From positions 1 through 64,000 of the forward strand of contig JAISRZ010000069.1 of assembly GCA_031273455.1 (NCBI GenBank): a stretch of 64,000 bases of DNA, written 5' to 3'. Source of the DNA: Deltaproteobacteria bacterium (GTDB lineage: Bacteria > Desulfobacterota > Desulfarculia > Adiutricales > Adiutricaceae). Shown here in pieces: positions 1-64,000 of this stretch. The position numbers were made by a program, and so were the translations under genes. Position 1 is the stretch's first letter. Each line of letters begins with the position of its first letter. The notes under the pieces were generated by a model that did not search any database, was not told the DNA's origin, and saw only the letters and a list, made by a program, of their open reading frames with translations.

Positions 1-780
1 AATATTTCATCACGTCAGAGCGAGACATGCCTTTATTCAAACTATCTATCGCTAATTGATTTAAAATCTCCAGCTTCCCCTCCAGCTTCCCCTCCAGCTT
101 CCCCTCCAGCTTCCCCTCCAGCTTCCCCTCCAGCTTCCCCGCTTCAACCGCTTGAGAAATATGTTCTTCCAGCCAACTACCCATATTCGTCTCCTCATTT
201 ATACGTTTAATCATCGCTGGCGTCAATTCTTTATAACATAAATGGTCTAATAATAGCCGAAAATCGTCAGCTAATGAGCGATCGCTTAAGTCTGGATTAC
301 TACTAAGATTTATGTGTTTTTTAGGAATTGAACATCAGAAGAATTTTTAATCACATAAGCCAGGTTTAAAAGATCTACTAGAGTAGCTTTCTCACCATAT
401 TTAAGTTTATTAGACAATAATTCAATCAATTGATCCTTGTCGGTATGACTCAAATAGATAAAATAAGTCTTAAAAGAACAACAACAAAAATTAATTTCAC
501 TAATTAGAGGATTTTTGACATCAGGGCCAAATATAACAACTAGTTTAATTAATACAATAACATCAAAACTTGTATAATAAACTAAAAATACGTTATTAAC
601 ATGCGAAATATGCTTTAAAATATTTCAACAACATAATCATCTTCATATTAGGTAATAAGACGGTTTGTCGCCAGAGGATTAAACCCTTGGATTAAACCCT
701 TGCGGAATCTTTTGACCAGGTGGTAATTTAAATTTAATTAAAGAAACCAACTGTACAGTAGAACTATCATTTAACAAGCT
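1..780 (-). pseudogene. Degraded copy 1 of the Rpn-like gene
   Basis: Similar to 1686..2735 but with no long ORF in the six-frame track. Confidence 0.6.
71..140 (-). repeat. 12-bp tandem repeat (cagcttcccctc, about 5.8 copies) coding for EGKL repeats on the minus strand
   Basis: Direct reading of the sequence; in-frame multiple of 3 in copy 1 of the array. Confidence 0.95.
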
Positions 781-842
781 CAAAATTGGCTATATTTGGT
801 TAAAAAAAGAGCGTTACCCTAAAAACGCGAAAAAAGCCTTAA

Positions 843-1585
843 TTAGTTAGTCGTATCGGACGGCTTTTCAGATCTCATAGACTCTTCCACGTTCCGAAGC
901 CAGGTATCGGATACGCCAAAATATTTCATCACGTCAGAGCGAGACAGGCCTCTATTCAAACTATCTATCGCTAATTGAGTTAAAGCCGCCTCAACCGCTT
1001 GAGAAGTATGTTCTTCCAGCCAACTTCCCATATTCATCGCCTCTTTTATACGTTTAATCATCGCTGGCGTAAATTCTTTAAAATATAAATGGCTTAATAA
1101 TATCTGAAAATCGTCAGCTAATGAGCGATCGCTTAAGTCTGGATTACTACTAAGATTTATGTGTTTTTTAGGAATTGAACATCAGAAGAATTTTTAATCA
1201 CATAAGACAGATTTAAAAGATCTAGCCGAGTAGCTTTCTCAGCAGAATTTAGTTTATTAGACAATAATTCAATCAATTGATCCTTGTCTGTATGACTCAA
1301 AAAGATAAAATAAGTCTTAACAGAACAACAACCAAAATTAATTTCACTAATTATAGGCTTTTTAACATCAGGCCCCAATATAACAACTAGTTTAACTAAT
1401 ACAACATCATTAAAACTTGTATAATAAGTTGAAACTACACTATTAACATACGAAAAATGCTTTAAAAACGTATTAATATTATACTCATCTTCATATTCGG
1501 TAATAAGAAGATTTATCGCCAGAGGATTAAACCCTTGCGGAAGCTTTTGACCCTTTGGTAATTTAAATTTAATTAAAGAATCCAA
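843..1585 (-). pseudogene. Degraded copy 2 of the Rpn-like gene, split into ORFs 843..1061 and 1157..1585
   Basis: Both ORFs are near-identical to the C-terminal and central parts of 1686..2735. Confidence 0.75.
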
Positions 1586-1685
1586 CGTACAGTAGAGCTA
1601 TCCTTTAACAAGCTCAAAATTGGCCATATTTGGCCATATTTGGCCAAAAAAGAGCGTTACCCTAAAAACACGAAAAAAACGTTAA

Positions 1686-2735
1686 TTAGTTAGTCGTGTC
1701 GGACGGCTTTTCAGACTTCGTTTCAGACCTCATGGACTCTTCCACGTTCCGAAGCCAGGTAGCGGATACGCCAAAGTATTTCATCACGTCAGAGCGCGAC
1801 ATTCCTCTATTCAAACTATCTATCGCTAATTGAGTTAAAGCTTCCTGCTTCGCCTCTAGCTTCGCCGCCCGCTTCCCCTCCTCAAACGCTTGAGAAGTTT
1901 GTTCTTCCAGCCAACTACCCATATTCGTCTCCTCTTTTATACGTTTAATAATCTCTGGCGTCAATTCTTTATAATATAAATGGCTTAATAATATCTGATA
2001 ATCGCCAGCTAATGAGCGATCGCTTAAGTCTGGATTACTACCAAGTTTTATGCATTCTATTAGGAATTGAACATCAGAAATATTATTTTTAATCACATAA
2101 GCCAGGTTTAAAAGATCAAACCGAGTAGCTTTCTCACCAGATTGTAGTTTATTAGACAATAATTCAATCAATTGATCCTTGTCGGTATGACTCAAAAGGA
2201 TGAAATAAGTCTTAAAAGAGCAACAGCCAAGATTAATTTCATTAATTGGAGGCTTTTTGACATCAGGCCCCAATATAACAACCAGTTTAATATTTAAAAT
2301 AACATCAAAACTTGTACAATAAGTTGCCGCTACGTTATTGACATACGAAAAATGTTTTAAAAACGTATTAATATCATAATCATCTTCATATTCGGTAATA
2401 AGAAGGTTTATCGCCAGAGGATCAAACCCTGGCGGAGGCTCTTTACCTGGCGGTAACTCTAATTTAATCAAAGAATCCAACCGTACAGTAAGTCTAGGCT
2501 TTTTAATTTTCTCAGTCGGCTCATTTCTTATTACGCATTCCGCAAAAGCATCTAAAGGGGGTAAGCCTAGTATTATAGGACTTTGACCTTCAATATTTGA
2601 TAAAAGAAGATTTTTAGCGGTAAAATCATTATATTGATAAGCTCTATCCAATGATTTGCTATCTATGATTTTTATACCACTGTTGTCAGATTTTTCCATA
2701 AAGATGAAACCACTAATTCCCCTGTCGCGCGTCAA
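1686..2735 (-). CDS. Rpn/PDDEXK-family transposase-like protein
   Basis: 349-aa ORF with an EGKRAAKLEAKQEALTQLAIDSLNRGMS-type C-terminus typical of Rpn-like proteins; catalytic motif not clearly recognised. Confidence 0.55.
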   Translation of the reverse strand: MTRDRGISGFIFMEKSDNSGIKIIDSKSLDRAYQYNDFTAKNLLLSNIEGQSPIILGLPPLDAFAECVIRNEPTEKIKKPRLTVRLDSLIKLELPPGKEPPPGFDPLAINLLITEYEDDYDINTFLKHFSYVNNVAATYCTSFDVILNIKLVVILGPDVKKPPINEINLGCCSFKTYFILLSHTDKDQLIELLSNKLQSGEKATRFDLLNLAYVIKNNISDVQFLIECIKLGSNPDLSDRSLAGDYQILLSHLYYKELTPEIIKRIKEETNMGSWLEEQTSQAFEEGKRAAKLEAKQEALTQLAIDSLNRGMSRSDVMKYFGVSATWLRNVEESMRSETKSEKPSDTTN

Positions 2736-2972
2736 GTGAAACCCAAAGACAGCCTGAACTAAAAGCTAAAATTATTTTAAGATATTAACCTTCCCAAAGC
2801 AAGATCTAAAAAAAATAGCGCCTTTTTTAAGCGCGGATGGCTAAAAGTCCCTCCATACTCACTGCCTAAGGGCCACTTTCCTAAGACCCACTCACAGCCC
2901 ACTTCCCGCTAACTGAGGTCAGTCTGGCCATTAAATTTCCATAAGGTCCACCCACCTGAATAGTGACGGATT

Positions 2973-3836
2973 TTAGGTGAAAAGGTTAAGATACCAAGTG
3001 AGGATACTTTGGCCGAAAAAATACCAAATTATCGCCGCTAGCGAGAGAAAGGGCCCAAAAGGGATGGGTTGATTGGCAATTTTCTCCCGGGACATCCGAC
3101 CGGTCACGACCAAAAAACCCACGGTCAGTAAACCCATGGCCGTGGACAGAAACAAGACGGGAAAGATGGCTAACCAACCTAAGTAAATCCCAATCAAACC
3201 CAATAAAGGCGGATCCCCATCGCCTAAGCCAGCCCGACCGCGCCAAGCCTTATACAGGGCGGAAATCAGCCACAAGATCCCAAAGCCTAAGACAAACCCG
3301 GCCACGCTCCCGATTAAACCCACCAGTCGCGGGCTTAAACCGCTTTCCACTAAGTAGGCCCAAAGCCCATGACCCATTAAATACGGGACCGGATCGACCA
3401 CCGCCAAGATGACCCCTAAAAGGATGGTCGGAATGACTAAAACATCGGCGATAATGAGGTGCTCTAAGTCAATAAAGAAGATGGCCACTAGGCACAAAAG
3501 GAAATAGAGGGTGATAAAGAACCTAATCGATACCCCTTCCGTCTGAAAGGCCAAAGCCGCCAATAAAGCGGCCAATAACTCCACTAAAGGGTAACGAAAG
3601 GAAATGGGGCTTTGGCAGGACCGACAGCGACCCCTTAAAAGGAGCCAGCTAATGACCGGGATATTGTCGCGCCAGGATATTTGAGCCGCGCAGATGGGGC
3701 AAAAGGAACGCCGAGGTCGGTCTATGGCCAACCCCTCCCGGGGTAGGCGATAAATCACCACGTTTAAAAAGCTACCTAAGGCTAGGCCCGCCGCCGTAAC
3801 CGCGACCATTAAAGCGATATGGGTCAGACTAACCAT
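2973..3836 (-). CDS. pilD: Prepilin peptidase (A24 family)
   Basis: GSFLNVVIYRLP, CPxC...CRSC zinc motifs, multiple TM segments, 'GLGDGD' motif. Confidence 0.92.
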   Translation of the reverse strand: MVSLTHIALMVAVTAAGLALGSFLNVVIYRLPREGLAIDRPRRSFCPICAAQISWRDNIPVISWLLLRGRCRSCQSPISFRYPLVELLAALLAALAFQTEGVSIRFFITLYFLLCLVAIFFIDLEHLIIADVLVIPTILLGVILAVVDPVPYLMGHGLWAYLVESGLSPRLVGLIGSVAGFVLGFGILWLISALYKAWRGRAGLGDGDPPLLGLIGIYLGWLAIFPVLFLSTAMGLLTVGFLVVTGRMSREKIANQPIPFGPFLSLAAIIWYFFGQSILTWYLNLFT

Positions 3837-3885
3837 GGGCCGCGGCCTTAGAGGCCCTTAGCGGGGCTAAAAACAGACCGGGCCA

Positions 3886-4266
3886 TTAGGAGAAAATCTT
3901 CTCCATTTTCTCGTTTAAAGTGTCCGCCGTGAAGGGTTTAACGATGTAATTGGAGACCTTGGCCTTAACGGCCTCAATAATGTTCTCCTGCTGGGCCTCG
4001 GCGGTGACCATGAGAAAGGGAATGTCCTTTAAGTGATCCGATTTCCGGACGTGCCGTAAAAGCTCAATGCCGGTCATGTTGGGCATGTTCCAGTCGCTAA
4101 TGATCAGATCGAACTTATCAATCTCCAAAATAGCGCACGCCTTCACCCCGTCCTCAGCCTCGCTGATGTTATTGATGCCCAGCTGGCGCAGGATGTTTTT
4201 AACGATGCGGCGCATGGTCGCGAAATCATCCACCACCAGAACTTTCATGTTCTTGTTATAGGCCAT
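3886..4266 (-). CDS. cheY: CheY-like stand-alone response regulator
   Basis: MKVLVVDDFATMRRIVKNILRQLG...DLIISDWNMPNMTGIELL...KPF; start MAYNKN preferred over the longer ORF. Confidence 0.9.
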   Translation of the reverse strand: MAYNKNMKVLVVDDFATMRRIVKNILRQLGINNISEAEDGVKACAILEIDKFDLIISDWNMPNMTGIELLRHVRKSDHLKDIPFLMVTAEAQQENIIEAVKAKVSNYIVKPFTADTLNEKMEKIFS

Positions 4267-4501
4267 TTTAATCTCCGGGTTAGTCCCCCTCAAAGCCGTA
4301 TTGACACCAGAAGACGGATGGTTGGCGCCGATCCGCCATATAAGCGAGCCCTTCTCAATTACCAGCTAAAATGTAACTGAGAAGATTTATCTTCACAAAT
4401 ATAACAAATTCCGTCTTCTAGCTCAACATTTACTTGGGCGCCGGGCTATTAAGTCTTCAGCCTAACGTTCAAAAGAAGTCTATATTAGCATGTATTACAA
4501 G

Positions 4502-5041
4502 TTATTTACTAGTGAACAACTTATAATCAACCTCAAACCTTGGGGCCTTGTAAAGGTCCCAGTTCCCGTTGTCAATATCCCGGGCCGAGGGCTCGCAGCC
4601 CACCTTGACCGCGTCCCGGGTCACGGCTTTGACGCTCTCGTCCACCAAGGCCCGGTACTTCTCGTCCAAAGCCCCGCCGCTTTTTAAGGCCACAAAGACC
4701 CGGCTAAAGGTGCGGCCATTCCGGTTTTGGTAGTTCTCCCAGACTTCGTGTAACTGACAGGCTTTGGCGATGGACATCACCTGGTTGTAACCGGCCAAAA
4801 GGCGTAAGGCGGCTTTAAACCTGGCCATGTCCGGGTGATCATCGGGGTCTAGGTCCAGGGTCACTTCCGGCTCCGCCGGGTTTGGCGGGGCTAACGGGGC
4901 CTTGGGGGCGGTCTCGGTCTGGTCGCTTTCCTCCGCCGCCGGAGTTTGGGCGGCTAAAGGCGTAACCGCGGCCAGAGCTATGACCATCGCCAGGGAAACA
5001 ACCATCAAGAAAAGGGGGGCGGGAACGCTCAATCTAAACAT
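4502..5041 (-). CDS. Secreted protein of unknown function
   Basis: Signal peptide MFRLSVPAPLFLMVVSLAMVIALAAVTPLAAQ; start taken at the internal ATG. Confidence 0.65.
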   Translation of the reverse strand: MFRLSVPAPLFLMVVSLAMVIALAAVTPLAAQTPAAEESDQTETAPKAPLAPPNPAEPEVTLDLDPDDHPDMARFKAALRLLAGYNQVMSIAKACQLHEVWENYQNRNGRTFSRVFVALKSGGALDEKYRALVDESVKAVTRDAVKVGCEPSARDIDNGNWDLYKAPRFEVDYKLFTSK

Positions 5042-5138
5042 GTTACGCTCCTTTAAGCCGCAAGGCGAAAAGAGGCCCAAAACCGCGAAAAGCCCGGAAA
5101 GATAAAGGGCGATATTACCAGAGGGCGAGGACTGTCAA

Positions 5139-5196
5139 CCAAAAATCTAAAGCGATACTTTAGCCTTCCAAAAATCTAGAGCGATACTTTAGCCTT
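5139..5196. repeat. Two tandem copies of a 29-bp unit, each containing a CTAAAG-CGATA-CTTTAG hairpin
   Basis: ccaaaaatctaaagcgatactttagcctt / ccaaaaatctagagcgatactttagcctt (one mismatch). Confidence 0.9.
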
Positions 5197-5422
5197 CCGA
5201 GCTTCTTGTTTAGAAAACGCCTAAACTTTAGGTTCATATTTTAACATTTTTACGCCAGTCAGAAAAGACAAAACGCTCGTTCCTAACCCACCCTTAGGCC
5301 CTCCCCTAAAATGGCCATTAAAGGGGTTTAATTGGCCCATACAAGAACCTTAAAAGGCTAGGATAATTTTCCAGATTTTCCGGTTAGCTAGGGCTTAAAG
5401 TTGGTTAAGGCCAAAAATAATC

Positions 5423-5461
5423 TTGACCCCAGCCTAATCCCGGGTATAATGATGTATATAC
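5423..5461 (+). promoter_or_regulatory. Sigma70-type promoter (TTGACC-16-TATAAT) overlapping a candidate MarR operator TGATGTATATAC
   Basis: -35 at 5423-5428, -10 at 5445-5450, operator at 5450-5461 containing the palindrome GTATATAC. Confidence 0.65.
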
Positions 5462-5477
5462 TCGATTCGAGGGAACA

Positions 5478-5954
5478 ATGTCTTCTAAGGTTTCCGCCAA
5501 GGGGGCCAAGCCGACCTCTAAGGCCGCCAACCCCCCGGTCAACTGTCTCTGCTTAAAAACCCGTCGGCTGACCGCCAGTTTGACCCGGTTTTACGACCGG
5601 ACCTTGGCCGCGGCGGGTTTGAGCGTCTGCCAGTACGGGATCGCGCTCATAATTTCCCGGGTGGGCCCCTGTAGCGTTCGGCGGATCGCTGAGGTGGCCG
5701 AGCTGGATCGCTCCACTTTAGCCCGAAACTTAAAACCCCTTTTAACTAAAGGGTTAGTGGAGGATAGTCGGGAAGTGGGCCATAGGGATCGCCGCTTGAC
5801 CTTGTCGAAAGAAGGCCAGAAGAGGCTAACCGAAGCCGGGCTCCTCTGGGATAAGGCCCAAAAGGCGGTCCAGAATCGCCTCGGCGAGGCTGGTTTAGCC
5901 GCCTTGGACCACCTAGCCCAACTAGTCCAATCCTTGGACAATAGCCCCAAATAG
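5478..5954 (+). CDS. MarR-family transcriptional regulator
   Basis: wHTH pattern VRRIAEVAELDRSTLARNLKPLLTKGLVEDSREVGHRDRRLTLSKEG. Confidence 0.9.
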   Translation: MSSKVSAKGAKPTSKAANPPVNCLCLKTRRLTASLTRFYDRTLAAAGLSVCQYGIALIISRVGPCSVRRIAEVAELDRSTLARNLKPLLTKGLVEDSREVGHRDRRLTLSKEGQKRLTEAGLLWDKAQKAVQNRLGEAGLAALDHLAQLVQSLDNSPK

Positions 5955-6009
5955 GCCCCTTTTAGGGGCGGGTTAAGAATCTTAGGCCTAAGGTTTAACG
6001 CGCCATTTT

Positions 6010-6021
6010 TGATGTATATAC
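6010..6021 (+). promoter_or_regulatory. Second copy of the candidate MarR operator TGATGTATATAC
   Basis: Identical 12-mer to 5450-5461, upstream of the oxidoreductase gene. Confidence 0.55.
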
Positions 6022-6095
6022 ACCTTTTAAACCAATTTTTCCCCTAACCAAACCCCTAGCGGCTAGCCCCGAAAAAGCTAGATTAAGGACACCTT

Positions 6096-7166
6096 ATGTC
6101 AGACAAAATCGGTCTTTACGACCCTTGGTCTTTAGGGCCTTTAACCATTAAAAACCGGCTGGTAAGAAGCGCCACCTTTGAGTTCGCGGCCTTAGACGGT
6201 CGCTTAAGCCCGGCCATTCGGGACCTGACCTTAAAACTAGCCGCGGGCGGGAGCGGTTTAATTATCACGGGCATGGCCGGGATCTCCAAGGAGGCCACGA
6301 TCGGGCCCGTCATGGTCGACGCTTCTCACCCGGACTTTAGGTCAGACTTAAGAGACCTAACCACAGCCGCGGCCCAATTCACGGCTCCCATCATGGTCCA
6401 GCTTAATCACTCCGGTTACCGGACCCGGCGCGATGGGGACAATTTTGGCGTATCCGAGCTAGTCGAGCCCGATGGCTATGTCCACCGCGAGGCCACTATT
6501 GAGGATATCCAAAAGGTGGTGACCGATTTCGCCAGCGCGGCTTTACGTTGTCAAGAAGGTGGGGCCGCTGGGGTCCAAATCCACGCGGCCCATGGTTTTT
6601 TAATCGCCACTTTTCTCTCCCCAGCCACTAACCAGCGCTCCGATGGTTACGGCGGCCCCATCGCCAACCGGGCCCGGATCTTATTGGAAACTTACGCGGC
6701 GGTTAGGGCTAAGGTGGGGCCGGATTACCCGGTGGCGGTGAAACTCCACTTTAGCGATGGGCCGGATCCCTCCATCACCCCGGACGAAGTCGTCTGGGTC
6801 AGTCAAGAGTTGGCCCAAAGGGGTCTCAATATGATTGAGGTCTCCTCTGGAGTGGTTAACGAGGCGGGGGCGACCACCTTCGCCCCCTTAATCAAACGGG
6901 GGCAAGAAGGCCCCTTTTTAAGCGGGGCCGCCCTTTTAGCCGAGAAAGTCCAGATCCCGGTGGTTAGCGTCTGCGGTTATCGAACGCCAGACTTTATCGC
7001 CAAAGCCTTAAACGAGACGAAAATCGCCGCGGTCTCCCTTTGCCGGCCCTTAATCCGGGAGCCCGATCTCCCGAACCGGTGGCGGACCGATCGCTCCCCG
7101 GCCAAGTGCGTGTCTTGCGGCAAGTGCTTTAACCCGGATGGCCTGGTCACTTGCCGGGCCCTATAA
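6096..7166 (+). CDS. NADH:flavin oxidoreductase / old yellow enzyme family
   Basis: LGPLTIKNRLVRSAT, AAHGFLIATFLSPATNQRSDGYGG, VSCGKCF. Confidence 0.93.
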   Translation: MSDKIGLYDPWSLGPLTIKNRLVRSATFEFAALDGRLSPAIRDLTLKLAAGGSGLIITGMAGISKEATIGPVMVDASHPDFRSDLRDLTTAAAQFTAPIMVQLNHSGYRTRRDGDNFGVSELVEPDGYVHREATIEDIQKVVTDFASAALRCQEGGAAGVQIHAAHGFLIATFLSPATNQRSDGYGGPIANRARILLETYAAVRAKVGPDYPVAVKLHFSDGPDPSITPDEVVWVSQELAQRGLNMIEVSSGVVNEAGATTFAPLIKRGQEGPFLSGAALLAEKVQIPVVSVCGYRTPDFIAKALNETKIAAVSLCRPLIREPDLPNRWRTDRSPAKCVSCGKCFNPDGLVTCRAL

Positions 7167-7267
7167 CCCCCGCCTTTCGCCCTTAAGCCTAACGGCGTAA
7201 GGGCGAAGCCCAAGCGGCCCTATTTTTAGGGTTGGTTAAAAACCTTATCGTTAGCTGGGCCTTAAAC

Positions 7268-8833
7268 TTAGGTGGATATGGGCCCAGACCCTTCTGGGTT
7301 TGGGGGCTTTGGGGGGTCTTTAGGCTTATGATCTGGTTTGGCCGTGGGCGACCGCGGGGATGGGGCGGTTTTGGTTTCTAAAGGGGGAGCGAAGCCAGGC
7401 GGGCCGAGAACATAGAGCGGTATTTCCGCGGCCGCGGCTTTAAAGACCTCCCTAACCTTATCCTCGTCAATAAAGACCTTAACCCGGCTCTCATCTTTAC
7501 GCTCTAAGTGTTTGGCCAAGGATTGGGCCAGTTGGCTTCTGACCGTCCCCAAGCCCTCTTTGGCCAAACACTTGGCGAGCGAGGTCAAAGGATTTCGCCA
7601 CTTTATCTTAGTGGTGTTATTAGCCCAAATGATTTTGGCCACTAAAGCCAACTTCTCGGGCGGGTAACCTAAGACGTAGCCCAGAAAGGAGGCCCCGCTC
7701 CGACCTTGGGCTTGGCGCTGGGGGTCCACCCAACCATTCTCGTCCCAATGGATCGTTAAATGGTCCGCGACTGGGTAATCCTCGCCGCCTTTGGGCGGAA
7801 ATAAACTGGAAGCGCGCTTTATCCGCCTCTTTCCCGGGGGTTTCAGCGGGGGTTTAGGATGACCATTTAGAGCCTCGCCCTTAACCGCTAGGGTCTCTGG
7901 TGGGTCTTTAAGCGTAGGCTTAATTCCCAACCTCTTTTTCAACCAATACCCTAAAAACGAGTCATAAAAACCATACTTAAGGGATCTAAGTTGCTCCTGC
8001 CGCCCGTTTTCCACCTTCAGCCAACCGCAAAGCCGCTCAAACTTGGCGAGGTTACTCGCGACCTTTTGGAGTAGCTCGTGGGTTTCGGCCTTTAAGGCCA
8101 TTAAGATCTGGCTTAGAAAACAGTCAGCGACCTTTCTCGCGGCCTTAACCAGGCGAGCGGGGCTTAGCCTCTCGGCCCAACTTAAGGGCGGCGGCGGCTT
8201 TAAGTCTTTTAAGGGCCAACCGCCCTTTAAGGTCGTGGCCAGATTGACGTAATTATAATAAGCCAGGCGCCGGGAACAATTGTCGCGAAACGATCTTTCC
8301 GGGTACTTAAACCCCAAAGGCGCGATTTTGGCGAAGTAAGTCTCATAAATGTTAATAAATTTATGGCCTCGCCGAAACAAACCCATATAGCTTAACTGGC
8401 CAGTCTCGTTTAGAGGCAAGATGAGAGCGTGGATATGCGGGGTGACCTCATCCAAGTGGAGAACCGCGCTATAAGCCAATTTTCCAAAGGACTCAATCAG
8501 CCACTCGTAACTAGCCTCCACCCAAGGCTCTAACCTTTCCGCCAGCCACTCCCCGGGGTAAGACTCCCGGCCGGGCCGAAAATACCCCGGGCTGGCCTCC
8601 ATCACCAGACTCAGGGTTAAAACGGCGTTCCGCCGAACGCTCTGGCCACCTAATAACTCCAAGCAACGCGCCGGGCAATCCAAATTCGGCTGGCCAATTA
8701 AGTGGCGGTTAAGGCCAGAGCGCGCGGGATCGGCGTTGGGCGGAAAAACCAACCGGGCGTTATGGTTGTGTCTGTCATTTAAATCAGCCCAACTTTTGAT
8801 CTTAACCTGACTTAAATGAAACAAGTAATCCAT
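7268..8833 (-). CDS. MobV (Pre/Mob) family relaxase
   Basis: HNHNARLVFPPNADPARSGLNRHL and HLDEVTPHIHALILPL motifs. Start proposed at MDYLFHLSQVKIK (8833), preceded by GGGGGAG; the listed ORF extends upstream to 8917. Confidence 0.88.
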   Translation of the reverse strand: MDYLFHLSQVKIKSWADLNDRHNHNARLVFPPNADPARSGLNRHLIGQPNLDCPARCLELLGGQSVRRNAVLTLSLVMEASPGYFRPGRESYPGEWLAERLEPWVEASYEWLIESFGKLAYSAVLHLDEVTPHIHALILPLNETGQLSYMGLFRRGHKFINIYETYFAKIAPLGFKYPERSFRDNCSRRLAYYNYVNLATTLKGGWPLKDLKPPPPLSWAERLSPARLVKAARKVADCFLSQILMALKAETHELLQKVASNLAKFERLCGWLKVENGRQEQLRSLKYGFYDSFLGYWLKKRLGIKPTLKDPPETLAVKGEALNGHPKPPLKPPGKRRIKRASSLFPPKGGEDYPVADHLTIHWDENGWVDPQRQAQGRSGASFLGYVLGYPPEKLALVAKIIWANNTTKIKWRNPLTSLAKCLAKEGLGTVRSQLAQSLAKHLERKDESRVKVFIDEDKVREVFKAAAAEIPLYVLGPPGFAPPLETKTAPSPRSPTAKPDHKPKDPPKPPNPEGSGPIST

Positions 8834-8883
8834 AAAAAAACTCCCCCTTAGGGCTAACGGGCTGATGGTTAATAAACTAATGA

Positions 8884-10692
8884 TTAGGGCCGCGACGATA
8901 GAAGATAAGAGCGACATTTTTTAAATAAAGTCCTGACCGGGTTAGCGGAGCTTTGGCTTAAGCGATAAACCTCGTTCCAAGTTTCTGAGTTGATGGGTTG
9001 AATGGGTTTAAGGGCCGCTAACTTTAAAGGGGCTAAGCGCCTAATTAAGGCCCGGCCTCTACGGCCCTTCCGGGCGGCGATGACGGAGCTTTGGCCGTTA
9101 AGACTTTCGACCACGTTAGACAGAGGGATAAATTGGCCAATGGCCATAACGGGATTAAGAGGAAAAAGAGCCTTGAGGGACAAAGCCTCCAGGGGATGGT
9201 CGGTCAGATAGACTGGCTCCTCTGGGCCTTTTAAGGTCCAGGGCCAGTTGGTGGCTAGAGCGCTCTCTATATAGGGGAGCTTTCCGCCATTGGCCTTGGG
9301 GAACATGAAGCTAAGGCCAGAATCCTCATCGCCGTTAAAGATAATGGCCCCCAAGCTAGAGGATAAGATCCGCCGGTCTTGATGGGCCGCCTCCAGTAGG
9401 TCCGTTGGCAAACCATACTCAGAGACCAAAAATTCCCGGGCCTTCGGCCAAGTGGCCTCAGAAGTTAAAGGTAACTCAAAAGGGGTCTCTAGAGCCGCTA
9501 AAGCCGCCTCATCGGTGGTCACGGCTAAACGGGCGGCTAGACACTTAGTCACTTCCTCCCCGGAATAGGCCCCTAACAAAAAGACGCTGGCTTCGTCTAG
9601 ATCATAGCCAGATAAGGCCATAATTAAGTTTAAGGCCCCCTGGCCACTTTGACCGCTGGCTAAATCATTCCAAGAGTTAAACCTAGTCGCGACGATCCGA
9701 CCGGTCGGCGTCCTAAAATAGCGCCTAACGGTTAAAGGGGAATCAGCCGCTAAAGGCTCCCCTAGGGCGTTGACCTCAACCGCTTGATAAAGAACGCGTA
9801 AAACCTCCGCTGGCCAGATCCCCTCAAGGTCAACGTAATCGCTTTGGTAAGTCTTGGCCCTCTTCTCTAGCTTACGGACATCAACCTCTAAGGCGTAGGA
9901 CTCCGCCTTAAACCTTTCCGCCTCAACTTCTAAAGCTTTATTGCGATAAGCCCATTCCCCGAAAAGCGCGTTAGCCCTCTTATTGGTTAGCTCCAAGGTT
10001 TGGCTACAATAGGCTGGCCAGTTAGCCGCCGCCGAGCTTGCGGGTATACTAGCGGGTAAAGTCACATATTCCGCCAGCTCCTTTTCTTGAGGAATTTGGG
10101 GCTCCGTATAATCCCGCGTGGCCCGGTAATACCGGGCGATAGCCTCCTCGGTGGGTTTACCGAGCTTAGGCGGAGGGCGAAAGCCTAAAGGAGCCAGAGC
10201 CGCGCTATAACTGGCCATTAAGCGGGGCCAATAGTCCACTTGACGCGGGACGTTTAAGCGACTAACGTTCCGCCCATCTAACCAGACGTGAATCAATGGT
10301 GGGCTCGAAGAGGCCGCCTCATTTTCTGGCGGCGGACGATAGTCAACCATTAACCCTTGGGGGTTAAACATCTTTTTAAGATAGGCCAAGGTGGCCTTTA
10401 GCCACTTTTGGACGTTACTTAAGGATAGCGGGCGATCCCAGAATAAAGAGCTTTTCTGAGGGTAAAAAAAGGACTGGCTCGCCCCGAGGATTATTTGGGC
10501 CACCCGAGCTAACTCGCATATGGTTGGCCACTTTAAGATCTCGGCTCGGCGCTCTTGGTCACTCTGGGGACCAATAAGGGGGACGGCCCGGGTAAATTCC
10601 TGGTCCGCCTCTAAGGCTCTTTGGACCTCGGCTAAAGAGAAATAAACCGCGCAGACAATGGTGGGGTTATAAAGATCGATAGTGGATGGCAA
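8884..10692 (-). CDS. Degenerate MobV-like domain fused to DUF3991 and a degenerate Toprim domain
   Basis: C-terminal half reads as DUF3991/Toprim (ATWPKAREFLVSEYGL...; EEPVYLTDHPLEALSLKALFP); N-terminal half is co-linear by eye with the adjacent MobV relaxase. Confidence 0.6.
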   Translation of the reverse strand: MPSTIDLYNPTIVCAVYFSLAEVQRALEADQEFTRAVPLIGPQSDQERRAEILKWPTICELARVAQIILGASQSFFYPQKSSLFWDRPLSLSNVQKWLKATLAYLKKMFNPQGLMVDYRPPPENEAASSSPPLIHVWLDGRNVSRLNVPRQVDYWPRLMASYSAALAPLGFRPPPKLGKPTEEAIARYYRATRDYTEPQIPQEKELAEYVTLPASIPASSAAANWPAYCSQTLELTNKRANALFGEWAYRNKALEVEAERFKAESYALEVDVRKLEKRAKTYQSDYVDLEGIWPAEVLRVLYQAVEVNALGEPLAADSPLTVRRYFRTPTGRIVATRFNSWNDLASGQSGQGALNLIMALSGYDLDEASVFLLGAYSGEEVTKCLAARLAVTTDEAALAALETPFELPLTSEATWPKAREFLVSEYGLPTDLLEAAHQDRRILSSSLGAIIFNGDEDSGLSFMFPKANGGKLPYIESALATNWPWTLKGPEEPVYLTDHPLEALSLKALFPLNPVMAIGQFIPLSNVVESLNGQSSVIAARKGRRGRALIRRLAPLKLAALKPIQPINSETWNEVYRLSQSSANPVRTLFKKCRSYLLSSRP

Positions 10693-10955
10693 AATTGGGG
10701 CTCCAAATAAATGATGGGTGAATGATTAAAAGGGCTTGGCCTTGGCTAGAGGTTTAGCGGTGGGTTTAATAAGGATACTAGAGACTGGTTGAATTAATAA
10801 CTAATTGAGCCGAGCGATAACGCTAAAGGCCAAGGCTGGCGGATAAAAAAGTAAAGCTTAGGGATATATAGAAACAGCTTAAGCCGTAAGGATTGTTAGA
10901 GTTGGGTTAAAGGCTAGGGTTTATTGGCGAGAGGATAAAAAGGAGTCCACGAAAA

Positions 10956-11037
10956 ATCCGCGGATATACCTAAAGGCGAACATAACCAATGGTATAGGGT
11001 ATAGGGTCAGCTTAATAATGGCCCTAAGGGCCATTAT
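10956..11037. promoter_or_regulatory. Cluster of palindromes and direct repeats upstream of the primase-like/MobV genes; candidate oriT/oriV or regulatory region
   Basis: ATCCGCGGAT (10956-10965); repeated gtataggg; ATAATGGCCC-TAA-GGGCCATTAT (11015-11037). Confidence 0.4.
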
Positions 11038-11319
11038 GGCGTGGTTTGTAAATGTAAATCCCTTTTTCCGTTTGTCAAGGGGGTAAAAGAAAAAAAATGG
11101 CCTAAAATCGAAAGTTTTTTTGGGCCCCCAATTTCTAGGGGATCTTTAAGACTTTTGGCCTAACGATTGGGGTCAATGGTTCTAGGCGCGGCGAACTTTT
11201 TTTTAGGCTAGGCCAACTGGCTCTTTGGGGGCGCCGAGCGGGTGGGGGCGAAGATAGCCATAATATGGCTTAGCCGCCGCGGACCATAGCCCTCTTAACC
11301 GCCCTTTTTAAGCGCCGAT

Positions 11320-11832
11320 CTATTTTTCCGTAGCGAAGCTTTGGATCTCCGGCGGGATAGGTTTCGGGTTAGTCACGTTGGGGATGACGACCTTAATTTT
11401 ATCCGTGGCCATATCTTCGCCACTAACCGTGTCCTCGGCGTAGATGGTTCCGTAAAGGCAAGAATCAAGGACCGTGAAATCAATCACCAAAAAGCTATCC
11501 AAGACAAATTTTTTATCGACAATGGGAATGGGTTTGGTATAGGTGAATCCCGCGCGCAATTCCGCCCCCATAATCCCCGCCTTAGGATCTTTGGATTTAA
11601 AAACCAATCTATCGGTCGGCTTTCTATCAGCGGCGAAGATGAATTGTCGGACTTGAGTCAAGTCTTTATTGAGATAAAAGCTTAAAACCACGCCTTCCGA
11701 TCCCGGAAAGGGCATGACCGCGGTGTACTCTTGGTCGTCCACGGAGCCATTTTCCGGCGCGGCGTAAGCGTTAGGCGTAAAAAGCGCTAGACAAACGAGG
11801 CCACATAAAAATAAAAAAAATATTTGTTTCAT
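11320..11832 (-). CDS. Secreted protein of unknown function
   Basis: MKQIFFLFLCGLVCLALFTPNAYAA signal peptide. Confidence 0.7.
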   Translation of the reverse strand: MKQIFFLFLCGLVCLALFTPNAYAAPENGSVDDQEYTAVMPFPGSEGVVLSFYLNKDLTQVRQFIFAADRKPTDRLVFKSKDPKAGIMGAELRAGFTYTKPIPIVDKKFVLDSFLVIDFTVLDSCLYGTIYAEDTVSGEDMATDKIKVVIPNVTNPKPIPPEIQSFATEK

Positions 11833-11958
11833 CGCGTAAATCACCCTTAATAAGAGGGCCTAGGGAATAAACCAGAATGAGGTTTCACATCGGGATCCAT
11901 TTTAGCCTGGGGCCAATGGCTACAATTTATAACTATATTTTATTAAACGTTTCTAATT

Positions 11959-13008
11959 TTAGCTCTGAGAGCGGATTAAATCCAGATAACCCCTGGCGTC
12001 CGGATGGCCTTGGGTCGCGGCTAGAGCGAGCCATTTGGCGGCTTCTTTGAGGTCTTTAGCCACCCCAAAGCCCATCAAGAGTCGAATACCCACCTCGAAC
12101 CGGGCGGCCATGTCCCCTTCCTCGGCCTTAAGAGCCACCTTTTGAAAATCCGCGGCCAGTTCCTTTAGCTCATTTTGGTTATTGTGAAAAGTTTTAGCCG
12201 CGTTTCGCGGGTCATAATACCCATTGATCGCGGCCTTATTAAACCACTTAGCGGCTTCCTTGAAGTCTTGGGTCAGGCCCTCGCCGTTTATATAGAGAAC
12301 CCCCAGATAGTGTTGGGCTTCTGGGCTCCCATTTTCCGCCGCCAGATGGAACCATTTAATGGCCTCGTTTAGGTCTTTCGGGACCCCTTGCCCCGAGAAA
12401 AGGACACAAGCCAGAGCGTTTTGGGAGTCTGGATGGCCACTCTCCGCCCCGGAGCGCAACAGTCTAAGACCTTCAGGGATGTCTTTCACCGCGCCCTGGC
12501 CCGTAAAAAGGGCCAAGGCCCGCTTAAATCGCGCCTCCAGCTCCTCAGTCGCCGCCTGGCGCCGCTCGACCGCCGCATCTTCTTTTTTGGCTATACTGGA
12601 ACTCAAGATTTTTAGAGCCTCTTTAACCTCATCGGGGCTGAGCTCATCCAATATGTTGGCTAAAGTCACCATTTTTTGGGCAAGGCTATTAGAGTCAAAA
12701 AGCTCCGCGTTAACCGCCTCTTGAGCCGAAGGCTCACCGCGCTCCACCATCAGACGGGCCCATTTGGCGGCCTCTCCGGGGTCTTTGGCCACCCCTTGAC
12801 CTTTTTCGTAGAGGTTCTTTAAAGTGGCCATGGCCTCCAGGCTACCGCCCTCCGCGGCCAGACGAAACCACTTAAGGCCCTCGGCTTGGTCTTGGGGGGC
12901 TCCCTCGCCTAAAAAGTAGATGGTTCCGAGAATGAACTGGGCCGCGTGATCCCCCGCCTCAGCCAATAGCTTAACGGAAGGGTAACTGTCATGTAATTTT
13001 TGCCGCAC
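11959..13008 (-). CDS. Sel1-repeat protein without a signal peptide
   Basis: Repeated AxxxLGxxYxxGxGVxxDxxEAxKWFRLAAExG units. Confidence 0.92.
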   Translation of the reverse strand: MRQKLHDSYPSVKLLAEAGDHAAQFILGTIYFLGEGAPQDQAEGLKWFRLAAEGGSLEAMATLKNLYEKGQGVAKDPGEAAKWARLMVERGEPSAQEAVNAELFDSNSLAQKMVTLANILDELSPDEVKEALKILSSSIAKKEDAAVERRQAATEELEARFKRALALFTGQGAVKDIPEGLRLLRSGAESGHPDSQNALACVLFSGQGVPKDLNEAIKWFHLAAENGSPEAQHYLGVLYINGEGLTQDFKEAAKWFNKAAINGYYDPRNAAKTFHNNQNELKELAADFQKVALKAEEGDMAARFEVGIRLLMGFGVAKDLKEAAKWLALAATQGHPDARGYLDLIRSQS

Positions 13009-13065
13009 GCGATTCTCCTTATAAAACTTGAAAAATTATAACCTACTTACTATAATTAAATGCGC

Positions 13066-14046
13066 TTAACGTTTATTATTGTGAGGTTTACCGCTCATTT
13101 TTGGCTTTAGGCCTTTCAGGAACTCTATGGAGGTAGCCTCGCCTTGGGCCGCCGCTAAACTAAACCATTTGATAGCCTCATTAAGATCTTTCGGCGCGCC
13201 ATCGCCAATTAGGTACTTTTTCCCCAAAGTGACTTGGGAGGTAACGAACCCCTCATTGGCCGCTAAAATATACCATTTAAGGCCCTCCGCTGGGTCTTGC
13301 GGGACGCCATCGCCGAGACACAATATGGCCCCCAGATTGTGGCGCGAAATGACATTCCCCCCTTCCGCGGCCTTTCGATACCATTTAACGGCTTCGGCTT
13401 TGTCTGGGGGCGTTCCATCGCCGAAGAATAACCTTAGCGCGTAATTATGTTGGCAATAAATGTCCCCGCTCTCCGCTTGGCGACGCTCCGCTTCCAAATT
13501 AGCGGCGTGTCTTTCCGCGAACTCTTTGGCGCCCAGTTGGTTAAATCTAATGGCGTTATCGGCGTTGGTAAACCCTTTCTCCGCGGCTAAACGAAACCAT
13601 TTGGCCCCTTCGGTCTTGTCTGGCGGAACCCCTAAGCCATAACTGTAAATGGCCCCCAAAACGTATTGGGCTTCCGGGCTCCCTTTTTCCGCCGCGTTCA
13701 GAAACAATTGAATAGCCCCGGGGATGAATTGACCGACGCCATCGCCGTTTAAGCGCATGAGCCCGACGTAAAATTGGGCGTGGGCGTGGCCATTCTCGGA
13801 GGCCAGAGAAAACCATTTGTGAGCTTCCTCTTTATTTCGCGGGACCCCCTCCCCGTTATAAAGGGCCATACCAAGCTGACACTGGGCCTCAGTGAGCCCT
13901 TTAAGCGCGGCCCGATTAAACCATTTGACGCCTTCGGCCTGGTTTTGGGTCACGCCTTCGCCATGGAACAACATGAGACCTAACGCCAATTGGGCCTGAG
14001 GATCCCCTTTTTTAGCTTTTAAACGAGTTAGTTTGTATAAGGACAT
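13066..14046 (-). CDS. Sel1-repeat protein without a signal peptide
   Basis: Multiple Sel1 units; N-terminus MSLYKLTRLKAKKGDPQAQLALG. Confidence 0.92.
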   Translation of the reverse strand: MSLYKLTRLKAKKGDPQAQLALGLMLFHGEGVTQNQAEGVKWFNRAALKGLTEAQCQLGMALYNGEGVPRNKEEAHKWFSLASENGHAHAQFYVGLMRLNGDGVGQFIPGAIQLFLNAAEKGSPEAQYVLGAIYSYGLGVPPDKTEGAKWFRLAAEKGFTNADNAIRFNQLGAKEFAERHAANLEAERRQAESGDIYCQHNYALRLFFGDGTPPDKAEAVKWYRKAAEGGNVISRHNLGAILCLGDGVPQDPAEGLKWYILAANEGFVTSQVTLGKKYLIGDGAPKDLNEAIKWFSLAAAQGEATSIEFLKGLKPKMSGKPHNNKR

Positions 14047-14659
14047 TTGTCATATTCTCACTTTATATATTCTAAACACGAAAAATGTAAAATTACTTAC
14101 AGTTAGTTAAAGTCACCCTGGCGGGGGGCGGGCTGAAAAGCCGTATCTATTCACGGCCATGGCTCCAAAGAACTAGAGAAAGTCCTTCCAGCGACAATCC
14201 TTCTGGGCCTTTTTCCCACGTTTTTAGGGTTTTGGCCTTAAGCGTTCCCATTCTAAGATTCAATTATAGATGAACCCCAATCGGTTGAAAAGGATTTGGG
14301 GCTAGGATATTAAGGGATTTATCGGCTAGCCAAAGGGCCTAGCTAGCCAGCCGCCCGCTAAAAGGCCATTTTTTTAAATTAACGATCCTGAATGGGGGTT
14401 AGCGGCGCTCTGAGACCCTTTCGGTAAGCTTAAGATTCCCTTTAGTTGAGACCTTTAAGCCATGACAAGAACTTGGTGAGGCTCTTGGCCGGACTTTTTC
14501 GGTTGGCGGTCGAGCGGGCGTTTTAGGCGTGTTTTCCGCCCTTGTTTGGCGAGGGTGGCGCGTCAGGCCCTGGGGGAACATTGGGGGATTTAGGATCTTC
14601 CTTGGCTATGGATCCAGCCTTGGCTATCCTCCCAAGCCGAGATAAACCCAAAAGTCCTT

Positions 14660-15778
14660 GGGAGATTCTACGCGTCGATTAAGACCCTGGCTGACGATGA
14701 CAAAACCAGCTTAATTTTCGTCACTGGGGTCACCAAGTTCGTTAAGGGCTCCGTCTTCTCGGGCCTCAACAACCTCTTTGACCTGACTTTGGACCCAACA
14801 CGCAACCCCATTCGCGGTTTCACCTTAGAGGAGTTCCGGGGCTATTTTCTGGAGTATCTACCGGATATCCTTGAATACAATAAATCAGAAGGTTTTACGC
14901 CGCCTGAGGCCGACCTTGACTACCTAATTGGCGAGATCATCGGCTATTACGATGGCTACTCCTGGGACGGCGAAACCAGGGTTTTAAACCCTTATTCGCT
15001 TATTCAGGCGCTGGCGACAAAAGAGCTTAATGCCCACTGGTTTAGCTCGGGCGCGATGTCTTTCCTCATAGATTTTAAAAAAAAAGAAGATCGTCTTATT
15101 CTTTCCCCGCCCCCCCCCCAGATGAGCGAAACGTCCCTCGAAGCGGTTGACTTAAAAAATCTTAAGCTTACGCCCCTCCTCTTCCAAACTGGCTATCTAA
15201 CAATCGACCAACGGTTAAGCGCGGACTCTTACCTCTTAAGGCGCCCCAACCAGGAGGTCAGCCAGGCCCTTGAGCAAAACCTTCTCGACTATTTACTTGG
15301 TCAGGCGGAAGTTAACGTCACCCTTTTAAGGGAGCGGATCGTAAGGGCTTTGGAGATCTATGACTCGACCTCTTTAGCCGCGTCTTTCCGGGATATTCTT
15401 TGGTGGAACTCCCACTCTGAGCTTAAGGCCAGCGAAGAGCTATACCCCGGGCTTATTTTCTCGGTCTTAAAAGCCTTAAGGTTCTCGGTCGCCACCCAGT
15501 CAGTCACGGTCGAAGAAGTCTTCGATATCCTCCTCACCCTTGGCCAAAGGGTGGCCTTCGTTTTCGAGTTTAAGCGTAGCGCTTTGACCCCCACTTTGGG
15601 CCAAAGCCAAGAGGTCGCGAAGAAGATAAAGGAAAAGCGTCAGGAAACCATTATAGAAGCGAAAAACCAGATCCAGTTCCGGGACTATGACGCGAAATAC
15701 GGCGCCGAGTATGGGGTCGTTAAGAAAGTGGCCGTGGCTTTCGTGGGGAAGACCCAGAGAGGTCGCGGTGGAGATTGA
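14660..15778 (+). pseudogene. 5'-truncated AAA-ATPase-like / PDDEXK_9-type protein
   Basis: Frame of ORF 14789 continues upstream as FYASIKTLADDDKTSLIFVTGVTKFVKGSVFSGLNNLFDLTLDPTRNP; the P-loop N-terminal part is absent; C-terminal FVFEFK motif present. Confidence 0.75.
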
Positions 15779-16850
15779 CTGAAGCGTTTCGGGTTACCGC
15801 CCATAAGCCCATAAAGGGCCCGCTCTCTGGTCCGATCGCGAGCGACCATAAATTACCTCGCTTAAAGTCACCCCAGCTGGTCGCGGCGGGGGGCGCGAGC
15901 TTAAACGCCAAAATTCTATTTTTAAACAAATAAAATCAAATTTTAAATATCAAAATTAAAAATACAATAGTTAAAGTTTATCTATTAATTATTTAACAAC
16001 ATAATAAAGTCTACTATCATTATAATTAATCCAGCGAGACCCCCCGGGTTGGCCCGCGAGTTTCTTTCCTCGTTGTTATCGGAAAAAATTCCTCGATAGA
16101 TTATAACAAACGATCTTAAGGCGATAATACTTATAACAGTATAAATAACTATGGGAATAATAATAGTTATACTTAAATCTATGCAGAAAAATTATCGCCA
16201 GAATCTACGCTTTATTCTAAAACCAGATCATTTAAGAAAATCTTCGCCCGTTCCCCCATCAGCGACCAGAGCCGTCTATTATGAGACTAAATAGCTGATA
16301 AGGGATTGGTCTCAGCCGCGCCCGAACCCCCACCATTCCCCCACCAAACCACCAGTGGTCGCCGCTAAAACCGGTTGGGCCATTATACTAAAAACCAAAA
16401 TAATGTAATCTGTCACTTTATAAACCTTAGAAATCTTTTATTTAGAGCGTTATTTTATTTTTATTCTTTATTATAAACTTCATGTTAAATTTTATAACTA
16501 CAATAAGCCTTCATTTACCTTTACAAAGCCTATAATCGCTGTTTAAAGTTATTTTAATCTCTAAGAGCCTCAAATTCCCAGAAGACCCTAGGGTGGGCTC
16601 TAGAGTTAAAAAAAGAAACCCTGGATCAAACAATTTTTTTATAGCTTCTTTATACATATTTTGTTATCATGACAGATTAAAATTCTGGCCTTAACTGGCC
16701 TCCCCTTAACGCGTCTGGCGGAAGACCAGGTTTTGGCCCTATCCTTTCTGGCCCCCATAAGCGGTTAAGGCGCCACAATTAGTGGTGGTGTCCCAGAAGA
16801 GGAGCCTTAAGCTTCAAAGCGTATTTTATAGTTTTCCATACGGAGGAATC

Positions 16851-17378
16851 ATGTTCATGTCGCAGAAAATTTTTTCTTGGCCCAGCCTGGCCGCTCTGGC
16901 TTTGGCGATGGTCTTTTTCCTGTGTGGCCCGGCCCAGGCGCAAACCGTTGGGGTGGTTGACCTAAAAAAAGCCGTGGACGACTCCAAGGCGGGCAAATCG
17001 GCCAACAACAAGCTCCAGGCCAAGTACGACTCTTTGAAGAAGAGCCTTGACGCCAAGCAAAAAGAGCTGGAGAAGAAGGAAAAAGACCTCATGAGCCAAG
17101 CCGCCACTTTGAACCAGGACGCCCTGGATAAGAAGCGGAATGAACTGGCCAATGACATCAAGACCTTCCGGGAGCAAGCCACCCGAGCCACCGATGAGAT
17201 GCAGAAAGCCATGAGCGACGCCATGAGCCCCTTATTCACTAAGGCCGAGGAAGCCGCGGCTCGTTTAGCGGCGGAGCGGGGTTTTTCGGTGATTATGGAC
17301 GCCAAAGAGGCTGGGGTTATCTTCTTCCAGTCTTCCATTGACATCACCACGGAAATCACGCGAGCCTTAGATAAGTGA
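16851..17378 (+). CDS. skp: OmpH/Skp-family periplasmic chaperone
   Basis: Signal peptide, VGVVDLKKAVDDSKAGKSANNKLQAKYDSLKKSLDAKQKELEKKEKDL coiled coil, position upstream of lpxD; RBS ggagga before ATG 16851. Confidence 0.87.
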   Translation: MFMSQKIFSWPSLAALALAMVFFLCGPAQAQTVGVVDLKKAVDDSKAGKSANNKLQAKYDSLKKSLDAKQKELEKKEKDLMSQAATLNQDALDKKRNELANDIKTFREQATRATDEMQKAMSDAMSPLFTKAEEAAARLAAERGFSVIMDAKEAGVIFFQSSIDITTEITRALDK

Positions 17379-17433
17379 CCTTGGTTAGCTTAGAGGTTTT
17401 CGCCCTATTAAAGACCGACGCTAGGGCCGACCG

Positions 17434-18570
17434 ATGATCCCCTTACCCGAGATCAGCTTAGGCGAATTGGGTCAAAGGGCCAAAGAGCGCTTAGCCGCGG
17501 ATTTCGCTATCTTAGGCGGCGGCGAGGCCCCGGAGATCGAGACTATTGGCCCGAATACCCGGATCGCCTTTTTAAGCTCAGCCGAAGAAGCCGGCCCTAT
17601 GGCCCTGTGCTTCGCGACCAGCCCGGACTATCTGGCTAAAGCCCAAGAAGGCCGGGCGGCGGCGGTGGCGGTTAACGCGAGCTTAAAGGATAAGCTGGGG
17701 GATCTTCCGGCCTTAATCGCTCCGGACCCCCGGCTTTTGTTCGCGGCCATCTTAAGTTTGGCCCGGGAAACCTATATCCCGCCCTTACCCCCAGGCGAGC
17801 CTTACTTTGTGGACCGGGCGTCCTGCCAGATTGGCCCTGGGGTCATCTTAGGCCCTCGGGCTTACATTGGGGCCCGGGTCATAATCGGCGAAAAAGCCAT
17901 TATCGGGCCAGACGTCTTTTTAGAGGACGATGTGGTCGTAGGGGCCGAGACCATCCTCCACCCCAAGGTCATTATCCGTTGGGGCTGTCAAATCGGTCAG
18001 CGTTGCCAGATCCACGCCGGCGCGGTCATTGGCGAGGATGGTTTTGGCTACACCCAAGTCCCCTCGCCCCAAACCGGTCGTCTCATCCACTACAAAAACC
18101 CCCACTTAGGTAAAGTAATCTTAGGCGATGACGTGGAGATCGGCGCTTTAACGGCCATTGACCGGGGGTTAGTGGCGGACACGGTCATAGGCCGGGGCGT
18201 TAAGATGGATAACCTGGTCCAAATCGGCCACAACTGCCAAATCGGCCAAGACGTTATCGTGGTGGCCCAGGTCGGTTGCGCGGGCCACAGTAACGTCGGG
18301 GACCGGGCCTTTTTATTAGGCCAATGCGGTTTAACCCATGGGGCCGTGGTGGGCCAAGACGCCATTATCACCGGCCAATCCGGGGTCACCGGACGCGTCC
18401 CAGCGGGTCGGGAGGCTTGGAGTGGCACGCCTTGCCGCCCCATGTCCCAAGAGCTACGCTCCCAAGCCATGGTTAACCGGGATCTGCCCCGGTGGCGTCG
18501 CTTTTGGGCCGAGTTCCGGAAAAGCCCCACCTTTGAGGCCCTTAAAAAAGCCTTGGCTTCTGGCGATTAG
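17434..18570 (+). CDS. lpxD: UDP-3-O-acylglucosamine N-acyltransferase
   Basis: Hexapeptide repeats, gene order, [15 protein letters not shown]. Confidence 0.93.
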
Positions 18571-18608
18571 CCTTTTTCTCGCCGCTTTCCTCTTTAAACG
18601 GTGTCTCT

Positions 18609-19082
18609 ATGCTCAAAGCCCTCTATGGAACCCAGGAAATTTTAGACAATCTGCCCCACCGCTACCCCTTCCTCTTGGTGGACCGGGTGGTCTCTTTGGA
18701 GCCGTGGCGAGAAATAGCGGCTTATAAAAACGTCACCTTTAACGAGCCTTTCTTCCAGGGCCATTTTCCAGGCCAGCCGGTCATGCCGGGGGTCTTGATC
18801 CTGGAGTCCATGGCTCAAGCCGCCTTTTTGCTCTTAGCCCTCTCCCAAAAGCACTTTCCCGAGCGGATCCCGCAAGATCTGAAAATTGAGGAGTTTAAAG
18901 GGCGCATCGGTTACTTCGCCTCGGCGGATCGGGTTAAATTCCGGCGCATGGTGGAACCGGGCGATCGGCTGGATCTTAATATCTCCTTCCTCCGACTGGG
19001 GACCAAGGCCTTTAAAGTCGCGGGCGAGGCCAAAGTCTTCGATCAAAAAGCGGCGGAAGCCGAAATGACCGCCACTTTCTGA
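18609..19082 (+). CDS. fabZ: 3-hydroxyacyl-ACP dehydratase
   Basis: [38 protein letters not shown]. Confidence 0.96.
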
Positions 19083-19105
19083 ACCTAAGGAAACGATCGC
19101 CACCC

Positions 19106-19885
19106 ATGGCCATTCTGCACCCCACCGCCATTATCCATCCCACGGTCCAAATCGCCGACGGCGTCTCCGTTGGCCCGTACGCCGTGATTGGCCCGAATGT
19201 CGTCATTGGCCAGGACACTGAGATCCAAGGTCACGTCAATATTGACAAAAACACGACCATTGGTCAGCGTTGCCGTCTTTACCCCTTCGCCTCCATTGGG
19301 GCCGATCCCCAGGACATGAAGTACGCGGGCGAGGAAACCAAGCTTTTGATCGGCGATGAGGTGACCGTTAGGGAGTCGGCCACCATCCACCGGGGGACCA
19401 TTGGCGGGGGCGGGACCACCCGGATTGGCGATAAATGCCTTATCATGGCCACCTGTCACGTGGCCCACGATTGTCAGTTGGCTAAAGAAGTTATTTTATC
19501 CAGCTTCGCTGTTTTAGCTGGCCACGTCCACATTGACGAGCAAGCCACCATTAGCGGCTCCACGGCCATCCACCAGTTCGTGCGGGTCGGGCGCCACGCT
19601 TTTGTCGGCGGCATGTCCGGGGTGGTTAAAGACGCCCCACCCTTTATGATCTTAGCTGGGGTCAGGGATAAGGCCGTGGTGGTTTCCCCCAACTCCATTG
19701 GCATTAAGCGGAAAGGGTTTTCCGAGGAGTCTTTGGCGGCCATCACTGGGGCCTTTAAGCTTCTCCACACCCGCCAGCCTTTAAACGAGGTATTAACGGA
19801 AATCGAGGCCCAATGGCCCAATTGCCCGGAGACTAAAGTCATTGTCGAGTTTTACCGCGACTCGGTCCGGGGGGTTTACCGGTGA
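19106..19885 (+). CDS. lpxA: Acyl-ACP--UDP-N-acetylglucosamine O-acyltransferase
   Basis: IHPTAIIHPTVQIADGVSVGPYAVIGPNVVIG, HDCQLAKEVILSS. Confidence 0.96.
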   Translation: MAILHPTAIIHPTVQIADGVSVGPYAVIGPNVVIGQDTEIQGHVNIDKNTTIGQRCRLYPFASIGADPQDMKYAGEETKLLIGDEVTVRESATIHRGTIGGGGTTRIGDKCLIMATCHVAHDCQLAKEVILSSFAVLAGHVHIDEQATISGSTAIHQFVRVGRHAFVGGMSGVVKDAPPFMILAGVRDKAVVVSPNSIGIKRKGFSEESLAAITGAFKLLHTRQPLNEVLTEIEAQWPNCPETKVIVEFYRDSVRGVYR

Positions 19886-20706
19886 CCGCCCCGGTGGGTT
19901 TAATCGCTGGCAACCTGTCTTTGCCAGTCCTAACGGCCCAAAAGATTAAAGCCGCTAAAACCCCTTTGGTGGTGGTCGGCTTAAAGGGGGAAACTGACCC
20001 CCAGGTTAAAAGCTTAGCTGACGCTTACCTAGAAGTGGTCTTAGGCCATATTCAACCTATGGCCCAGTTTTTTTTGGCTAAGGGGGTCAAAACCGTCTGC
20101 ATGGTCGGGGGGGTCAGCCGCGAGAACATCACTGGCTCCTGGGACCCGGACGAGGCGGCCCAAGATATTTTGGCGGATTTGGACAACTTCCACACGGACG
20201 CCATTTTGCGAGCCGCGGCCAAGTGGCTGGAAGATCAAGGGTTAACCTTGGTCTCCGTGGCCGAGCTGGTTCCAGATCTGACCGTCCAACCCGGGTTACT
20301 GACGGCCAAAGCCCCCTCGCCAGCTTTGCTGGAGGATCTCCGTTTAGCTTATCGGGTGGCCAAAGAGCTGGGTCGCTTGGACGTGGGCCAAACCGTGGTG
20401 GTCTCGGATAAGATCGCCGTGGCTTTAGAGGGGGCCGATGGCACCAACGCCACCATTTTTCGGGGGGCCTCTTTGTGCCGCAAACCCATCGCCGTGGCGA
20501 AAGTGGTCAAACCCAGTCAAGACATCCGCTTTGATTTACCGGTCATTGGCCCGGAGACCATCAACGTTTTAACCAGCTGCGGGGCTGGGGCTTTGGCCTT
20601 GGACGCCCGGGGTTTAATCATGCTGGAAAAAGAAGAGTGTCTGGCCCAAGCCAATAAGGCTGGTCTGGCCATCATCGCTTGGCTGGATCAGCCGGAGCCC
20701 CTATGA
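19882..20706 (+). CDS. lpxI: UDP-2,3-diacylglucosamine diphosphatase, LpxI type
   Basis: DUF1009/LpxI pattern (GLIAGNLSLP...; GADGTNATI; FDLPVIGPETI). Confidence 0.9.
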   Translation: MTAPVGLIAGNLSLPVLTAQKIKAAKTPLVVVGLKGETDPQVKSLADAYLEVVLGHIQPMAQFFLAKGVKTVCMVGGVSRENITGSWDPDEAAQDILADLDNFHTDAILRAAAKWLEDQGLTLVSVAELVPDLTVQPGLLTAKAPSPALLEDLRLAYRVAKELGRLDVGQTVVVSDKIAVALEGADGTNATIFRGASLCRKPIAVAKVVKPSQDIRFDLPVIGPETINVLTSCGAGALALDARGLIMLEKEECLAQANKAGLAIIAWLDQPEPL

Positions 20707-21875
20707 GGGTCATGATCTCCGCCGGGGAAACCTCCGGCGATCTCCATGGGGCTTATCTGGTTAAAGAAGCCAAAAGGTTAGCCCCGGAAATGGAGTTTTT
20801 TGGCTTGGGCGGGGACGAGATGCTGAATGAGGGCGTCACTTTAACCGCGCATTTAAAAGACACCGCGGTCATGGGTTTAACCGAGGTTTTGACCTCTCTT
20901 TGGCGGATCGCCAAAATTAACCTTAAGCTGCGCCGCCTTTTGCGCGCGGAAAAACCAGCGGCTTTAGTTTTAATCGATAGCCCGGACTTTAACTTCCCCT
21001 TAGCGCGCCAAGCTTATAAACTTAATATCCCGGTCATCTACTATATCTGCCCCCAGATCTGGGCCTGGCGGCCAGGGCGCTTAAATTTTTTAGCCAAGTA
21101 TTGCGCCCGAAGGGCCGTTATTTTGCCCTTTGAAAAAGACTTCTACGAGGATCGGGGCGTTGCCGCTGACTTTGTGGGCCATCCGGTTTTAGACCGTTTG
21201 GCCCCCTTAAGCCAAATCGCGGCTAGAAGGGAGCTAGGTCTAGACTTAAGAAACCCCTATTTAGCCATCCTCCCGGGTAGCCGGGCCAAGATCGCGAAAA
21301 CTTTATTGCCCTTGGCTTTAAAAGCCGCGGAAATCTTAATAGGGAAGATCCCCCGGTTAAACTTTCTTTTGCCCCGGGCCCAAAGCTTAGAGCCCGCCCT
21401 TTTAATTAAACTTTTGCGCTCCGCCTCCCCCGAGGTCGCCCAAAGGCTTAAAGTCTTTGAGGGCCATTCCCCCCAAGTTTTAGCCGCCGCCAACGCGGCC
21501 CTTTTAGCCTCCGGCACGGCGGCGGTGGAAGGGGCTTTGGCTGGGGTCCCCATGGTGGTGGCTTATAAGGTGAGCTCGCTATCTTATTTTTTAGCCAAAA
21601 AACTGGTCAAAGTCCCGTTTATCGCCATACCTAACTTACTTTTAGGGCGGATGGCTATCCCGGAACTGATCCAAGATAAGGCCACGCCACCTTTAATGGC
21701 CGAAAACCTGTACGGTTTTTTAACCGAAGGCTCGAAAAGGAACCAGATAACCCAAGATCTTAAAGCCGTGACCGCTAAACTGGGGACTCCCGGGGCCGCC
21801 GCCCGGGTGGTGGCCCTTATCCAAGAGGAAATTAATAAAGCCAAAGGGCTAAAAGCCGAAAGGCTGGCCCTATGA
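20703..21875 (+). CDS. lpxB: Lipid-A-disaccharide synthase
   Basis: MRVMISAGETSGDLHGAYLV, YYICPQIWAWRPGR, ATG overlapping the lpxI stop (ATGA). Confidence 0.95.
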   Translation: MRVMISAGETSGDLHGAYLVKEAKRLAPEMEFFGLGGDEMLNEGVTLTAHLKDTAVMGLTEVLTSLWRIAKINLKLRRLLRAEKPAALVLIDSPDFNFPLARQAYKLNIPVIYYICPQIWAWRPGRLNFLAKYCARRAVILPFEKDFYEDRGVAADFVGHPVLDRLAPLSQIAARRELGLDLRNPYLAILPGSRAKIAKTLLPLALKAAEILIGKIPRLNFLLPRAQSLEPALLIKLLRSASPEVAQRLKVFEGHSPQVLAAANAALLASGTAAVEGALAGVPMVVAYKVSSLSYFLAKKLVKVPFIAIPNLLLGRMAIPELIQDKATPPLMAENLYGFLTEGSKRNQITQDLKAVTAKLGTPGAAARVVALIQEEINKAKGLKAERLAL

Positions 21876-23734
21876 CCCTGTCCCCCATGACTGATTCCCA
21901 AAAGCCCGCGTCCCCCCAAAGCTCGCCCGCTAATAAAGATAACCAGAAGAGCGATTTAAAAAGGTTACTCGGGCTCATCACCCCCCACCGGACCAAGCTC
22001 CTTTTAGCCGTCCTTTTTATGCTCTTAGCCGCTGGCTCCACGGCCACCATGGCTTGGCTCATCCAGCCCCTTTTGGATCACGTCTTCACCCATCGGGACC
22101 GGGCCCTTTTAAACTCCCTCACCTTTTTAACCCTAGGGGTCTACTCTTTAACCGGGGTTTTTTCCTTCGCCCAGTCCTACGTCATGAACCAGGTGGGCTA
22201 CAACATCGTGAACGATTTACGGGTCAAACTGTATAGCCACATCCAAGCCCAGTCCTTAGGCTACTTTCAAAAGCACCCCTCGGGCGAGCTCATCAGCCGG
22301 GTGGTTAACGACGTTTCCATGATCCAAAGCTCGGTCACCACCGTGGTCACTGGGTTAATCATGGACCTAGGAAAAGTCGCCGGGTTACTAACGGTTCTCT
22401 TTTTACAAGACTTTTTTTTAGCGGCCGTGGGGATTTTGATCCTCCCCTTAACTTTATACCCCATTATCCGCTTTGGCCGGCGGCTCCGGAGTTTATCCAC
22501 CACTAGCCAAGTTATCATGGCTTCTTTAATCCGGGTCTTAACCGAGACCTTCCAAGGGGCCCGGATGATCCAGTCCTACAACATGACTGGCCACGAAATC
22601 AGAAGGTTCGCCAATGAGTGCCGCAAGAACGTGGCCAACCTTATGCGCTCGGTCACGGTCAAAAGCTTATCCTCCTCCATTATGGAGATTGTCGGCGGGA
22701 TCTGCTTAGCCCTGGTCATCTGGTACGGGGGTCATTCGGTTATCGAAAACGAGTCCACGCCCGGGGCTTTTTTCTCCTTTATGACGGCTTTATTGCTCCT
22801 TTATGAGCCCTTAAAGCGGCTAACCCGGCTCCATAACGAGATCCAGCAAGGCTTGGCCGCGGCCCGGCGGATTTTTGGGACTTTAGACACCGAGCCAGCC
22901 GTCATCTCCCCGCCCGAAGCTAAAACTTTACCCACGGTCCAAGGGGAAATAACCTTTAAGAACGTTTTTTTCAGTTACAATGAAGATCGGCCGGCTTTAA
23001 AGGGCGTTAACCTAACCGTTAAACCCGGGGAGACTTTAGCTTTAGTGGGGCCCTCGGGCGGTGGGAAAACCTCTTTAGTTAACCTCGTGCCGCGTTTCCA
23101 TGACCCGAGCGCGGGGGCCACTTTATTGGACGGGGTGGATTTAAGGGAACTGGATCTGACCTGGTTACGGGATCAAATCGCTTTAGTCAGTCAAGAGGTG
23201 GTCTTATTGGACGACACGGTCCGGCACAATATCGCCTACAGCCGCTTAGAGGCCCCGGACGAGGAGATCTACGCCGCGGCCAAAGCCGCTTTGGCTTTGG
23301 ACTTTGTGGAAAAACTCCCTTTGGGTTTAGAGGAAAACATTGGCGAGCGCGGGTTTAGCTTATCCGGGGGCCAAAGGCAAAGGTTAGCCATCGCCCGGGC
23401 CATCTTAAAGAACGCCCCCATTTTGATCTTAGACGAGGCCACCTCGGCTTTGGACACCGAGTCGGAAAAGCTGGTCCAAGCGGCTTTGGATAACTTAATG
23501 CGCGGGCGAACCACCTTGGTCATCGCCCATCGCTTATCGACCATCGTTAACTCCGACCGCATCGTCTTTTTAAAAGACGGGCGCATCGTCGAGGAAGGGA
23601 CGCACGCGACGCTCATGGCTAAAGGCGGGGATTACCGCCGCCTTTACCAACTGCAGTTCGCCGAGAGCGACCCCAGCCCAGAGGCCAGTCAAGATAATAG
23701 TCAGCCGAATACGGCGCGGAAAGAGGGCGCATGA
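21872..23734 (+). CDS. msbA: Lipid A export ABC transporter
   Basis: TM domain plus GPSGGGKTSLVNLVPRF, LSGGQRQRLAIARA, ILDEATSALD. Confidence 0.9.
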   Translation: MTLSPMTDSQKPASPQSSPANKDNQKSDLKRLLGLITPHRTKLLLAVLFMLLAAGSTATMAWLIQPLLDHVFTHRDRALLNSLTFLTLGVYSLTGVFSFAQSYVMNQVGYNIVNDLRVKLYSHIQAQSLGYFQKHPSGELISRVVNDVSMIQSSVTTVVTGLIMDLGKVAGLLTVLFLQDFFLAAVGILILPLTLYPIIRFGRRLRSLSTTSQVIMASLIRVLTETFQGARMIQSYNMTGHEIRRFANECRKNVANLMRSVTVKSLSSSIMEIVGGICLALVIWYGGHSVIENESTPGAFFSFMTALLLLYEPLKRLTRLHNEIQQGLAAARRIFGTLDTEPAVISPPEAKTLPTVQGEITFKNVFFSYNEDRPALKGVNLTVKPGETLALVGPSGGGKTSLVNLVPRFHDPSAGATLLDGVDLRELDLTWLRDQIALVSQEVVLLDDTVRHNIAYSRLEAPDEEIYAAAKAALALDFVEKLPLGLEENIGERGFSLSGGQRQRLAIARAILKNAPILILDEATSALDTESEKLVQAALDNLMRGRTTLVIAHRLSTIVNSDRIVFLKDGRIVEEGTHATLMAKGGDYRRLYQLQFAESDPSPEASQDNSQPNTARKEGA

Positions 23735-25743
23735 CCGAAAGGCCGGTGGTGGAATTTTTGGAAAGCGGGGAGCCAACCTTGGCCTGGTCCTTGGAGCCGC
23801 CAGCGGCCCCGGGCAAAAGCTTTTTGGCTTTAACCTTAAACGGCCAGTTAAGGCTGTCCCCGGGCCGGATCTTGGTGGCGGCCCAGGTGACCGACCCCGA
23901 AGAGAAAACCTTACGCCTCAACGTTTTAAAAGAGATAGGCCAAAGGCGCGATTTATTGGCTAAGACCATTGACCTAGAGGAAGTCTGGGCCATTTTAGAG
24001 GGTGAGGGGCTGGAGTTTAGTTTTGAGACCTTAGCTGGCTTAGCTTTTGGCCATGACCCCGGGCCGGACGAGCTATCGGCCATCCGCCGGGCCATTTTAA
24101 GCGATGGGATCTTTTTCGCCTTTGGGCCTTTAGCCGCTAAACGCCACACCGAAGAGGAAGCGGCCCAAAAACGGCGGGTTAAGGCCAAGAAAAAGTCCCA
24201 CGAGGAGTTTGTGGCCCAAGGGGGCCAGTGGCTAAAAGAAAGCGTGGAAAAGCGGGTGGCTTATGAGCCCCAGGGCGCGGCTACGGCCAAAGAGCTTTTA
24301 ATCAACTTCGCGGTGAAAGAGGACGGGGCTAACGACCCCAGAACGGCTAAAGAGCTTTTAAAAGCCGCCGCCTTACCGGAAACGCCCGAAGGGGCTTATC
24401 GGGCTTTGGTGGCCATTGGGGAATTTTCGCCCCACGAGAACCTGGATATCCGGCGCTTAGGCTTGGGCCAACCCTTTACCGAGGCGGAAATGGCCGAGGC
24501 TAAACGGGTCATGAGTGAATACGCTCTTGAGCCCAACCGTCTGGATCTCACTAGCCTCCCTTTAATCACCATTGACTCGGAAGGGGCCAAAGAGTTTGAC
24601 GATGGTTTGTCCTTAAAGATCGATTCTAACGGGACCTATCATTTGGGCTTGCATATCGCCGACGTCTCGGCCATTGTTAAACCCGATTCCCTTCTAGACG
24701 AGGCCGCTCGCTCGAGGGCCGCCAGCGTTTATCTTCCGGACGGTCGTTACCCCATGCTGCCCGAGGTTTTAACCGAGACCCTTTTAAGCTTAAAAATCGG
24801 CGAAATCCGCCCAGCTTTCTCTTTACTGGTGGAGCTGGACCCTTTGGGCGAACCCCTAAAATACGACTTTAAACCCTCTTTAATCCAAGTTAAAAGGCAG
24901 ATGTCCTTTGACGAGGCCGATGTCCTTTTGGCTAAAGGCGACGACGCGGAGTTAGAGAGCTTAAGGCGCTTAGGGGAAATCCTTCTTCGGCGGCGCTTGG
25001 ATTACGGCGGCTCTAACTTAGCCTTACCGCAACTAAAGGTTCATTTAGAGCCCGATGGGGCCATTGTTTTGGGGGTCACCGCTTGGGACACCCCGGCTCG
25101 GATCATGGTCGGGGAGATGATGGTTTTAGCCAACCATTTAGCCGCCGAGACCTTGGCCCGGGAAAAACTGGCTTGCCCTTTTCGGTACCAAGAAAAACCG
25201 CGCTCTTACCCCACCATGGACCGGGGCCAAGACCAGCCCAAAGCCGATTTAGCCCTAGCCTTAGCCACCAGGCGGCAGATCGGCCGCGGGGGGGTGGATC
25301 TTTTTCCCTCGCCCCACTGGGGCTTAGGCTTAGCCTCTTACACCCAGTTCACTTCCCCCATTAGAAGGTACGCTGACCTATTAGTGGCCCGGCAACTGCG
25401 GACCTTGGCCGACCCTAGCCTTAGCCCCTACACGGTCCAGGAGATGACCACCTTAGCCTTCGCCGCCGATGAGCTTTACCGGGACATTCGAAAGGCCCAA
25501 AACGCCCGGATTAGGTACTTTTTAAACCTCTGGTTAGCCACGCGAGTGGGTCAAGAGTTTATTGGCCTTATCTTTGAGCGCCGGGACCAAAGGACTAGGG
25601 TCTGTTTAACCGACTTCATGCTGGAACTGGACTTTTTTAAGTTGCCCCCGGAAGCTCGGCCCGGGAAAGAGGCTCGCTTTAAGCTCCTGGCCGCTGACCC
25701 CAAGGCCGTTAACCCCCGTTTTGAGTACCTGGGGCTACTCTAG
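23731..25743 (+). CDS. RNase II/R-type (RNB domain) ribonuclease
   Basis: IDSEGAKEFDDGLSLKI...HLGLHIADVSAIVKPDSLLDEAARSRAASVYLPDGRYPMLPEVL; FTSPIRRYADLLVARQL. Confidence 0.9.
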   Translation: MTERPVVEFLESGEPTLAWSLEPPAAPGKSFLALTLNGQLRLSPGRILVAAQVTDPEEKTLRLNVLKEIGQRRDLLAKTIDLEEVWAILEGEGLEFSFETLAGLAFGHDPGPDELSAIRRAILSDGIFFAFGPLAAKRHTEEEAAQKRRVKAKKKSHEEFVAQGGQWLKESVEKRVAYEPQGAATAKELLINFAVKEDGANDPRTAKELLKAAALPETPEGAYRALVAIGEFSPHENLDIRRLGLGQPFTEAEMAEAKRVMSEYALEPNRLDLTSLPLITIDSEGAKEFDDGLSLKIDSNGTYHLGLHIADVSAIVKPDSLLDEAARSRAASVYLPDGRYPMLPEVLTETLLSLKIGEIRPAFSLLVELDPLGEPLKYDFKPSLIQVKRQMSFDEADVLLAKGDDAELESLRRLGEILLRRRLDYGGSNLALPQLKVHLEPDGAIVLGVTAWDTPARIMVGEMMVLANHLAAETLAREKLACPFRYQEKPRSYPTMDRGQDQPKADLALALATRRQIGRGGVDLFPSPHWGLGLASYTQFTSPIRRYADLLVARQLRTLADPSLSPYTVQEMTTLAFAADELYRDIRKAQNARIRYFLNLWLATRVGQEFIGLIFERRDQRTRVCLTDFMLELDFFKLPPEARPGKEARFKLLAADPKAVNPRFEYLGLL

Positions 25744-25997
25744 GCTCCTTTTGGCTCCCGTTAAAGAGCCCCTTAAAGGTCCGCCTTACATTTAACCTTA
25801 TGTCTTTTATAAGACTGACCTAAGACATATCTTGGATATATCTAGACTTATTTTAGACTCGTCTAAGACGATCCCAATAAGCCTGGCTTCACCCCTTAAA
25901 TCGCCCTTCCGAACGTTTTCCGTCAATACCTAAAAAAAAGTGGTATATTAAATTCGTTGAAAGCTAAAAAGCCACCACTAGCGAAAAGGGAGCCTCC

Positions 25998-26609
25998 ATG
26001 AGCTATTTGGCGGACCCACCTTTGGTTAAATATTTTCTGGCCGCCTTTGGCCAGGACGCCGCCCTTTTGGCTAAAGCCACGGAGACCTTAAGCCAGAGCT
26101 TTTTAGGGGGCCTTTTGGGGGAGCCGGACCATAAGTCGAACCTTAGGCCCATTGTGGAAACGACCTACTATGACCGGGAAATGGGCTCCGGGCTAGTTAA
26201 GGTTTACTTATCTTGGCCGCGCCTTTTACCGCCCGACCGCTTGGTGGAGCTGAAGCTTTTGGCCATGGATTTGGAAAGGGATTTAGCCGAGACCCTGGAC
26301 GATAAGCTTAAGCGGAAGGTCAACTTGGATCCCGGGTACGTCTTTGGCGGGGGGCTAGTCCTGGCCACCGGGAAGTACGCTGGGCATCGGCTGTACTTGG
26401 GCCAAAAAATCTGGGGCGAATTGACCCTTTTTTATCGGCGGGGCTTTCAAGCCCTGCCTTGGACTTATCGCGATTACCGCGATCCTGAGATTGTGAGTTT
26501 ATTAAACGAAATGCGCCAAACTTACTTAGCCGCGATTAAAGGGCCAGCCGTCAAAGCGGCTAAGACCCCTCGCCCAGACCCTAACCCAGACTATAGGGAA
26601 GACTCATGA
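25998..26609 (+). CDS. DUF4416 family protein
   Basis: Size, sequence pattern (MDLERDLA...KRKVNLDPGYV) and position upstream of yicC. Confidence 0.75.
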   Translation: MSYLADPPLVKYFLAAFGQDAALLAKATETLSQSFLGGLLGEPDHKSNLRPIVETTYYDREMGSGLVKVYLSWPRLLPPDRLVELKLLAMDLERDLAETLDDKLKRKVNLDPGYVFGGGLVLATGKYAGHRLYLGQKIWGELTLFYRRGFQALPWTYRDYRDPEIVSLLNEMRQTYLAAIKGPAVKAAKTPRPDPNPDYREDS

Positions 26610-27478
26610 CGCGGAGCATGACCGGCTATGGCGAGGCTCGCGGCGATTGTTTAGGGCAAACCGCGACCGTGGAGATTCGCTCGGTTAACGGGCGCTACCG
26701 GGAAACCATCGCCCGCTTGCCCCAGAACCTGACCGTCTTGGAGGAGCCCTTAAAGAAAATCTTAGCCACCCAGATCCACCGGGGTCGGGTGGAATTAAAG
26801 GTCCAATTAAGCCAGGGCGAGGATTTGACCGGTTTTGGCTTTAACGCGGCCCGGGCCGAGGCGGCCTTGAATCTACTGACTAAGCTTAAAGACGAGACCG
26901 GGGTCGAGGGGCCCATCACCCTAGATCACCTTTTAGCTTTAAAGGTCTTAGACGAGTCCAGCGCCTCATCTTTGGATCTGGATAAGGCTAAACCCATCAT
27001 TGAGAATCTGACCGTTTTAGCCTTAAACCAAATGGTTGACTTTCGGGCCAAAGAGGGTCAGGCTTTGGAGGAGGAGCTTTTAAACCGGATATCTTTGATG
27101 GAAGCGGGTTTAGAGCGGATTAAGGTTTTGGCCCAAGACGCGGCCGCTACGGTCTTCGCTCGACTAAAAGCCAAAATCAATGAGCTCATCCAAGAACGCC
27201 TGGATCCCGACCGCTTGGCCCAAGAGGCGGCTTTTTTAGCCGAGCGGGTGGACATCACCGAGGAGATCGTCCGGTTTGGCGGGCACTTAGTGGCTTTTCG
27301 GCGGATCTTAGGGGAAAATGGGCCCATTGGTCGGCGGTTAGAGTTCGCCTTACAGGAGCTACTCCGGGAAGCCAACACCATGGGGGCTAAATCGCCAACC
27401 GGGGCTTTGACCGATGAGGTTTTGGCCTTAAAGTCCGAAATGGAAAAAGCCCGCGAGCAAGCTCTTAATATTGAGTGA
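26606..27478 (+). CDS. yicC: YicC family protein
   Basis: MTRSMTGYGEARG, SVNGRYRE, LREANTMGAKSPTGALTDEVLALKSEMEKAREQALNIE. Confidence 0.95.
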   Translation: MTRSMTGYGEARGDCLGQTATVEIRSVNGRYRETIARLPQNLTVLEEPLKKILATQIHRGRVELKVQLSQGEDLTGFGFNAARAEAALNLLTKLKDETGVEGPITLDHLLALKVLDESSASSLDLDKAKPIIENLTVLALNQMVDFRAKEGQALEEELLNRISLMEAGLERIKVLAQDAAATVFARLKAKINELIQERLDPDRLAQEAAFLAERVDITEEIVRFGGHLVAFRRILGENGPIGRRLEFALQELLREANTMGAKSPTGALTDEVLALKSEMEKAREQALNIE

Positions 27479-27483
27479 TTTAG

Positions 27484-27750
27484 ATGAAAGCCTATCTCAT
27501 GGATATTGGCGAAGGCAACTACATGGCCGCGAACCAGGTCTTAGCCGTCTTAAGGCCTGGCTCCTCCCCGGGCAAAAAGTTAAGGGGCTTAGCCAAGTCA
27601 GATAACCGCCTGGTGGACGCCACTGGCGGGAAAGGCGCCAAGTCTTTGGTCGTGACCGTTTCCAACCACTTGATTCTCAGCAACCAGGACCCGGATGAGC
27701 TAGCCAAACGCTTAAACGAGATACTGGATCTTCCGGACGATCTTGTATGA
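27484..27750 (+). CDS. RemA-like regulator (DUF370)
   Basis: NYMAANQVLAVLRPGSSPGKKLRGLAKSDNRLVDATGGKGAKSLVVTVSNHLILS. Confidence 0.9.
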   Translation: MKAYLMDIGEGNYMAANQVLAVLRPGSSPGKKLRGLAKSDNRLVDATGGKGAKSLVVTVSNHLILSNQDPDELAKRLNEILDLPDDLV

Positions 27751-28445
27751 CAGGCTCCTTATTTGTCATCAGCGCCCCTTCGGGGTCTGGCAAATCCTCC
27801 CTTATCAAACTCCTTTTTGAAAGGGGCAACTGTCCTAGGTTGGAGTATTCCATCTCCTACACCACCCGTCCGCCGCGACCGGGGGAGGTTGATGGGCGCG
27901 ACTACTTTTTCGTGGACGAGAAGACCTTTAAGAACCTCATCTCCGAGGATGGTTTTTTAGAGTGGGTCCAAGCTTATAATCACTACTACGGCACTAGCCG
28001 CGACTGGGTCAACCAAAGACTGGCCGCTGGCCAGGACGTGTTAGTGGACGTGGACGTGGCTGGGGCCAAGTCTTTACGCTCCCGCTTTCCCAAAGCCAAG
28101 CTCATCTTCATGGTGCCGCCCAGCCAACCCGAGCTCATCCGCCGGCTAACCAACCGCCGGACCGAGACCTCCGAGCAACTGGCCAGACGCTTGGCCCAAT
28201 CCACCTGGGAGATCAACCAAAGGACCCACTTTGACTTTTTGGTGGTTAATGACGACCTTATCGAAGCGACCCGCGAGGTGGAAGGGTTAGTGGCCGGGCG
28301 CCCGGGCCGGAAACCCTCGGACAATAAAGAATTCTGGAAAAAGTTTTACCTCCCGGATCAACCCCAAGACCAGATAGATCAACCCCAAGACCAGCCGGAT
28401 CAACCCCAAGGCCAGCCGCGACCCCAAGGCCAAATAGATAAGTGA
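27747..28445 (+). CDS. gmk: Guanylate kinase with a repetitive Q/P/D-rich C-terminal tail
   Basis: FVISAPSGSGKSSLIK, SYTTRPPRPGEVDGRDYFFV. Confidence 0.96.
   Translation: MTGSLFVISAPSGSGKSSLIKLLFERGNCPRLEYSISYTTRPPRPGEVDGRDYFFVDEKTFKNLISEDGFLEWVQAYNHYYGTSRDWVNQRLAAGQDVLVDVDVAGAKSLRSRFPKAKLIFMVPPSQPELIRRLTNRRTETSEQLARRLAQSTWEINQRTHFDFLVVNDDLIEATREVEGLVAGRPGRKPSDNKEFWKKFYLPDQPQDQIDQPQDQPDQPQGQPRPQGQIDK
28356..28418 (+). repeat. 21-bp tandem repeat GATCAACCCCAAGACCAG(ATA/CCG) in the gmk 3' end
   Basis: GATC units at 28356, 28377 and 28398. Confidence 0.9.
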
Positions 28446-29203
28446 GACCGAAAGAAACCCCGAATGACCCAGGGTTAGTGGTGGGCTTAACCCCGGTTTT
28501 AGCCGCTTTAAAAGCTAGGGGTAAGGACGCTAAAGATCTTTGGGTGGCCAAAACCCGGAAGGGAAACCCAGATCTTACGGCCATCTTAGCCCGAGCCTCG
28601 GAGCTTAAACTAAACGTAAAGTGGGTGGAGCGTAAAGACCTGGATCTAAAAACCGACCTACCCCATCAAGGGGTGGCCGCCCGCTTTCTCCCCCGACCCA
28701 GTTTATCTTTAACCGCTTTACTGGCCACCATCGACCCGAACGACCCGGCCCTTCTTTTAATCCTCGATCACTTAGAGGATCCCCATAACTTAGGGGCTCT
28801 CTGGCGGACCGCCGCCGCCTTGGGGGTTAAAGCCCTGATCGCCCCCAAAGACCGAGCCGCGACCCTTTCGACCACGGTTTATAAAGTGGCCGCCGGGGGG
28901 GCCGAGGCCCTCCCTTTAATCACGGTGGTTAACCTTAATAGGGCCATAGAGGAGCTAAAAAAGCGCGATTTTTGGGTGGTTGGGGCTGAAGGGGCCACGG
29001 GCCAAAACCTTTGGGACTTCACCTTCCCCAGGCGGACGGCTTTGCTTTTAGGCTCGGAAGGTCAAGGGGTCAGCCGTCTTTTAAAGGAAAGCGCCGATTT
29101 TTTGGTCCACATCCCCTTAACTGGGCCAGTCACCTCCTTAAACGTGTCCGCCGCCGGGGCCATCCTCATGGGGGCCTACTGTCGGGGCTTAGGGCGGCCT
29201 TAG
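28442..29203 (+). CDS. rlmB: TrmH/RlmB-family 2'-O-ribose methyltransferase
   Basis: ILDHLEDPHNLGALWRTAAALGV, LLLGSEGQGVSRLL, IPLTGPVTSLNVSAAGAI. Confidence 0.93.
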   Translation: MRPKETPNDPGLVVGLTPVLAALKARGKDAKDLWVAKTRKGNPDLTAILARASELKLNVKWVERKDLDLKTDLPHQGVAARFLPRPSLSLTALLATIDPNDPALLLILDHLEDPHNLGALWRTAAALGVKALIAPKDRAATLSTTVYKVAAGGAEALPLITVVNLNRAIEELKKRDFWVVGAEGATGQNLWDFTFPRRTALLLGSEGQGVSRLLKESADFLVHIPLTGPVTSLNVSAAGAILMGAYCRGLGRP

Positions 29204-29209
29204 GCTTAA

Positions 29210-29262
29210 ACGCCAAGACCGCTGGCCCAGAAAATAGCCTTAAAAAGGGGCCGTTTTGGCGT
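29210..29262. terminator. Nested inverted repeat between convergent genes
   Basis: ACGCCAA/TTGGCGT outer arms (29210-29216/29256-29262) and GGCCC/GGGCC inner arms. Confidence 0.4.
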
Positions 29263-29277
29263 CAAAATTTCAAATAA

Positions 29278-30390
29278 TTAGATATAATTAGCGATTATTG
29301 ATTTTTTTGTACGGTCGAAAATTTGCGGGAATTCAGGAGCGTATCCTTGAGCGGCCGCTAAACGCAACCATTTGGCGGCTTCCGCCTTATTCTCACCGAC
29401 TCCTTCTCCGTGGAAATACATGAACGCAAGACTGGTTTGAGCGACATAAAGCCCCCGCTCCGCCGCCAAACGATACCATTTAACGGCTTCCGCTAGGTCT
29501 TGACCGACTCCTAAACCATTTTTATACTTAGTTCCAAGAGTTAGCTGGGCTATCGCCAACCCTCGCTCCGCCGCCAGACGATACCATTTAACGGCTTCAA
29601 CTGGGTCTTTAGCGACTCCTAAGCCTTTCTCATACATAGCCCCAAGATTGTTCTGGCCTATCGCCAACCCTTGTTCCGCCGCCAAACGATGCCATTTAAC
29701 GGCTTCCGCTGGATCTTTGGCGACTCCTAAGCCATCTTTATACATAGCCCCAAGATTGCTCTGGGCTATCGCCAACCCTTGTTCCGCCGCCAGACGATAC
29801 CATTTAACGGCTTCCGCTGGATCTTGACCGACTCCTAAGCCTTCCTCATACATAGTTCCAAGATTGTTCTGGGCCGCCGCCAACCCCCGCTCCGCCGCCA
29901 GACGATACAAGTCGACAGCCTTGGCCAGGTCTTTAGGCGCGCCTTGGCCCTTAGCCCGCATAAAGCCAAGATTATTTTGAGCTTTACTATGCCCCTGGTT
30001 AACTGATTTCTGATACCATTCGGCGGCTTTAACGGTATCGACTGGAACTCCATCGCCCCTATGATAAGCCCTACCTACCTGATACTCCCCCACCGCGTCG
30101 CCTTTATCCGCGGCTTTTTTATACCACTCCAAAGACTTAGCGTAATCTTTGGGAAAGCCATCGCCTTCATAATAGGCTTGACCTAAGGCTAGCTGGGCCT
30201 TAATAAACCCCTTTTCCGCCGCTTTCCGATACCACAAAAGAGCTTTGGCTTTATCGACTGGGACGCCTACGCCATGGAAATACTTTAGGCCTAAGTCGTA
30301 CCATTCATGAGGGCCATCCTTCTGGCTCAAAACCCCCAAAACGACCAAAAAAATAAGGCCAAGGGCAACGACCAGAATTTTCTTTTTCAT
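29278..30390 (-). CDS. Exported Sel1-repeat protein
   Basis: N-terminal hydrophobic segment plus many Sel1 units. Confidence 0.93.
   Translation of the reverse strand: MKKKILVVALGLIFLVVLGVLSQKDGPHEWYDLGLKYFHGVGVPVDKAKALLWYRKAAEKGFIKAQLALGQAYYEGDGFPKDYAKSLEWYKKAADKGDAVGEYQVGRAYHRGDGVPVDTVKAAEWYQKSVNQGHSKAQNNLGFMRAKGQGAPKDLAKAVDLYRLAAERGLAAAQNNLGTMYEEGLGVGQDPAEAVKWYRLAAEQGLAIAQSNLGAMYKDGLGVAKDPAEAVKWHRLAAEQGLAIGQNNLGAMYEKGLGVAKDPVEAVKWYRLAAERGLAIAQLTLGTKYKNGLGVGQDLAEAVKWYRLAAERGLYVAQTSLAFMYFHGEGVGENKAEAAKWLRLAAAQGYAPEFPQIFDRTKKSIIANYI
29473..29904 (-). repeat. Four tandem, highly similar 108-bp Sel1-coding units
   Basis: Unit boundaries at 29473, 29581, 29689 and 29797, each starting at(a/g)ccatttaacggcttc. 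Confidence 0.9.
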
Positions 30391-30526
30391 GGTGAGGGGG
30401 CCTATTATAGTTTAGAAGGCATATAGTTTAGAAGGCCTGGGTCACGGAATCAGTCCCGAAAAAGGGCCATTTAGGCCAGGAAAGCCACCGCTCGCCCATT
30501 CCAACCAAAATACGCCTTTTTCGGTC

Positions 30527-31936
30527 TTAAAAAACTGAGACCAGGCCATCGCTATCCGGTCGCTTCAGATCGGGGCGATTAGCGTCAGATTCGAATGACT
30601 CTAACTCTTTTAGAGCCTGTAAAGTCACCTCGACCGATTGAATATTTTCCGCGGCCAAAGTTAGATAATTTAAGCCTTTCGCCAAATCTCGCTGGACGCC
30701 ATCGCCATACTTATAAACCAGGCCTAATTCATATTGAGAAAATTGGTCATTTAAATCAGCGCCTTTATAAAGGTATTCCAACGCTTTAGTTACATCCTTT
30801 GGTATTTCTTCGCCTTTTATATAATAATGACCTAATATACCGCAAGCTCTAGCGATATTTTGGTCCGCCGCCAGGCGCAAATAACGCAACCCCAGCTGAA
30901 GATCTTTAGGCGCGCCTTGGCCCCGGGCGTACATTATCCCCACATTCAACCGCGAGTAAGAGTCCCCGCGATCCGCCGCCAAACGATACCATTTGAGGGC
31001 TTCCGTCAGATCCGCCTTCACTCCCAAGCCTTGGGCGTAGGCCGCCCCAAGATTGATTTGGCCCTCCAGGAGCCCGCCTTCCGCCGCTAGGCGGAACCAT
31101 CTGACCGCTTCCGCTAGATCGCGACTGACCCCGTCCCCTTTAGAATACAAATCCCCCAGGTTGAATTGAGCCTCTAAGTTCCCTTGTTCCGCCGCCAGGC
31201 GATACCATTTAGCGGCTTCCTTAGAGTCTTTAGCCACCCCTTTACCCTCAAAACACTGGAGCCCATAGTATAACTGGGCTAAAGCGAAACCGCCCTCCGC
31301 CGCCAGGCGATACCATTTAGCGGCTTCGCTGAGGTCTTTAGCCACGCCTTGGCCGCTGTAATACATAGTGGCGAGGTTCGTTTGGGCGGTCGTTGAGCCC
31401 CCTTCAGCCGCCAGACGAAACAACTCCACGGCTTTGGTTAGGTCTTTAGCCACGCCTTGGCCCGACTTATACATGTCCCCTAAATTATTTTGAGCTTTAG
31501 GGTACCCCTGGTTAACGGATTTTTGATACCACCAAACGGCTTTAGCGTAATCGACCGGAACGCCCTCGCCCCTATAATAAGCCTGACCCACTTGATACTC
31601 GGCGATAGGGTCGCCACTATCCGCGGCTAATTGATACCACCTAAAAGACTCGGCGTAGTCTAGGGGAACGCCCTCGCCAGCGTAATAGGCCTCACCCAAG
31701 GCCACTTGGGCCTTTGGATGCCCCATTTCCGCGGCTTTCTGGAAAAATTCTAGAGCCTTGGCTTTATCGACCGGAACGCCCTCGCCTTCGGAATACTTTA
31801 AACCTTGGCGGTAAAAAACTTCCGGGTCAGCCGAATCCTCGACCGTCTGGCCAAAGCTGGTCGCCCCCAAGGCGCTTAAAACTATCGCCCCCAGGAAAAT
31901 CGTTAATAGGGAAATCTTTAAAAGGGGTTTAATCAT
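30527..31936 (-). CDS. Exported Sel1-repeat protein
   Basis: Signal-like N-terminus MIKPLLKISLLTIFLGAIVLSALGATSFGQ plus Sel1 units. Confidence 0.93.
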   Translation of the reverse strand: MIKPLLKISLLTIFLGAIVLSALGATSFGQTVEDSADPEVFYRQGLKYSEGEGVPVDKAKALEFFQKAAEMGHPKAQVALGEAYYAGEGVPLDYAESFRWYQLAADSGDPIAEYQVGQAYYRGEGVPVDYAKAVWWYQKSVNQGYPKAQNNLGDMYKSGQGVAKDLTKAVELFRLAAEGGSTTAQTNLATMYYSGQGVAKDLSEAAKWYRLAAEGGFALAQLYYGLQCFEGKGVAKDSKEAAKWYRLAAEQGNLEAQFNLGDLYSKGDGVSRDLAEAVRWFRLAAEGGLLEGQINLGAAYAQGLGVKADLTEALKWYRLAADRGDSYSRLNVGIMYARGQGAPKDLQLGLRYLRLAADQNIARACGILGHYYIKGEEIPKDVTKALEYLYKGADLNDQFSQYELGLVYKYGDGVQRDLAKGLNYLTLAAENIQSVEVTLQALKELESFESDANRPDLKRPDSDGLVSVF

Positions 31937-32149
31937 AATCTGGCGACTTCTTTAGAATAGGGGCCAAAAGATCAGCCCCAAAAAGGGGCCATTTTGGCCC
32001 CGTAAAGCGTTATTAAAGGTCAGGCTACCCTTGGGGCCTAGGGTGGCCTAAAATTTAGGGTTTTGGGGCCATTTTAAGGCCCTACCTAATAGGCTCTCAC
32101 GCGACCTCTGGAGACTATTTTCCTTTAGTCCTAACTTTTAACGCTCGAC

Positions 32150-32740
32150 CTAAAAATATTGATCCGCCGCGAGACGGGGCCATTTAGCGGTTTCCGCTAG
32201 CTCTTGGTCCTCTTAATCGCCAAACATTAACGCTAGCCCTAACATAATTCGCGCGTCTATAAGCCCCCGCTCCGCCGCTTGCCGAAACAATTTAACCGCC
32301 ATTCCTCGGTCTTGACTGACGCCTAACCCCAAGAAATAAAGACGCCCTAAACCATACTGAGAGTAAGATTCGCCCTGTTCAGCCGCTAAACGATACCATT
32401 TGGCCGCCTCCGCGTAGTCTTGGGCCACGCCAAGGCCTTCTTCATACATTAGGCCCAGCTTCTCGCGCGCGGTCGGGACCCCCCGCTCCGCCGCTCGCCG
32501 AATCAATTGGGCCGCTTCCGCTGAGTCTGGGGTATCCCCCGCGAAATACTTGGCCCCAAGCGAGGTTTGAGCCTCAGGGTCCCCTTGTTCCGCCAGGGCG
32601 CTTAAGGCGTCTAGGCCAAAGTTGGGCGAGTCGCCCGCGGCGCGCGCCTGGGTCAGAGTGAATCGCAAGTTCCCGAGTTCCGCCCACGAAAAAACTGAAA
32701 ATAGCGCGCCCAGGAAAAATATTAAAACGACTTTTTTCAT
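32150..32740 (-). pseudogene. Sel1-repeat gene interrupted by an in-frame stop (intact ORF 32213..32740)
   Basis: After the TAA at 32213 the same frame reads EDQELAETAKWPRLAADQYF to a TAG at 32150. Confidence 0.75.
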
Positions 32741-33032
32741 TATACGACCACTTAAATCACCAAAATACGCGCGAAACGGTAAAAAATTAATAGTTTTATA
32801 TCAAAAATAAAGACTTATATTTTAAAGTTGTTTTTTATAGTATTAAAGAATAAATATCGAAAGATCCTGGATCAGGGTCGAAAATGTTAGTCGCTCCACC
32901 TTTTAAACTCATCGTTTTAAACTTGCAATGGCCTCCGCCAAGCCGTGGCGAAACCCCGAAAACCAGCAGGGGTTTATCCCTATTCATCATTCAAAGGGTT
33001 TTAAGCGTCTGGCGCGCCCGAAGTCAGCGCCT

Positions 33033-34127
33033 TTAGGACTTTTCTTTTTGGCGGCCCCCGACCATTCTTTGGGCCTCAACGTGCCCTTGTTGAGCCGCTT
33101 GACGAAACAATTGGTCAGCTAGCTCTGGGTCTTTCTCCACCCCTTCCCCTTGGGCGACCATTAGGCCAAGTTTATAGCGGGCGTTAGGCTCGCCTTGATC
33201 GGCCGCCAGACGATACCATTTAGCGGCTTCCGCGCGATCCTGGCCCACGCCTTGGCCACTAAAGAAAAGATCGCCTAAGGCCAGACGCGCGTCCGCTCGA
33301 CCGTTTTCCGCGGCCAACCGGTACCACTTGGCGGCTTCGGGCGGGTTTTTGGGGACCACCTCGCCCTTGATTAAGGTGTCGGCTAAAATGACTTGCGAGG
33401 CACTATGCCCTTTCTGGGCCGCCAGCAGAAACCACTTGGCGGCTTCTTTTTTATTTTCGGCTAGACCCTGGCCAAAGTAATACATTATCCCCAAGTTATA
33501 CAAAGCCCTCTCGTCCCCATTCTCCGCCGCCCGTAAAAACCAGTTTGCGGCTTTTTTATAGTCTTGGGGAAGACCTTGGCCTTTTAAATACTTTAAACCC
33601 AGGTTAGTTTGGGCCACCGCTAACCCTTTTTCCGCCGCCAGACGAAACAGCTCCACGGCTTTGGCGGGGTTTTTAGGCGCGCCTTCGCCCTTCTCATACA
33701 AAACGCCTAAGTTGACTTCCGCTCTATCAAAGCCTTGGGCGGCGGATTTCTGGTACCATTTAAAGGCTTCGGCTTTATCAACCGGAACGCCCTCGCCCCG
33801 ATCATAGGCCCGACCGACCCAAAACTCCGCTTCCGCGTCGCCCTTATCCGCGGCTTTTTGAAACCAGGCTAAAGACTGGGCGTAGTCTTGGGTCACGCCG
33901 TTCCCGTCATAATAAGCCTGGCCTAGAGCCACTTGGGCTTTAACGTCGCCCTTTTCCGCGGCTTTCTGGCGCGATTTTAGGGCTTTGGCCGGATCGGTCG
34001 AAAGGCCATCGTCTTGGAAAAACTCTATGACCCAGTTATACAGAGCCTCCAGGCGACTGGCCTCCGCGGCCCTTAAAGAAGTCGAAAACAACAGGCCAAT
34101 AAAAACTAATAAAATGATTTTTTTCAT
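33033..34127 (-). CDS. Exported Sel1-repeat protein
   Basis: MKKIILLVFIGLLFSTSLRAAE signal peptide; Sel1 units. Confidence 0.93.
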   Translation of the reverse strand: MKKIILLVFIGLLFSTSLRAAEASRLEALYNWVIEFFQDDGLSTDPAKALKSRQKAAEKGDVKAQVALGQAYYDGNGVTQDYAQSLAWFQKAADKGDAEAEFWVGRAYDRGEGVPVDKAEAFKWYQKSAAQGFDRAEVNLGVLYEKGEGAPKNPAKAVELFRLAAEKGLAVAQTNLGLKYLKGQGLPQDYKKAANWFLRAAENGDERALYNLGIMYYFGQGLAENKKEAAKWFLLAAQKGHSASQVILADTLIKGEVVPKNPPEAAKWYRLAAENGRADARLALGDLFFSGQGVGQDRAEAAKWYRLAADQGEPNARYKLGLMVAQGEGVEKDPELADQLFRQAAQQGHVEAQRMVGGRQKEKS

Positions 34128-34261
34128 TATATATCCGCCTATTATTTACGCATACAAAATAATATCGCTTAATAGCTAATTATTTATTTTTATTATATTT
34201 ACCGGCGCGTAACTTTTAACCTTTAAAGAGCTTCTAAAGAAATCTATTTACGGTAATTAAG

Positions 34262-35902
34262 TTAGTCTTTAGAGTCATTCTGTTCGGCCATGAGGCGGTA
34301 TTTGGCCGCCTTCTCGGGATTTTTGGGGACTAAATCGCCAGTCTCATACATTTCCATCAAGGCCAATTGGGCTTCTTGGTGCCCATTTTTCGCCGCCAAA
34401 TGAAACCATCTAAGGCCTTCCCGTTGGTTTACCGCCACGCCTTCGCCATTAAGATACATAATCCCTAATTCGAATTGCGCGTCCTTGATCCCCTTATCAG
34501 CCGCTTGGCGGAACCATTTAGCGGCTTCCTTTTCGTCTTTGGGCGCGCCATCGCCATTGAAGATACAGTCGCCCAAAAAATACTGAGCCTCCGCGTTCCC
34601 TTGCTCCGCCGCTAAACGATACCATTTACAAGCCTCAGCGTAGTTTAGCGGACAGCCAAGACCCTCGTGATAACAGACGCCCAGTTTCATTTGCGAGAGC
34701 GCGTCCCCCGCCTCCGCCGCTTGACGAAACCATTTAGCGGCTTTCTTCGGGTTTTGGGGCGCGCCTTCGCCTCTCCAATACATATTCCCCAGATTAAATT
34801 TCGCGTGGACATGCCCTTTTTCCGCCGCTTTAAGAAACCACTTAAAGGCTTCTTGAGGATCTTTTTTGACCCCTTCGCCAAAGAGGAAACAGGCCCCCAA
34901 CTGAAATAACGCGTCAGGGTCTCCGATCTCAGCCGCTTGACGAATCCATTTAAGTCCTTCGATTTCATTTCCCTCAACGCCCTGGCCCTGGAAAAACATG
35001 ACGCCAAGGCCTAATTGGGCCTCAGAGAGCCCCGCCTCGGCCGCGAGACGGAACCATTTTAAGGCTTCCTTTTCATCTTGGGCCACGCCTTCGCCCCGCG
35101 CGTACATTAAGCCGACGTTATATTGCGCTTCCGCGTACCCTTGCTCGGCCGCGAGACGAAACCATTTGAAGGCTTCCTTTTCATCTGGGGCCACGACTTC
35201 GCCCCGCGAATACATTACGCCGACGTTATGTTGCGCTACCGCGTTCCCTCGCTCGGCCGCGAGACGAAACCATTTATAGGCTTCCTTTTTGTTTGGCTTA
35301 AGCCATTGGCCCTCGTAATACACTTCGCCAAGTCGAACTTCAGCTTCCACTACGCCCTGTTCCGCCGCGTTCCGCAACAGTTTCAGCGCTTCCTTAACGT
35401 CCGCCTCCACCCCCTCGCCCAGAAGATATAAAACGCCTAACTCATATTCCGCGTCCGCGATTCCGCCCTCGATCGCCAGACGCAACCATTTAACGGCTTC
35501 TAGAGGGTCTGCCGCCTCAATTTCGCCATAAGCGATCATCGACCCTAAGTAGTATTGAGCCAGAGGCTCTCCCTGCTCCGCCGCGAAGCGAAACCAGCGG
35601 GCGGCTTTAACCAAGTCTCGTTCTGGCCCTTTTTGATCGTACATCAGGCCTAGATTAAATTGAGCCTCCGGGTGCCCTTTTTCCGCGGCTTTCAATAAGC
35701 AATTAAAGGCCTGGTCGTCATCTTTGGGAACGCCTTCGCCTGAAGAATACTTTTCAGCCAATTGGAACAGAGCCTCGGCCTCAGCCGAAACCGGGGCTTT
35801 TTCGTCCACCCCCGCCGCCTTTAGAGGAACCGCGAACATTAAACCAATAACAACCAAGAGAAATATCAATTCCACGAAAAGCCACCTGCAATTTGTTATC
35901 AA
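34262..35902 (-). CDS. Exported Sel1-repeat protein
   Basis: Hydrophobic N-terminus; about a dozen Sel1 units. Confidence 0.93.
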   Translation of the reverse strand: MITNCRWLFVELIFLLVVIGLMFAVPLKAAGVDEKAPVSAEAEALFQLAEKYSSGEGVPKDDDQAFNCLLKAAEKGHPEAQFNLGLMYDQKGPERDLVKAARWFRFAAEQGEPLAQYYLGSMIAYGEIEAADPLEAVKWLRLAIEGGIADAEYELGVLYLLGEGVEADVKEALKLLRNAAEQGVVEAEVRLGEVYYEGQWLKPNKKEAYKWFRLAAERGNAVAQHNVGVMYSRGEVVAPDEKEAFKWFRLAAEQGYAEAQYNVGLMYARGEGVAQDEKEALKWFRLAAEAGLSEAQLGLGVMFFQGQGVEGNEIEGLKWIRQAAEIGDPDALFQLGACFLFGEGVKKDPQEAFKWFLKAAEKGHVHAKFNLGNMYWRGEGAPQNPKKAAKWFRQAAEAGDALSQMKLGVCYHEGLGCPLNYAEACKWYRLAAEQGNAEAQYFLGDCIFNGDGAPKDEKEAAKWFRQAADKGIKDAQFELGIMYLNGEGVAVNQREGLRWFHLAAKNGHQEAQLALMEMYETGDLVPKNPEKAAKYRLMAEQNDSKD

Positions 35903-36001
35903 AGAATAATCTTTTTTTATGTTACTTTATAGTTTTAATCACTGACAATCGCGCGAATTTCGCCATAAAGGTCTTTTAAAACCCTATTTTAAACGATTAC
36001 G

Positions 36002-37618
36002 CTAGTCCTTGACGCCCGCTTGTTCAGCCAAGCTCCGCCATTTGGCTCCTTCCGCCGGATCTTTAGCCACGCCCAACCCCTCTTCGTACATCACCGCCAG
36101 AGCCAGTTGGGCTTTAGGGTGGCCCTTACCCGCGGCCAAAAGAAACCATTTAAGGGCTTCCTTATAATCCACGGCTAGGCCCTCGCCATTAGCCAACATG
36201 GCCCCCAGATGGAATTGGGCGTCAGGGTCCCCTTCTTTGGCCACCAAGCGGAACCATTTAGCGGCTTCCTTATAGTCTTTAGGGCCCCCCTCGCCATTAA
36301 AACGCATGGCCCCTAAGTTGTATTGCGCGTCCACATTCCCGTCATTGGCCGCGAGCGATAACCATTTAATGGCTTCCGCGAAATCTTGGGCCACGCCATC
36401 CCCATTGGCGAGAGCGGCGCCTAAAGAACCTCTCGCTAGCGAGTCGCCGTCCTCAGCCGCCAGACGAAACCATTTAACGGCTTCCTTATGATCGAGCGCG
36501 ACCCCAAGGCCCTCGTAATACATATCGCCCAGTAACGTTTGGGCCTCAGAGAGGCCTTGGGCCGCCGCCTGGCTAATCCATTTAGCCGCCTCTTTAGGGT
36601 CTTTGGCCACGCCTTGCCCTTCAAGATAAAGTAAACCCAAATTGTATTGAGACTCTACATTCCCTTTCTCAGCCGCCTCCCGAAACAATTTCGCGGCTTC
36701 CGCTGGATCCTTTTCCAAGCCCACGCCCAAAAAGCGCATCACCCCCAAGCCAAATCGCGCCTCCGGGCGCTTCCAATCCGAGGCGAGCAAAAACCATTTA
36801 GCCGCCTCCTCATAATTAAGGTCCACCCCTACGCCGCCAAAGTACATTTCGCCTAAGCGCGTTTGGGCGTCTAGGTCGCCGTCTTCCGCCGCTAGACGAA
36901 ACCAACGGACCGCTTCCTTAGGGTCCTCCGCCACGCCTTCGCCGTATAAATACATTAGGCCTAACTCATATCGCGCTGGCGTGTCCCCGCTCTCGGCCGC
37001 CAGAAGGAACCATTTAACCGCTTCTTGGGGATCCGCCGCCACCCCCTCGCCCTCGACCAGCGTCATTCCAAAATTGTATTGCCCAGCCAGATCGCCCAGC
37101 TCCGCCGCTAAGCGATACCATTTAGCGGCTTCGGCTAAGTTTTGGCCCGGCCCCTCTTGGTCATAAATAAGGCCTATTCCCACGTGGGCTCTAGGATGAC
37201 CTTGGGCCACGGCCTTTTTATACCACTTTAAGGCTTCGTCATTATTGGCCGGAACGCCTTCGCCGTTAAAGTAAGCTTCGCCCACCCGGAACTGGGCCTC
37301 CGCGTCGCCTTGATCCGCGGCTTTTTGAAACCACTCCAAAGACTTGGCGTAGTTAAGGACCACCCCCTCGCTATCGTAGTAAGCTTGGCCTAAAGCCACT
37401 TGGGCCTTAACGTGCCCTTTTTCCGCGGCTTTCCGGTACCACTCGAGGGCCTTGGCTTTATCGCCTGGGCCGCCTTCAGCTTTAGAATACTGTAAACCCA
37501 AATTGTACTGCGCCTCAACGTCTCCCGCCGCCGCGGTTTTCTCGTCCACTTCCGCGGCCCATAATGAGGTTGAGAACATTAGGCCAATGAAAATTAAGAG
37601 GAATATTTTCTTCATCAT
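36002..37618 (-). CDS. Exported Sel1-repeat protein
   Basis: MMKKIFLLIFIGLMFSTSLWAAE signal peptide; about a dozen Sel1 units. Confidence 0.93.
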   Translation of the reverse strand: MMKKIFLLIFIGLMFSTSLWAAEVDEKTAAAGDVEAQYNLGLQYSKAEGGPGDKAKALEWYRKAAEKGHVKAQVALGQAYYDSEGVVLNYAKSLEWFQKAADQGDAEAQFRVGEAYFNGEGVPANNDEALKWYKKAVAQGHPRAHVGIGLIYDQEGPGQNLAEAAKWYRLAAELGDLAGQYNFGMTLVEGEGVAADPQEAVKWFLLAAESGDTPARYELGLMYLYGEGVAEDPKEAVRWFRLAAEDGDLDAQTRLGEMYFGGVGVDLNYEEAAKWFLLASDWKRPEARFGLGVMRFLGVGLEKDPAEAAKLFREAAEKGNVESQYNLGLLYLEGQGVAKDPKEAAKWISQAAAQGLSEAQTLLGDMYYEGLGVALDHKEAVKWFRLAAEDGDSLARGSLGAALANGDGVAQDFAEAIKWLSLAANDGNVDAQYNLGAMRFNGEGGPKDYKEAAKWFRLVAKEGDPDAQFHLGAMLANGEGLAVDYKEALKWFLLAAGKGHPKAQLALAVMYEEGLGVAKDPAEGAKWRSLAEQAGVKD

Positions 37619-37995
37619 ATTAACACCAAACGCTATTTATGTTTATAAAACAATAATATTTTATTGTTTCTATTGAAGCCAGTTACGCCCGGCCCAAAAA
37701 GACTGGCCCGAACCATTGAGCCTTGATAATAACCTCTATTCGCTTGATCTCCCCAAGTTCCCATCGACGCGGGACGCTCCCAAACGCCAAAAACCCTTAG
37801 CTAATAAGCGGAAATTGATTTTTATAGGAATTCGATTATCTTTTAAGAGGCTTTAGGCGCCCTGTTTCATATAGTTTAGCACATTTAACCAGCTCTAAAA
37901 AGACGAGCGCGGAAGAGCCGCATACCTAAACGCCAAGCTTAAAAGGCGTCTATTTCCAGAAAATAACGAAACTAAGAGTCACTAGCGATAACTAC

Positions 37996-38024
37996 TTGAC
38001 AAATATGAGGAAGAGTTGTTTAAT
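37996..38024 (+). promoter_or_regulatory. Candidate promoter TTGACA-17-TTTAAT
   Basis: Consensus -35 and a 5/6 match -10, upstream of 38078. Confidence 0.45.
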
Positions 38025-38077
38025 AAAAAATATTTCGTTTATCCCAGTGTTGTTATCTAGGCTCCGACTAGAACGCG

Positions 38078-39043
38078 TTGGTTAAAGATATTTTTAAGGC
38101 CGCAGACGGTCTTTGGGCCAATGATTTTATGTCAGAAAATACTCAAGAAAACATTCAAAACATTCAAGATATCATTGGCCAAGTGGATATATTTTTTGAA
38201 AATTTAAGTGAATATCGCCAAAAATTATTTTCTGACAATATCACACGATCAGAAAAATTTTTTAGTGAATCAAAAGAATACAATCAACAATTTATACAAC
38301 CTAATATAGCGAAAATAGATAGTTTTTTAAAAGAATATAGTTTTTTATTTAGCGTAACTCACCAAACCAACCAGATTCTTGAACGCGCTTTAGCTCCAAG
38401 ATTTTCTGTGTTTAATTATTTTTCATCTGACGAGATGGTGATATCATACATCATCTCAGATTTATTAAACCCAAACGGCTCTCATGGTCAAGGAATATTG
38501 TTTTTAGAATTATTTATTAATATTTTAAACAATGAATTGTCTAAACTAGACAATAACAATGATAAACTCTTATCCATTAACGATTTGGACAAAACCGCGG
38601 TCGCGACTGAAGAAGCCACCTATACCCTCTCGAACAGTCAAAGGCGCGTTGATATAACCTTAAAAAACACCGACTGGGCTATAGGAATTGAGAATAAACC
38701 CTGGACCTGGGAGCAACCAGACCAGCTAAAAGATTACCGGACCCACTTGGAAAGGGCTTATCCTAATCGCCCTTGCCACATTATCTTTTTGTCCGGTAGT
38801 TGCGCTAAAGCCACCACTGACCGCGAACGCGCGCTAACAATCCACCTGGGCTATCGCTGGTCACCAGAAATTTGTGGTTTAGACACTGAGCGAGTTCACC
38901 TAAATCACTGGTTAAAGGAGTGCCATAATACCTGTAAAGTTGAAAAAATACGTGTTTTTTTAGACGATTTTATCAATTGGATCGATAGATCTTTTCAGTA
39001 TTATTCAGACAATTTAGCTCATGGTGCGGTATATGCAAGCTAG
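38078..39043 (+). CDS. PD-(D/E)XK nuclease superfamily (PDDEXK_4-like), N-terminal part
   Basis: RRVDITLKNTDWAIGIENKPWTWEQPDQLKDYRTHLE gives D...ExK plus QLxxY. Confidence 0.8.
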   Translation: MVKDIFKAADGLWANDFMSENTQENIQNIQDIIGQVDIFFENLSEYRQKLFSDNITRSEKFFSESKEYNQQFIQPNIAKIDSFLKEYSFLFSVTHQTNQILERALAPRFSVFNYFSSDEMVISYIISDLLNPNGSHGQGILFLELFINILNNELSKLDNNNDKLLSINDLDKTAVATEEATYTLSNSQRRVDITLKNTDWAIGIENKPWTWEQPDQLKDYRTHLERAYPNRPCHIIFLSGSCAKATTDRERALTIHLGYRWSPEICGLDTERVHLNHWLKECHNTCKVEKIRVFLDDFINWIDRSFQYYSDNLAHGAVYAS

Positions 39044-39692
39044 CGATGTTATATTCGATCATTTAATTGAAGATAGCGTTGATAACGATGATAATTTAAA
39101 GATGTTTTTAGATCTTTATGATAATTATTATTCTTATTACCGCAGTTTATGTTGTGAGTTTCATGATAAAGTTCTTTTTAACAGCGCAAAAAATATAATT
39201 ACAGACTATAACAATAAGAATAGTAAAAATTTAACAATTTTCAATCTTGATAATCATGGAGATCCTTATCCTCAATGGCGTCAATTTTATATTAAAGATG
39301 AAAATTCATGGCTTAAAGACATATTTATATCTTTATTAAGCGATAAATATGATTTTAAATCTATGTATTACACTATTCAACTTGGCCCTAATTTACAATT
39401 AACAGAAGAAGGTCAGTCTTTTTTAAGAGATAATTCTCCTCTTTTGTATCCAAATGTTAGCGCTAAATTCGCTAATTATGTATTTACCAATAAGCCGCAA
39501 AGTTTTTGGGACGCGAGTATTCGTCTGGCGATAATAAAAGATGTCGCTACTTTCAGAAAAACTCAAAATGTCGATAACTGTGATGGATGCAAAATCTATA
39601 CTTCCATTATCCCTGTTATACTAGATCTTATTTATAAATTAGTGGAAGATAAAACTAAGTATATTATCGAAAACCCTGAATCAGCTTCTTAA
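39021..39692 (+). CDS. Probable C-terminal part of the same PDDEXK_4-like protein, in a different frame
   Basis: ASDVIFDHLIEDSVDNDDNLKMFLDLYDNYYSYYRSLCCEFHDKVL; overlaps the previous ORF by 23 nt. Confidence 0.55.
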   Translation: MVRYMQASDVIFDHLIEDSVDNDDNLKMFLDLYDNYYSYYRSLCCEFHDKVLFNSAKNIITDYNNKNSKNLTIFNLDNHGDPYPQWRQFYIKDENSWLKDIFISLLSDKYDFKSMYYTIQLGPNLQLTEEGQSFLRDNSPLLYPNVSAKFANYVFTNKPQSFWDASIRLAIIKDVATFRKTQNVDNCDGCKIYTSIIPVILDLIYKLVEDKTKYIIENPESAS

Positions 39693-39802
39693 CGCCCCCT
39701 TAACCTAGCCTCTGGCCCTAAAGGCTAACTTCAGGCCCCAACTTTTCGCCAACCTCTATGGGCGCGGTCTCGCTTTAATTATCTTTCTAATCTTTCGGCC
39801 TG

Positions 39803-39829
39803 GCCGCTCTTATGGGGCGGCTTTTTTTC
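39803..39829 (+). terminator. Rho-independent terminator
   Basis: GCCGCTC-TTATG-GGGCGGC followed by TTTTTTT. Confidence 0.8.
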
Positions 39830-40495
39830 TTTTAAAATTCGGTCACTCCCTTACCCTGGCCCTACGGTTTAACGGCAACCATATCGTTCTGGCTATACCT
39901 TTCGGTTTGCCGCCTGGTTCTTGAGCCGCCCTAGAAGATAACTGTTGAAAGCAGACGGCGCAAGTCCGTTCAGCGGCCAATAGCCCCCAAATCCTTGATA
40001 ACCACCCAAAACCCTTCCTTGTCCCTGGAAAGGCTCAGAGATGTCGGTTTTCCCGCGTTTTTACGTCTATTAACCCGACAATCCGCCGCCACCAAAGTGT
40101 CTTCCCTTTGTTAAACGACAATCACCCAGGGCTATATCGCTTGGAGCGTCCCAAAAGCGTCCCAGAACTATACCCCCATACAGACGAGGTTCAACGGCGC
40201 TGTTTTCCCCCTGGCCCATATTGTTCAGCGCCTGGCCACCCTAGCGGTAGTGGTGGGACGGACCCAGCCCCATTTATAAGCGAATCCCCAGGGGGTGGTT
40301 GGGGTAACGACCTAAGGCGAACCACTCAAAAAGCCTCCAACCCCTCTTTATCGCTCTATAAACTCTAAAAAATCTCTAAAAAACAGTTTAGTGTTTCAAT
40401 GAACTCCAAATATATCGTAAACTTCAGCGAAAATCGCCCAGTATTTTAACGGGACCTGCCCTTAAACCTATTAAAATAGTTGTTGCGGGCGAAAA

Positions 40496-40516
40496 AATCA
40501 CCCATTACGGGTGATT
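40496..40516 (-). terminator. 8-bp perfect hairpin with a T-run on the minus strand
   Basis: AATCACCC-ATTAC-GGGTGATT; preceded by aaaaaa on + (T-run on -). Confidence 0.4.
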
Positions 40517-40854
40517 AGAAAAAGAATTCAAACTGATATTATTTTCTCGCGAAACACCGATTTTATGGATTTTTGGTTGATTCTGGAACAAAAAAGTCAA
40601 AGCCAATCTGACCTATTTGGCTCTGGCCTTTACAAGGTGGCTCGCTGTATTGAGCCGCTGAAGTGGGCGTGTCACCCGGGTTGGTGGCTCGCGAACGTTC
40701 TGGATCATCAAGCTAGACAAAATGGAGGGGTCAAGAGGAGTAAATTTAGGCGTATCATTATATAGATAGCGTATTGTATATCATATAGCTATGCCATAAT
40801 TTATGAGTAAATGTTTTGAGATTGATAAATAAATAAGTTTAAGGCGCCCCAAAT

Positions 40855-42162
40855 ATGCATTTTAACAACGCGGCCAGGTCGCGAGCCAATGGCTATCACC
40901 GGTTTTTAGCATTATTTTTACTGGGTTTTTTAGCGATAACCGCCAGGGTAAATCAAGCCCAAGCTGAGGGTTTTTCTCTCTATGATTATGGGGCTCGAGG
41001 GTCATCCTTGGGCGGGGCGATGATGGCTCGTAAACCTGACCCCTCAGCGGTGGCCCATAACCCGGCGTTAATCACCCAACTGCCAGGCTCAACGATTATG
41101 GCCGGATTCACGGCTATTGGTATCTCGGGCGACATTTTGTGGAGCGAGGGCGGACGGTCCGGGCGAACTAGCGTCCATCACTCGATCTACACCATTCCGC
41201 ACGCCTATTTCACTCGTCAATTGAGTCAAGACTGGTTTTTGGGTATTGGCGAGTTCAGTCGTTTTGGCTTAGGCAACGAGTACCCCAGCGATTGGCCAGG
41301 CCGGTTCAACGTTTACGAGGTCTATCTTCTAAGCGCCTCTCTGAACCCGGTTATCGCCTATAAAGCGACTGATAAGCTTTCCCTGGCCGCTGGGGTGGAA
41401 CTCCTTTACGCCTCTTTATCTATGAAAAACCGGATATCTCTCGTCCCAGGAGTGGCCGAGGTGGACGCGCGCATTGAGAAAGCCGATGACCTCGGGATAG
41501 GCTTTAATCTGGCGGCCCATTACCGTTTTAATGACCAGTGGTCCATCGGCCTCCACTACCGCTCCCCGGTCAGAATTGAGGCTAAAGGGAAGATGTATTT
41601 TAGTTACCTCGGCCCGGACATTTCCCAAATAACGGATTCCTACGCGGCCAGGTTTAAAGACGGGATAGTTAAGGGAACGGTCACCTTGCCGGAGTCGATC
41701 GCTTTAGGGGTAGCCTACAACTTGTCTGAAAAGACCTCCCTGGAGCTTGGGCTCACTTGGACTAGGTGGAGCCGTTATCAGTCTTTAAATTTTGAGTTGC
41801 CTGGGAACCTTCCCCCGTCCATTAACCCGAAACATTGGCAAGACACTTGGCGGGTGACTTTTGGCGTGGAAAGAGTTTTAAACGACTGGCTCGATCTTCG
41901 GGTGGGCTTCAATTGGACTGAATCGCCCATGACGACCAATAACGCCGATTACACCGTGCCGACCAATGATCGTCTGACTTACACCTTAGGCCTTGGCTTT
42001 CATAACGATAGTTTTAGCCTGGATGTGGCCTATATCCTGGTGGACTGCCGCTCGCGGAGTTTTAATTCTAGCCCACTACCCAACGGCAATGGAACGCTTA
42101 AGTCCAAAAGCCAAAGTTATATGGCCCATGAGGGAGCTTTAAGTTTGACCTATCATTTTTAA
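40855..42162 (+). CDS. OmpP1/FadL-family outer membrane protein
   Basis: Signal peptide then GFSLYDYGARGSSLGGAMMARKPDPSAVAHNPALITQLPG; C-terminal aromatic-rich strand ending YHF. Confidence 0.92.
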   Translation: MHFNNAARSRANGYHRFLALFLLGFLAITARVNQAQAEGFSLYDYGARGSSLGGAMMARKPDPSAVAHNPALITQLPGSTIMAGFTAIGISGDILWSEGGRSGRTSVHHSIYTIPHAYFTRQLSQDWFLGIGEFSRFGLGNEYPSDWPGRFNVYEVYLLSASLNPVIAYKATDKLSLAAGVELLYASLSMKNRISLVPGVAEVDARIEKADDLGIGFNLAAHYRFNDQWSIGLHYRSPVRIEAKGKMYFSYLGPDISQITDSYAARFKDGIVKGTVTLPESIALGVAYNLSEKTSLELGLTWTRWSRYQSLNFELPGNLPPSINPKHWQDTWRVTFGVERVLNDWLDLRVGFNWTESPMTTNNADYTVPTNDRLTYTLGLGFHNDSFSLDVAYILVDCRSRSFNSSPLPNGNGTLKSKSQSYMAHEGALSLTYHF

Positions 42163-42205
42163 TTTAGCCTTAAATATAAAAACAACAAAATACATGAGCA
42201 TTTAA

Positions 42206-44776
42206 GTGTATTTACAGTCAGAAAATAGTAATTCATATTTTGCTAGACTTATATCAATTATTATAATATGTAATATTGTAGTTATATCTATATATCTGCC
42301 AAGATTTTTTACATTTGTTGATTTAAAAATAGTTGTAACCGCAATTTTATCAATCTTATTGATTAGCTATGTTGATATTAAAATTCTGTTATTAGCGGAT
42401 AAAATCAGCCAGAAAAATGGAGACTCCCTTTATTATCGGGCTGGCAATTTAGGCGTTCTGTCTTCAATAGTTATTATTTTTTATCTACAAGCGCCTATAT
42501 TTATTACTGAATTTAAATTTAACGAAATTGTAAAATTAATTGCTTTATATATTTTTAGCATAATATATATTTTTATTATAATATTATTTTTAAAAAATAG
42601 AAAATATATTCCGCTATATATTAGTAACGCCTTAAATATTATTAATATTTTTTCATGCGTAATCCATGACAATATAATATTATTTTACCTTTTAAATACC
42701 GTATCAATTATTACTTGCGTTGTTTACAGAGAATATAAACAATCAGTTTTATTTTTAATAATAATAAATATTTGTATTTTAAGTTTATATTTTCTTTCAA
42801 TAATAACATTTAATAATGAAATCTTTTTCGTTAAATACGGAATATTTAACTATATCGCGATTATCATTCTGACGCTGGCCAAATTCCTAGCGGACAAGAA
42901 GAATCGGGTGGAACTGGCGGAAGCCACCCTTAACGCTTTAATGAGCTCCACCCCCAACTTAATCGTTATCGTGGATGAGCTCAACCGGATAACTCATATC
43001 AGTAAACCCATGGCGGATTTAGCCCATATCGAGCGACATGAGATGAGTATTGGGCGGCCCATTATCGACTTATTCCGAGAAATGGAGATGAAGCTCATGA
43101 TTAGCGACATCATCTCCTCTTCGGTCGCCTTTAACGACATCCGCCTATTGAACCTAGGGGGCGGCGCCCCTAGGCACTTTAAAATCATTTCCGAAAGGTT
43201 AAAGGGCGCGACTAAAGGCCGGTTTATCGATTTAAATAACGTTAGCCAGATAATGGAAGCCAAACTGGAGGCGGAAAAATCCAATCAAGCCAAAAGTATT
43301 TTCTTGGCCCGGATGTCCCACGAGATCCGGACGCCCATGAATTCCATATTAGGCATGACCGATTTGATTTTAAGAACGGACTTAGCCCCTAAAGTTAGGG
43401 AAAACGCCCTCGTGGTCAAACAGGCTGGTTTAAATTTATTGTCCCTTATAAACGATATTTTGGATATCTCAAAAATAGAATCAGGGAAATTTGAAGTTAT
43501 CGAAGAAAATTATGAGTTTATCCCGTTTTTAAAGGATATAATTGATGTAATAAACGTTAAAGTAGCTGAGAAACATCTTGTTTTAAATACATACATAAAT
43601 AATATGATTCCCAGCGTTTTAAAAGGAAGTCCGGTTCACATAAGACAAATAACCATAAATTTACTTAGTAACGCCATAAAATACACACATAAAGGTTATA
43701 TTAACCTATATATTGACTACGTTAAAATAAACAAAGATTTAATAAATTTACGAATTAATGTTACAGACACTGGAATTGGCATTTCCAAAGAAGATTTAAA
43801 AAATATATTTACGGAATTCACTCAATTCGATCAACAGGCCAATAGGGGGATAGAAGGCACGGGCTTAGGATTATCCATTGTGAAGAATTTGACCCAAGCT
43901 TTAGGGGGCCTCATAACCGTAGATAGCGTTTATGGAGCCGGGAGTGATTTTAAAGTCACTATACCTCAAAAAATAGTTAATAACGCTCCAATAGCGATAT
44001 TGACAAACGAAAATTATATTAAAGTATTAATTTACGAATTAAACACTGAAGTTACTAAATCTATCACTTATATTTTAGATAATTTAAAAGTTGAATATAC
44101 GTTTATAAATACAGCGAGCAATTTATTTAACGCAATAGAAGTTAATACTTATGATTATATATTTATTAATTACAAAGCATATCAAATACTTGAGCATATA
44201 ATTAATGATAATTACTCAGCGATGAATATTATTGTCATGACAGATATTAATAGTCAAGTGAAAAATTATGACCTAATGGTTACCTTACCATTAACGCCTG
44301 ATAAAGTGGCGGATATTTTAAATAATGTCAAAACAGAGCCTATAGATGACCAGGCTATTGAATTATACAATACTTTTACCGCGCCCGAGGCGGTGATTAT
44401 GGTGGTCGATGACCTCTTTTCCAATTTAATGGTCGCCGAAGGACTCCTGGAACCTTATGAATGCGAGGTGGTTCTTTGCCAAAGCGGCTTGGAGGCCATT
44501 AAGTCGCTGGAAGAGAGAAAATTTGATCTTATCTTAATGGACCATATGATGCCCGGAATGGATGGCATAGAGGCCACCGGTCGAATCCGGGCGATGGAGG
44601 ACGCGGAGTTAAGCCAAACGCCCATCATCGCTTTAACCGCCAACGCGGTTTACGGAATGCAAGAGAAATTTATTCAAGCCGGATTTAATGATTTTTTAGC
44701 TAAACCCATTGATTTATCGAAGCTAGATATTATATTAAGGAAATGGTTAAAAAAAATTAAGTTTAGTTCAAATTAA
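42206..44776 (+). CDS. Membrane hybrid histidine kinase (multi-TM sensor, HisKA, HATPase, degenerate REC, REC; no Hpt)
   Basis: [47 protein letters not shown] start. Confidence 0.88.
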
Positions 44777-44787
44777 ACTTAATTTTT
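44756..44787 (+). terminator. AT-rich hairpin and T-run overlapping the kinase stop codon
   Basis: ATTAAGTTTA-GTTCAAAT-TAAACTTAAT-TTTT. Confidence 0.6.
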
Positions 44788-44819
44788 ATATACTATAATA
44801 ATTAAATAATAAATAAAAT

Positions 44820-45866
44820 ATGATATATAATAATAAAAAACATATGTTTATTATAAATCCAGTGTCGTTGAATAGAGAAAGCAATATTAACAATTTTATA
44901 AATATGTTAATAAGTCATTTTAAAGGTAATGAATCAAATTTATCTATCTATATTTCCAAATATCCGCGGGACGCCATTTCCGCGATCCAGAAACGCGCCG
45001 CCACCCTTCCGCCGGGGCAAGGTCTTAGAGTTTACGCGGTCGGGGGCGATGGAATCCTCTTTGATTGCTTAAACGGGGTGGTGGGTCTAAACGACGTGGA
45101 GCTGGGGGCCATTCCCTATGGTAATTCCAATGATTTTATCCGGTCTTTTGGCGAGGGGTTATTAGAGCGATTTCGCGATATTGAAAAACAAATTAATGGC
45201 GATTCCCTCCTGACCGATGTCATCTATTGTGGCAATAACTATGTGCTAAATTGCTGTTCTGTCGGGATGGAATCTTATGCTATTTTAAAATTTTTGGATA
45301 TTAAAAGTCAATATAGCAACGTTATTGAAAAATTTCCAAGGCCTATAGCCCGATTTCTTTATAATTTAGGTTTCTTTTTAAGCGGTATATTATCTATTAA
45401 AAACAAAACTATTATTAATCAATATTATCAAATAACAATTGATAACCATGATTTGAGCGGTCAATACGGGATGATCAACATCGCCAATGGGTCTTGCTAT
45501 GGCGGGGATAAATGCTCCACCCCTTTCGCCGCCCCTAACGATGGCTATTTAGACATTGTATTGTTTAAAAGCACTGATATCTTTGAGTTTATTAGTAAAG
45601 GCTTAGATTATCTATATGGTAAATTTTTTAAATATCCTGAATTAATTTCATATTACCGGTTTAAAGAGGCGACGGTTAGATCTGAACTACCGTTAGTACT
45701 ACAGCTTGATGGCGAAGTTTTTATTGACACTAATATTTCAGTTAAAATTATTCCCCAAGCTATTAAATTTATTACGGTTAATGGTTATCAATTCAAAAAA
45801 AGGATTGTCGCCCATTATGATGAAAATCGTATAAAAACTGTCAATCAGGAATTTATTGGAAAATAA
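44820..45866 (+). CDS. Diacylglycerol-kinase-family lipid kinase
   Basis: YAVGGDGILFDCLNGV, GAIPYGNSNDFIRSFG, VLQLDGEVF. Confidence 0.87.
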   Translation: MIYNNKKHMFIINPVSLNRESNINNFINMLISHFKGNESNLSIYISKYPRDAISAIQKRAATLPPGQGLRVYAVGGDGILFDCLNGVVGLNDVELGAIPYGNSNDFIRSFGEGLLERFRDIEKQINGDSLLTDVIYCGNNYVLNCCSVGMESYAILKFLDIKSQYSNVIEKFPRPIARFLYNLGFFLSGILSIKNKTIINQYYQITIDNHDLSGQYGMINIANGSCYGGDKCSTPFAAPNDGYLDIVLFKSTDIFEFISKGLDYLYGKFFKYPELISYYRFKEATVRSELPLVLQLDGEVFIDTNISVKIIPQAIKFITVNGYQFKKRIVAHYDENRIKTVNQEFIGK

Positions 45867-45885
45867 TAATTAATTATAACTAACT

Positions 45886-46500
45886 ATGGAAAACACAACT
45901 ACCATTCACGAGGCTAGCTGGCTAAATATAGCCGAAGGCGTCAAAAGAGTCGGCGGCTCCCAAAAGCGGTATCTGTTGGTTTTAGCGGCTTTCCTCAAAG
46001 ATTTGGATTCCAGTTGGCCAATCTCCGCCGCGGAGCTTGATCTAGCGTCTTTACCTAATTGGACCACCATGGCTCACGGCCTTAAGACCGCCTTAAGGAA
46101 TATCGGCTGCGATAGTTTAGCCAACGAGGCTCTGGCCTTAGAGGAGTTCGGTCGCGCGGGCGATTTGGCCAATTTTAAGGGCCAGCTCCCTTTGTTTCGG
46201 AAAAACTTGGCTGACCTAAAGACCCAAGTCCAAACGCTGACTAAAAACGCCGCGGCTGATGCGGCCCTTGGGGCCCAAGAAGTCGATCCCATGGCCGTTA
46301 AGGCCCTTAACCGCTTAAAGGCGGGGCTATTAAGCAAAAGTCTCGACGATATTGACGCGGCTTTAGCGGCGCTTCAGGACCTTTCTCTGCCTTTAAGCGC
46401 CCGAAAGTCTATCAACGATATCGCCGATTACGTTTTAACGGCTGATTTTTCCTCAGCCGAAAGAATCGCTTGCGACCTATTGAAGGGGTCTATAAAGTGA
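45886..46500 (+). CDS. Stand-alone Hpt domain protein
   Basis: GVKRVGGSQKRYLLVLAAFLKDL...MAHGLKTALRNIG with conserved His; same C-terminal module as the hybrid kinases. Confidence 0.82.
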   Translation: MENTTTIHEASWLNIAEGVKRVGGSQKRYLLVLAAFLKDLDSSWPISAAELDLASLPNWTTMAHGLKTALRNIGCDSLANEALALEEFGRAGDLANFKGQLPLFRKNLADLKTQVQTLTKNAAADAALGAQEVDPMAVKALNRLKAGLLSKSLDDIDAALAALQDLSLPLSARKSINDIADYVLTADFSSAERIACDLLKGSIK

Positions 46501-46714
46501 TAAAGGATCTCCCCAACTTTAGACCGTTGTAGCGTCTCGCGCTCAGGTTAGCGATAAGGTCTAGCCAATTTTGGCCAGAATCTTATAGCCAACATAATTG
46601 AGTAGCGCGCCTTGGCGAAACGTTAGCTACTAGGCGATGCGTAATAACTACCCCGTTTGTGGAACAGAAAACTTTAGTAAAAAATTGAGCGAAGGATAAA
46701 CCCTAGGGACTTTT

Positions 46715-49291
46715 ATGGCGCGCCCAAGACAAAATGATATCGTTTACTTCTCCGGTCGGCTTAAAGCGAGGCTGAAAGAAGCCCTTTCCGCTCGGACCGC
46801 GCTTATTGAGGCCCCTAGCGGCTATGGCAAAACGACCGCCGCGCAAATTTATATGCGAGAGAGATTACCGGAAGGCGCGATCTGGACGCGCCATGTGGCC
46901 TCGGAAGAATCCCCCCGAGCGGCTTGGCGGCGTTTTTGTCAGTCTCTGCAAACCATTGACGCGACCAATGGGGAAAAGCTATTGACCTTGGGCCCGCCCG
47001 ATGAGGATAGCGCCGGCGACGCGGCCGCGCTTTTGCGGGGGCTGCGCTCAACTGAGCCCGCTTGGTTAGCCATAGACGATTTTCACCATTTGGCCCCCAT
47101 CGCCCCGATGTCCGTTTGGAAAGCCCTTTTAGAGCGTGACTTTCCTTTTCCGCGGGTGATAATCGTCACCCGTCCCTTAAAGAAAAGCGTCATGCCTTAT
47201 GAGAAGGCGGGTTATGTCCGCCTAACCGTGGGCGACTTAAGGTTAACCAAAGAAGAGTCCCTAGAGTATTTCACCAAGATCGGGCTCAGCCTTAATCATC
47301 ATGAGTTGGATGAGCTCCACCGCCTGGCTGGCGGGTGGATAATCGCCCTATCCCTCTACTCGCGCCACTGGCGCGAAAAGGGGAACCTCGCGCCCTACAA
47401 TGGCCGAGGGCCCAAAGGAGGGTCACCAGTCGGCTCCTCGATATCCGCCTTAGAGGGTCTATTAAGGGAAATTGTCTGGGATGATCTCGACGAGGCGGGC
47501 CGGGATTTTTTGATCCGCCTTTCGCCGTTTGAGGCTTTTTCTTTAAAACAGGCCTCATTTATCCTGGGCGGCGCGACCCCGCCCCAGAACGTTTTGGAGA
47601 CCTTAACCGGTAGCGCTTTATCCCGTTATGATCCCACCTCGGGCCTCTACTACCCGCACAGCGCTCTACTCGAGTTTGTGCGAGCCATCTTTGGTGGGCT
47701 ACCGGAAAGCGCCCGCCGCCAGATCCTGCGCGTCGCCGGGGATTGGAGCGCTGGCCAGAAAGAAAGGGAAGCGGCGGCCGCCTTTTATTACCGGTCAAGG
47801 GATTTTGAGAAATTGATGTCCTTGGATTTTTATGGCGCGGATGATAACCGCTGGTTGGATATGCCTGGTCTGGACTATCCCGAAGCCTTAAAGGATATCG
47901 CCGCCAATTGCGATAAGTCCATGAAAGCGCGCCATCCTTTAGCGGCCATCCGCTTGGCCTTTGAGTTGTTTGGCCACGGTTTAGGTCAGGAGTTCGCCGC
48001 CTTAAAGAATGAAATGAGCGAGATCGTGGAAAATTCGCTTTCTTTGGATGTTTCTGAGGAGGAGAGAAATTACCTGCGCGGGGAACTCCTTCTTTTAGAA
48101 TCGTTCACCCGGTTTAACAACATCTCGGAAATGGGCGGGCTCATGCGCCGCTCCGCCGAGCTGACTGGTTATAAAACCGTTTTGGTGACTTCGGACAACT
48201 CTTGGACTTTTTCGTGCCCCTCGGTTCTTTTAATTTTTCATAGCGTCACCGGGCGGCTCAATGGCGAACTGGAGGATATGCGGACCTATTGCCCGTATTA
48301 CACCGCCATGAGTAACGGGCATGGGGCCGGCGGCCCCGAGCTAATGGAGGCTGAGGCTCATTTTTACCGCGGCGATTTGGAGTTAGCCGGGATTCACTGT
48401 CGGAAAGCCCGTCATGAGGCCGCCGCCCGCGGTCAAGCCAGCGTTTTAATTGGCTCCGCCCTGCTAGCTGGGCGGTTAGCCATCATAACGGGCGATAGCT
48501 TAGCTTTGACCGCCTCCTTAGATGACTTAAACCTTTTAAACTCGGTCTTTCCCGTCAACTCCAACCGGTATGAGGTGGATTTGGCTCAAAGCTATCTTTT
48601 AGGCCTATTGGGCCGACCTGAGTCCATGATCGCTTGGTTAAGGGAAGCCACGCCTGGGTCATTCACCAAACGCATCTTTATCCAGGCCGCGCCCTTCGCT
48701 GATCTCTGTCGAGCCACTTACCTCAATTTAAAAGGCGAGTCCGAGACCCTCTTGGGCGAGAGCGGGGCCGTTATTAGCTTAGCTGAGGCTCTCCGTTATC
48801 CCCTGGCCCAAATTCACGCCCTAGTCCATATCGCCGCGGCCTGGCATAAAATCGGTCAACGTCAAAAAGCCTTGGAGGCCTTGCGCGAGGCTTTGGATTT
48901 GGCCACCCCGGATTTACTGGTTTTACCCTTTGTGGAAAACCACCGCTTAATTAGCCCCTTACTGGAAGAGGTCTTTCACCGGGCTCCCACCAATTTCTCC
49001 AATTTAATTAAATCCTTGGCCGCGCGGTGGACCATGGGAGCCCAGAAGATCGCCTCGCGACTTTTCTCGTCCATCGAGTATTTAGGCCTATCCGCCAGAG
49101 AGCTGGAGGTGGCTAGTTTAGCCATTGAAGGGCTCATCATCGCGGAAATCTCCTCCAAGCTCCATATCAGCCAAAACACGGTCAAAACTCACTTAAAAAC
49201 CATCTACCGGAAGACCGGAGTCTCTTCCAGGCGCGGTTTAAAAAATAAATTGGGGGCCCTAAACCGACCAGTCGCCCTGGCCGTGAGCTAA
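46715..49291 (+). CDS. LuxR-family regulator with MalT-like ATPase (LAL type)
   Basis: N-terminal APSGYGKTTAAQIYM P-loop; C-terminal LSARELEVASLAIEGLIIAEISSKLHISQNTVKTHLKTIYRKTGVSSR. Confidence 0.92.
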   Translation: MARPRQNDIVYFSGRLKARLKEALSARTALIEAPSGYGKTTAAQIYMRERLPEGAIWTRHVASEESPRAAWRRFCQSLQTIDATNGEKLLTLGPPDEDSAGDAAALLRGLRSTEPAWLAIDDFHHLAPIAPMSVWKALLERDFPFPRVIIVTRPLKKSVMPYEKAGYVRLTVGDLRLTKEESLEYFTKIGLSLNHHELDELHRLAGGWIIALSLYSRHWREKGNLAPYNGRGPKGGSPVGSSISALEGLLREIVWDDLDEAGRDFLIRLSPFEAFSLKQASFILGGATPPQNVLETLTGSALSRYDPTSGLYYPHSALLEFVRAIFGGLPESARRQILRVAGDWSAGQKEREAAAAFYYRSRDFEKLMSLDFYGADDNRWLDMPGLDYPEALKDIAANCDKSMKARHPLAAIRLAFELFGHGLGQEFAALKNEMSEIVENSLSLDVSEEERNYLRGELLLLESFTRFNNISEMGGLMRRSAELTGYKTVLVTSDNSWTFSCPSVLLIFHSVTGRLNGELEDMRTYCPYYTAMSNGHGAGGPELMEAEAHFYRGDLELAGIHCRKARHEAAARGQASVLIGSALLAGRLAIITGDSLALTASLDDLNLLNSVFPVNSNRYEVDLAQSYLLGLLGRPESMIAWLREATPGSFTKRIFIQAAPFADLCRATYLNLKGESETLLGESGAVISLAEALRYPLAQIHALVHIAAAWHKIGQRQKALEALREALDLATPDLLVLPFVENHRLISPLLEEVFHRAPTNFSNLIKSLAARWTMGAQKIASRLFSSIEYLGLSARELEVASLAIEGLIIAEISSKLHISQNTVKTHLKTIYRKTGVSSRRGLKNKLGALNRPVALAVS

Positions 49292-49406
49292 ATAACGATC
49301 TAAGCGCTAAGCGCTTATTAAAGATATTGGATAAAACTATATTAATTTATATATTAAGTAATGTATTAACCACAGCGTAAAGTTAATGATTTAAAGAAGG
49401 TCAAGC

Positions 49407-50477
49407 ATGGCCCAGGATAATAAACGTCAGTTAATCATGCTCGTGGATGATAGCCGGACCAACCTTCTGACGGGCAAAACGGCCCTTTCGGAAGACTACA
49501 CCGTCATGACCATCCCCTCGGGGGCCAAAATGTTTGAGGCTTTGGAATGGCGGAAACCGGATCTGATCCTTCTGGACGTTGATATGCCGGAAATGAACGG
49601 GTTTGAGGCCATTAAAATCTTGAAAAGCCGCCAAGAGACCGAGGATATCCCGGTCATTTTCCTAACCGCCTTGACCGAGGCTGACAATGAGCTGGAGGGA
49701 TTGCAACTAGGGGCGGTCGATTATGTGACCAAGCCATTTTCGCGGTCGCTTCTAAAACAAAGAATAACGCTCCATCTCATGCTCAAGGACCAGAAGCTAA
49801 AACTTCAGGAATTTAACGATAATTTACAGGATATGGTCAAGGAAAAGACCAAAACTATAGTTAAATTAAAGAATAAAATTATCACCGCGATGGCGGAAAT
49901 GGTGGAGGGTCGGGATGGTATAACCGGCAATCATATAGAAAACACTCAATATTATTTAAAAATAATGTTAACCGCGGTCAAAGCGGACGCGCGATTCGCC
50001 GCGGACGCGCTGGATTGGGATATTGAGGCCCTGACCCAATCATCGCAACTTCATGACGTGGGTAAGATTTCCATTAGGGACACAATTTTAAAAAAACCTG
50101 GGAAATTGACCGACGAGGAATTTCTGGAAATGAAAGAGCATGTCTCCATAGGCGTTGGTTTTATCGAAAAAATGGATGATGGGGATGAAGATAACTATTT
50201 TTTAATGTACGCCAAAATATTCGCCGCCTACCACCATGAGAAATGGGATGGCTCAGGTTATCCCCAAGGTTTAGCCGGCGAAAATATTCCTCTTTTAGGC
50301 CGAGTCATGGCCATCGCCGATGTCTACGACGCTCTGACCTCGGTTAGGCCATATAAGAAACGCTTTAGCCACGAGGACGCGGTCAAAATTATCGTTGAAG
50401 GTCAAGGGAGCCATTTTGACCCCCGCCTAGTGGAACTGTTCACGCGGGTCGCGGACTCATTTAAAGATAATTTATAA
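49407..50477 (+). CDS. Response regulator with HD-GYP c-di-GMP phosphodiesterase domain
   Basis: REC (LVDDSRTN...LLDVDMPEMNG) plus HDVGKIS...HHEKWDGSGYPQGL. Confidence 0.95.
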   Translation: MAQDNKRQLIMLVDDSRTNLLTGKTALSEDYTVMTIPSGAKMFEALEWRKPDLILLDVDMPEMNGFEAIKILKSRQETEDIPVIFLTALTEADNELEGLQLGAVDYVTKPFSRSLLKQRITLHLMLKDQKLKLQEFNDNLQDMVKEKTKTIVKLKNKIITAMAEMVEGRDGITGNHIENTQYYLKIMLTAVKADARFAADALDWDIEALTQSSQLHDVGKISIRDTILKKPGKLTDEEFLEMKEHVSIGVGFIEKMDDGDEDNYFLMYAKIFAAYHHEKWDGSGYPQGLAGENIPLLGRVMAIADVYDALTSVRPYKKRFSHEDAVKIIVEGQGSHFDPRLVELFTRVADSFKDNL

Positions 50478-50630
50478 CCAATAAGGCGATAGATCAATTT
50501 CTTAAACCGGGTCAGGTCGATATGGCCGATCCGCTGGAAGTCAAAAAAGGAGCCGCGGCTATAAATTTTACCCCAAACCCTAAAACGATAAAAATGACCT
50601 AATAGAAGCGAAAAAGGGACAATTAGATTT

Positions 50631-53201
50631 ATGTATAAGTTTTCCAATGATAGAAAAAAATTGTTAACTAAAATTAATATTATTGCAATATTTTTTCTAT
50701 TATCTATAGCTACAATACTATTGCTTACTATATATACGCGCAATCTACTAAATACCTACATGACTGCGGAGTCCCATTACATAATAGAACGATTGAAAGC
50801 GGTTAGTTTAAGCGCCTCCACCTTTGTTAACGCTGATGAGCTGGAAAAATTTCAAACTATTGAAGATATGAAACTTGAGTCATATCAAGATATAAAGAAA
50901 AAATTATATTATTTTTCAAAACAAGTAGATGTATTTTATGTATATTATATGCGAATAATTGATGGAAAAATACAATATATAATAGACAATGATTACGATG
51001 AAAAAACCCGAGTTGGCCTGGACACCCCCTTAACCGACATCGCGATTGAAGAGGGCGCCGATGACGCTTATCTAACGGGTGAAGTGAATTGCGAGGACAT
51101 CGGCTCGTACACCGAGGGTTGGGAAGGGTTAATGTCGGCTTACGCCCCAGTTTTCAACTCCCAAGGAAAAATCGTCGGGGTCGTGGGCGTGGACATCAAG
51201 GACGCGGAAATAATGGACTCCCGCCTAAAAATGTCCAGGCTTACGGGAATAGAAATATTTTCGGTCATTTTGGTTATGGTCAGTGGAACGATTTGCCTTA
51301 TGGGCTTTAAGAACGCCGCTAAAAGAGCGGAGGCCTCCAACCAGAGCAAGTCCACTTTTTTAGCCATGATCAGCCATGAGATTAGAACGCCCATGAACGC
51401 GATTATTGGGCTAAGCGAACTGACGCAACGGGAATATGGCAAGCCCAAAGGGTTGGAGTATATCAGCGGCATAAAAAACGCTGGCGCGGGTTTGCTGGCT
51501 ATTATCAACGATATCCTAGATTTTTCCAAGTTTGAGTCGGGCAACCTGACGATAAACATAGCTCCTTATAATATATCTTCATTGTTAAATGACGTTTTAA
51601 CAGTTATTAAAGTTAAAATGTCCGAAAAATCGCTGAAATTAATTTTAGATATATCGCCTAAGATTCCGAGCGTCCTTTTTGGCGACGCCGGACGCATAAA
51701 ACAAATACTCCTCAATCTATTGGGCAACTCCGTCAAATACACGGAAAATGGTTTTATCAAATTTTCCGCGTCTTGTGAGCCTTTAAGCGTGGTTAGCTTG
51801 CGTCTGACTTTTGTGGTGGAGGACAGCGGAATCGGCATTAAACCAGAAGACATGCCAAAATTGTTTAGAGAATTTATTAGACTGGACGTTAAACGGAATA
51901 TCAAAGTGGAAGGCACTGGCTTAGGGCTCCCGATAGCCAATTTTCTTTGCGAAGCCATGGATGGCGGCATAAAGGTGACTAGCGAATACGGCGCGGGCTC
52001 CACCTTTACCGCGACAATTAATCAAACCTTGGAAGACTGGACCTCCATTGGCGAATTTTCTGAGGTCTTAGTTAAAAACTTAGAGCCGCAATCCATCAGC
52101 TTCACCGCTCCCGAGGCTAACGCGCTATTGGTGGATGATCTGCCCAGTAATCTTTTGGTGGCCGAAGGTTTGCTCATTCCCTATGGCATGCGAGTCTTTA
52201 CCTGCTTAAATGGGCTAGAGGCCTTGGAGCTTATTAAGTCGCGGCCTTTTGACATTGTCCTTATGGATCACATGATGCCGGAGATGGATGGCCTTGAGGC
52301 CACCAGGGAGATCAGGTCCTTAACCGGCAAAAGGTTTCAATCCATGCCCATTATCGCTTTAACCGCCAACGCGGTGGCTGGCATGAAGGAAATGTATTTA
52401 GAGAACGGCTTCAATGATTTTCTCTCCAAACCTATAGAAGTATCAAAATTAGACGCGATCTTAAAAAAATGGATCCCTGACAATAAACGTCAGTCTCAAG
52501 AGCATTTAAAGTTTAATAAAGATAATGACTCAATCTCTGAAACAGCTTTAATACCTGAAATTGATGGTTTAAACGCTAATATTGGTATTGAAAGGATTGG
52601 TGGATCGAGTAAACGTTACTTTGAATTGCTTAAAATGTTTACCAGCGATGTCCAGGCTGGCTGGGGCCATTTGGCCAAAAAGCCTGACAAATATTCCATA
52701 ATTCCATTCACTACATTTGTTCACTCTATGAAAAGCGCTTTAAATAATATTGGTTCAATAAATCTAGCGAAAGACGCTGAAAACTTAGAAATAGCTGGTC
52801 GCGATGTTGATTTTAAACTAATTCATAGTTTATTATGTCCTTTTCGAGATAAACTATCGATATTAACGGAGCGAATCAAAGACTTTTTAGAGAGCCATCA
52901 AGCCGCTGATGGGGGCGGCGCGGCTGGGGGGAGCGGCGGCTTAGGGCCAGAGCTACAAACCGCTCTCTCCCATCTTTTGGCGGCTTTAAAGCGAAAGGAT
53001 GTCGATACAATCGATCATATCATTATCGAGCTCCGTTCCATGACCCTGCGGTTAAAAATCAGCGATCTGGTCGCGGAAATTGACGAGCTAGTTTTAACGG
53101 CGGACTTTGAGCTAGCCTCGGAAAAACTGGCTCAGTTAATTAGCTGGGATAAAGCTGAGTCGAAAGACCATGAGGATGTGGACCGGGGCTTAAACGGTTA
53201 G
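50631..53201 (+). CDS. Hybrid histidine kinase (periplasmic sensor, HisKA, HATPase, REC, Hpt, C-terminal module)
   Basis: [52 protein letters not shown]. Confidence 0.93.
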   Translation: MYKFSNDRKKLLTKINIIAIFFLLSIATILLLTIYTRNLLNTYMTAESHYIIERLKAVSLSASTFVNADELEKFQTIEDMKLESYQDIKKKLYYFSKQVDVFYVYYMRIIDGKIQYIIDNDYDEKTRVGLDTPLTDIAIEEGADDAYLTGEVNCEDIGSYTEGWEGLMSAYAPVFNSQGKIVGVVGVDIKDAEIMDSRLKMSRLTGIEIFSVILVMVSGTICLMGFKNAAKRAEASNQSKSTFLAMISHEIRTPMNAIIGLSELTQREYGKPKGLEYISGIKNAGAGLLAIINDILDFSKFESGNLTINIAPYNISSLLNDVLTVIKVKMSEKSLKLILDISPKIPSVLFGDAGRIKQILLNLLGNSVKYTENGFIKFSASCEPLSVVSLRLTFVVEDSGIGIKPEDMPKLFREFIRLDVKRNIKVEGTGLGLPIANFLCEAMDGGIKVTSEYGAGSTFTATINQTLEDWTSIGEFSEVLVKNLEPQSISFTAPEANALLVDDLPSNLLVAEGLLIPYGMRVFTCLNGLEALELIKSRPFDIVLMDHMMPEMDGLEATREIRSLTGKRFQSMPIIALTANAVAGMKEMYLENGFNDFLSKPIEVSKLDAILKKWIPDNKRQSQEHLKFNKDNDSISETALIPEIDGLNANIGIERIGGSSKRYFELLKMFTSDVQAGWGHLAKKPDKYSIIPFTTFVHSMKSALNNIGSINLAKDAENLEIAGRDVDFKLIHSLLCPFRDKLSILTERIKDFLESHQAADGGGAAGGSGGLGPELQTALSHLLAALKRKDVDTIDHIIIELRSMTLRLKISDLVAEIDELVLTADFELASEKLAQLISWDKAESKDHEDVDRGLNG

Positions 53202-53330
53202 CCGGTTAAACCCGCGATTTATAGCGCCTTGGCCTTAAAGGAGGCTATAAAACGCGATTATCAAACATTAGCGTCGCTAGCCAGGGCGATCTAAAGGTCA
53301 GGCTTACCAGCTCTTATTTGACTAACCACT

Positions 53331-56300
53331 ATGGAAATTAATATGTTTAAGCTATTTATGGCTTTAATTTTCGCTTTAACGCCTCTAATCTTGTTTCCAA
53401 AGTTGTCCATAGGCGCCGAAGAAACCTTCGCCTACCAATCTTATCGTGATATCCCTGGCGTCACCAAAGAGGAAATAGAGGCTATCGAGCGGATTATAAA
53501 ACAAAAACCTCGTTTTATCTTGGGGGCTGAGCCCAGCGTGGAATTGTTTCGCCAGATTGACGGCTCGCTCGGCGGCTATAACGTTCTTCTGTGTAATTGG
53601 CTAAGCTCGCTTTTTGGGGCTAAGTTTACACCAGTTATATATGATTGGGATCTATTGACCGCAGGCCTCGATCGTCAGGATATTGACTTCACTGGCGATC
53701 TGACGCCCACCCCCGAGCGAGTGGCCCGATATTTTATGACCTCGCCCATGTTGGAGCGACCGATTAAATATATGCGCCTTCCAGACAGCCTTAGTCTAGC
53801 GGAAATCGCCAAATCCCGGCCCCCCCGTTACGGGTTTTTAGCTAAGACCTCAACATTTGATCAAGTCAGCGCCTCTTTAGAGAAATCTTACGCGGTTATT
53901 ATGGTCGATAATCATAAGGAGGCCTACCAAAAGCTTTTAAATGGCGATATTGACGCCTTTGTCGATGAGGCGCCTTATGAGGCCGCTTTCGACTCCTTTG
54001 GCGATATCGTGACCGAAGATATGTTGCCCATGGTCTTCGGCCCAGTCTCTTTGGCCACCGCTAACCCCGAATTCGAGCCCATCATTAAGGTCGTCCAGAA
54101 AGCTTTGGATAACGGGGGCGTGGAATACTTAACCATATTGCTTAAAAGGGGCCAGGCGGAATATCGAAGCCATAAATTTTTTTCGTGGCTGACCCCGGAG
54201 GAACGTCAGTACGTTTTTGAGCACAGCGCCTCTGGACAGAATAAGCCTATCCCAGTGGGCCTGGAGTACGATAATTACCCCATCGCTTTTTATAATGATC
54301 GGGAAAAGGCTTGGCAAGGTTGCGCTTGGGATGTTTTAGAGGAGATTAGAGCCATTAGCGGACTCAATTTCGCCAACGCGTTTCCCGAGCCAGTTATCTT
54401 TCCAGAAATGGTGCGGAAGCTGGAAAGCGGCGAAATAGCCGTCATTTCCGAGCTTATTAAGACCACGGAAAGGGAAGGCCGATTTATTTGGCCAGATAAA
54501 CCCTTCACCACTGACAACTACGCTCTCGTGTCCCTCATTGATTTTCCTAACATTGAGCTGTCCGACGTGCGCCGATACACCATTGGCTTATCCGAGGGCA
54601 CCGCCTATACGGAGCTATTTTGGACCTTATTTCCGCGTCATACGCGGACTAAAGAATATATTGACGTGCTTTTGCCGCTGTACGCTTTGGAGCGCGGCGA
54701 AGTGGATCTGGTCATGAGCACCCAAAACCAACTCCTTAGCATGACCAATTTTTTGGAAAAGCCATATTTTAAAATAAATGTATTTTTAAATAGAACATAC
54801 GAATCATATTTCGGCATTAATAAATCTGAAACAATTCTGCGCTCCATAATCAGTAAAGGCATGAAGCTGATTAACGTCAATAACATCGCTGAGCAATGGA
54901 AACGCCGCGTGTTTGACTATAACAGCGCCGTGGCCCGGGAACGGACGCCTTTTTTGGTCGCCGGGATCTTTCTTTTCCTTTGCGTCATTGTCCTTCTTTT
55001 GATCATGTACTTTAAAGGTAAATCCACGGAAAAATATCTGGAGTCTTTAGTTGAGACCCGGACGAGAGAGCTTAAACGACAAACAGAGGTCGCTAATCTG
55101 GCCGCCAAGGCTAAAACTGAGTTTTTAGCCCGCACCAGCCATGAGATCCGGACCCCCATGAACGCCATCTTAGGCTTAAGCGAACTGGCCCAAAGGGAGT
55201 ATGGCCAGCCGAAAGCTTTGGAGTATATTATTGGCATCAAAAACGCCGGTAAAATTCTTCTGTCCATCATCAACGATATCTTGGATTTTTCCAAAATCGA
55301 GTCGGGCGGCCTTTTGATCCATCCCGAGTCCTATCAGACCGCCTCCCTTTTAAACGACGCTTTGGCGGTCATTCGCGTCAGGATGACGGAAACCGCCCTC
55401 AACCTTTTTCTGACCATCTCCCCGAACATCCCCGCTAACCTCATTGGCGACTCGGTCCGGATCAAACAGATACTATTGAACCTTTTGAGTAACGCCGTTA
55501 AATACACTAACCAAGGCTTCATTAAGTTCACCGCCAAAGGGGAACCCATTGACCCCAAGGCCATCCGGCTAACCTTTGTGGTTGAGGACTCTGGCGTTGG
55601 CGTTAAACCCGAGGATTTAGCCAAACTCTTTGTGGAGTTCACGCGGGTGGACGATAGTAACTCTTCGCGTATTGAGGGCACTGGCTTAGGGTTAGTCATA
55701 GCTCGGAGCCTATGCCGGGCCATGGGCGGCGATATCACGGTCGAAAGCCAATACGGTCGCGGCTCCACCTTTACGGCCACCTTGATTCAAAACGTTGACG
55801 ATTGGGCCCCCATGGGGGATTTATCGACCATAACCGAGACGCGCGCCGAGACCCAGATCGTCACCTTCACCGCCCCCGAAGCGGAGCTTTTGATTGTGGA
55901 TGACTTTCCCAGTAACCTTTTGGTGGCCGAAGGTCTGCTCGTCCCTTACGGCGCCCGGGTTCTGACCTGCCTTAATGGCCGGGAGGCCGTGGAGCTAGTC
56001 CAACGGCGCCCCTTTGATCTGGTGTTAATGGATCACATGATGCCGGAAATGGACGGCGTGGCGGCGACTTTAGCCATTAGAGCCATGAGCGAGGAACGTT
56101 GCCAGACCATGCCCATTATCGCCTTAACGGCCAACGCCGTCTCCGGCATGAAGGAACTTTTCCTCGAAAACGGCTTTAACGACTTTATTTCTAAACCCAT
56201 TGACACGGTCAAACTGGATGAGGTCTTAAAAAGATGGATCCCCGCTTCTAAGCGGCGAAAAATCGCCCGACCAGAGCCCCAAGAACCCGCCCCCAAGGCC

Positions 56301-56933
56301 CCCAAGGCCCCCAACGGATCGGAGGAGCTCCCGCGAATCCCTGGGGTGAAGGCCGCGGCCGGGTTAGCTCGGCTCGGGGGAAACCGTCGCCTCTACCTAA
56401 AACTCTTGGGAATGTTCCGCCAGGATCTAACGACCGGTTTTATTTATCTGGAGAACCCGCCCACGGAAACCACCTTAGCCGACTTTACGACCAAGGTTCA
56501 CGCTTTTAAAAGCGGTTTGGCTAACATCGGGGCCGAGGAGCTCTCTAAATCCGCCGCCCTTTTGGAAAGCGCGGGCCGGAAGGCCGATTGGCCGACCATT
56601 AACGAGCGACTCCCTGGGTTTCGCGAGGAAATAGCCTTACTTTCCGCGCGGATTGGGGCCTTTTTGGGTCGGACCGAGGAGGCCAAGGCTAAAACCCCAA
56701 AAGCCCAAATGGAGCCGGAAATTGGGCGGGCTTTGGAGCGGTTAAAGGAAACTTTAAAAGCCCAGGATTTAACGGCCATTGAGGTCGCCTTAACCCAGCT
56801 ACAAGCTTTACCGCTTAACGTTAAGACTAGAGAAGTTGTGTCCACGATCGAGGAGCGGATCTTAACGGCGGACTATCAAATAGCCTTAAATGACGTCATC
56901 TCCTTACAAAATAAAGGAAATTATTATGAATGA
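53331..56933 (+). CDS. BvgS-like hybrid histidine kinase (two SBP_bac_3-like sensor domains, HisKA, HATPase, REC, Hpt, C-terminal module)
   Basis: Signal peptide, two solute-binding-like segments, [47 protein letters not shown]. Confidence 0.92.
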   Translation: MEINMFKLFMALIFALTPLILFPKLSIGAEETFAYQSYRDIPGVTKEEIEAIERIIKQKPRFILGAEPSVELFRQIDGSLGGYNVLLCNWLSSLFGAKFTPVIYDWDLLTAGLDRQDIDFTGDLTPTPERVARYFMTSPMLERPIKYMRLPDSLSLAEIAKSRPPRYGFLAKTSTFDQVSASLEKSYAVIMVDNHKEAYQKLLNGDIDAFVDEAPYEAAFDSFGDIVTEDMLPMVFGPVSLATANPEFEPIIKVVQKALDNGGVEYLTILLKRGQAEYRSHKFFSWLTPEERQYVFEHSASGQNKPIPVGLEYDNYPIAFYNDREKAWQGCAWDVLEEIRAISGLNFANAFPEPVIFPEMVRKLESGEIAVISELIKTTEREGRFIWPDKPFTTDNYALVSLIDFPNIELSDVRRYTIGLSEGTAYTELFWTLFPRHTRTKEYIDVLLPLYALERGEVDLVMSTQNQLLSMTNFLEKPYFKINVFLNRTYESYFGINKSETILRSIISKGMKLINVNNIAEQWKRRVFDYNSAVARERTPFLVAGIFLFLCVIVLLLIMYFKGKSTEKYLESLVETRTRELKRQTEVANLAAKAKTEFLARTSHEIRTPMNAILGLSELAQREYGQPKALEYIIGIKNAGKILLSIINDILDFSKIESGGLLIHPESYQTASLLNDALAVIRVRMTETALNLFLTISPNIPANLIGDSVRIKQILLNLLSNAVKYTNQGFIKFTAKGEPIDPKAIRLTFVVEDSGVGVKPEDLAKLFVEFTRVDDSNSSRIEGTGLGLVIARSLCRAMGGDITVESQYGRGSTFTATLIQNVDDWAPMGDLSTITETRAETQIVTFTAPEAELLIVDDFPSNLLVAEGLLVPYGARVLTCLNGREAVELVQRRPFDLVLMDHMMPEMDGVAATLAIRAMSEERCQTMPIIALTANAVSGMKELFLENGFNDFISKPIDTVKLDEVLKRWIPASKRRKIARPEPQEPAPKAPKAPNGSEELPRIPGVKAAAGLARLGGNRRLYLKLLGMFRQDLTTGFIYLENPPTETTLADFTTKVHAFKSGLANIGAEELSKSAALLESAGRKADWPTINERLPGFREEIALLSARIGAFLGRTEEAKAKTPKAQMEPEIGRALERLKETLKAQDLTAIEVALTQLQALPLNVKTREVVSTIEERILTADYQIALNDVISLQNKGNYYE

Positions 56934-59817
56934 CGTGGTTTCAGGCGATTTTTCTGATCAGCTTTCCCCCACTTCATCGGTCAAAACCAAGTTCAGGGTG
57001 TTTTCTTGCGTTTTACTCCTGGGCGTTTTTGTGTTCGGCTTGGGGGCGTTTTTTGTCTCCGTGCGGAAACTGGGCTATGTGTCCTTACAGGATAATCTCT
57101 CGCTCGTCGCGGAAACCATGCGCCTTAAGTTAGCCACCGAGGTTAACAGTGAGCTGGCCTTGGTCAGCAAAATGGCTGACTCGCCTTTAATCCTGAGGTA
57201 TTTTCTGGATCCAGCCAATCCAGAGTTAAAACAAATCGCCGATGAGGAATTCGCGGTCTATAGGAGAATTTTTAAAAATAAATCCGTATTTTGGATTAAT
57301 GATATTGATAAATTGTTTTATTCTAATGAACAATCGCCATATCATGTTGACCCATCATTACCGGAAAATTATTGGTACGAAATGACTCTTTACGAGACTG
57401 AGCTTTACAACTTCAATATCAACTATAATCCTGATCTTCACGAAACCAATCTTTGGGTCAACGCCCCAGTTTTTTTATGGTCAGCCGATGGGACTAAAAC
57501 GCCGGTGGGCATGCTGGGGACAGGTATTAACCTAACCACTTTTCTCGAATCCATCTTAACCATCGACTCCAACATCTCGTTGTATATGTTCAACCGTTTT
57601 GGGGAAATCACCGCCACTAAGGACACGTCTTTAGTGTTCGACAAAGTTTTACTCTCGAAGCGTCTGGGGATAGCTGGCGACAAAATCATCGCTGTGGCCA
57701 AAGAGCTTAATGACTCTAAAATGCGCATATTTATTTACGAAGACGTTATGTACGGAGTCTGCGACGTTCCCCAGATGGGCTGGTTTCTGGTTGACAGTAT
57801 TCCCATCACTTTTTCCACTTTGTTCGATCCGTTTTTGACGGGGGTGTTTTTCTCCATCCTGGCCTTGATCACGCTCATTGTCATCGCTTTTAACGTCTTT
57901 GTTTCCCATATGTCCAATACCCTGGAAAACCAGAACCGACGACTAATTCTTCTCCATCAGCAAGCTATGGCCGCCTCTAAAGCCAAAAGCGATTTTTTGG
58001 CTCGCACCAGCCATGAGATCCGCACCCCCATGAACGCTATAATTGGCCTTAGCGAAATCGCTTTGCGCGAACATGGGACCGATAAAATCTTAGAGTATAT
58101 CAATGGCATCAAGGTCGCTGGGGTTAATCTTCTGGCCATCATTAACGATATTCTTGATTTTTCCAAAATCGAGTCCGGTAATCTCCCTTTACACGTTAGC
58201 CCGTACGAAACAGCCTCTTTTTTAAATGATTTATTGTCTATCATTCGCGTTAGGCTGACAGAAACGCCTTTAGAGCTTATTCTGGACATTTCCCCCCAGA
58301 TCCCTTGCGCCCTAATTGGCGACTCCGGGCGGGTTCGACAAATTCTCCTCAATCTTCTAAGCAACGCCGTTAAATACACCCATAAAGGGTTCATTAAGTT
58401 TAGGGCCACTGGCGAGCCTTTAACCAACGAGGCCATTCGCCTAACCTTCGCCGTGGAGGATAGCGGCGTGGGCATTAGACAAGAGGATTTGCCCAAGCTC
58501 TTCGGGGAGTTTATCCGGATCGATGAGAAGCGGAATATCAACATTGAGGGCGCTGGTCTAGGTTTGGTCATCGCCCGCAACTTGTGCCGGTCCATGGAGG
58601 GCGATATCACGGTCCAAAGCCAATACGGTCAGGGCTCGCTCTTTACGGCCACCTTGACCCAAGGCGTCAGCGACTGGACGCCCCTGGGGGATTTACCGGC
58701 CATCTCGGAGATGAATGAGGACATCCAGACCGTCACCTTCACCGCCCCCGAGGCGAACATCTTAATCGTCGATGACTTTCCCAGTAACCTTTTAGTGGCT
58801 GAGGGTTTGCTGTCTCCTTACTTAGCCCGGGTCCACACCCGCCTTAACGGTCGAGAGGCGGTGGAGTTGGTCAAAAGTCGCCCCTTTGATCTCGTCTTAA
58901 TGGACCATATGATGCCGGAAATGGATGGCGTGGAGGCCACTTTAGCCATTAGAGCCTTAAGCGAGGAACGCTGTCGGACCATGCCCATTATCGCCTTAAC
59001 GGCCAACGCCGTCTCCGGCATGCGGGAACTATTCCTTACGAACGGCTTTAACGACTTTATTTCTAAACCCATTGAGACGAGCAAGTTGGACGCGGTCTTA
59101 AAAACCTGGATTCCCGCGGGCCTACGGCGTGACCTGGGTGAGCCGGGCCAAGCGGAGCCCCAAGCCCTTATTCCCCCGGAAACGGATCCCCCAGAAACGA
59201 TTCCCCCGGAAACGGTTACTAATGACGCCCCGCCGCCCCAAATCCCGGGCCTTAACGCCGCCGCCGGACTGGCCCGGCTCGGTGGGAACCTTCGTCTTTA
59301 CCGAAAATTGCTCCAAGCCTTCCAAAAGGACCTGGAAACCGGTTTAGGGCCGCTAGAGAACGCTCCCCTTGAGGCGACTTTAAGCGACTTCACCACTAAG
59401 GTTCACGCCTTTAAAAGCGGCCTCGCCAACATCGGGGCCGACGAGCTAGCGAAGACCGCCGCTCTTTTGGAAAACGCGGGCCGGAAAATAGACTTCCCCA
59501 CCATTAACGACCTTCTCCCCCGCTTTCGGGAGGAGTTGGCCTTACTGTCAACGCGGATTGGCGAGGTTATGGGCGAAGTCAGCTTCAAAAGAGACCAAAA
59601 GGTGGAGCCAGATATCGGGCGAGCCGTGGAACGGTTACGGGCGACCTTGGAGGCCAGGAATCTAGAGGAGTTGGATTCCGCCATGGCCAACTTAAGCTCT
59701 CTCCCTCTAAACGCGAAAAGACGGGATTTGGTGGCGGAAGTGGCCGACGCTATTTTGCTGGCGGACTTTAAGAAAGCTTTGGCCACTCTGATGGCCTTTC
59801 CGAAAAACGATAATTAA
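56926..59817 (+). CDS. Hybrid histidine kinase (periplasmic sensor, HisKA, HATPase, REC, Hpt, C-terminal module)
   Basis: Start at ATG 56926 (MNDVVSGDF) after AAAGGAAA, overlapping the upstream stop by 8 nt; canonical HK/REC/Hpt motifs. Confidence 0.93.
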   Translation: MNDVVSGDFSDQLSPTSSVKTKFRVFSCVLLLGVFVFGLGAFFVSVRKLGYVSLQDNLSLVAETMRLKLATEVNSELALVSKMADSPLILRYFLDPANPELKQIADEEFAVYRRIFKNKSVFWINDIDKLFYSNEQSPYHVDPSLPENYWYEMTLYETELYNFNINYNPDLHETNLWVNAPVFLWSADGTKTPVGMLGTGINLTTFLESILTIDSNISLYMFNRFGEITATKDTSLVFDKVLLSKRLGIAGDKIIAVAKELNDSKMRIFIYEDVMYGVCDVPQMGWFLVDSIPITFSTLFDPFLTGVFFSILALITLIVIAFNVFVSHMSNTLENQNRRLILLHQQAMAASKAKSDFLARTSHEIRTPMNAIIGLSEIALREHGTDKILEYINGIKVAGVNLLAIINDILDFSKIESGNLPLHVSPYETASFLNDLLSIIRVRLTETPLELILDISPQIPCALIGDSGRVRQILLNLLSNAVKYTHKGFIKFRATGEPLTNEAIRLTFAVEDSGVGIRQEDLPKLFGEFIRIDEKRNINIEGAGLGLVIARNLCRSMEGDITVQSQYGQGSLFTATLTQGVSDWTPLGDLPAISEMNEDIQTVTFTAPEANILIVDDFPSNLLVAEGLLSPYLARVHTRLNGREAVELVKSRPFDLVLMDHMMPEMDGVEATLAIRALSEERCRTMPIIALTANAVSGMRELFLTNGFNDFISKPIETSKLDAVLKTWIPAGLRRDLGEPGQAEPQALIPPETDPPETIPPETVTNDAPPPQIPGLNAAAGLARLGGNLRLYRKLLQAFQKDLETGLGPLENAPLEATLSDFTTKVHAFKSGLANIGADELAKTAALLENAGRKIDFPTINDLLPRFREELALLSTRIGEVMGEVSFKRDQKVEPDIGRAVERLRATLEARNLEELDSAMANLSSLPLNAKRRDLVAEVADAILLADFKKALATLMAFPKNDN

Positions 59818-60261
59818 GAATTTTTTATCTAAAATATACCTATATTAACTAACGAATATCTAACCTAAACTCCAAAAAAAATAGCGAAGACAATGGATCT
59901 TTTTTTGGAAATATTTCTAGCGTAACCAAAGAAAGCCTTTACTATATATAGGATACAGGCTGGAAAAAATTTTTTTGATCCCCTAATGGCGCCCATCCTT
60001 TTACGCGCTATTATTAGCGTATACAAGGCGTTGAGCGACATGGCGAACCAGTCAAGATTATTGGTAGACATTCCCTCTGACAAAGTGGTTCACAGCAAAT
60101 CGGCTGGCGTGAAAGGTGAAAAGCGCGTCTATAAGCGCGCCAGATATTTTCGAAACACAAACGGAGACCCCAGAAATGAGGCCAAAGTTGGAGCGAAAAT
60201 TGGGTTCCAGACCCTTAATAAGCGTTAACCGCGAGACTAAGCGCTAGAGGAGTGACCTGTT

Positions 60262-62985
60262 TTGTTAAAAAAGCTTCATAATATTACGCTAGTTTTGCGG
60301 TTTATACTGTTATCTCTCGTTATTATAGTGGCTTTCACGGTAATTTCCTTCTTAGCGGTCGCCACGATCATTAAATGCCACCACGCCTGTTCCATTCTGT
60401 TGGACAGCACTATAAAAACCCACAACCTCACGGAAAGAGCGCGAGCTGATTTCTATCGCGCCGCGCATATCGCCGATAGCGTGATCCTAAATTCGCTCAT
60501 AGGCGACCATGGCGAGGCGGAATCGCTTTTTAAAGAATTCAATGTTTCCACCGAGGCGCTGGGCCGGGATTTTGACGAAATTATCGCCCTAATTGAAAAA
60601 GACCCATTTGTCGACAAATCCATCGCCAAAGAATTGCTTGACAAGATGAGCGCCGCCAAAAAACAGATGATTAGCCAATATTTTCCCGAAATCGCCCAGA
60701 TTTATTTCGAGATAAAGGTCGACCGCGACGCTGACGTTTCCAGCGCGGCTAAAGTCGCTAGAACCCGGCTTTCGGAGATCGCGGAAACCGTCCTGACCGT
60801 CGCCTCAGGCATAGAAACAGCCGGAGCCGAGGCTTACGCGAATTACGTTGACTATCTCTTGGCCCAGATCCGCCAACTTAGAAATTTTATTATCGCCTCA
60901 ATTATAGCCTCCTTTATTTTACTTCTGCCGCTTCTCATTCTTATCAAAAAACCCATCAAAGACGCGCAACTTATCCTCCAAAAAGTCAAAGAAGGACAAT
61001 TCATTGACCTCCGCTCACCCTATAAAAACGAGATCGCCATTTTGCTCAACGATGTCGCCGAGATCATAGATCGCTACAAAGAGGCTCTGGACGAAAAAGA
61101 AACCATGCGCCTGGAGGCGGTTAAAGCTAACGAGTCGAAATCCCGTTTTTTGGCGACTATGTCTCACGAGATTCGCACCCCGATGAACGCCGTAATCGGT
61201 ATAACCGAGATGGAGCTTATCCGCGAAAACGTCCCGAAGAGCCTGGCCGACTCATTGGGCAAGATACGGGCCAGCGGTCATGTTTTACTGGGCATAATCA
61301 ACGATTTGCTCGATCTTTCCAAAATAGAGACCGGTAAGCTCGAGCTAATCCCGGGCGAGTACGATTTGCCCAGCCTCATTAACGACACCGCCCAGCTTAA
61401 CATTATCCGCATTGGCTCAAAGCCGCTTGAGTTCGCCCTGGAAGTGGATCCTTCCGTGCCCGCGTCGCTCATCGGCGACTCCCTTCGCATAAAGCAGATT
61501 CTAAATAACATTCTTTCCAACGCTTTCAAGTACACTGAACGTGGCCAAGTGACCATGGCGGTCGCCTTTACCCCTAACGAGTCGGGCGATAATGGCCTTC
61601 TAACTTTCCGGGTGACCGACACGGGCCAAGGCATGAGCCAAGAGGACGTGGCCCGCTTATTTGAGGAGTATTCGCGTTTTAACCAGGGCCTAAACCGCGA
61701 CACCGAAGGAACCGGGCTGGGCATGGCCATAACTCAAAAACTGACTTCCATGATGAAAGGCTCCATCGCGGTCAAAAGCCAGCCCGGTCGCGGCAGCGAG
61801 TTTACCGTCTCGCTACCGCAGCTGACCGTTCGCGACTCAAATGTTATAGGTCAGGAACTGGCCGAGCGACTTAGTAAGTTTACATATTTAGACAATAATT
61901 TTGATAAAAACCTCCTCTTTAAAAGAAATTATATGCCATACGGCTCCGTGCTCGTGGTGGACGACCTGGAAAGCAACCTATTCGTGGCCCAAGGGCTGAT
62001 GGCGCCCTATGGTTTAAAAATTGAGGCGGTCACTAACGGGCGCTCCGCCTTGGATAGGGTCCGGGCTGGCGAAGTGTACGATGTCATATTTCTTGACCAT
62101 ATGATGCCCGAAATGGACGGCCTAGAAACCATTGGCCGGATTCGAGAGCTGGGGTACACCGCGCCGATTATCGCCCTGACCGCTAACGCCATCTCGGGCA
62201 ACGACAAAATGTTTCGCGAGCATGGCTTCGATGGCTTTATCTCCAAGCCCATTGATCTGCGCCTTTTAGACGCCACGCTAAACGCTTACGTGGCCCATCG
62301 GCGTCCTCATGAGGCTAAGCTCCCTGAAAGCCCCGGAACGACCGAGTTGGCTAGCGAGGCCCTCGCCCCGGATTCCACCCCCTTACCCGAGATCGAGGGC
62401 CTGGACGTCGCCGTTGGCCTGGCCCGGATTGGTGGGTCCCGGAGCCGATACCTGGATTTGCTGGAAGTCTTCCTCCGCGACGCGAATGGCGACTTAGCCA
62501 TTTTGGCGACCGTTCCAGACGATCCTTCGCTGACCTTTTTCACCACGCGGGTCCACGCGTTAAAAAGCGCCCTGGCCAACATTGGCGCGGAGGCCCTTTC
62601 GGAAAGCTCGGCCTTATTGGAGAAAGCCGGTCGCGAAAGCGACTTTTTGACGCTCAAAGGAAAACTCCCGCCGTTCCACGCGGAGCTGACGGCGCTTTTA
62701 GGCCGGATTTCTGAAAACGTGGCCCAGTTCCGGGCCGGGGGTTCCGAGCCTCCTTTCGAGCCAGGCGTCGCCGATTCTTTAACGCGTTTGCTGGAGGCCC
62801 TAAAGGAGAAGGACACGGAAGCGATAGACGATAACCTAGCCCAACTGCGAGCCTGGCCTCTGGCCCCCAAAGACAGCCAAGTCGTCTCGGAAATCGCGGA
62901 CTCTATTTTGGTCGCCGATTTTCAGCGGGCCATGGACAGTCTTCTCGCCTGGCGTAGTTCTTTTAATGGGAAAAACGCTCAATAA
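60262..62985 (+). CDS. Hybrid histidine kinase (four-helix-bundle-like sensor, HAMP-like region, HisKA, HATPase, REC, Hpt, C-terminal module)
   Basis: [49 protein letters not shown] start uncertain. Confidence 0.9.
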   Translation: MLKKLHNITLVLRFILLSLVIIVAFTVISFLAVATIIKCHHACSILLDSTIKTHNLTERARADFYRAAHIADSVILNSLIGDHGEAESLFKEFNVSTEALGRDFDEIIALIEKDPFVDKSIAKELLDKMSAAKKQMISQYFPEIAQIYFEIKVDRDADVSSAAKVARTRLSEIAETVLTVASGIETAGAEAYANYVDYLLAQIRQLRNFIIASIIASFILLLPLLILIKKPIKDAQLILQKVKEGQFIDLRSPYKNEIAILLNDVAEIIDRYKEALDEKETMRLEAVKANESKSRFLATMSHEIRTPMNAVIGITEMELIRENVPKSLADSLGKIRASGHVLLGIINDLLDLSKIETGKLELIPGEYDLPSLINDTAQLNIIRIGSKPLEFALEVDPSVPASLIGDSLRIKQILNNILSNAFKYTERGQVTMAVAFTPNESGDNGLLTFRVTDTGQGMSQEDVARLFEEYSRFNQGLNRDTEGTGLGMAITQKLTSMMKGSIAVKSQPGRGSEFTVSLPQLTVRDSNVIGQELAERLSKFTYLDNNFDKNLLFKRNYMPYGSVLVVDDLESNLFVAQGLMAPYGLKIEAVTNGRSALDRVRAGEVYDVIFLDHMMPEMDGLETIGRIRELGYTAPIIALTANAISGNDKMFREHGFDGFISKPIDLRLLDATLNAYVAHRRPHEAKLPESPGTTELASEALAPDSTPLPEIEGLDVAVGLARIGGSRSRYLDLLEVFLRDANGDLAILATVPDDPSLTFFTTRVHALKSALANIGAEALSESSALLEKAGRESDFLTLKGKLPPFHAELTALLGRISENVAQFRAGGSEPPFEPGVADSLTRLLEALKEKDTEAIDDNLAQLRAWPLAPKDSQVVSEIADSILVADFQRAMDSLLAWRSSFNGKNAQ

Positions 62986-63610
62986 TTAAACTATTATAAC
63001 TATTCAGGTGGCTAGACCGGGAGATTCACTGGCCAAACTCCAGTTCAGACTGTCTTGACTAAAATGAATGGCGATAACCCCGTCAATCACTTTCGGGGGC
63101 TTGGGATCTAACGCCATCTGAGGCTATCGGCCAAAGCCTTTGGTCTTAATGATTTTTTTGGGCGAGATATAGAGACCTTTCGCCCCAAAGACCTGGCCCG
63201 CTTGACACCGCCCCTTAGCCCGGACCAGCCCTGAGGCCTAAAATTTAGGCCCTTGAACCACCTTCCGTCAATAACGCTTCAAAAATCGCTATTAAAAGAC
63301 AAAAACAAAAAAACAGCTTATAACAAAAAAATTAACGCTTTATTATTGAAAATAGTCTTAGGAAGGCGACTGGAAAGGAGTTTAAATAGACTAAGGTAGA
63401 TAGGTAGCGCGGTGGCTAAGGCGAGCTTAAAGAAACCTTCAGAAGGGTTTAGGACCTTCAGGAGCTTAAAGAAGGGGCCAGAGGATAGGGCGGCGATAAC
63501 CCGTAAAAACGGCTCTTTAGCCCGCGAAACCCTGGGTAAGGGATTTAACAGCCTCCCAGCCCGAGAAAAGGCCAGGGCCCCGGGTTTTCCCGCGTTTTTC
63601 CGGCTATTAA

Positions 63611-64000
63611 TCAGACATTTTCCCGGCGCCGCCGGATCTCTTCCCGCTGTTTAGTGAAGATCCACTGGACTATCTCGTTCTGGTCGCTCCAGAGGATGTC
63701 CGTGAACTCAAACCCATACATGTGGGGCTCGCCCGAGGTGTTCTCATCCTGGCCCAATATCCGGACGATCCGACCGAGGATGTCCATCATCCGGCCATCC
63801 GAGTAGGGTAGGCACAGCCCGATCTCCAGGTAAGTCCCAATGGGGTAGTCGATGTAATGGCCAAAGGCTAAGCCAAACTCCGAGATGTCCTGGACCATGG
63901 CCTGGTTAAGATAGTTCTTGCGGGCGCTGGTCTCGGCCATGATGCTTAAGATCAAGGAGAGCTTCCGGTCTATCCTGGCCAGGAGGATCTGGGACTCGCT
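63611..64000 (-). CDS. PilZ-domain protein, 5' end beyond the window
   Basis: DISEFGLAFGHYIDYPIGTYLEIGLCLP...GRIVRI...MYGFEFTDI; frame stays open to the window edge (SESQILLARIDRKLSLILSI...). Confidence 0.75.
   Translation of the reverse strand, partial: SESQILLARIDRKLSLILSIMAETSARKNYLNQAMVQDISEFGLAFGHYIDYPIGTYLEIGLCLPYSDGRMMDILGRIVRILGQDENTSGEPHMYGFEFTDILWSDQNEIVQWIFTKQREEIRRRRENV

Follow-up and report, generated by a model that had tools for sequence, protein, structure and literature searches.

The window analysed here (the whole 64,000-nt stretch of contig JAISRZ010000069.1) carries on its minus strand two adjacent genes, hereafter U and D, which form a conserved pair: a live MobV relaxase encoded behind a dead sister. 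The product of D (7268..8833) is a MobV relaxase of 521 aa, whose HN.R..NADP and HLDEVTPHIH motifs are intact and which has no Toprim domain, and the 602-aa product of U (8884..10692) has neither the relaxase nor the Toprim catalytic residues. It is this pair which is new, the fusion of relaxase and Toprim domains being itself not new. A first-pass annotation had presented U as a paralogue of the adjacent MobV relaxase, retained in frame after loss of both active sites, and as a fusion of a kind not described before; the former part of this interpretation stands, the latter does not.

The U open reading frame is real, with 602 codons on the minus strand (the first-pass annotation gave no strand). 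It starts with TTG, with a Shine-Dalgarno GGAG 10 nt upstream, its 3′ end lies 50 nt from the start of D (8833), and it is present as a single copy in the window's genome. Sequence searches with the U protein gave no relevant match in Pfam, NCBIfam or PDB, and nothing convincing in PHROGs or PADLOC either. D matched Pfam Mob_Pre (E 4.9e-14) and NCBIfam MobV at 79.7 bits, below the 100-bit cut-off of that model, and the profile of the D proteins of the host genus matched MobM of pMV158 (MOBV1; PDB 4lvi; E 2.3e-10). Motif III of D, HLDEVTPHIH, is located at 8429..8458 (minus). In another genome, one D of live type (L036 4333-5865, the D of G006b) carries PNIH instead of PHIH in motif III, and is losing one HUH histidine.

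We compared the relaxase-like N-domain of U (aa ~10–193; 10114..10665, minus), in which the MobV motif I block is deleted, with MobV domains by hhalign. It scored 86.5 against D-type MobV N-domains (E 1.5e-12) and 95.2 against intact single-gene fusions (E 4.2e-14), while the best score among 60 column-shuffled null profiles was 23.5. This profile comparison, on which the N-terminal homology rests rather than on a fold search, strongly argues that the U N-domain is homologous to the MobV domain by descent, not by activity. The four correspondences between U and MobV proposed by eye in the first-pass annotation fall in the same segments, in register, in the profile-profile alignment. The absence of MobV catalytic signatures, also pointed out there, was borne out in all 18 aligned upstream homologues: each lacks the HN..R/NADP block and each has lost HxDExxPHxH, with TPHIH retained in U_G006b. 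In the window's protein, PPLIHVWL (aa 131–138; 10279..10302, minus) occupies the position of the lost MobV PHxH. U did not match Pfam Mob_Pre or NCBIfam MobV even at E 10, and none of the 8 host-genus U members matched Mob_Pre.

A long helix, probably a coiled coil (aa 222–281; 9850..10029, minus; AlphaFold2 secondary structure), is followed by a DUF3991-like region (aa ~286–465; 9298..9837, minus), delimited by alignment to the intact fusion L065:7503-9308 and partly by the primase fold match, and by a Toprim-like domain (aa ~485–561; 9010..9240, minus), delimited by alignment to intact relatives and fold match. The model of this C-half (AlphaFold2 pLDDT 74) matched bacterial DnaG (2au3; Foldseek E 3.3e-4, probability 1.00) and the T7 gp4 primase (1nui; probability 1.00), and together with the alignment this upholds the DUF3991-Toprim ancestry claimed earlier. 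TDHPLEA (9184..9204, minus) occupies the Toprim motif I position, where an intact relative has TEGPIDA, and ARKGRRG (9055..9075, minus) the DxDxxG position, where it has HDKDAAG; the catalytic acids are thus changed from E to D and from DxD to RKG. The second change is a genuine loss, as previously read, since the DxD pair is gone from every U homologue aligned. The first was described as a swap of acidic residues: the site is indeed altered, but not at random, since motif I reads TD[HN][PT]xE[AG] in the host genus with T497, D498 and E502 invariant in 8 homologues. These acids are not retained in all genera (TGCPGRA in G030, for example). A second-position E in motif I is normal for DUF3991-Toprim proteins (ESSIEA in Pseudomonas), and in one Nostoc relaxase the first E of this motif is replaced by K, so that U is not alone in showing partial Toprim decay. 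The DaN- motif, a synapomorphy of mobile-element Toprim primases and DWNE in the intact relative, is TWNE in U, and its WNE is retained in the window's protein and in several relatives.

Besides the window's genome, the host genus is represented by six genomes, five of which carry one or two full-length intact U homologues (n=7, 29–34% identity). A scan of the genome collection returned the same seven, in MAGs of isolates Nc350, Im510, Gx485 and Cd354, which we take from the isolate codes to be of termite-gut origin. With a 14-member profile, which also catches relatives that are fused or have diverged (G029, some D proteins), matches were found in 28 of 37 host-family genomes and 10 of 11 genera, and in none of 27 other genomes of the class. 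Within a sample of 297 genomes of the phylum, the host-genus profile (8 members) added a single genome, G102. Its gene (L065 7503-9308) encodes 601 aa in one frame, for which Mob_Pre, DUF3991 and Toprim_2 each exceed the cut-off; its motifs are HNSR/NADP, HLDEATPHIQ, TEGPIDALSLK and HDKDAAGD. The last residue of motif III is Q in this protein, and likewise in G029. The neighbouring L065 ORFs read as tyrosine-recombinase-like, helicase-like and small DNA-binding-like, and the G102 gene apparently sits in an integrated element.

In addition, 30 plasmid records, mostly cyanobacterial, cover at least 80% of the G102 protein in one place. Together with the G102 gene, they establish the MobV-DUF3991-Toprim fusion as an existing relaxase architecture, represented in Nostoc, Calothrix and Gloeocapsa plasmids and in a 2.9-kb Paracoccus aestuarii plasmid. 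The latter (NC_019287.1) consists mostly of one such relaxase-like gene (match 715-2415), which possibly acts in replication also. The single-gene fusions share with U the domain order and a near-identical length (601–602 aa in L065 and Nostoc HK-01). In contrast, those translated (L065 and two from Nostoc) have the nickase motif III which U has lost, and the L065 Toprim is intact (TEGPIDA...HDKDAAG), whereas U has lost the Toprim site and the host-genus D the whole Toprim. The single-gene fusion represents the ancestor type of both U and D. We found in the open-access literature no description of a 'pseudo-relaxase', of a MobV relaxase with Toprim or of DUF3991 with a relaxase. The novelty seen in the first-pass annotation therefore does not lie in the fusion architecture, which already exists, but in a duplication that set two copies in tandem, one of which then lost both active sites.

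D keeps traces of the same ancestry. In the host genus it has lost the Toprim, and a vestige of DUF3991, W.D...QGQG...GY, is recognisable; in the window's D this vestige, W...QGRSGASFLGYVLGY (7664..7732, minus), is shared with the W.DL...GQGALNLIMALSGY stretch of U, to which hhalign aligns it. The D proteins of two other genera (G010, G013) have both DUF3991 and Toprim regions, the Toprim being degenerate. In a maximum-likelihood tree of 29 proteins, U (98/96), D (100/98) and the single-gene fusions (90/86) formed separate clades, consistent with one duplication; finer branching is unsure owing to several long end branches and variable composition. The distance matrices of U and D correlated with r=0.82, with 0 of 5000 permutations as high; shared host ancestry contributes to this correlation and is not corrected for by the permutations. 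These data show that a three-part ancestral relaxase (MobV HUH nickase, DUF3991 and Toprim) underwent tandem duplication in a termite-gut Desulfobacterota lineage. The downstream copy, D, retained the MobV nickase and, in the host genus, lost its Toprim with reduction of DUF3991 to a vestige; in the upstream copy, U, neither the nickase residues nor the Toprim DxD survive, but the scaffold is held by purifying selection.

Selection on U was estimated from the two G030 copies, which are 78% identical with unsaturated synonymous sites. Their dN/dS was 0.45 overall (p 9e-10), and by part 0.43 for the relaxase-like domain, 0.64 for the linker and 0.25 for the C-half. An attempt to define element ends from these two copies was ruled out, as homology continues through the upstream gene; they may therefore be strain variants of one locus, which leaves the dN/dS ratio unaffected. 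For host-genus pairs, whose synonymous sites are saturated, pN/pS was 0.50–0.67 for U and 0.59–0.60 for D. The claim that the U frame is retained under selection is supported by these values, dN/dS being below 1 in both degenerate domains.

We then examined the arrangement of the pair. The family has 19 Mob_Pre loci, and in 15 of them a U gene immediately precedes D in the same orientation; among these 15, U is cut by a contig end in three and D is split into two ORFs in G027. At one further locus (G003 C65), U accompanies a D broken into fragments. Measured in nine pairs, the gap between the two genes spans 50–275 nt. Four MobV loci have no U, namely the fused genes of G029 and G008, a canonical MobV in G006 and a G016 locus near a contig end. 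Reciprocally, U occurs without adjacent D in G017, G015 and G022, and possibly in G007 and G016 (near contig ends), which indicates that U can act without a neighbouring D. Solo U-type proteins without detected adjacent MobV are encoded at L039 8080-9777, L044 3719-5281, L050 6887-9001 and L049 8741-10924. Those of L039 and L044 (genus g2) lie near the same porin-like gene, which hints at a fixed chromosomal role.

Beyond U and D, the flanking genes generally differ between loci, save for a few homologues, for a large activase protein in the vicinity of L031 and L033, and for a block from carbonic anhydrase to DUF3786 common to G006 and G003, with the pair on its left in G006 and on its right in G003. 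These two sites are reciprocal, each being without the pair in the other genome. Unshared flanks and two reciprocal empty sites indicate that the pair behaves as a two-gene unit which changes place; U and D are mostly inherited together, at different chromosomal places. Relatives of the genes that flank the pair in the window gave no clean empty site: no flavin-oxidoreductase homologue shares a contig with the pair, and just one homologue of the 11320 gene was found. No tRNA/tmRNA integration site was consistent across loci.

The window's genome, which is 94% complete, yielded no T4SS coupling protein; one was found in 7 of 37 family genomes, within the host genus in G006 only; these being draft genomes, its absence is provisional. 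A role in conjugation is accordingly not directly supported. The DNA upstream of U contains a candidate promoter, TTGACA-16-TACATT (11078-11051, minus; weak evidence), and just downstream of it a perfect palindrome with 11-bp arms, ATAATGGCCCTTAGGGCCATTAT (11015-11037, minus). Equally good palindromes arose in 2 of 60 simulated sequences, and no palindrome, hairpin or oriT was common to the DNA upstream of other U genes, the perfect palindrome being found in the window only; it is possibly, on weak grounds, an operator or oriT.

Several other features of the window were recorded. An ORF with PDDEXK_9 (14789-15778) has relatives near the pair in L040 and L043, one of them annotated AAA-ATPase-like/PDDEXK_9, and AAA-ATPase-like remnants were seen by eye in L034 and L035; this association may only reflect high copy number. 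Two adjacent ORFs of 349 and 326 aa (11959-14046) carry tandem Sel1-type repeats, confirmed by Pfam in the first. Hybrid histidine kinases that carry response-regulator domains are clustered with an HD-domain response regulator at 42206-56933, and GC content is low (0.34–0.35) at 42–46 kb.

What, then, might U do? The simplest role for a dead sister just ahead of a live MobV without its Toprim half is that of a heteromeric partner or regulator. We lean, by a small measure, towards this view, in which U would join D in the relaxosome or regulate it, acting through binding and without catalysis. The prototype of the MOBV relaxases, MobM, is dimeric, and it represses its own gene when bound to its oriT/promoter (PMC5863519). 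By homology to it, U would replace one protomer of a D dimer or bind the DNA of D, and so would position or restrain D on its nick site. The domains are complementary, with a Toprim fold in U and the Toprim lost from host-genus D, and U would also supply in trans a primase-like DNA-binding platform which D has lost. Its action would be expected through binding, not chemistry. A bolder version, which we hold to be doubtful, is that U and D make up a chromosomal HUH mobile element which needs no protein beyond these two: a MobV-derived nickase that would move, or be mobilised, solely with its obligate, catalytically dead sister subunit and with no resident conjugation system; if true, this would be a division of labour arising from a duplicated fused relaxase-Toprim protein.

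The same binding could instead be directed against D. As a pseudo-relaxase occupying oriT or promoter, or poisoning D dimers, U might silence MobV elements; on this view, the solo U genes would be defences that were domesticated to keep out incoming copies. That U is the first gene of the pair, that intact solo copies exist in several genera (those of L039 and L044 near the same porin-like gene) and that MobM represses its own gene through oriT binding (PMC5863519) fit such an antagonist; the correlated U and D distances and their mostly joint travel do not, no convincing PADLOC family match was obtained, and solo genes may just be copies whose D was deleted. We consider this possible, if unlikely. 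Altered catalysis is a still fainter prospect: the TD[HN]PxEA acids could make up a metal site of altered shape, which would serve priming or strand handling by the primase-like C-half, in keeping with the strongest constraint being on the C-half (dN/dS 0.25), with T497, D498 and E502 invariant in the genus, with the fold match to DnaG and T7 gp4 primase and with the retained WNE. However, the metal-binding DxD pair is gone from all aligned homologues and the TD..E acids are missing in some genera, as in G030.

U could also fail to mimic a relaxase structurally if its N-domain had been re-shaped and had departed from the HUH fold. A Foldseek search of PDB with the N-domain model (pLDDT 80, pTM 0.74), run without a positive control, gave no significant match and did not return MobM; against BFVD nothing was significant, the best relaxase among viral models having TMq 0.35 and E 0.93. 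Nevertheless, the profile-profile homology to MobV is strong and collinear, and modelled strands 109–114 and 128–133 (N-domain model numbering) coincide with the HLDE and PHIH segments of D, so that we regard a re-shaped fold as improbable. Finally, broken or partial U copies (G002:C109, G010:C69, G033:C78, G021:C69) and the fragmented D of G003 C65 might suggest a slowly decaying, functionless remnant. This reading is rejected, as both degenerate domains are constrained, with dN/dS significantly below 1; the single ancient origin of the U clade and the seven full-length intact genus homologues, 29–34% identical to the window protein, equally refute U as a pseudogene and leave decay with next to no probability. 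Nor is U a remnant confined to one genome, since it recurs beside MobV genes elsewhere.

Known systems share parts of this arrangement. MobM is like D by profile, and the N-domain of D is homologous to that of U; unlike the pair, MobM is encoded by one gene, its HUH residues are live and it lacks a Toprim. We know of nothing like U which accompanies MobM. Stand-alone DUF3991-Toprim proteins of conjugative plasmids (for example, of Pseudomonas fulva pVIM-1-ZDHY316) align with the U C-half, but they have no relaxase-like domain and largely retain the acidic motifs. Polyvalent proteins with Toprim primase domains probably belong to the same Toprim-primase lineage as U, a lineage marked by the DaN- motif, of which U retains WNE. 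Catalytic activity is ascribed to the Toprim domains of these proteins (Iyer et al. 2017, PMC5512222); the U–D pair differs from them in being a degenerate two-gene derivative.

MobV genes persist and shift chromosomal position in genomes without a detected T4SS coupling protein, and how they move is a testable question. Relaxases are usually regarded as single, self-sufficient enzymes. The U–D pair is a natural experiment on the non-catalytic roles of a relaxase: dimerisation, oriT recognition, autoregulation and recruitment of priming.
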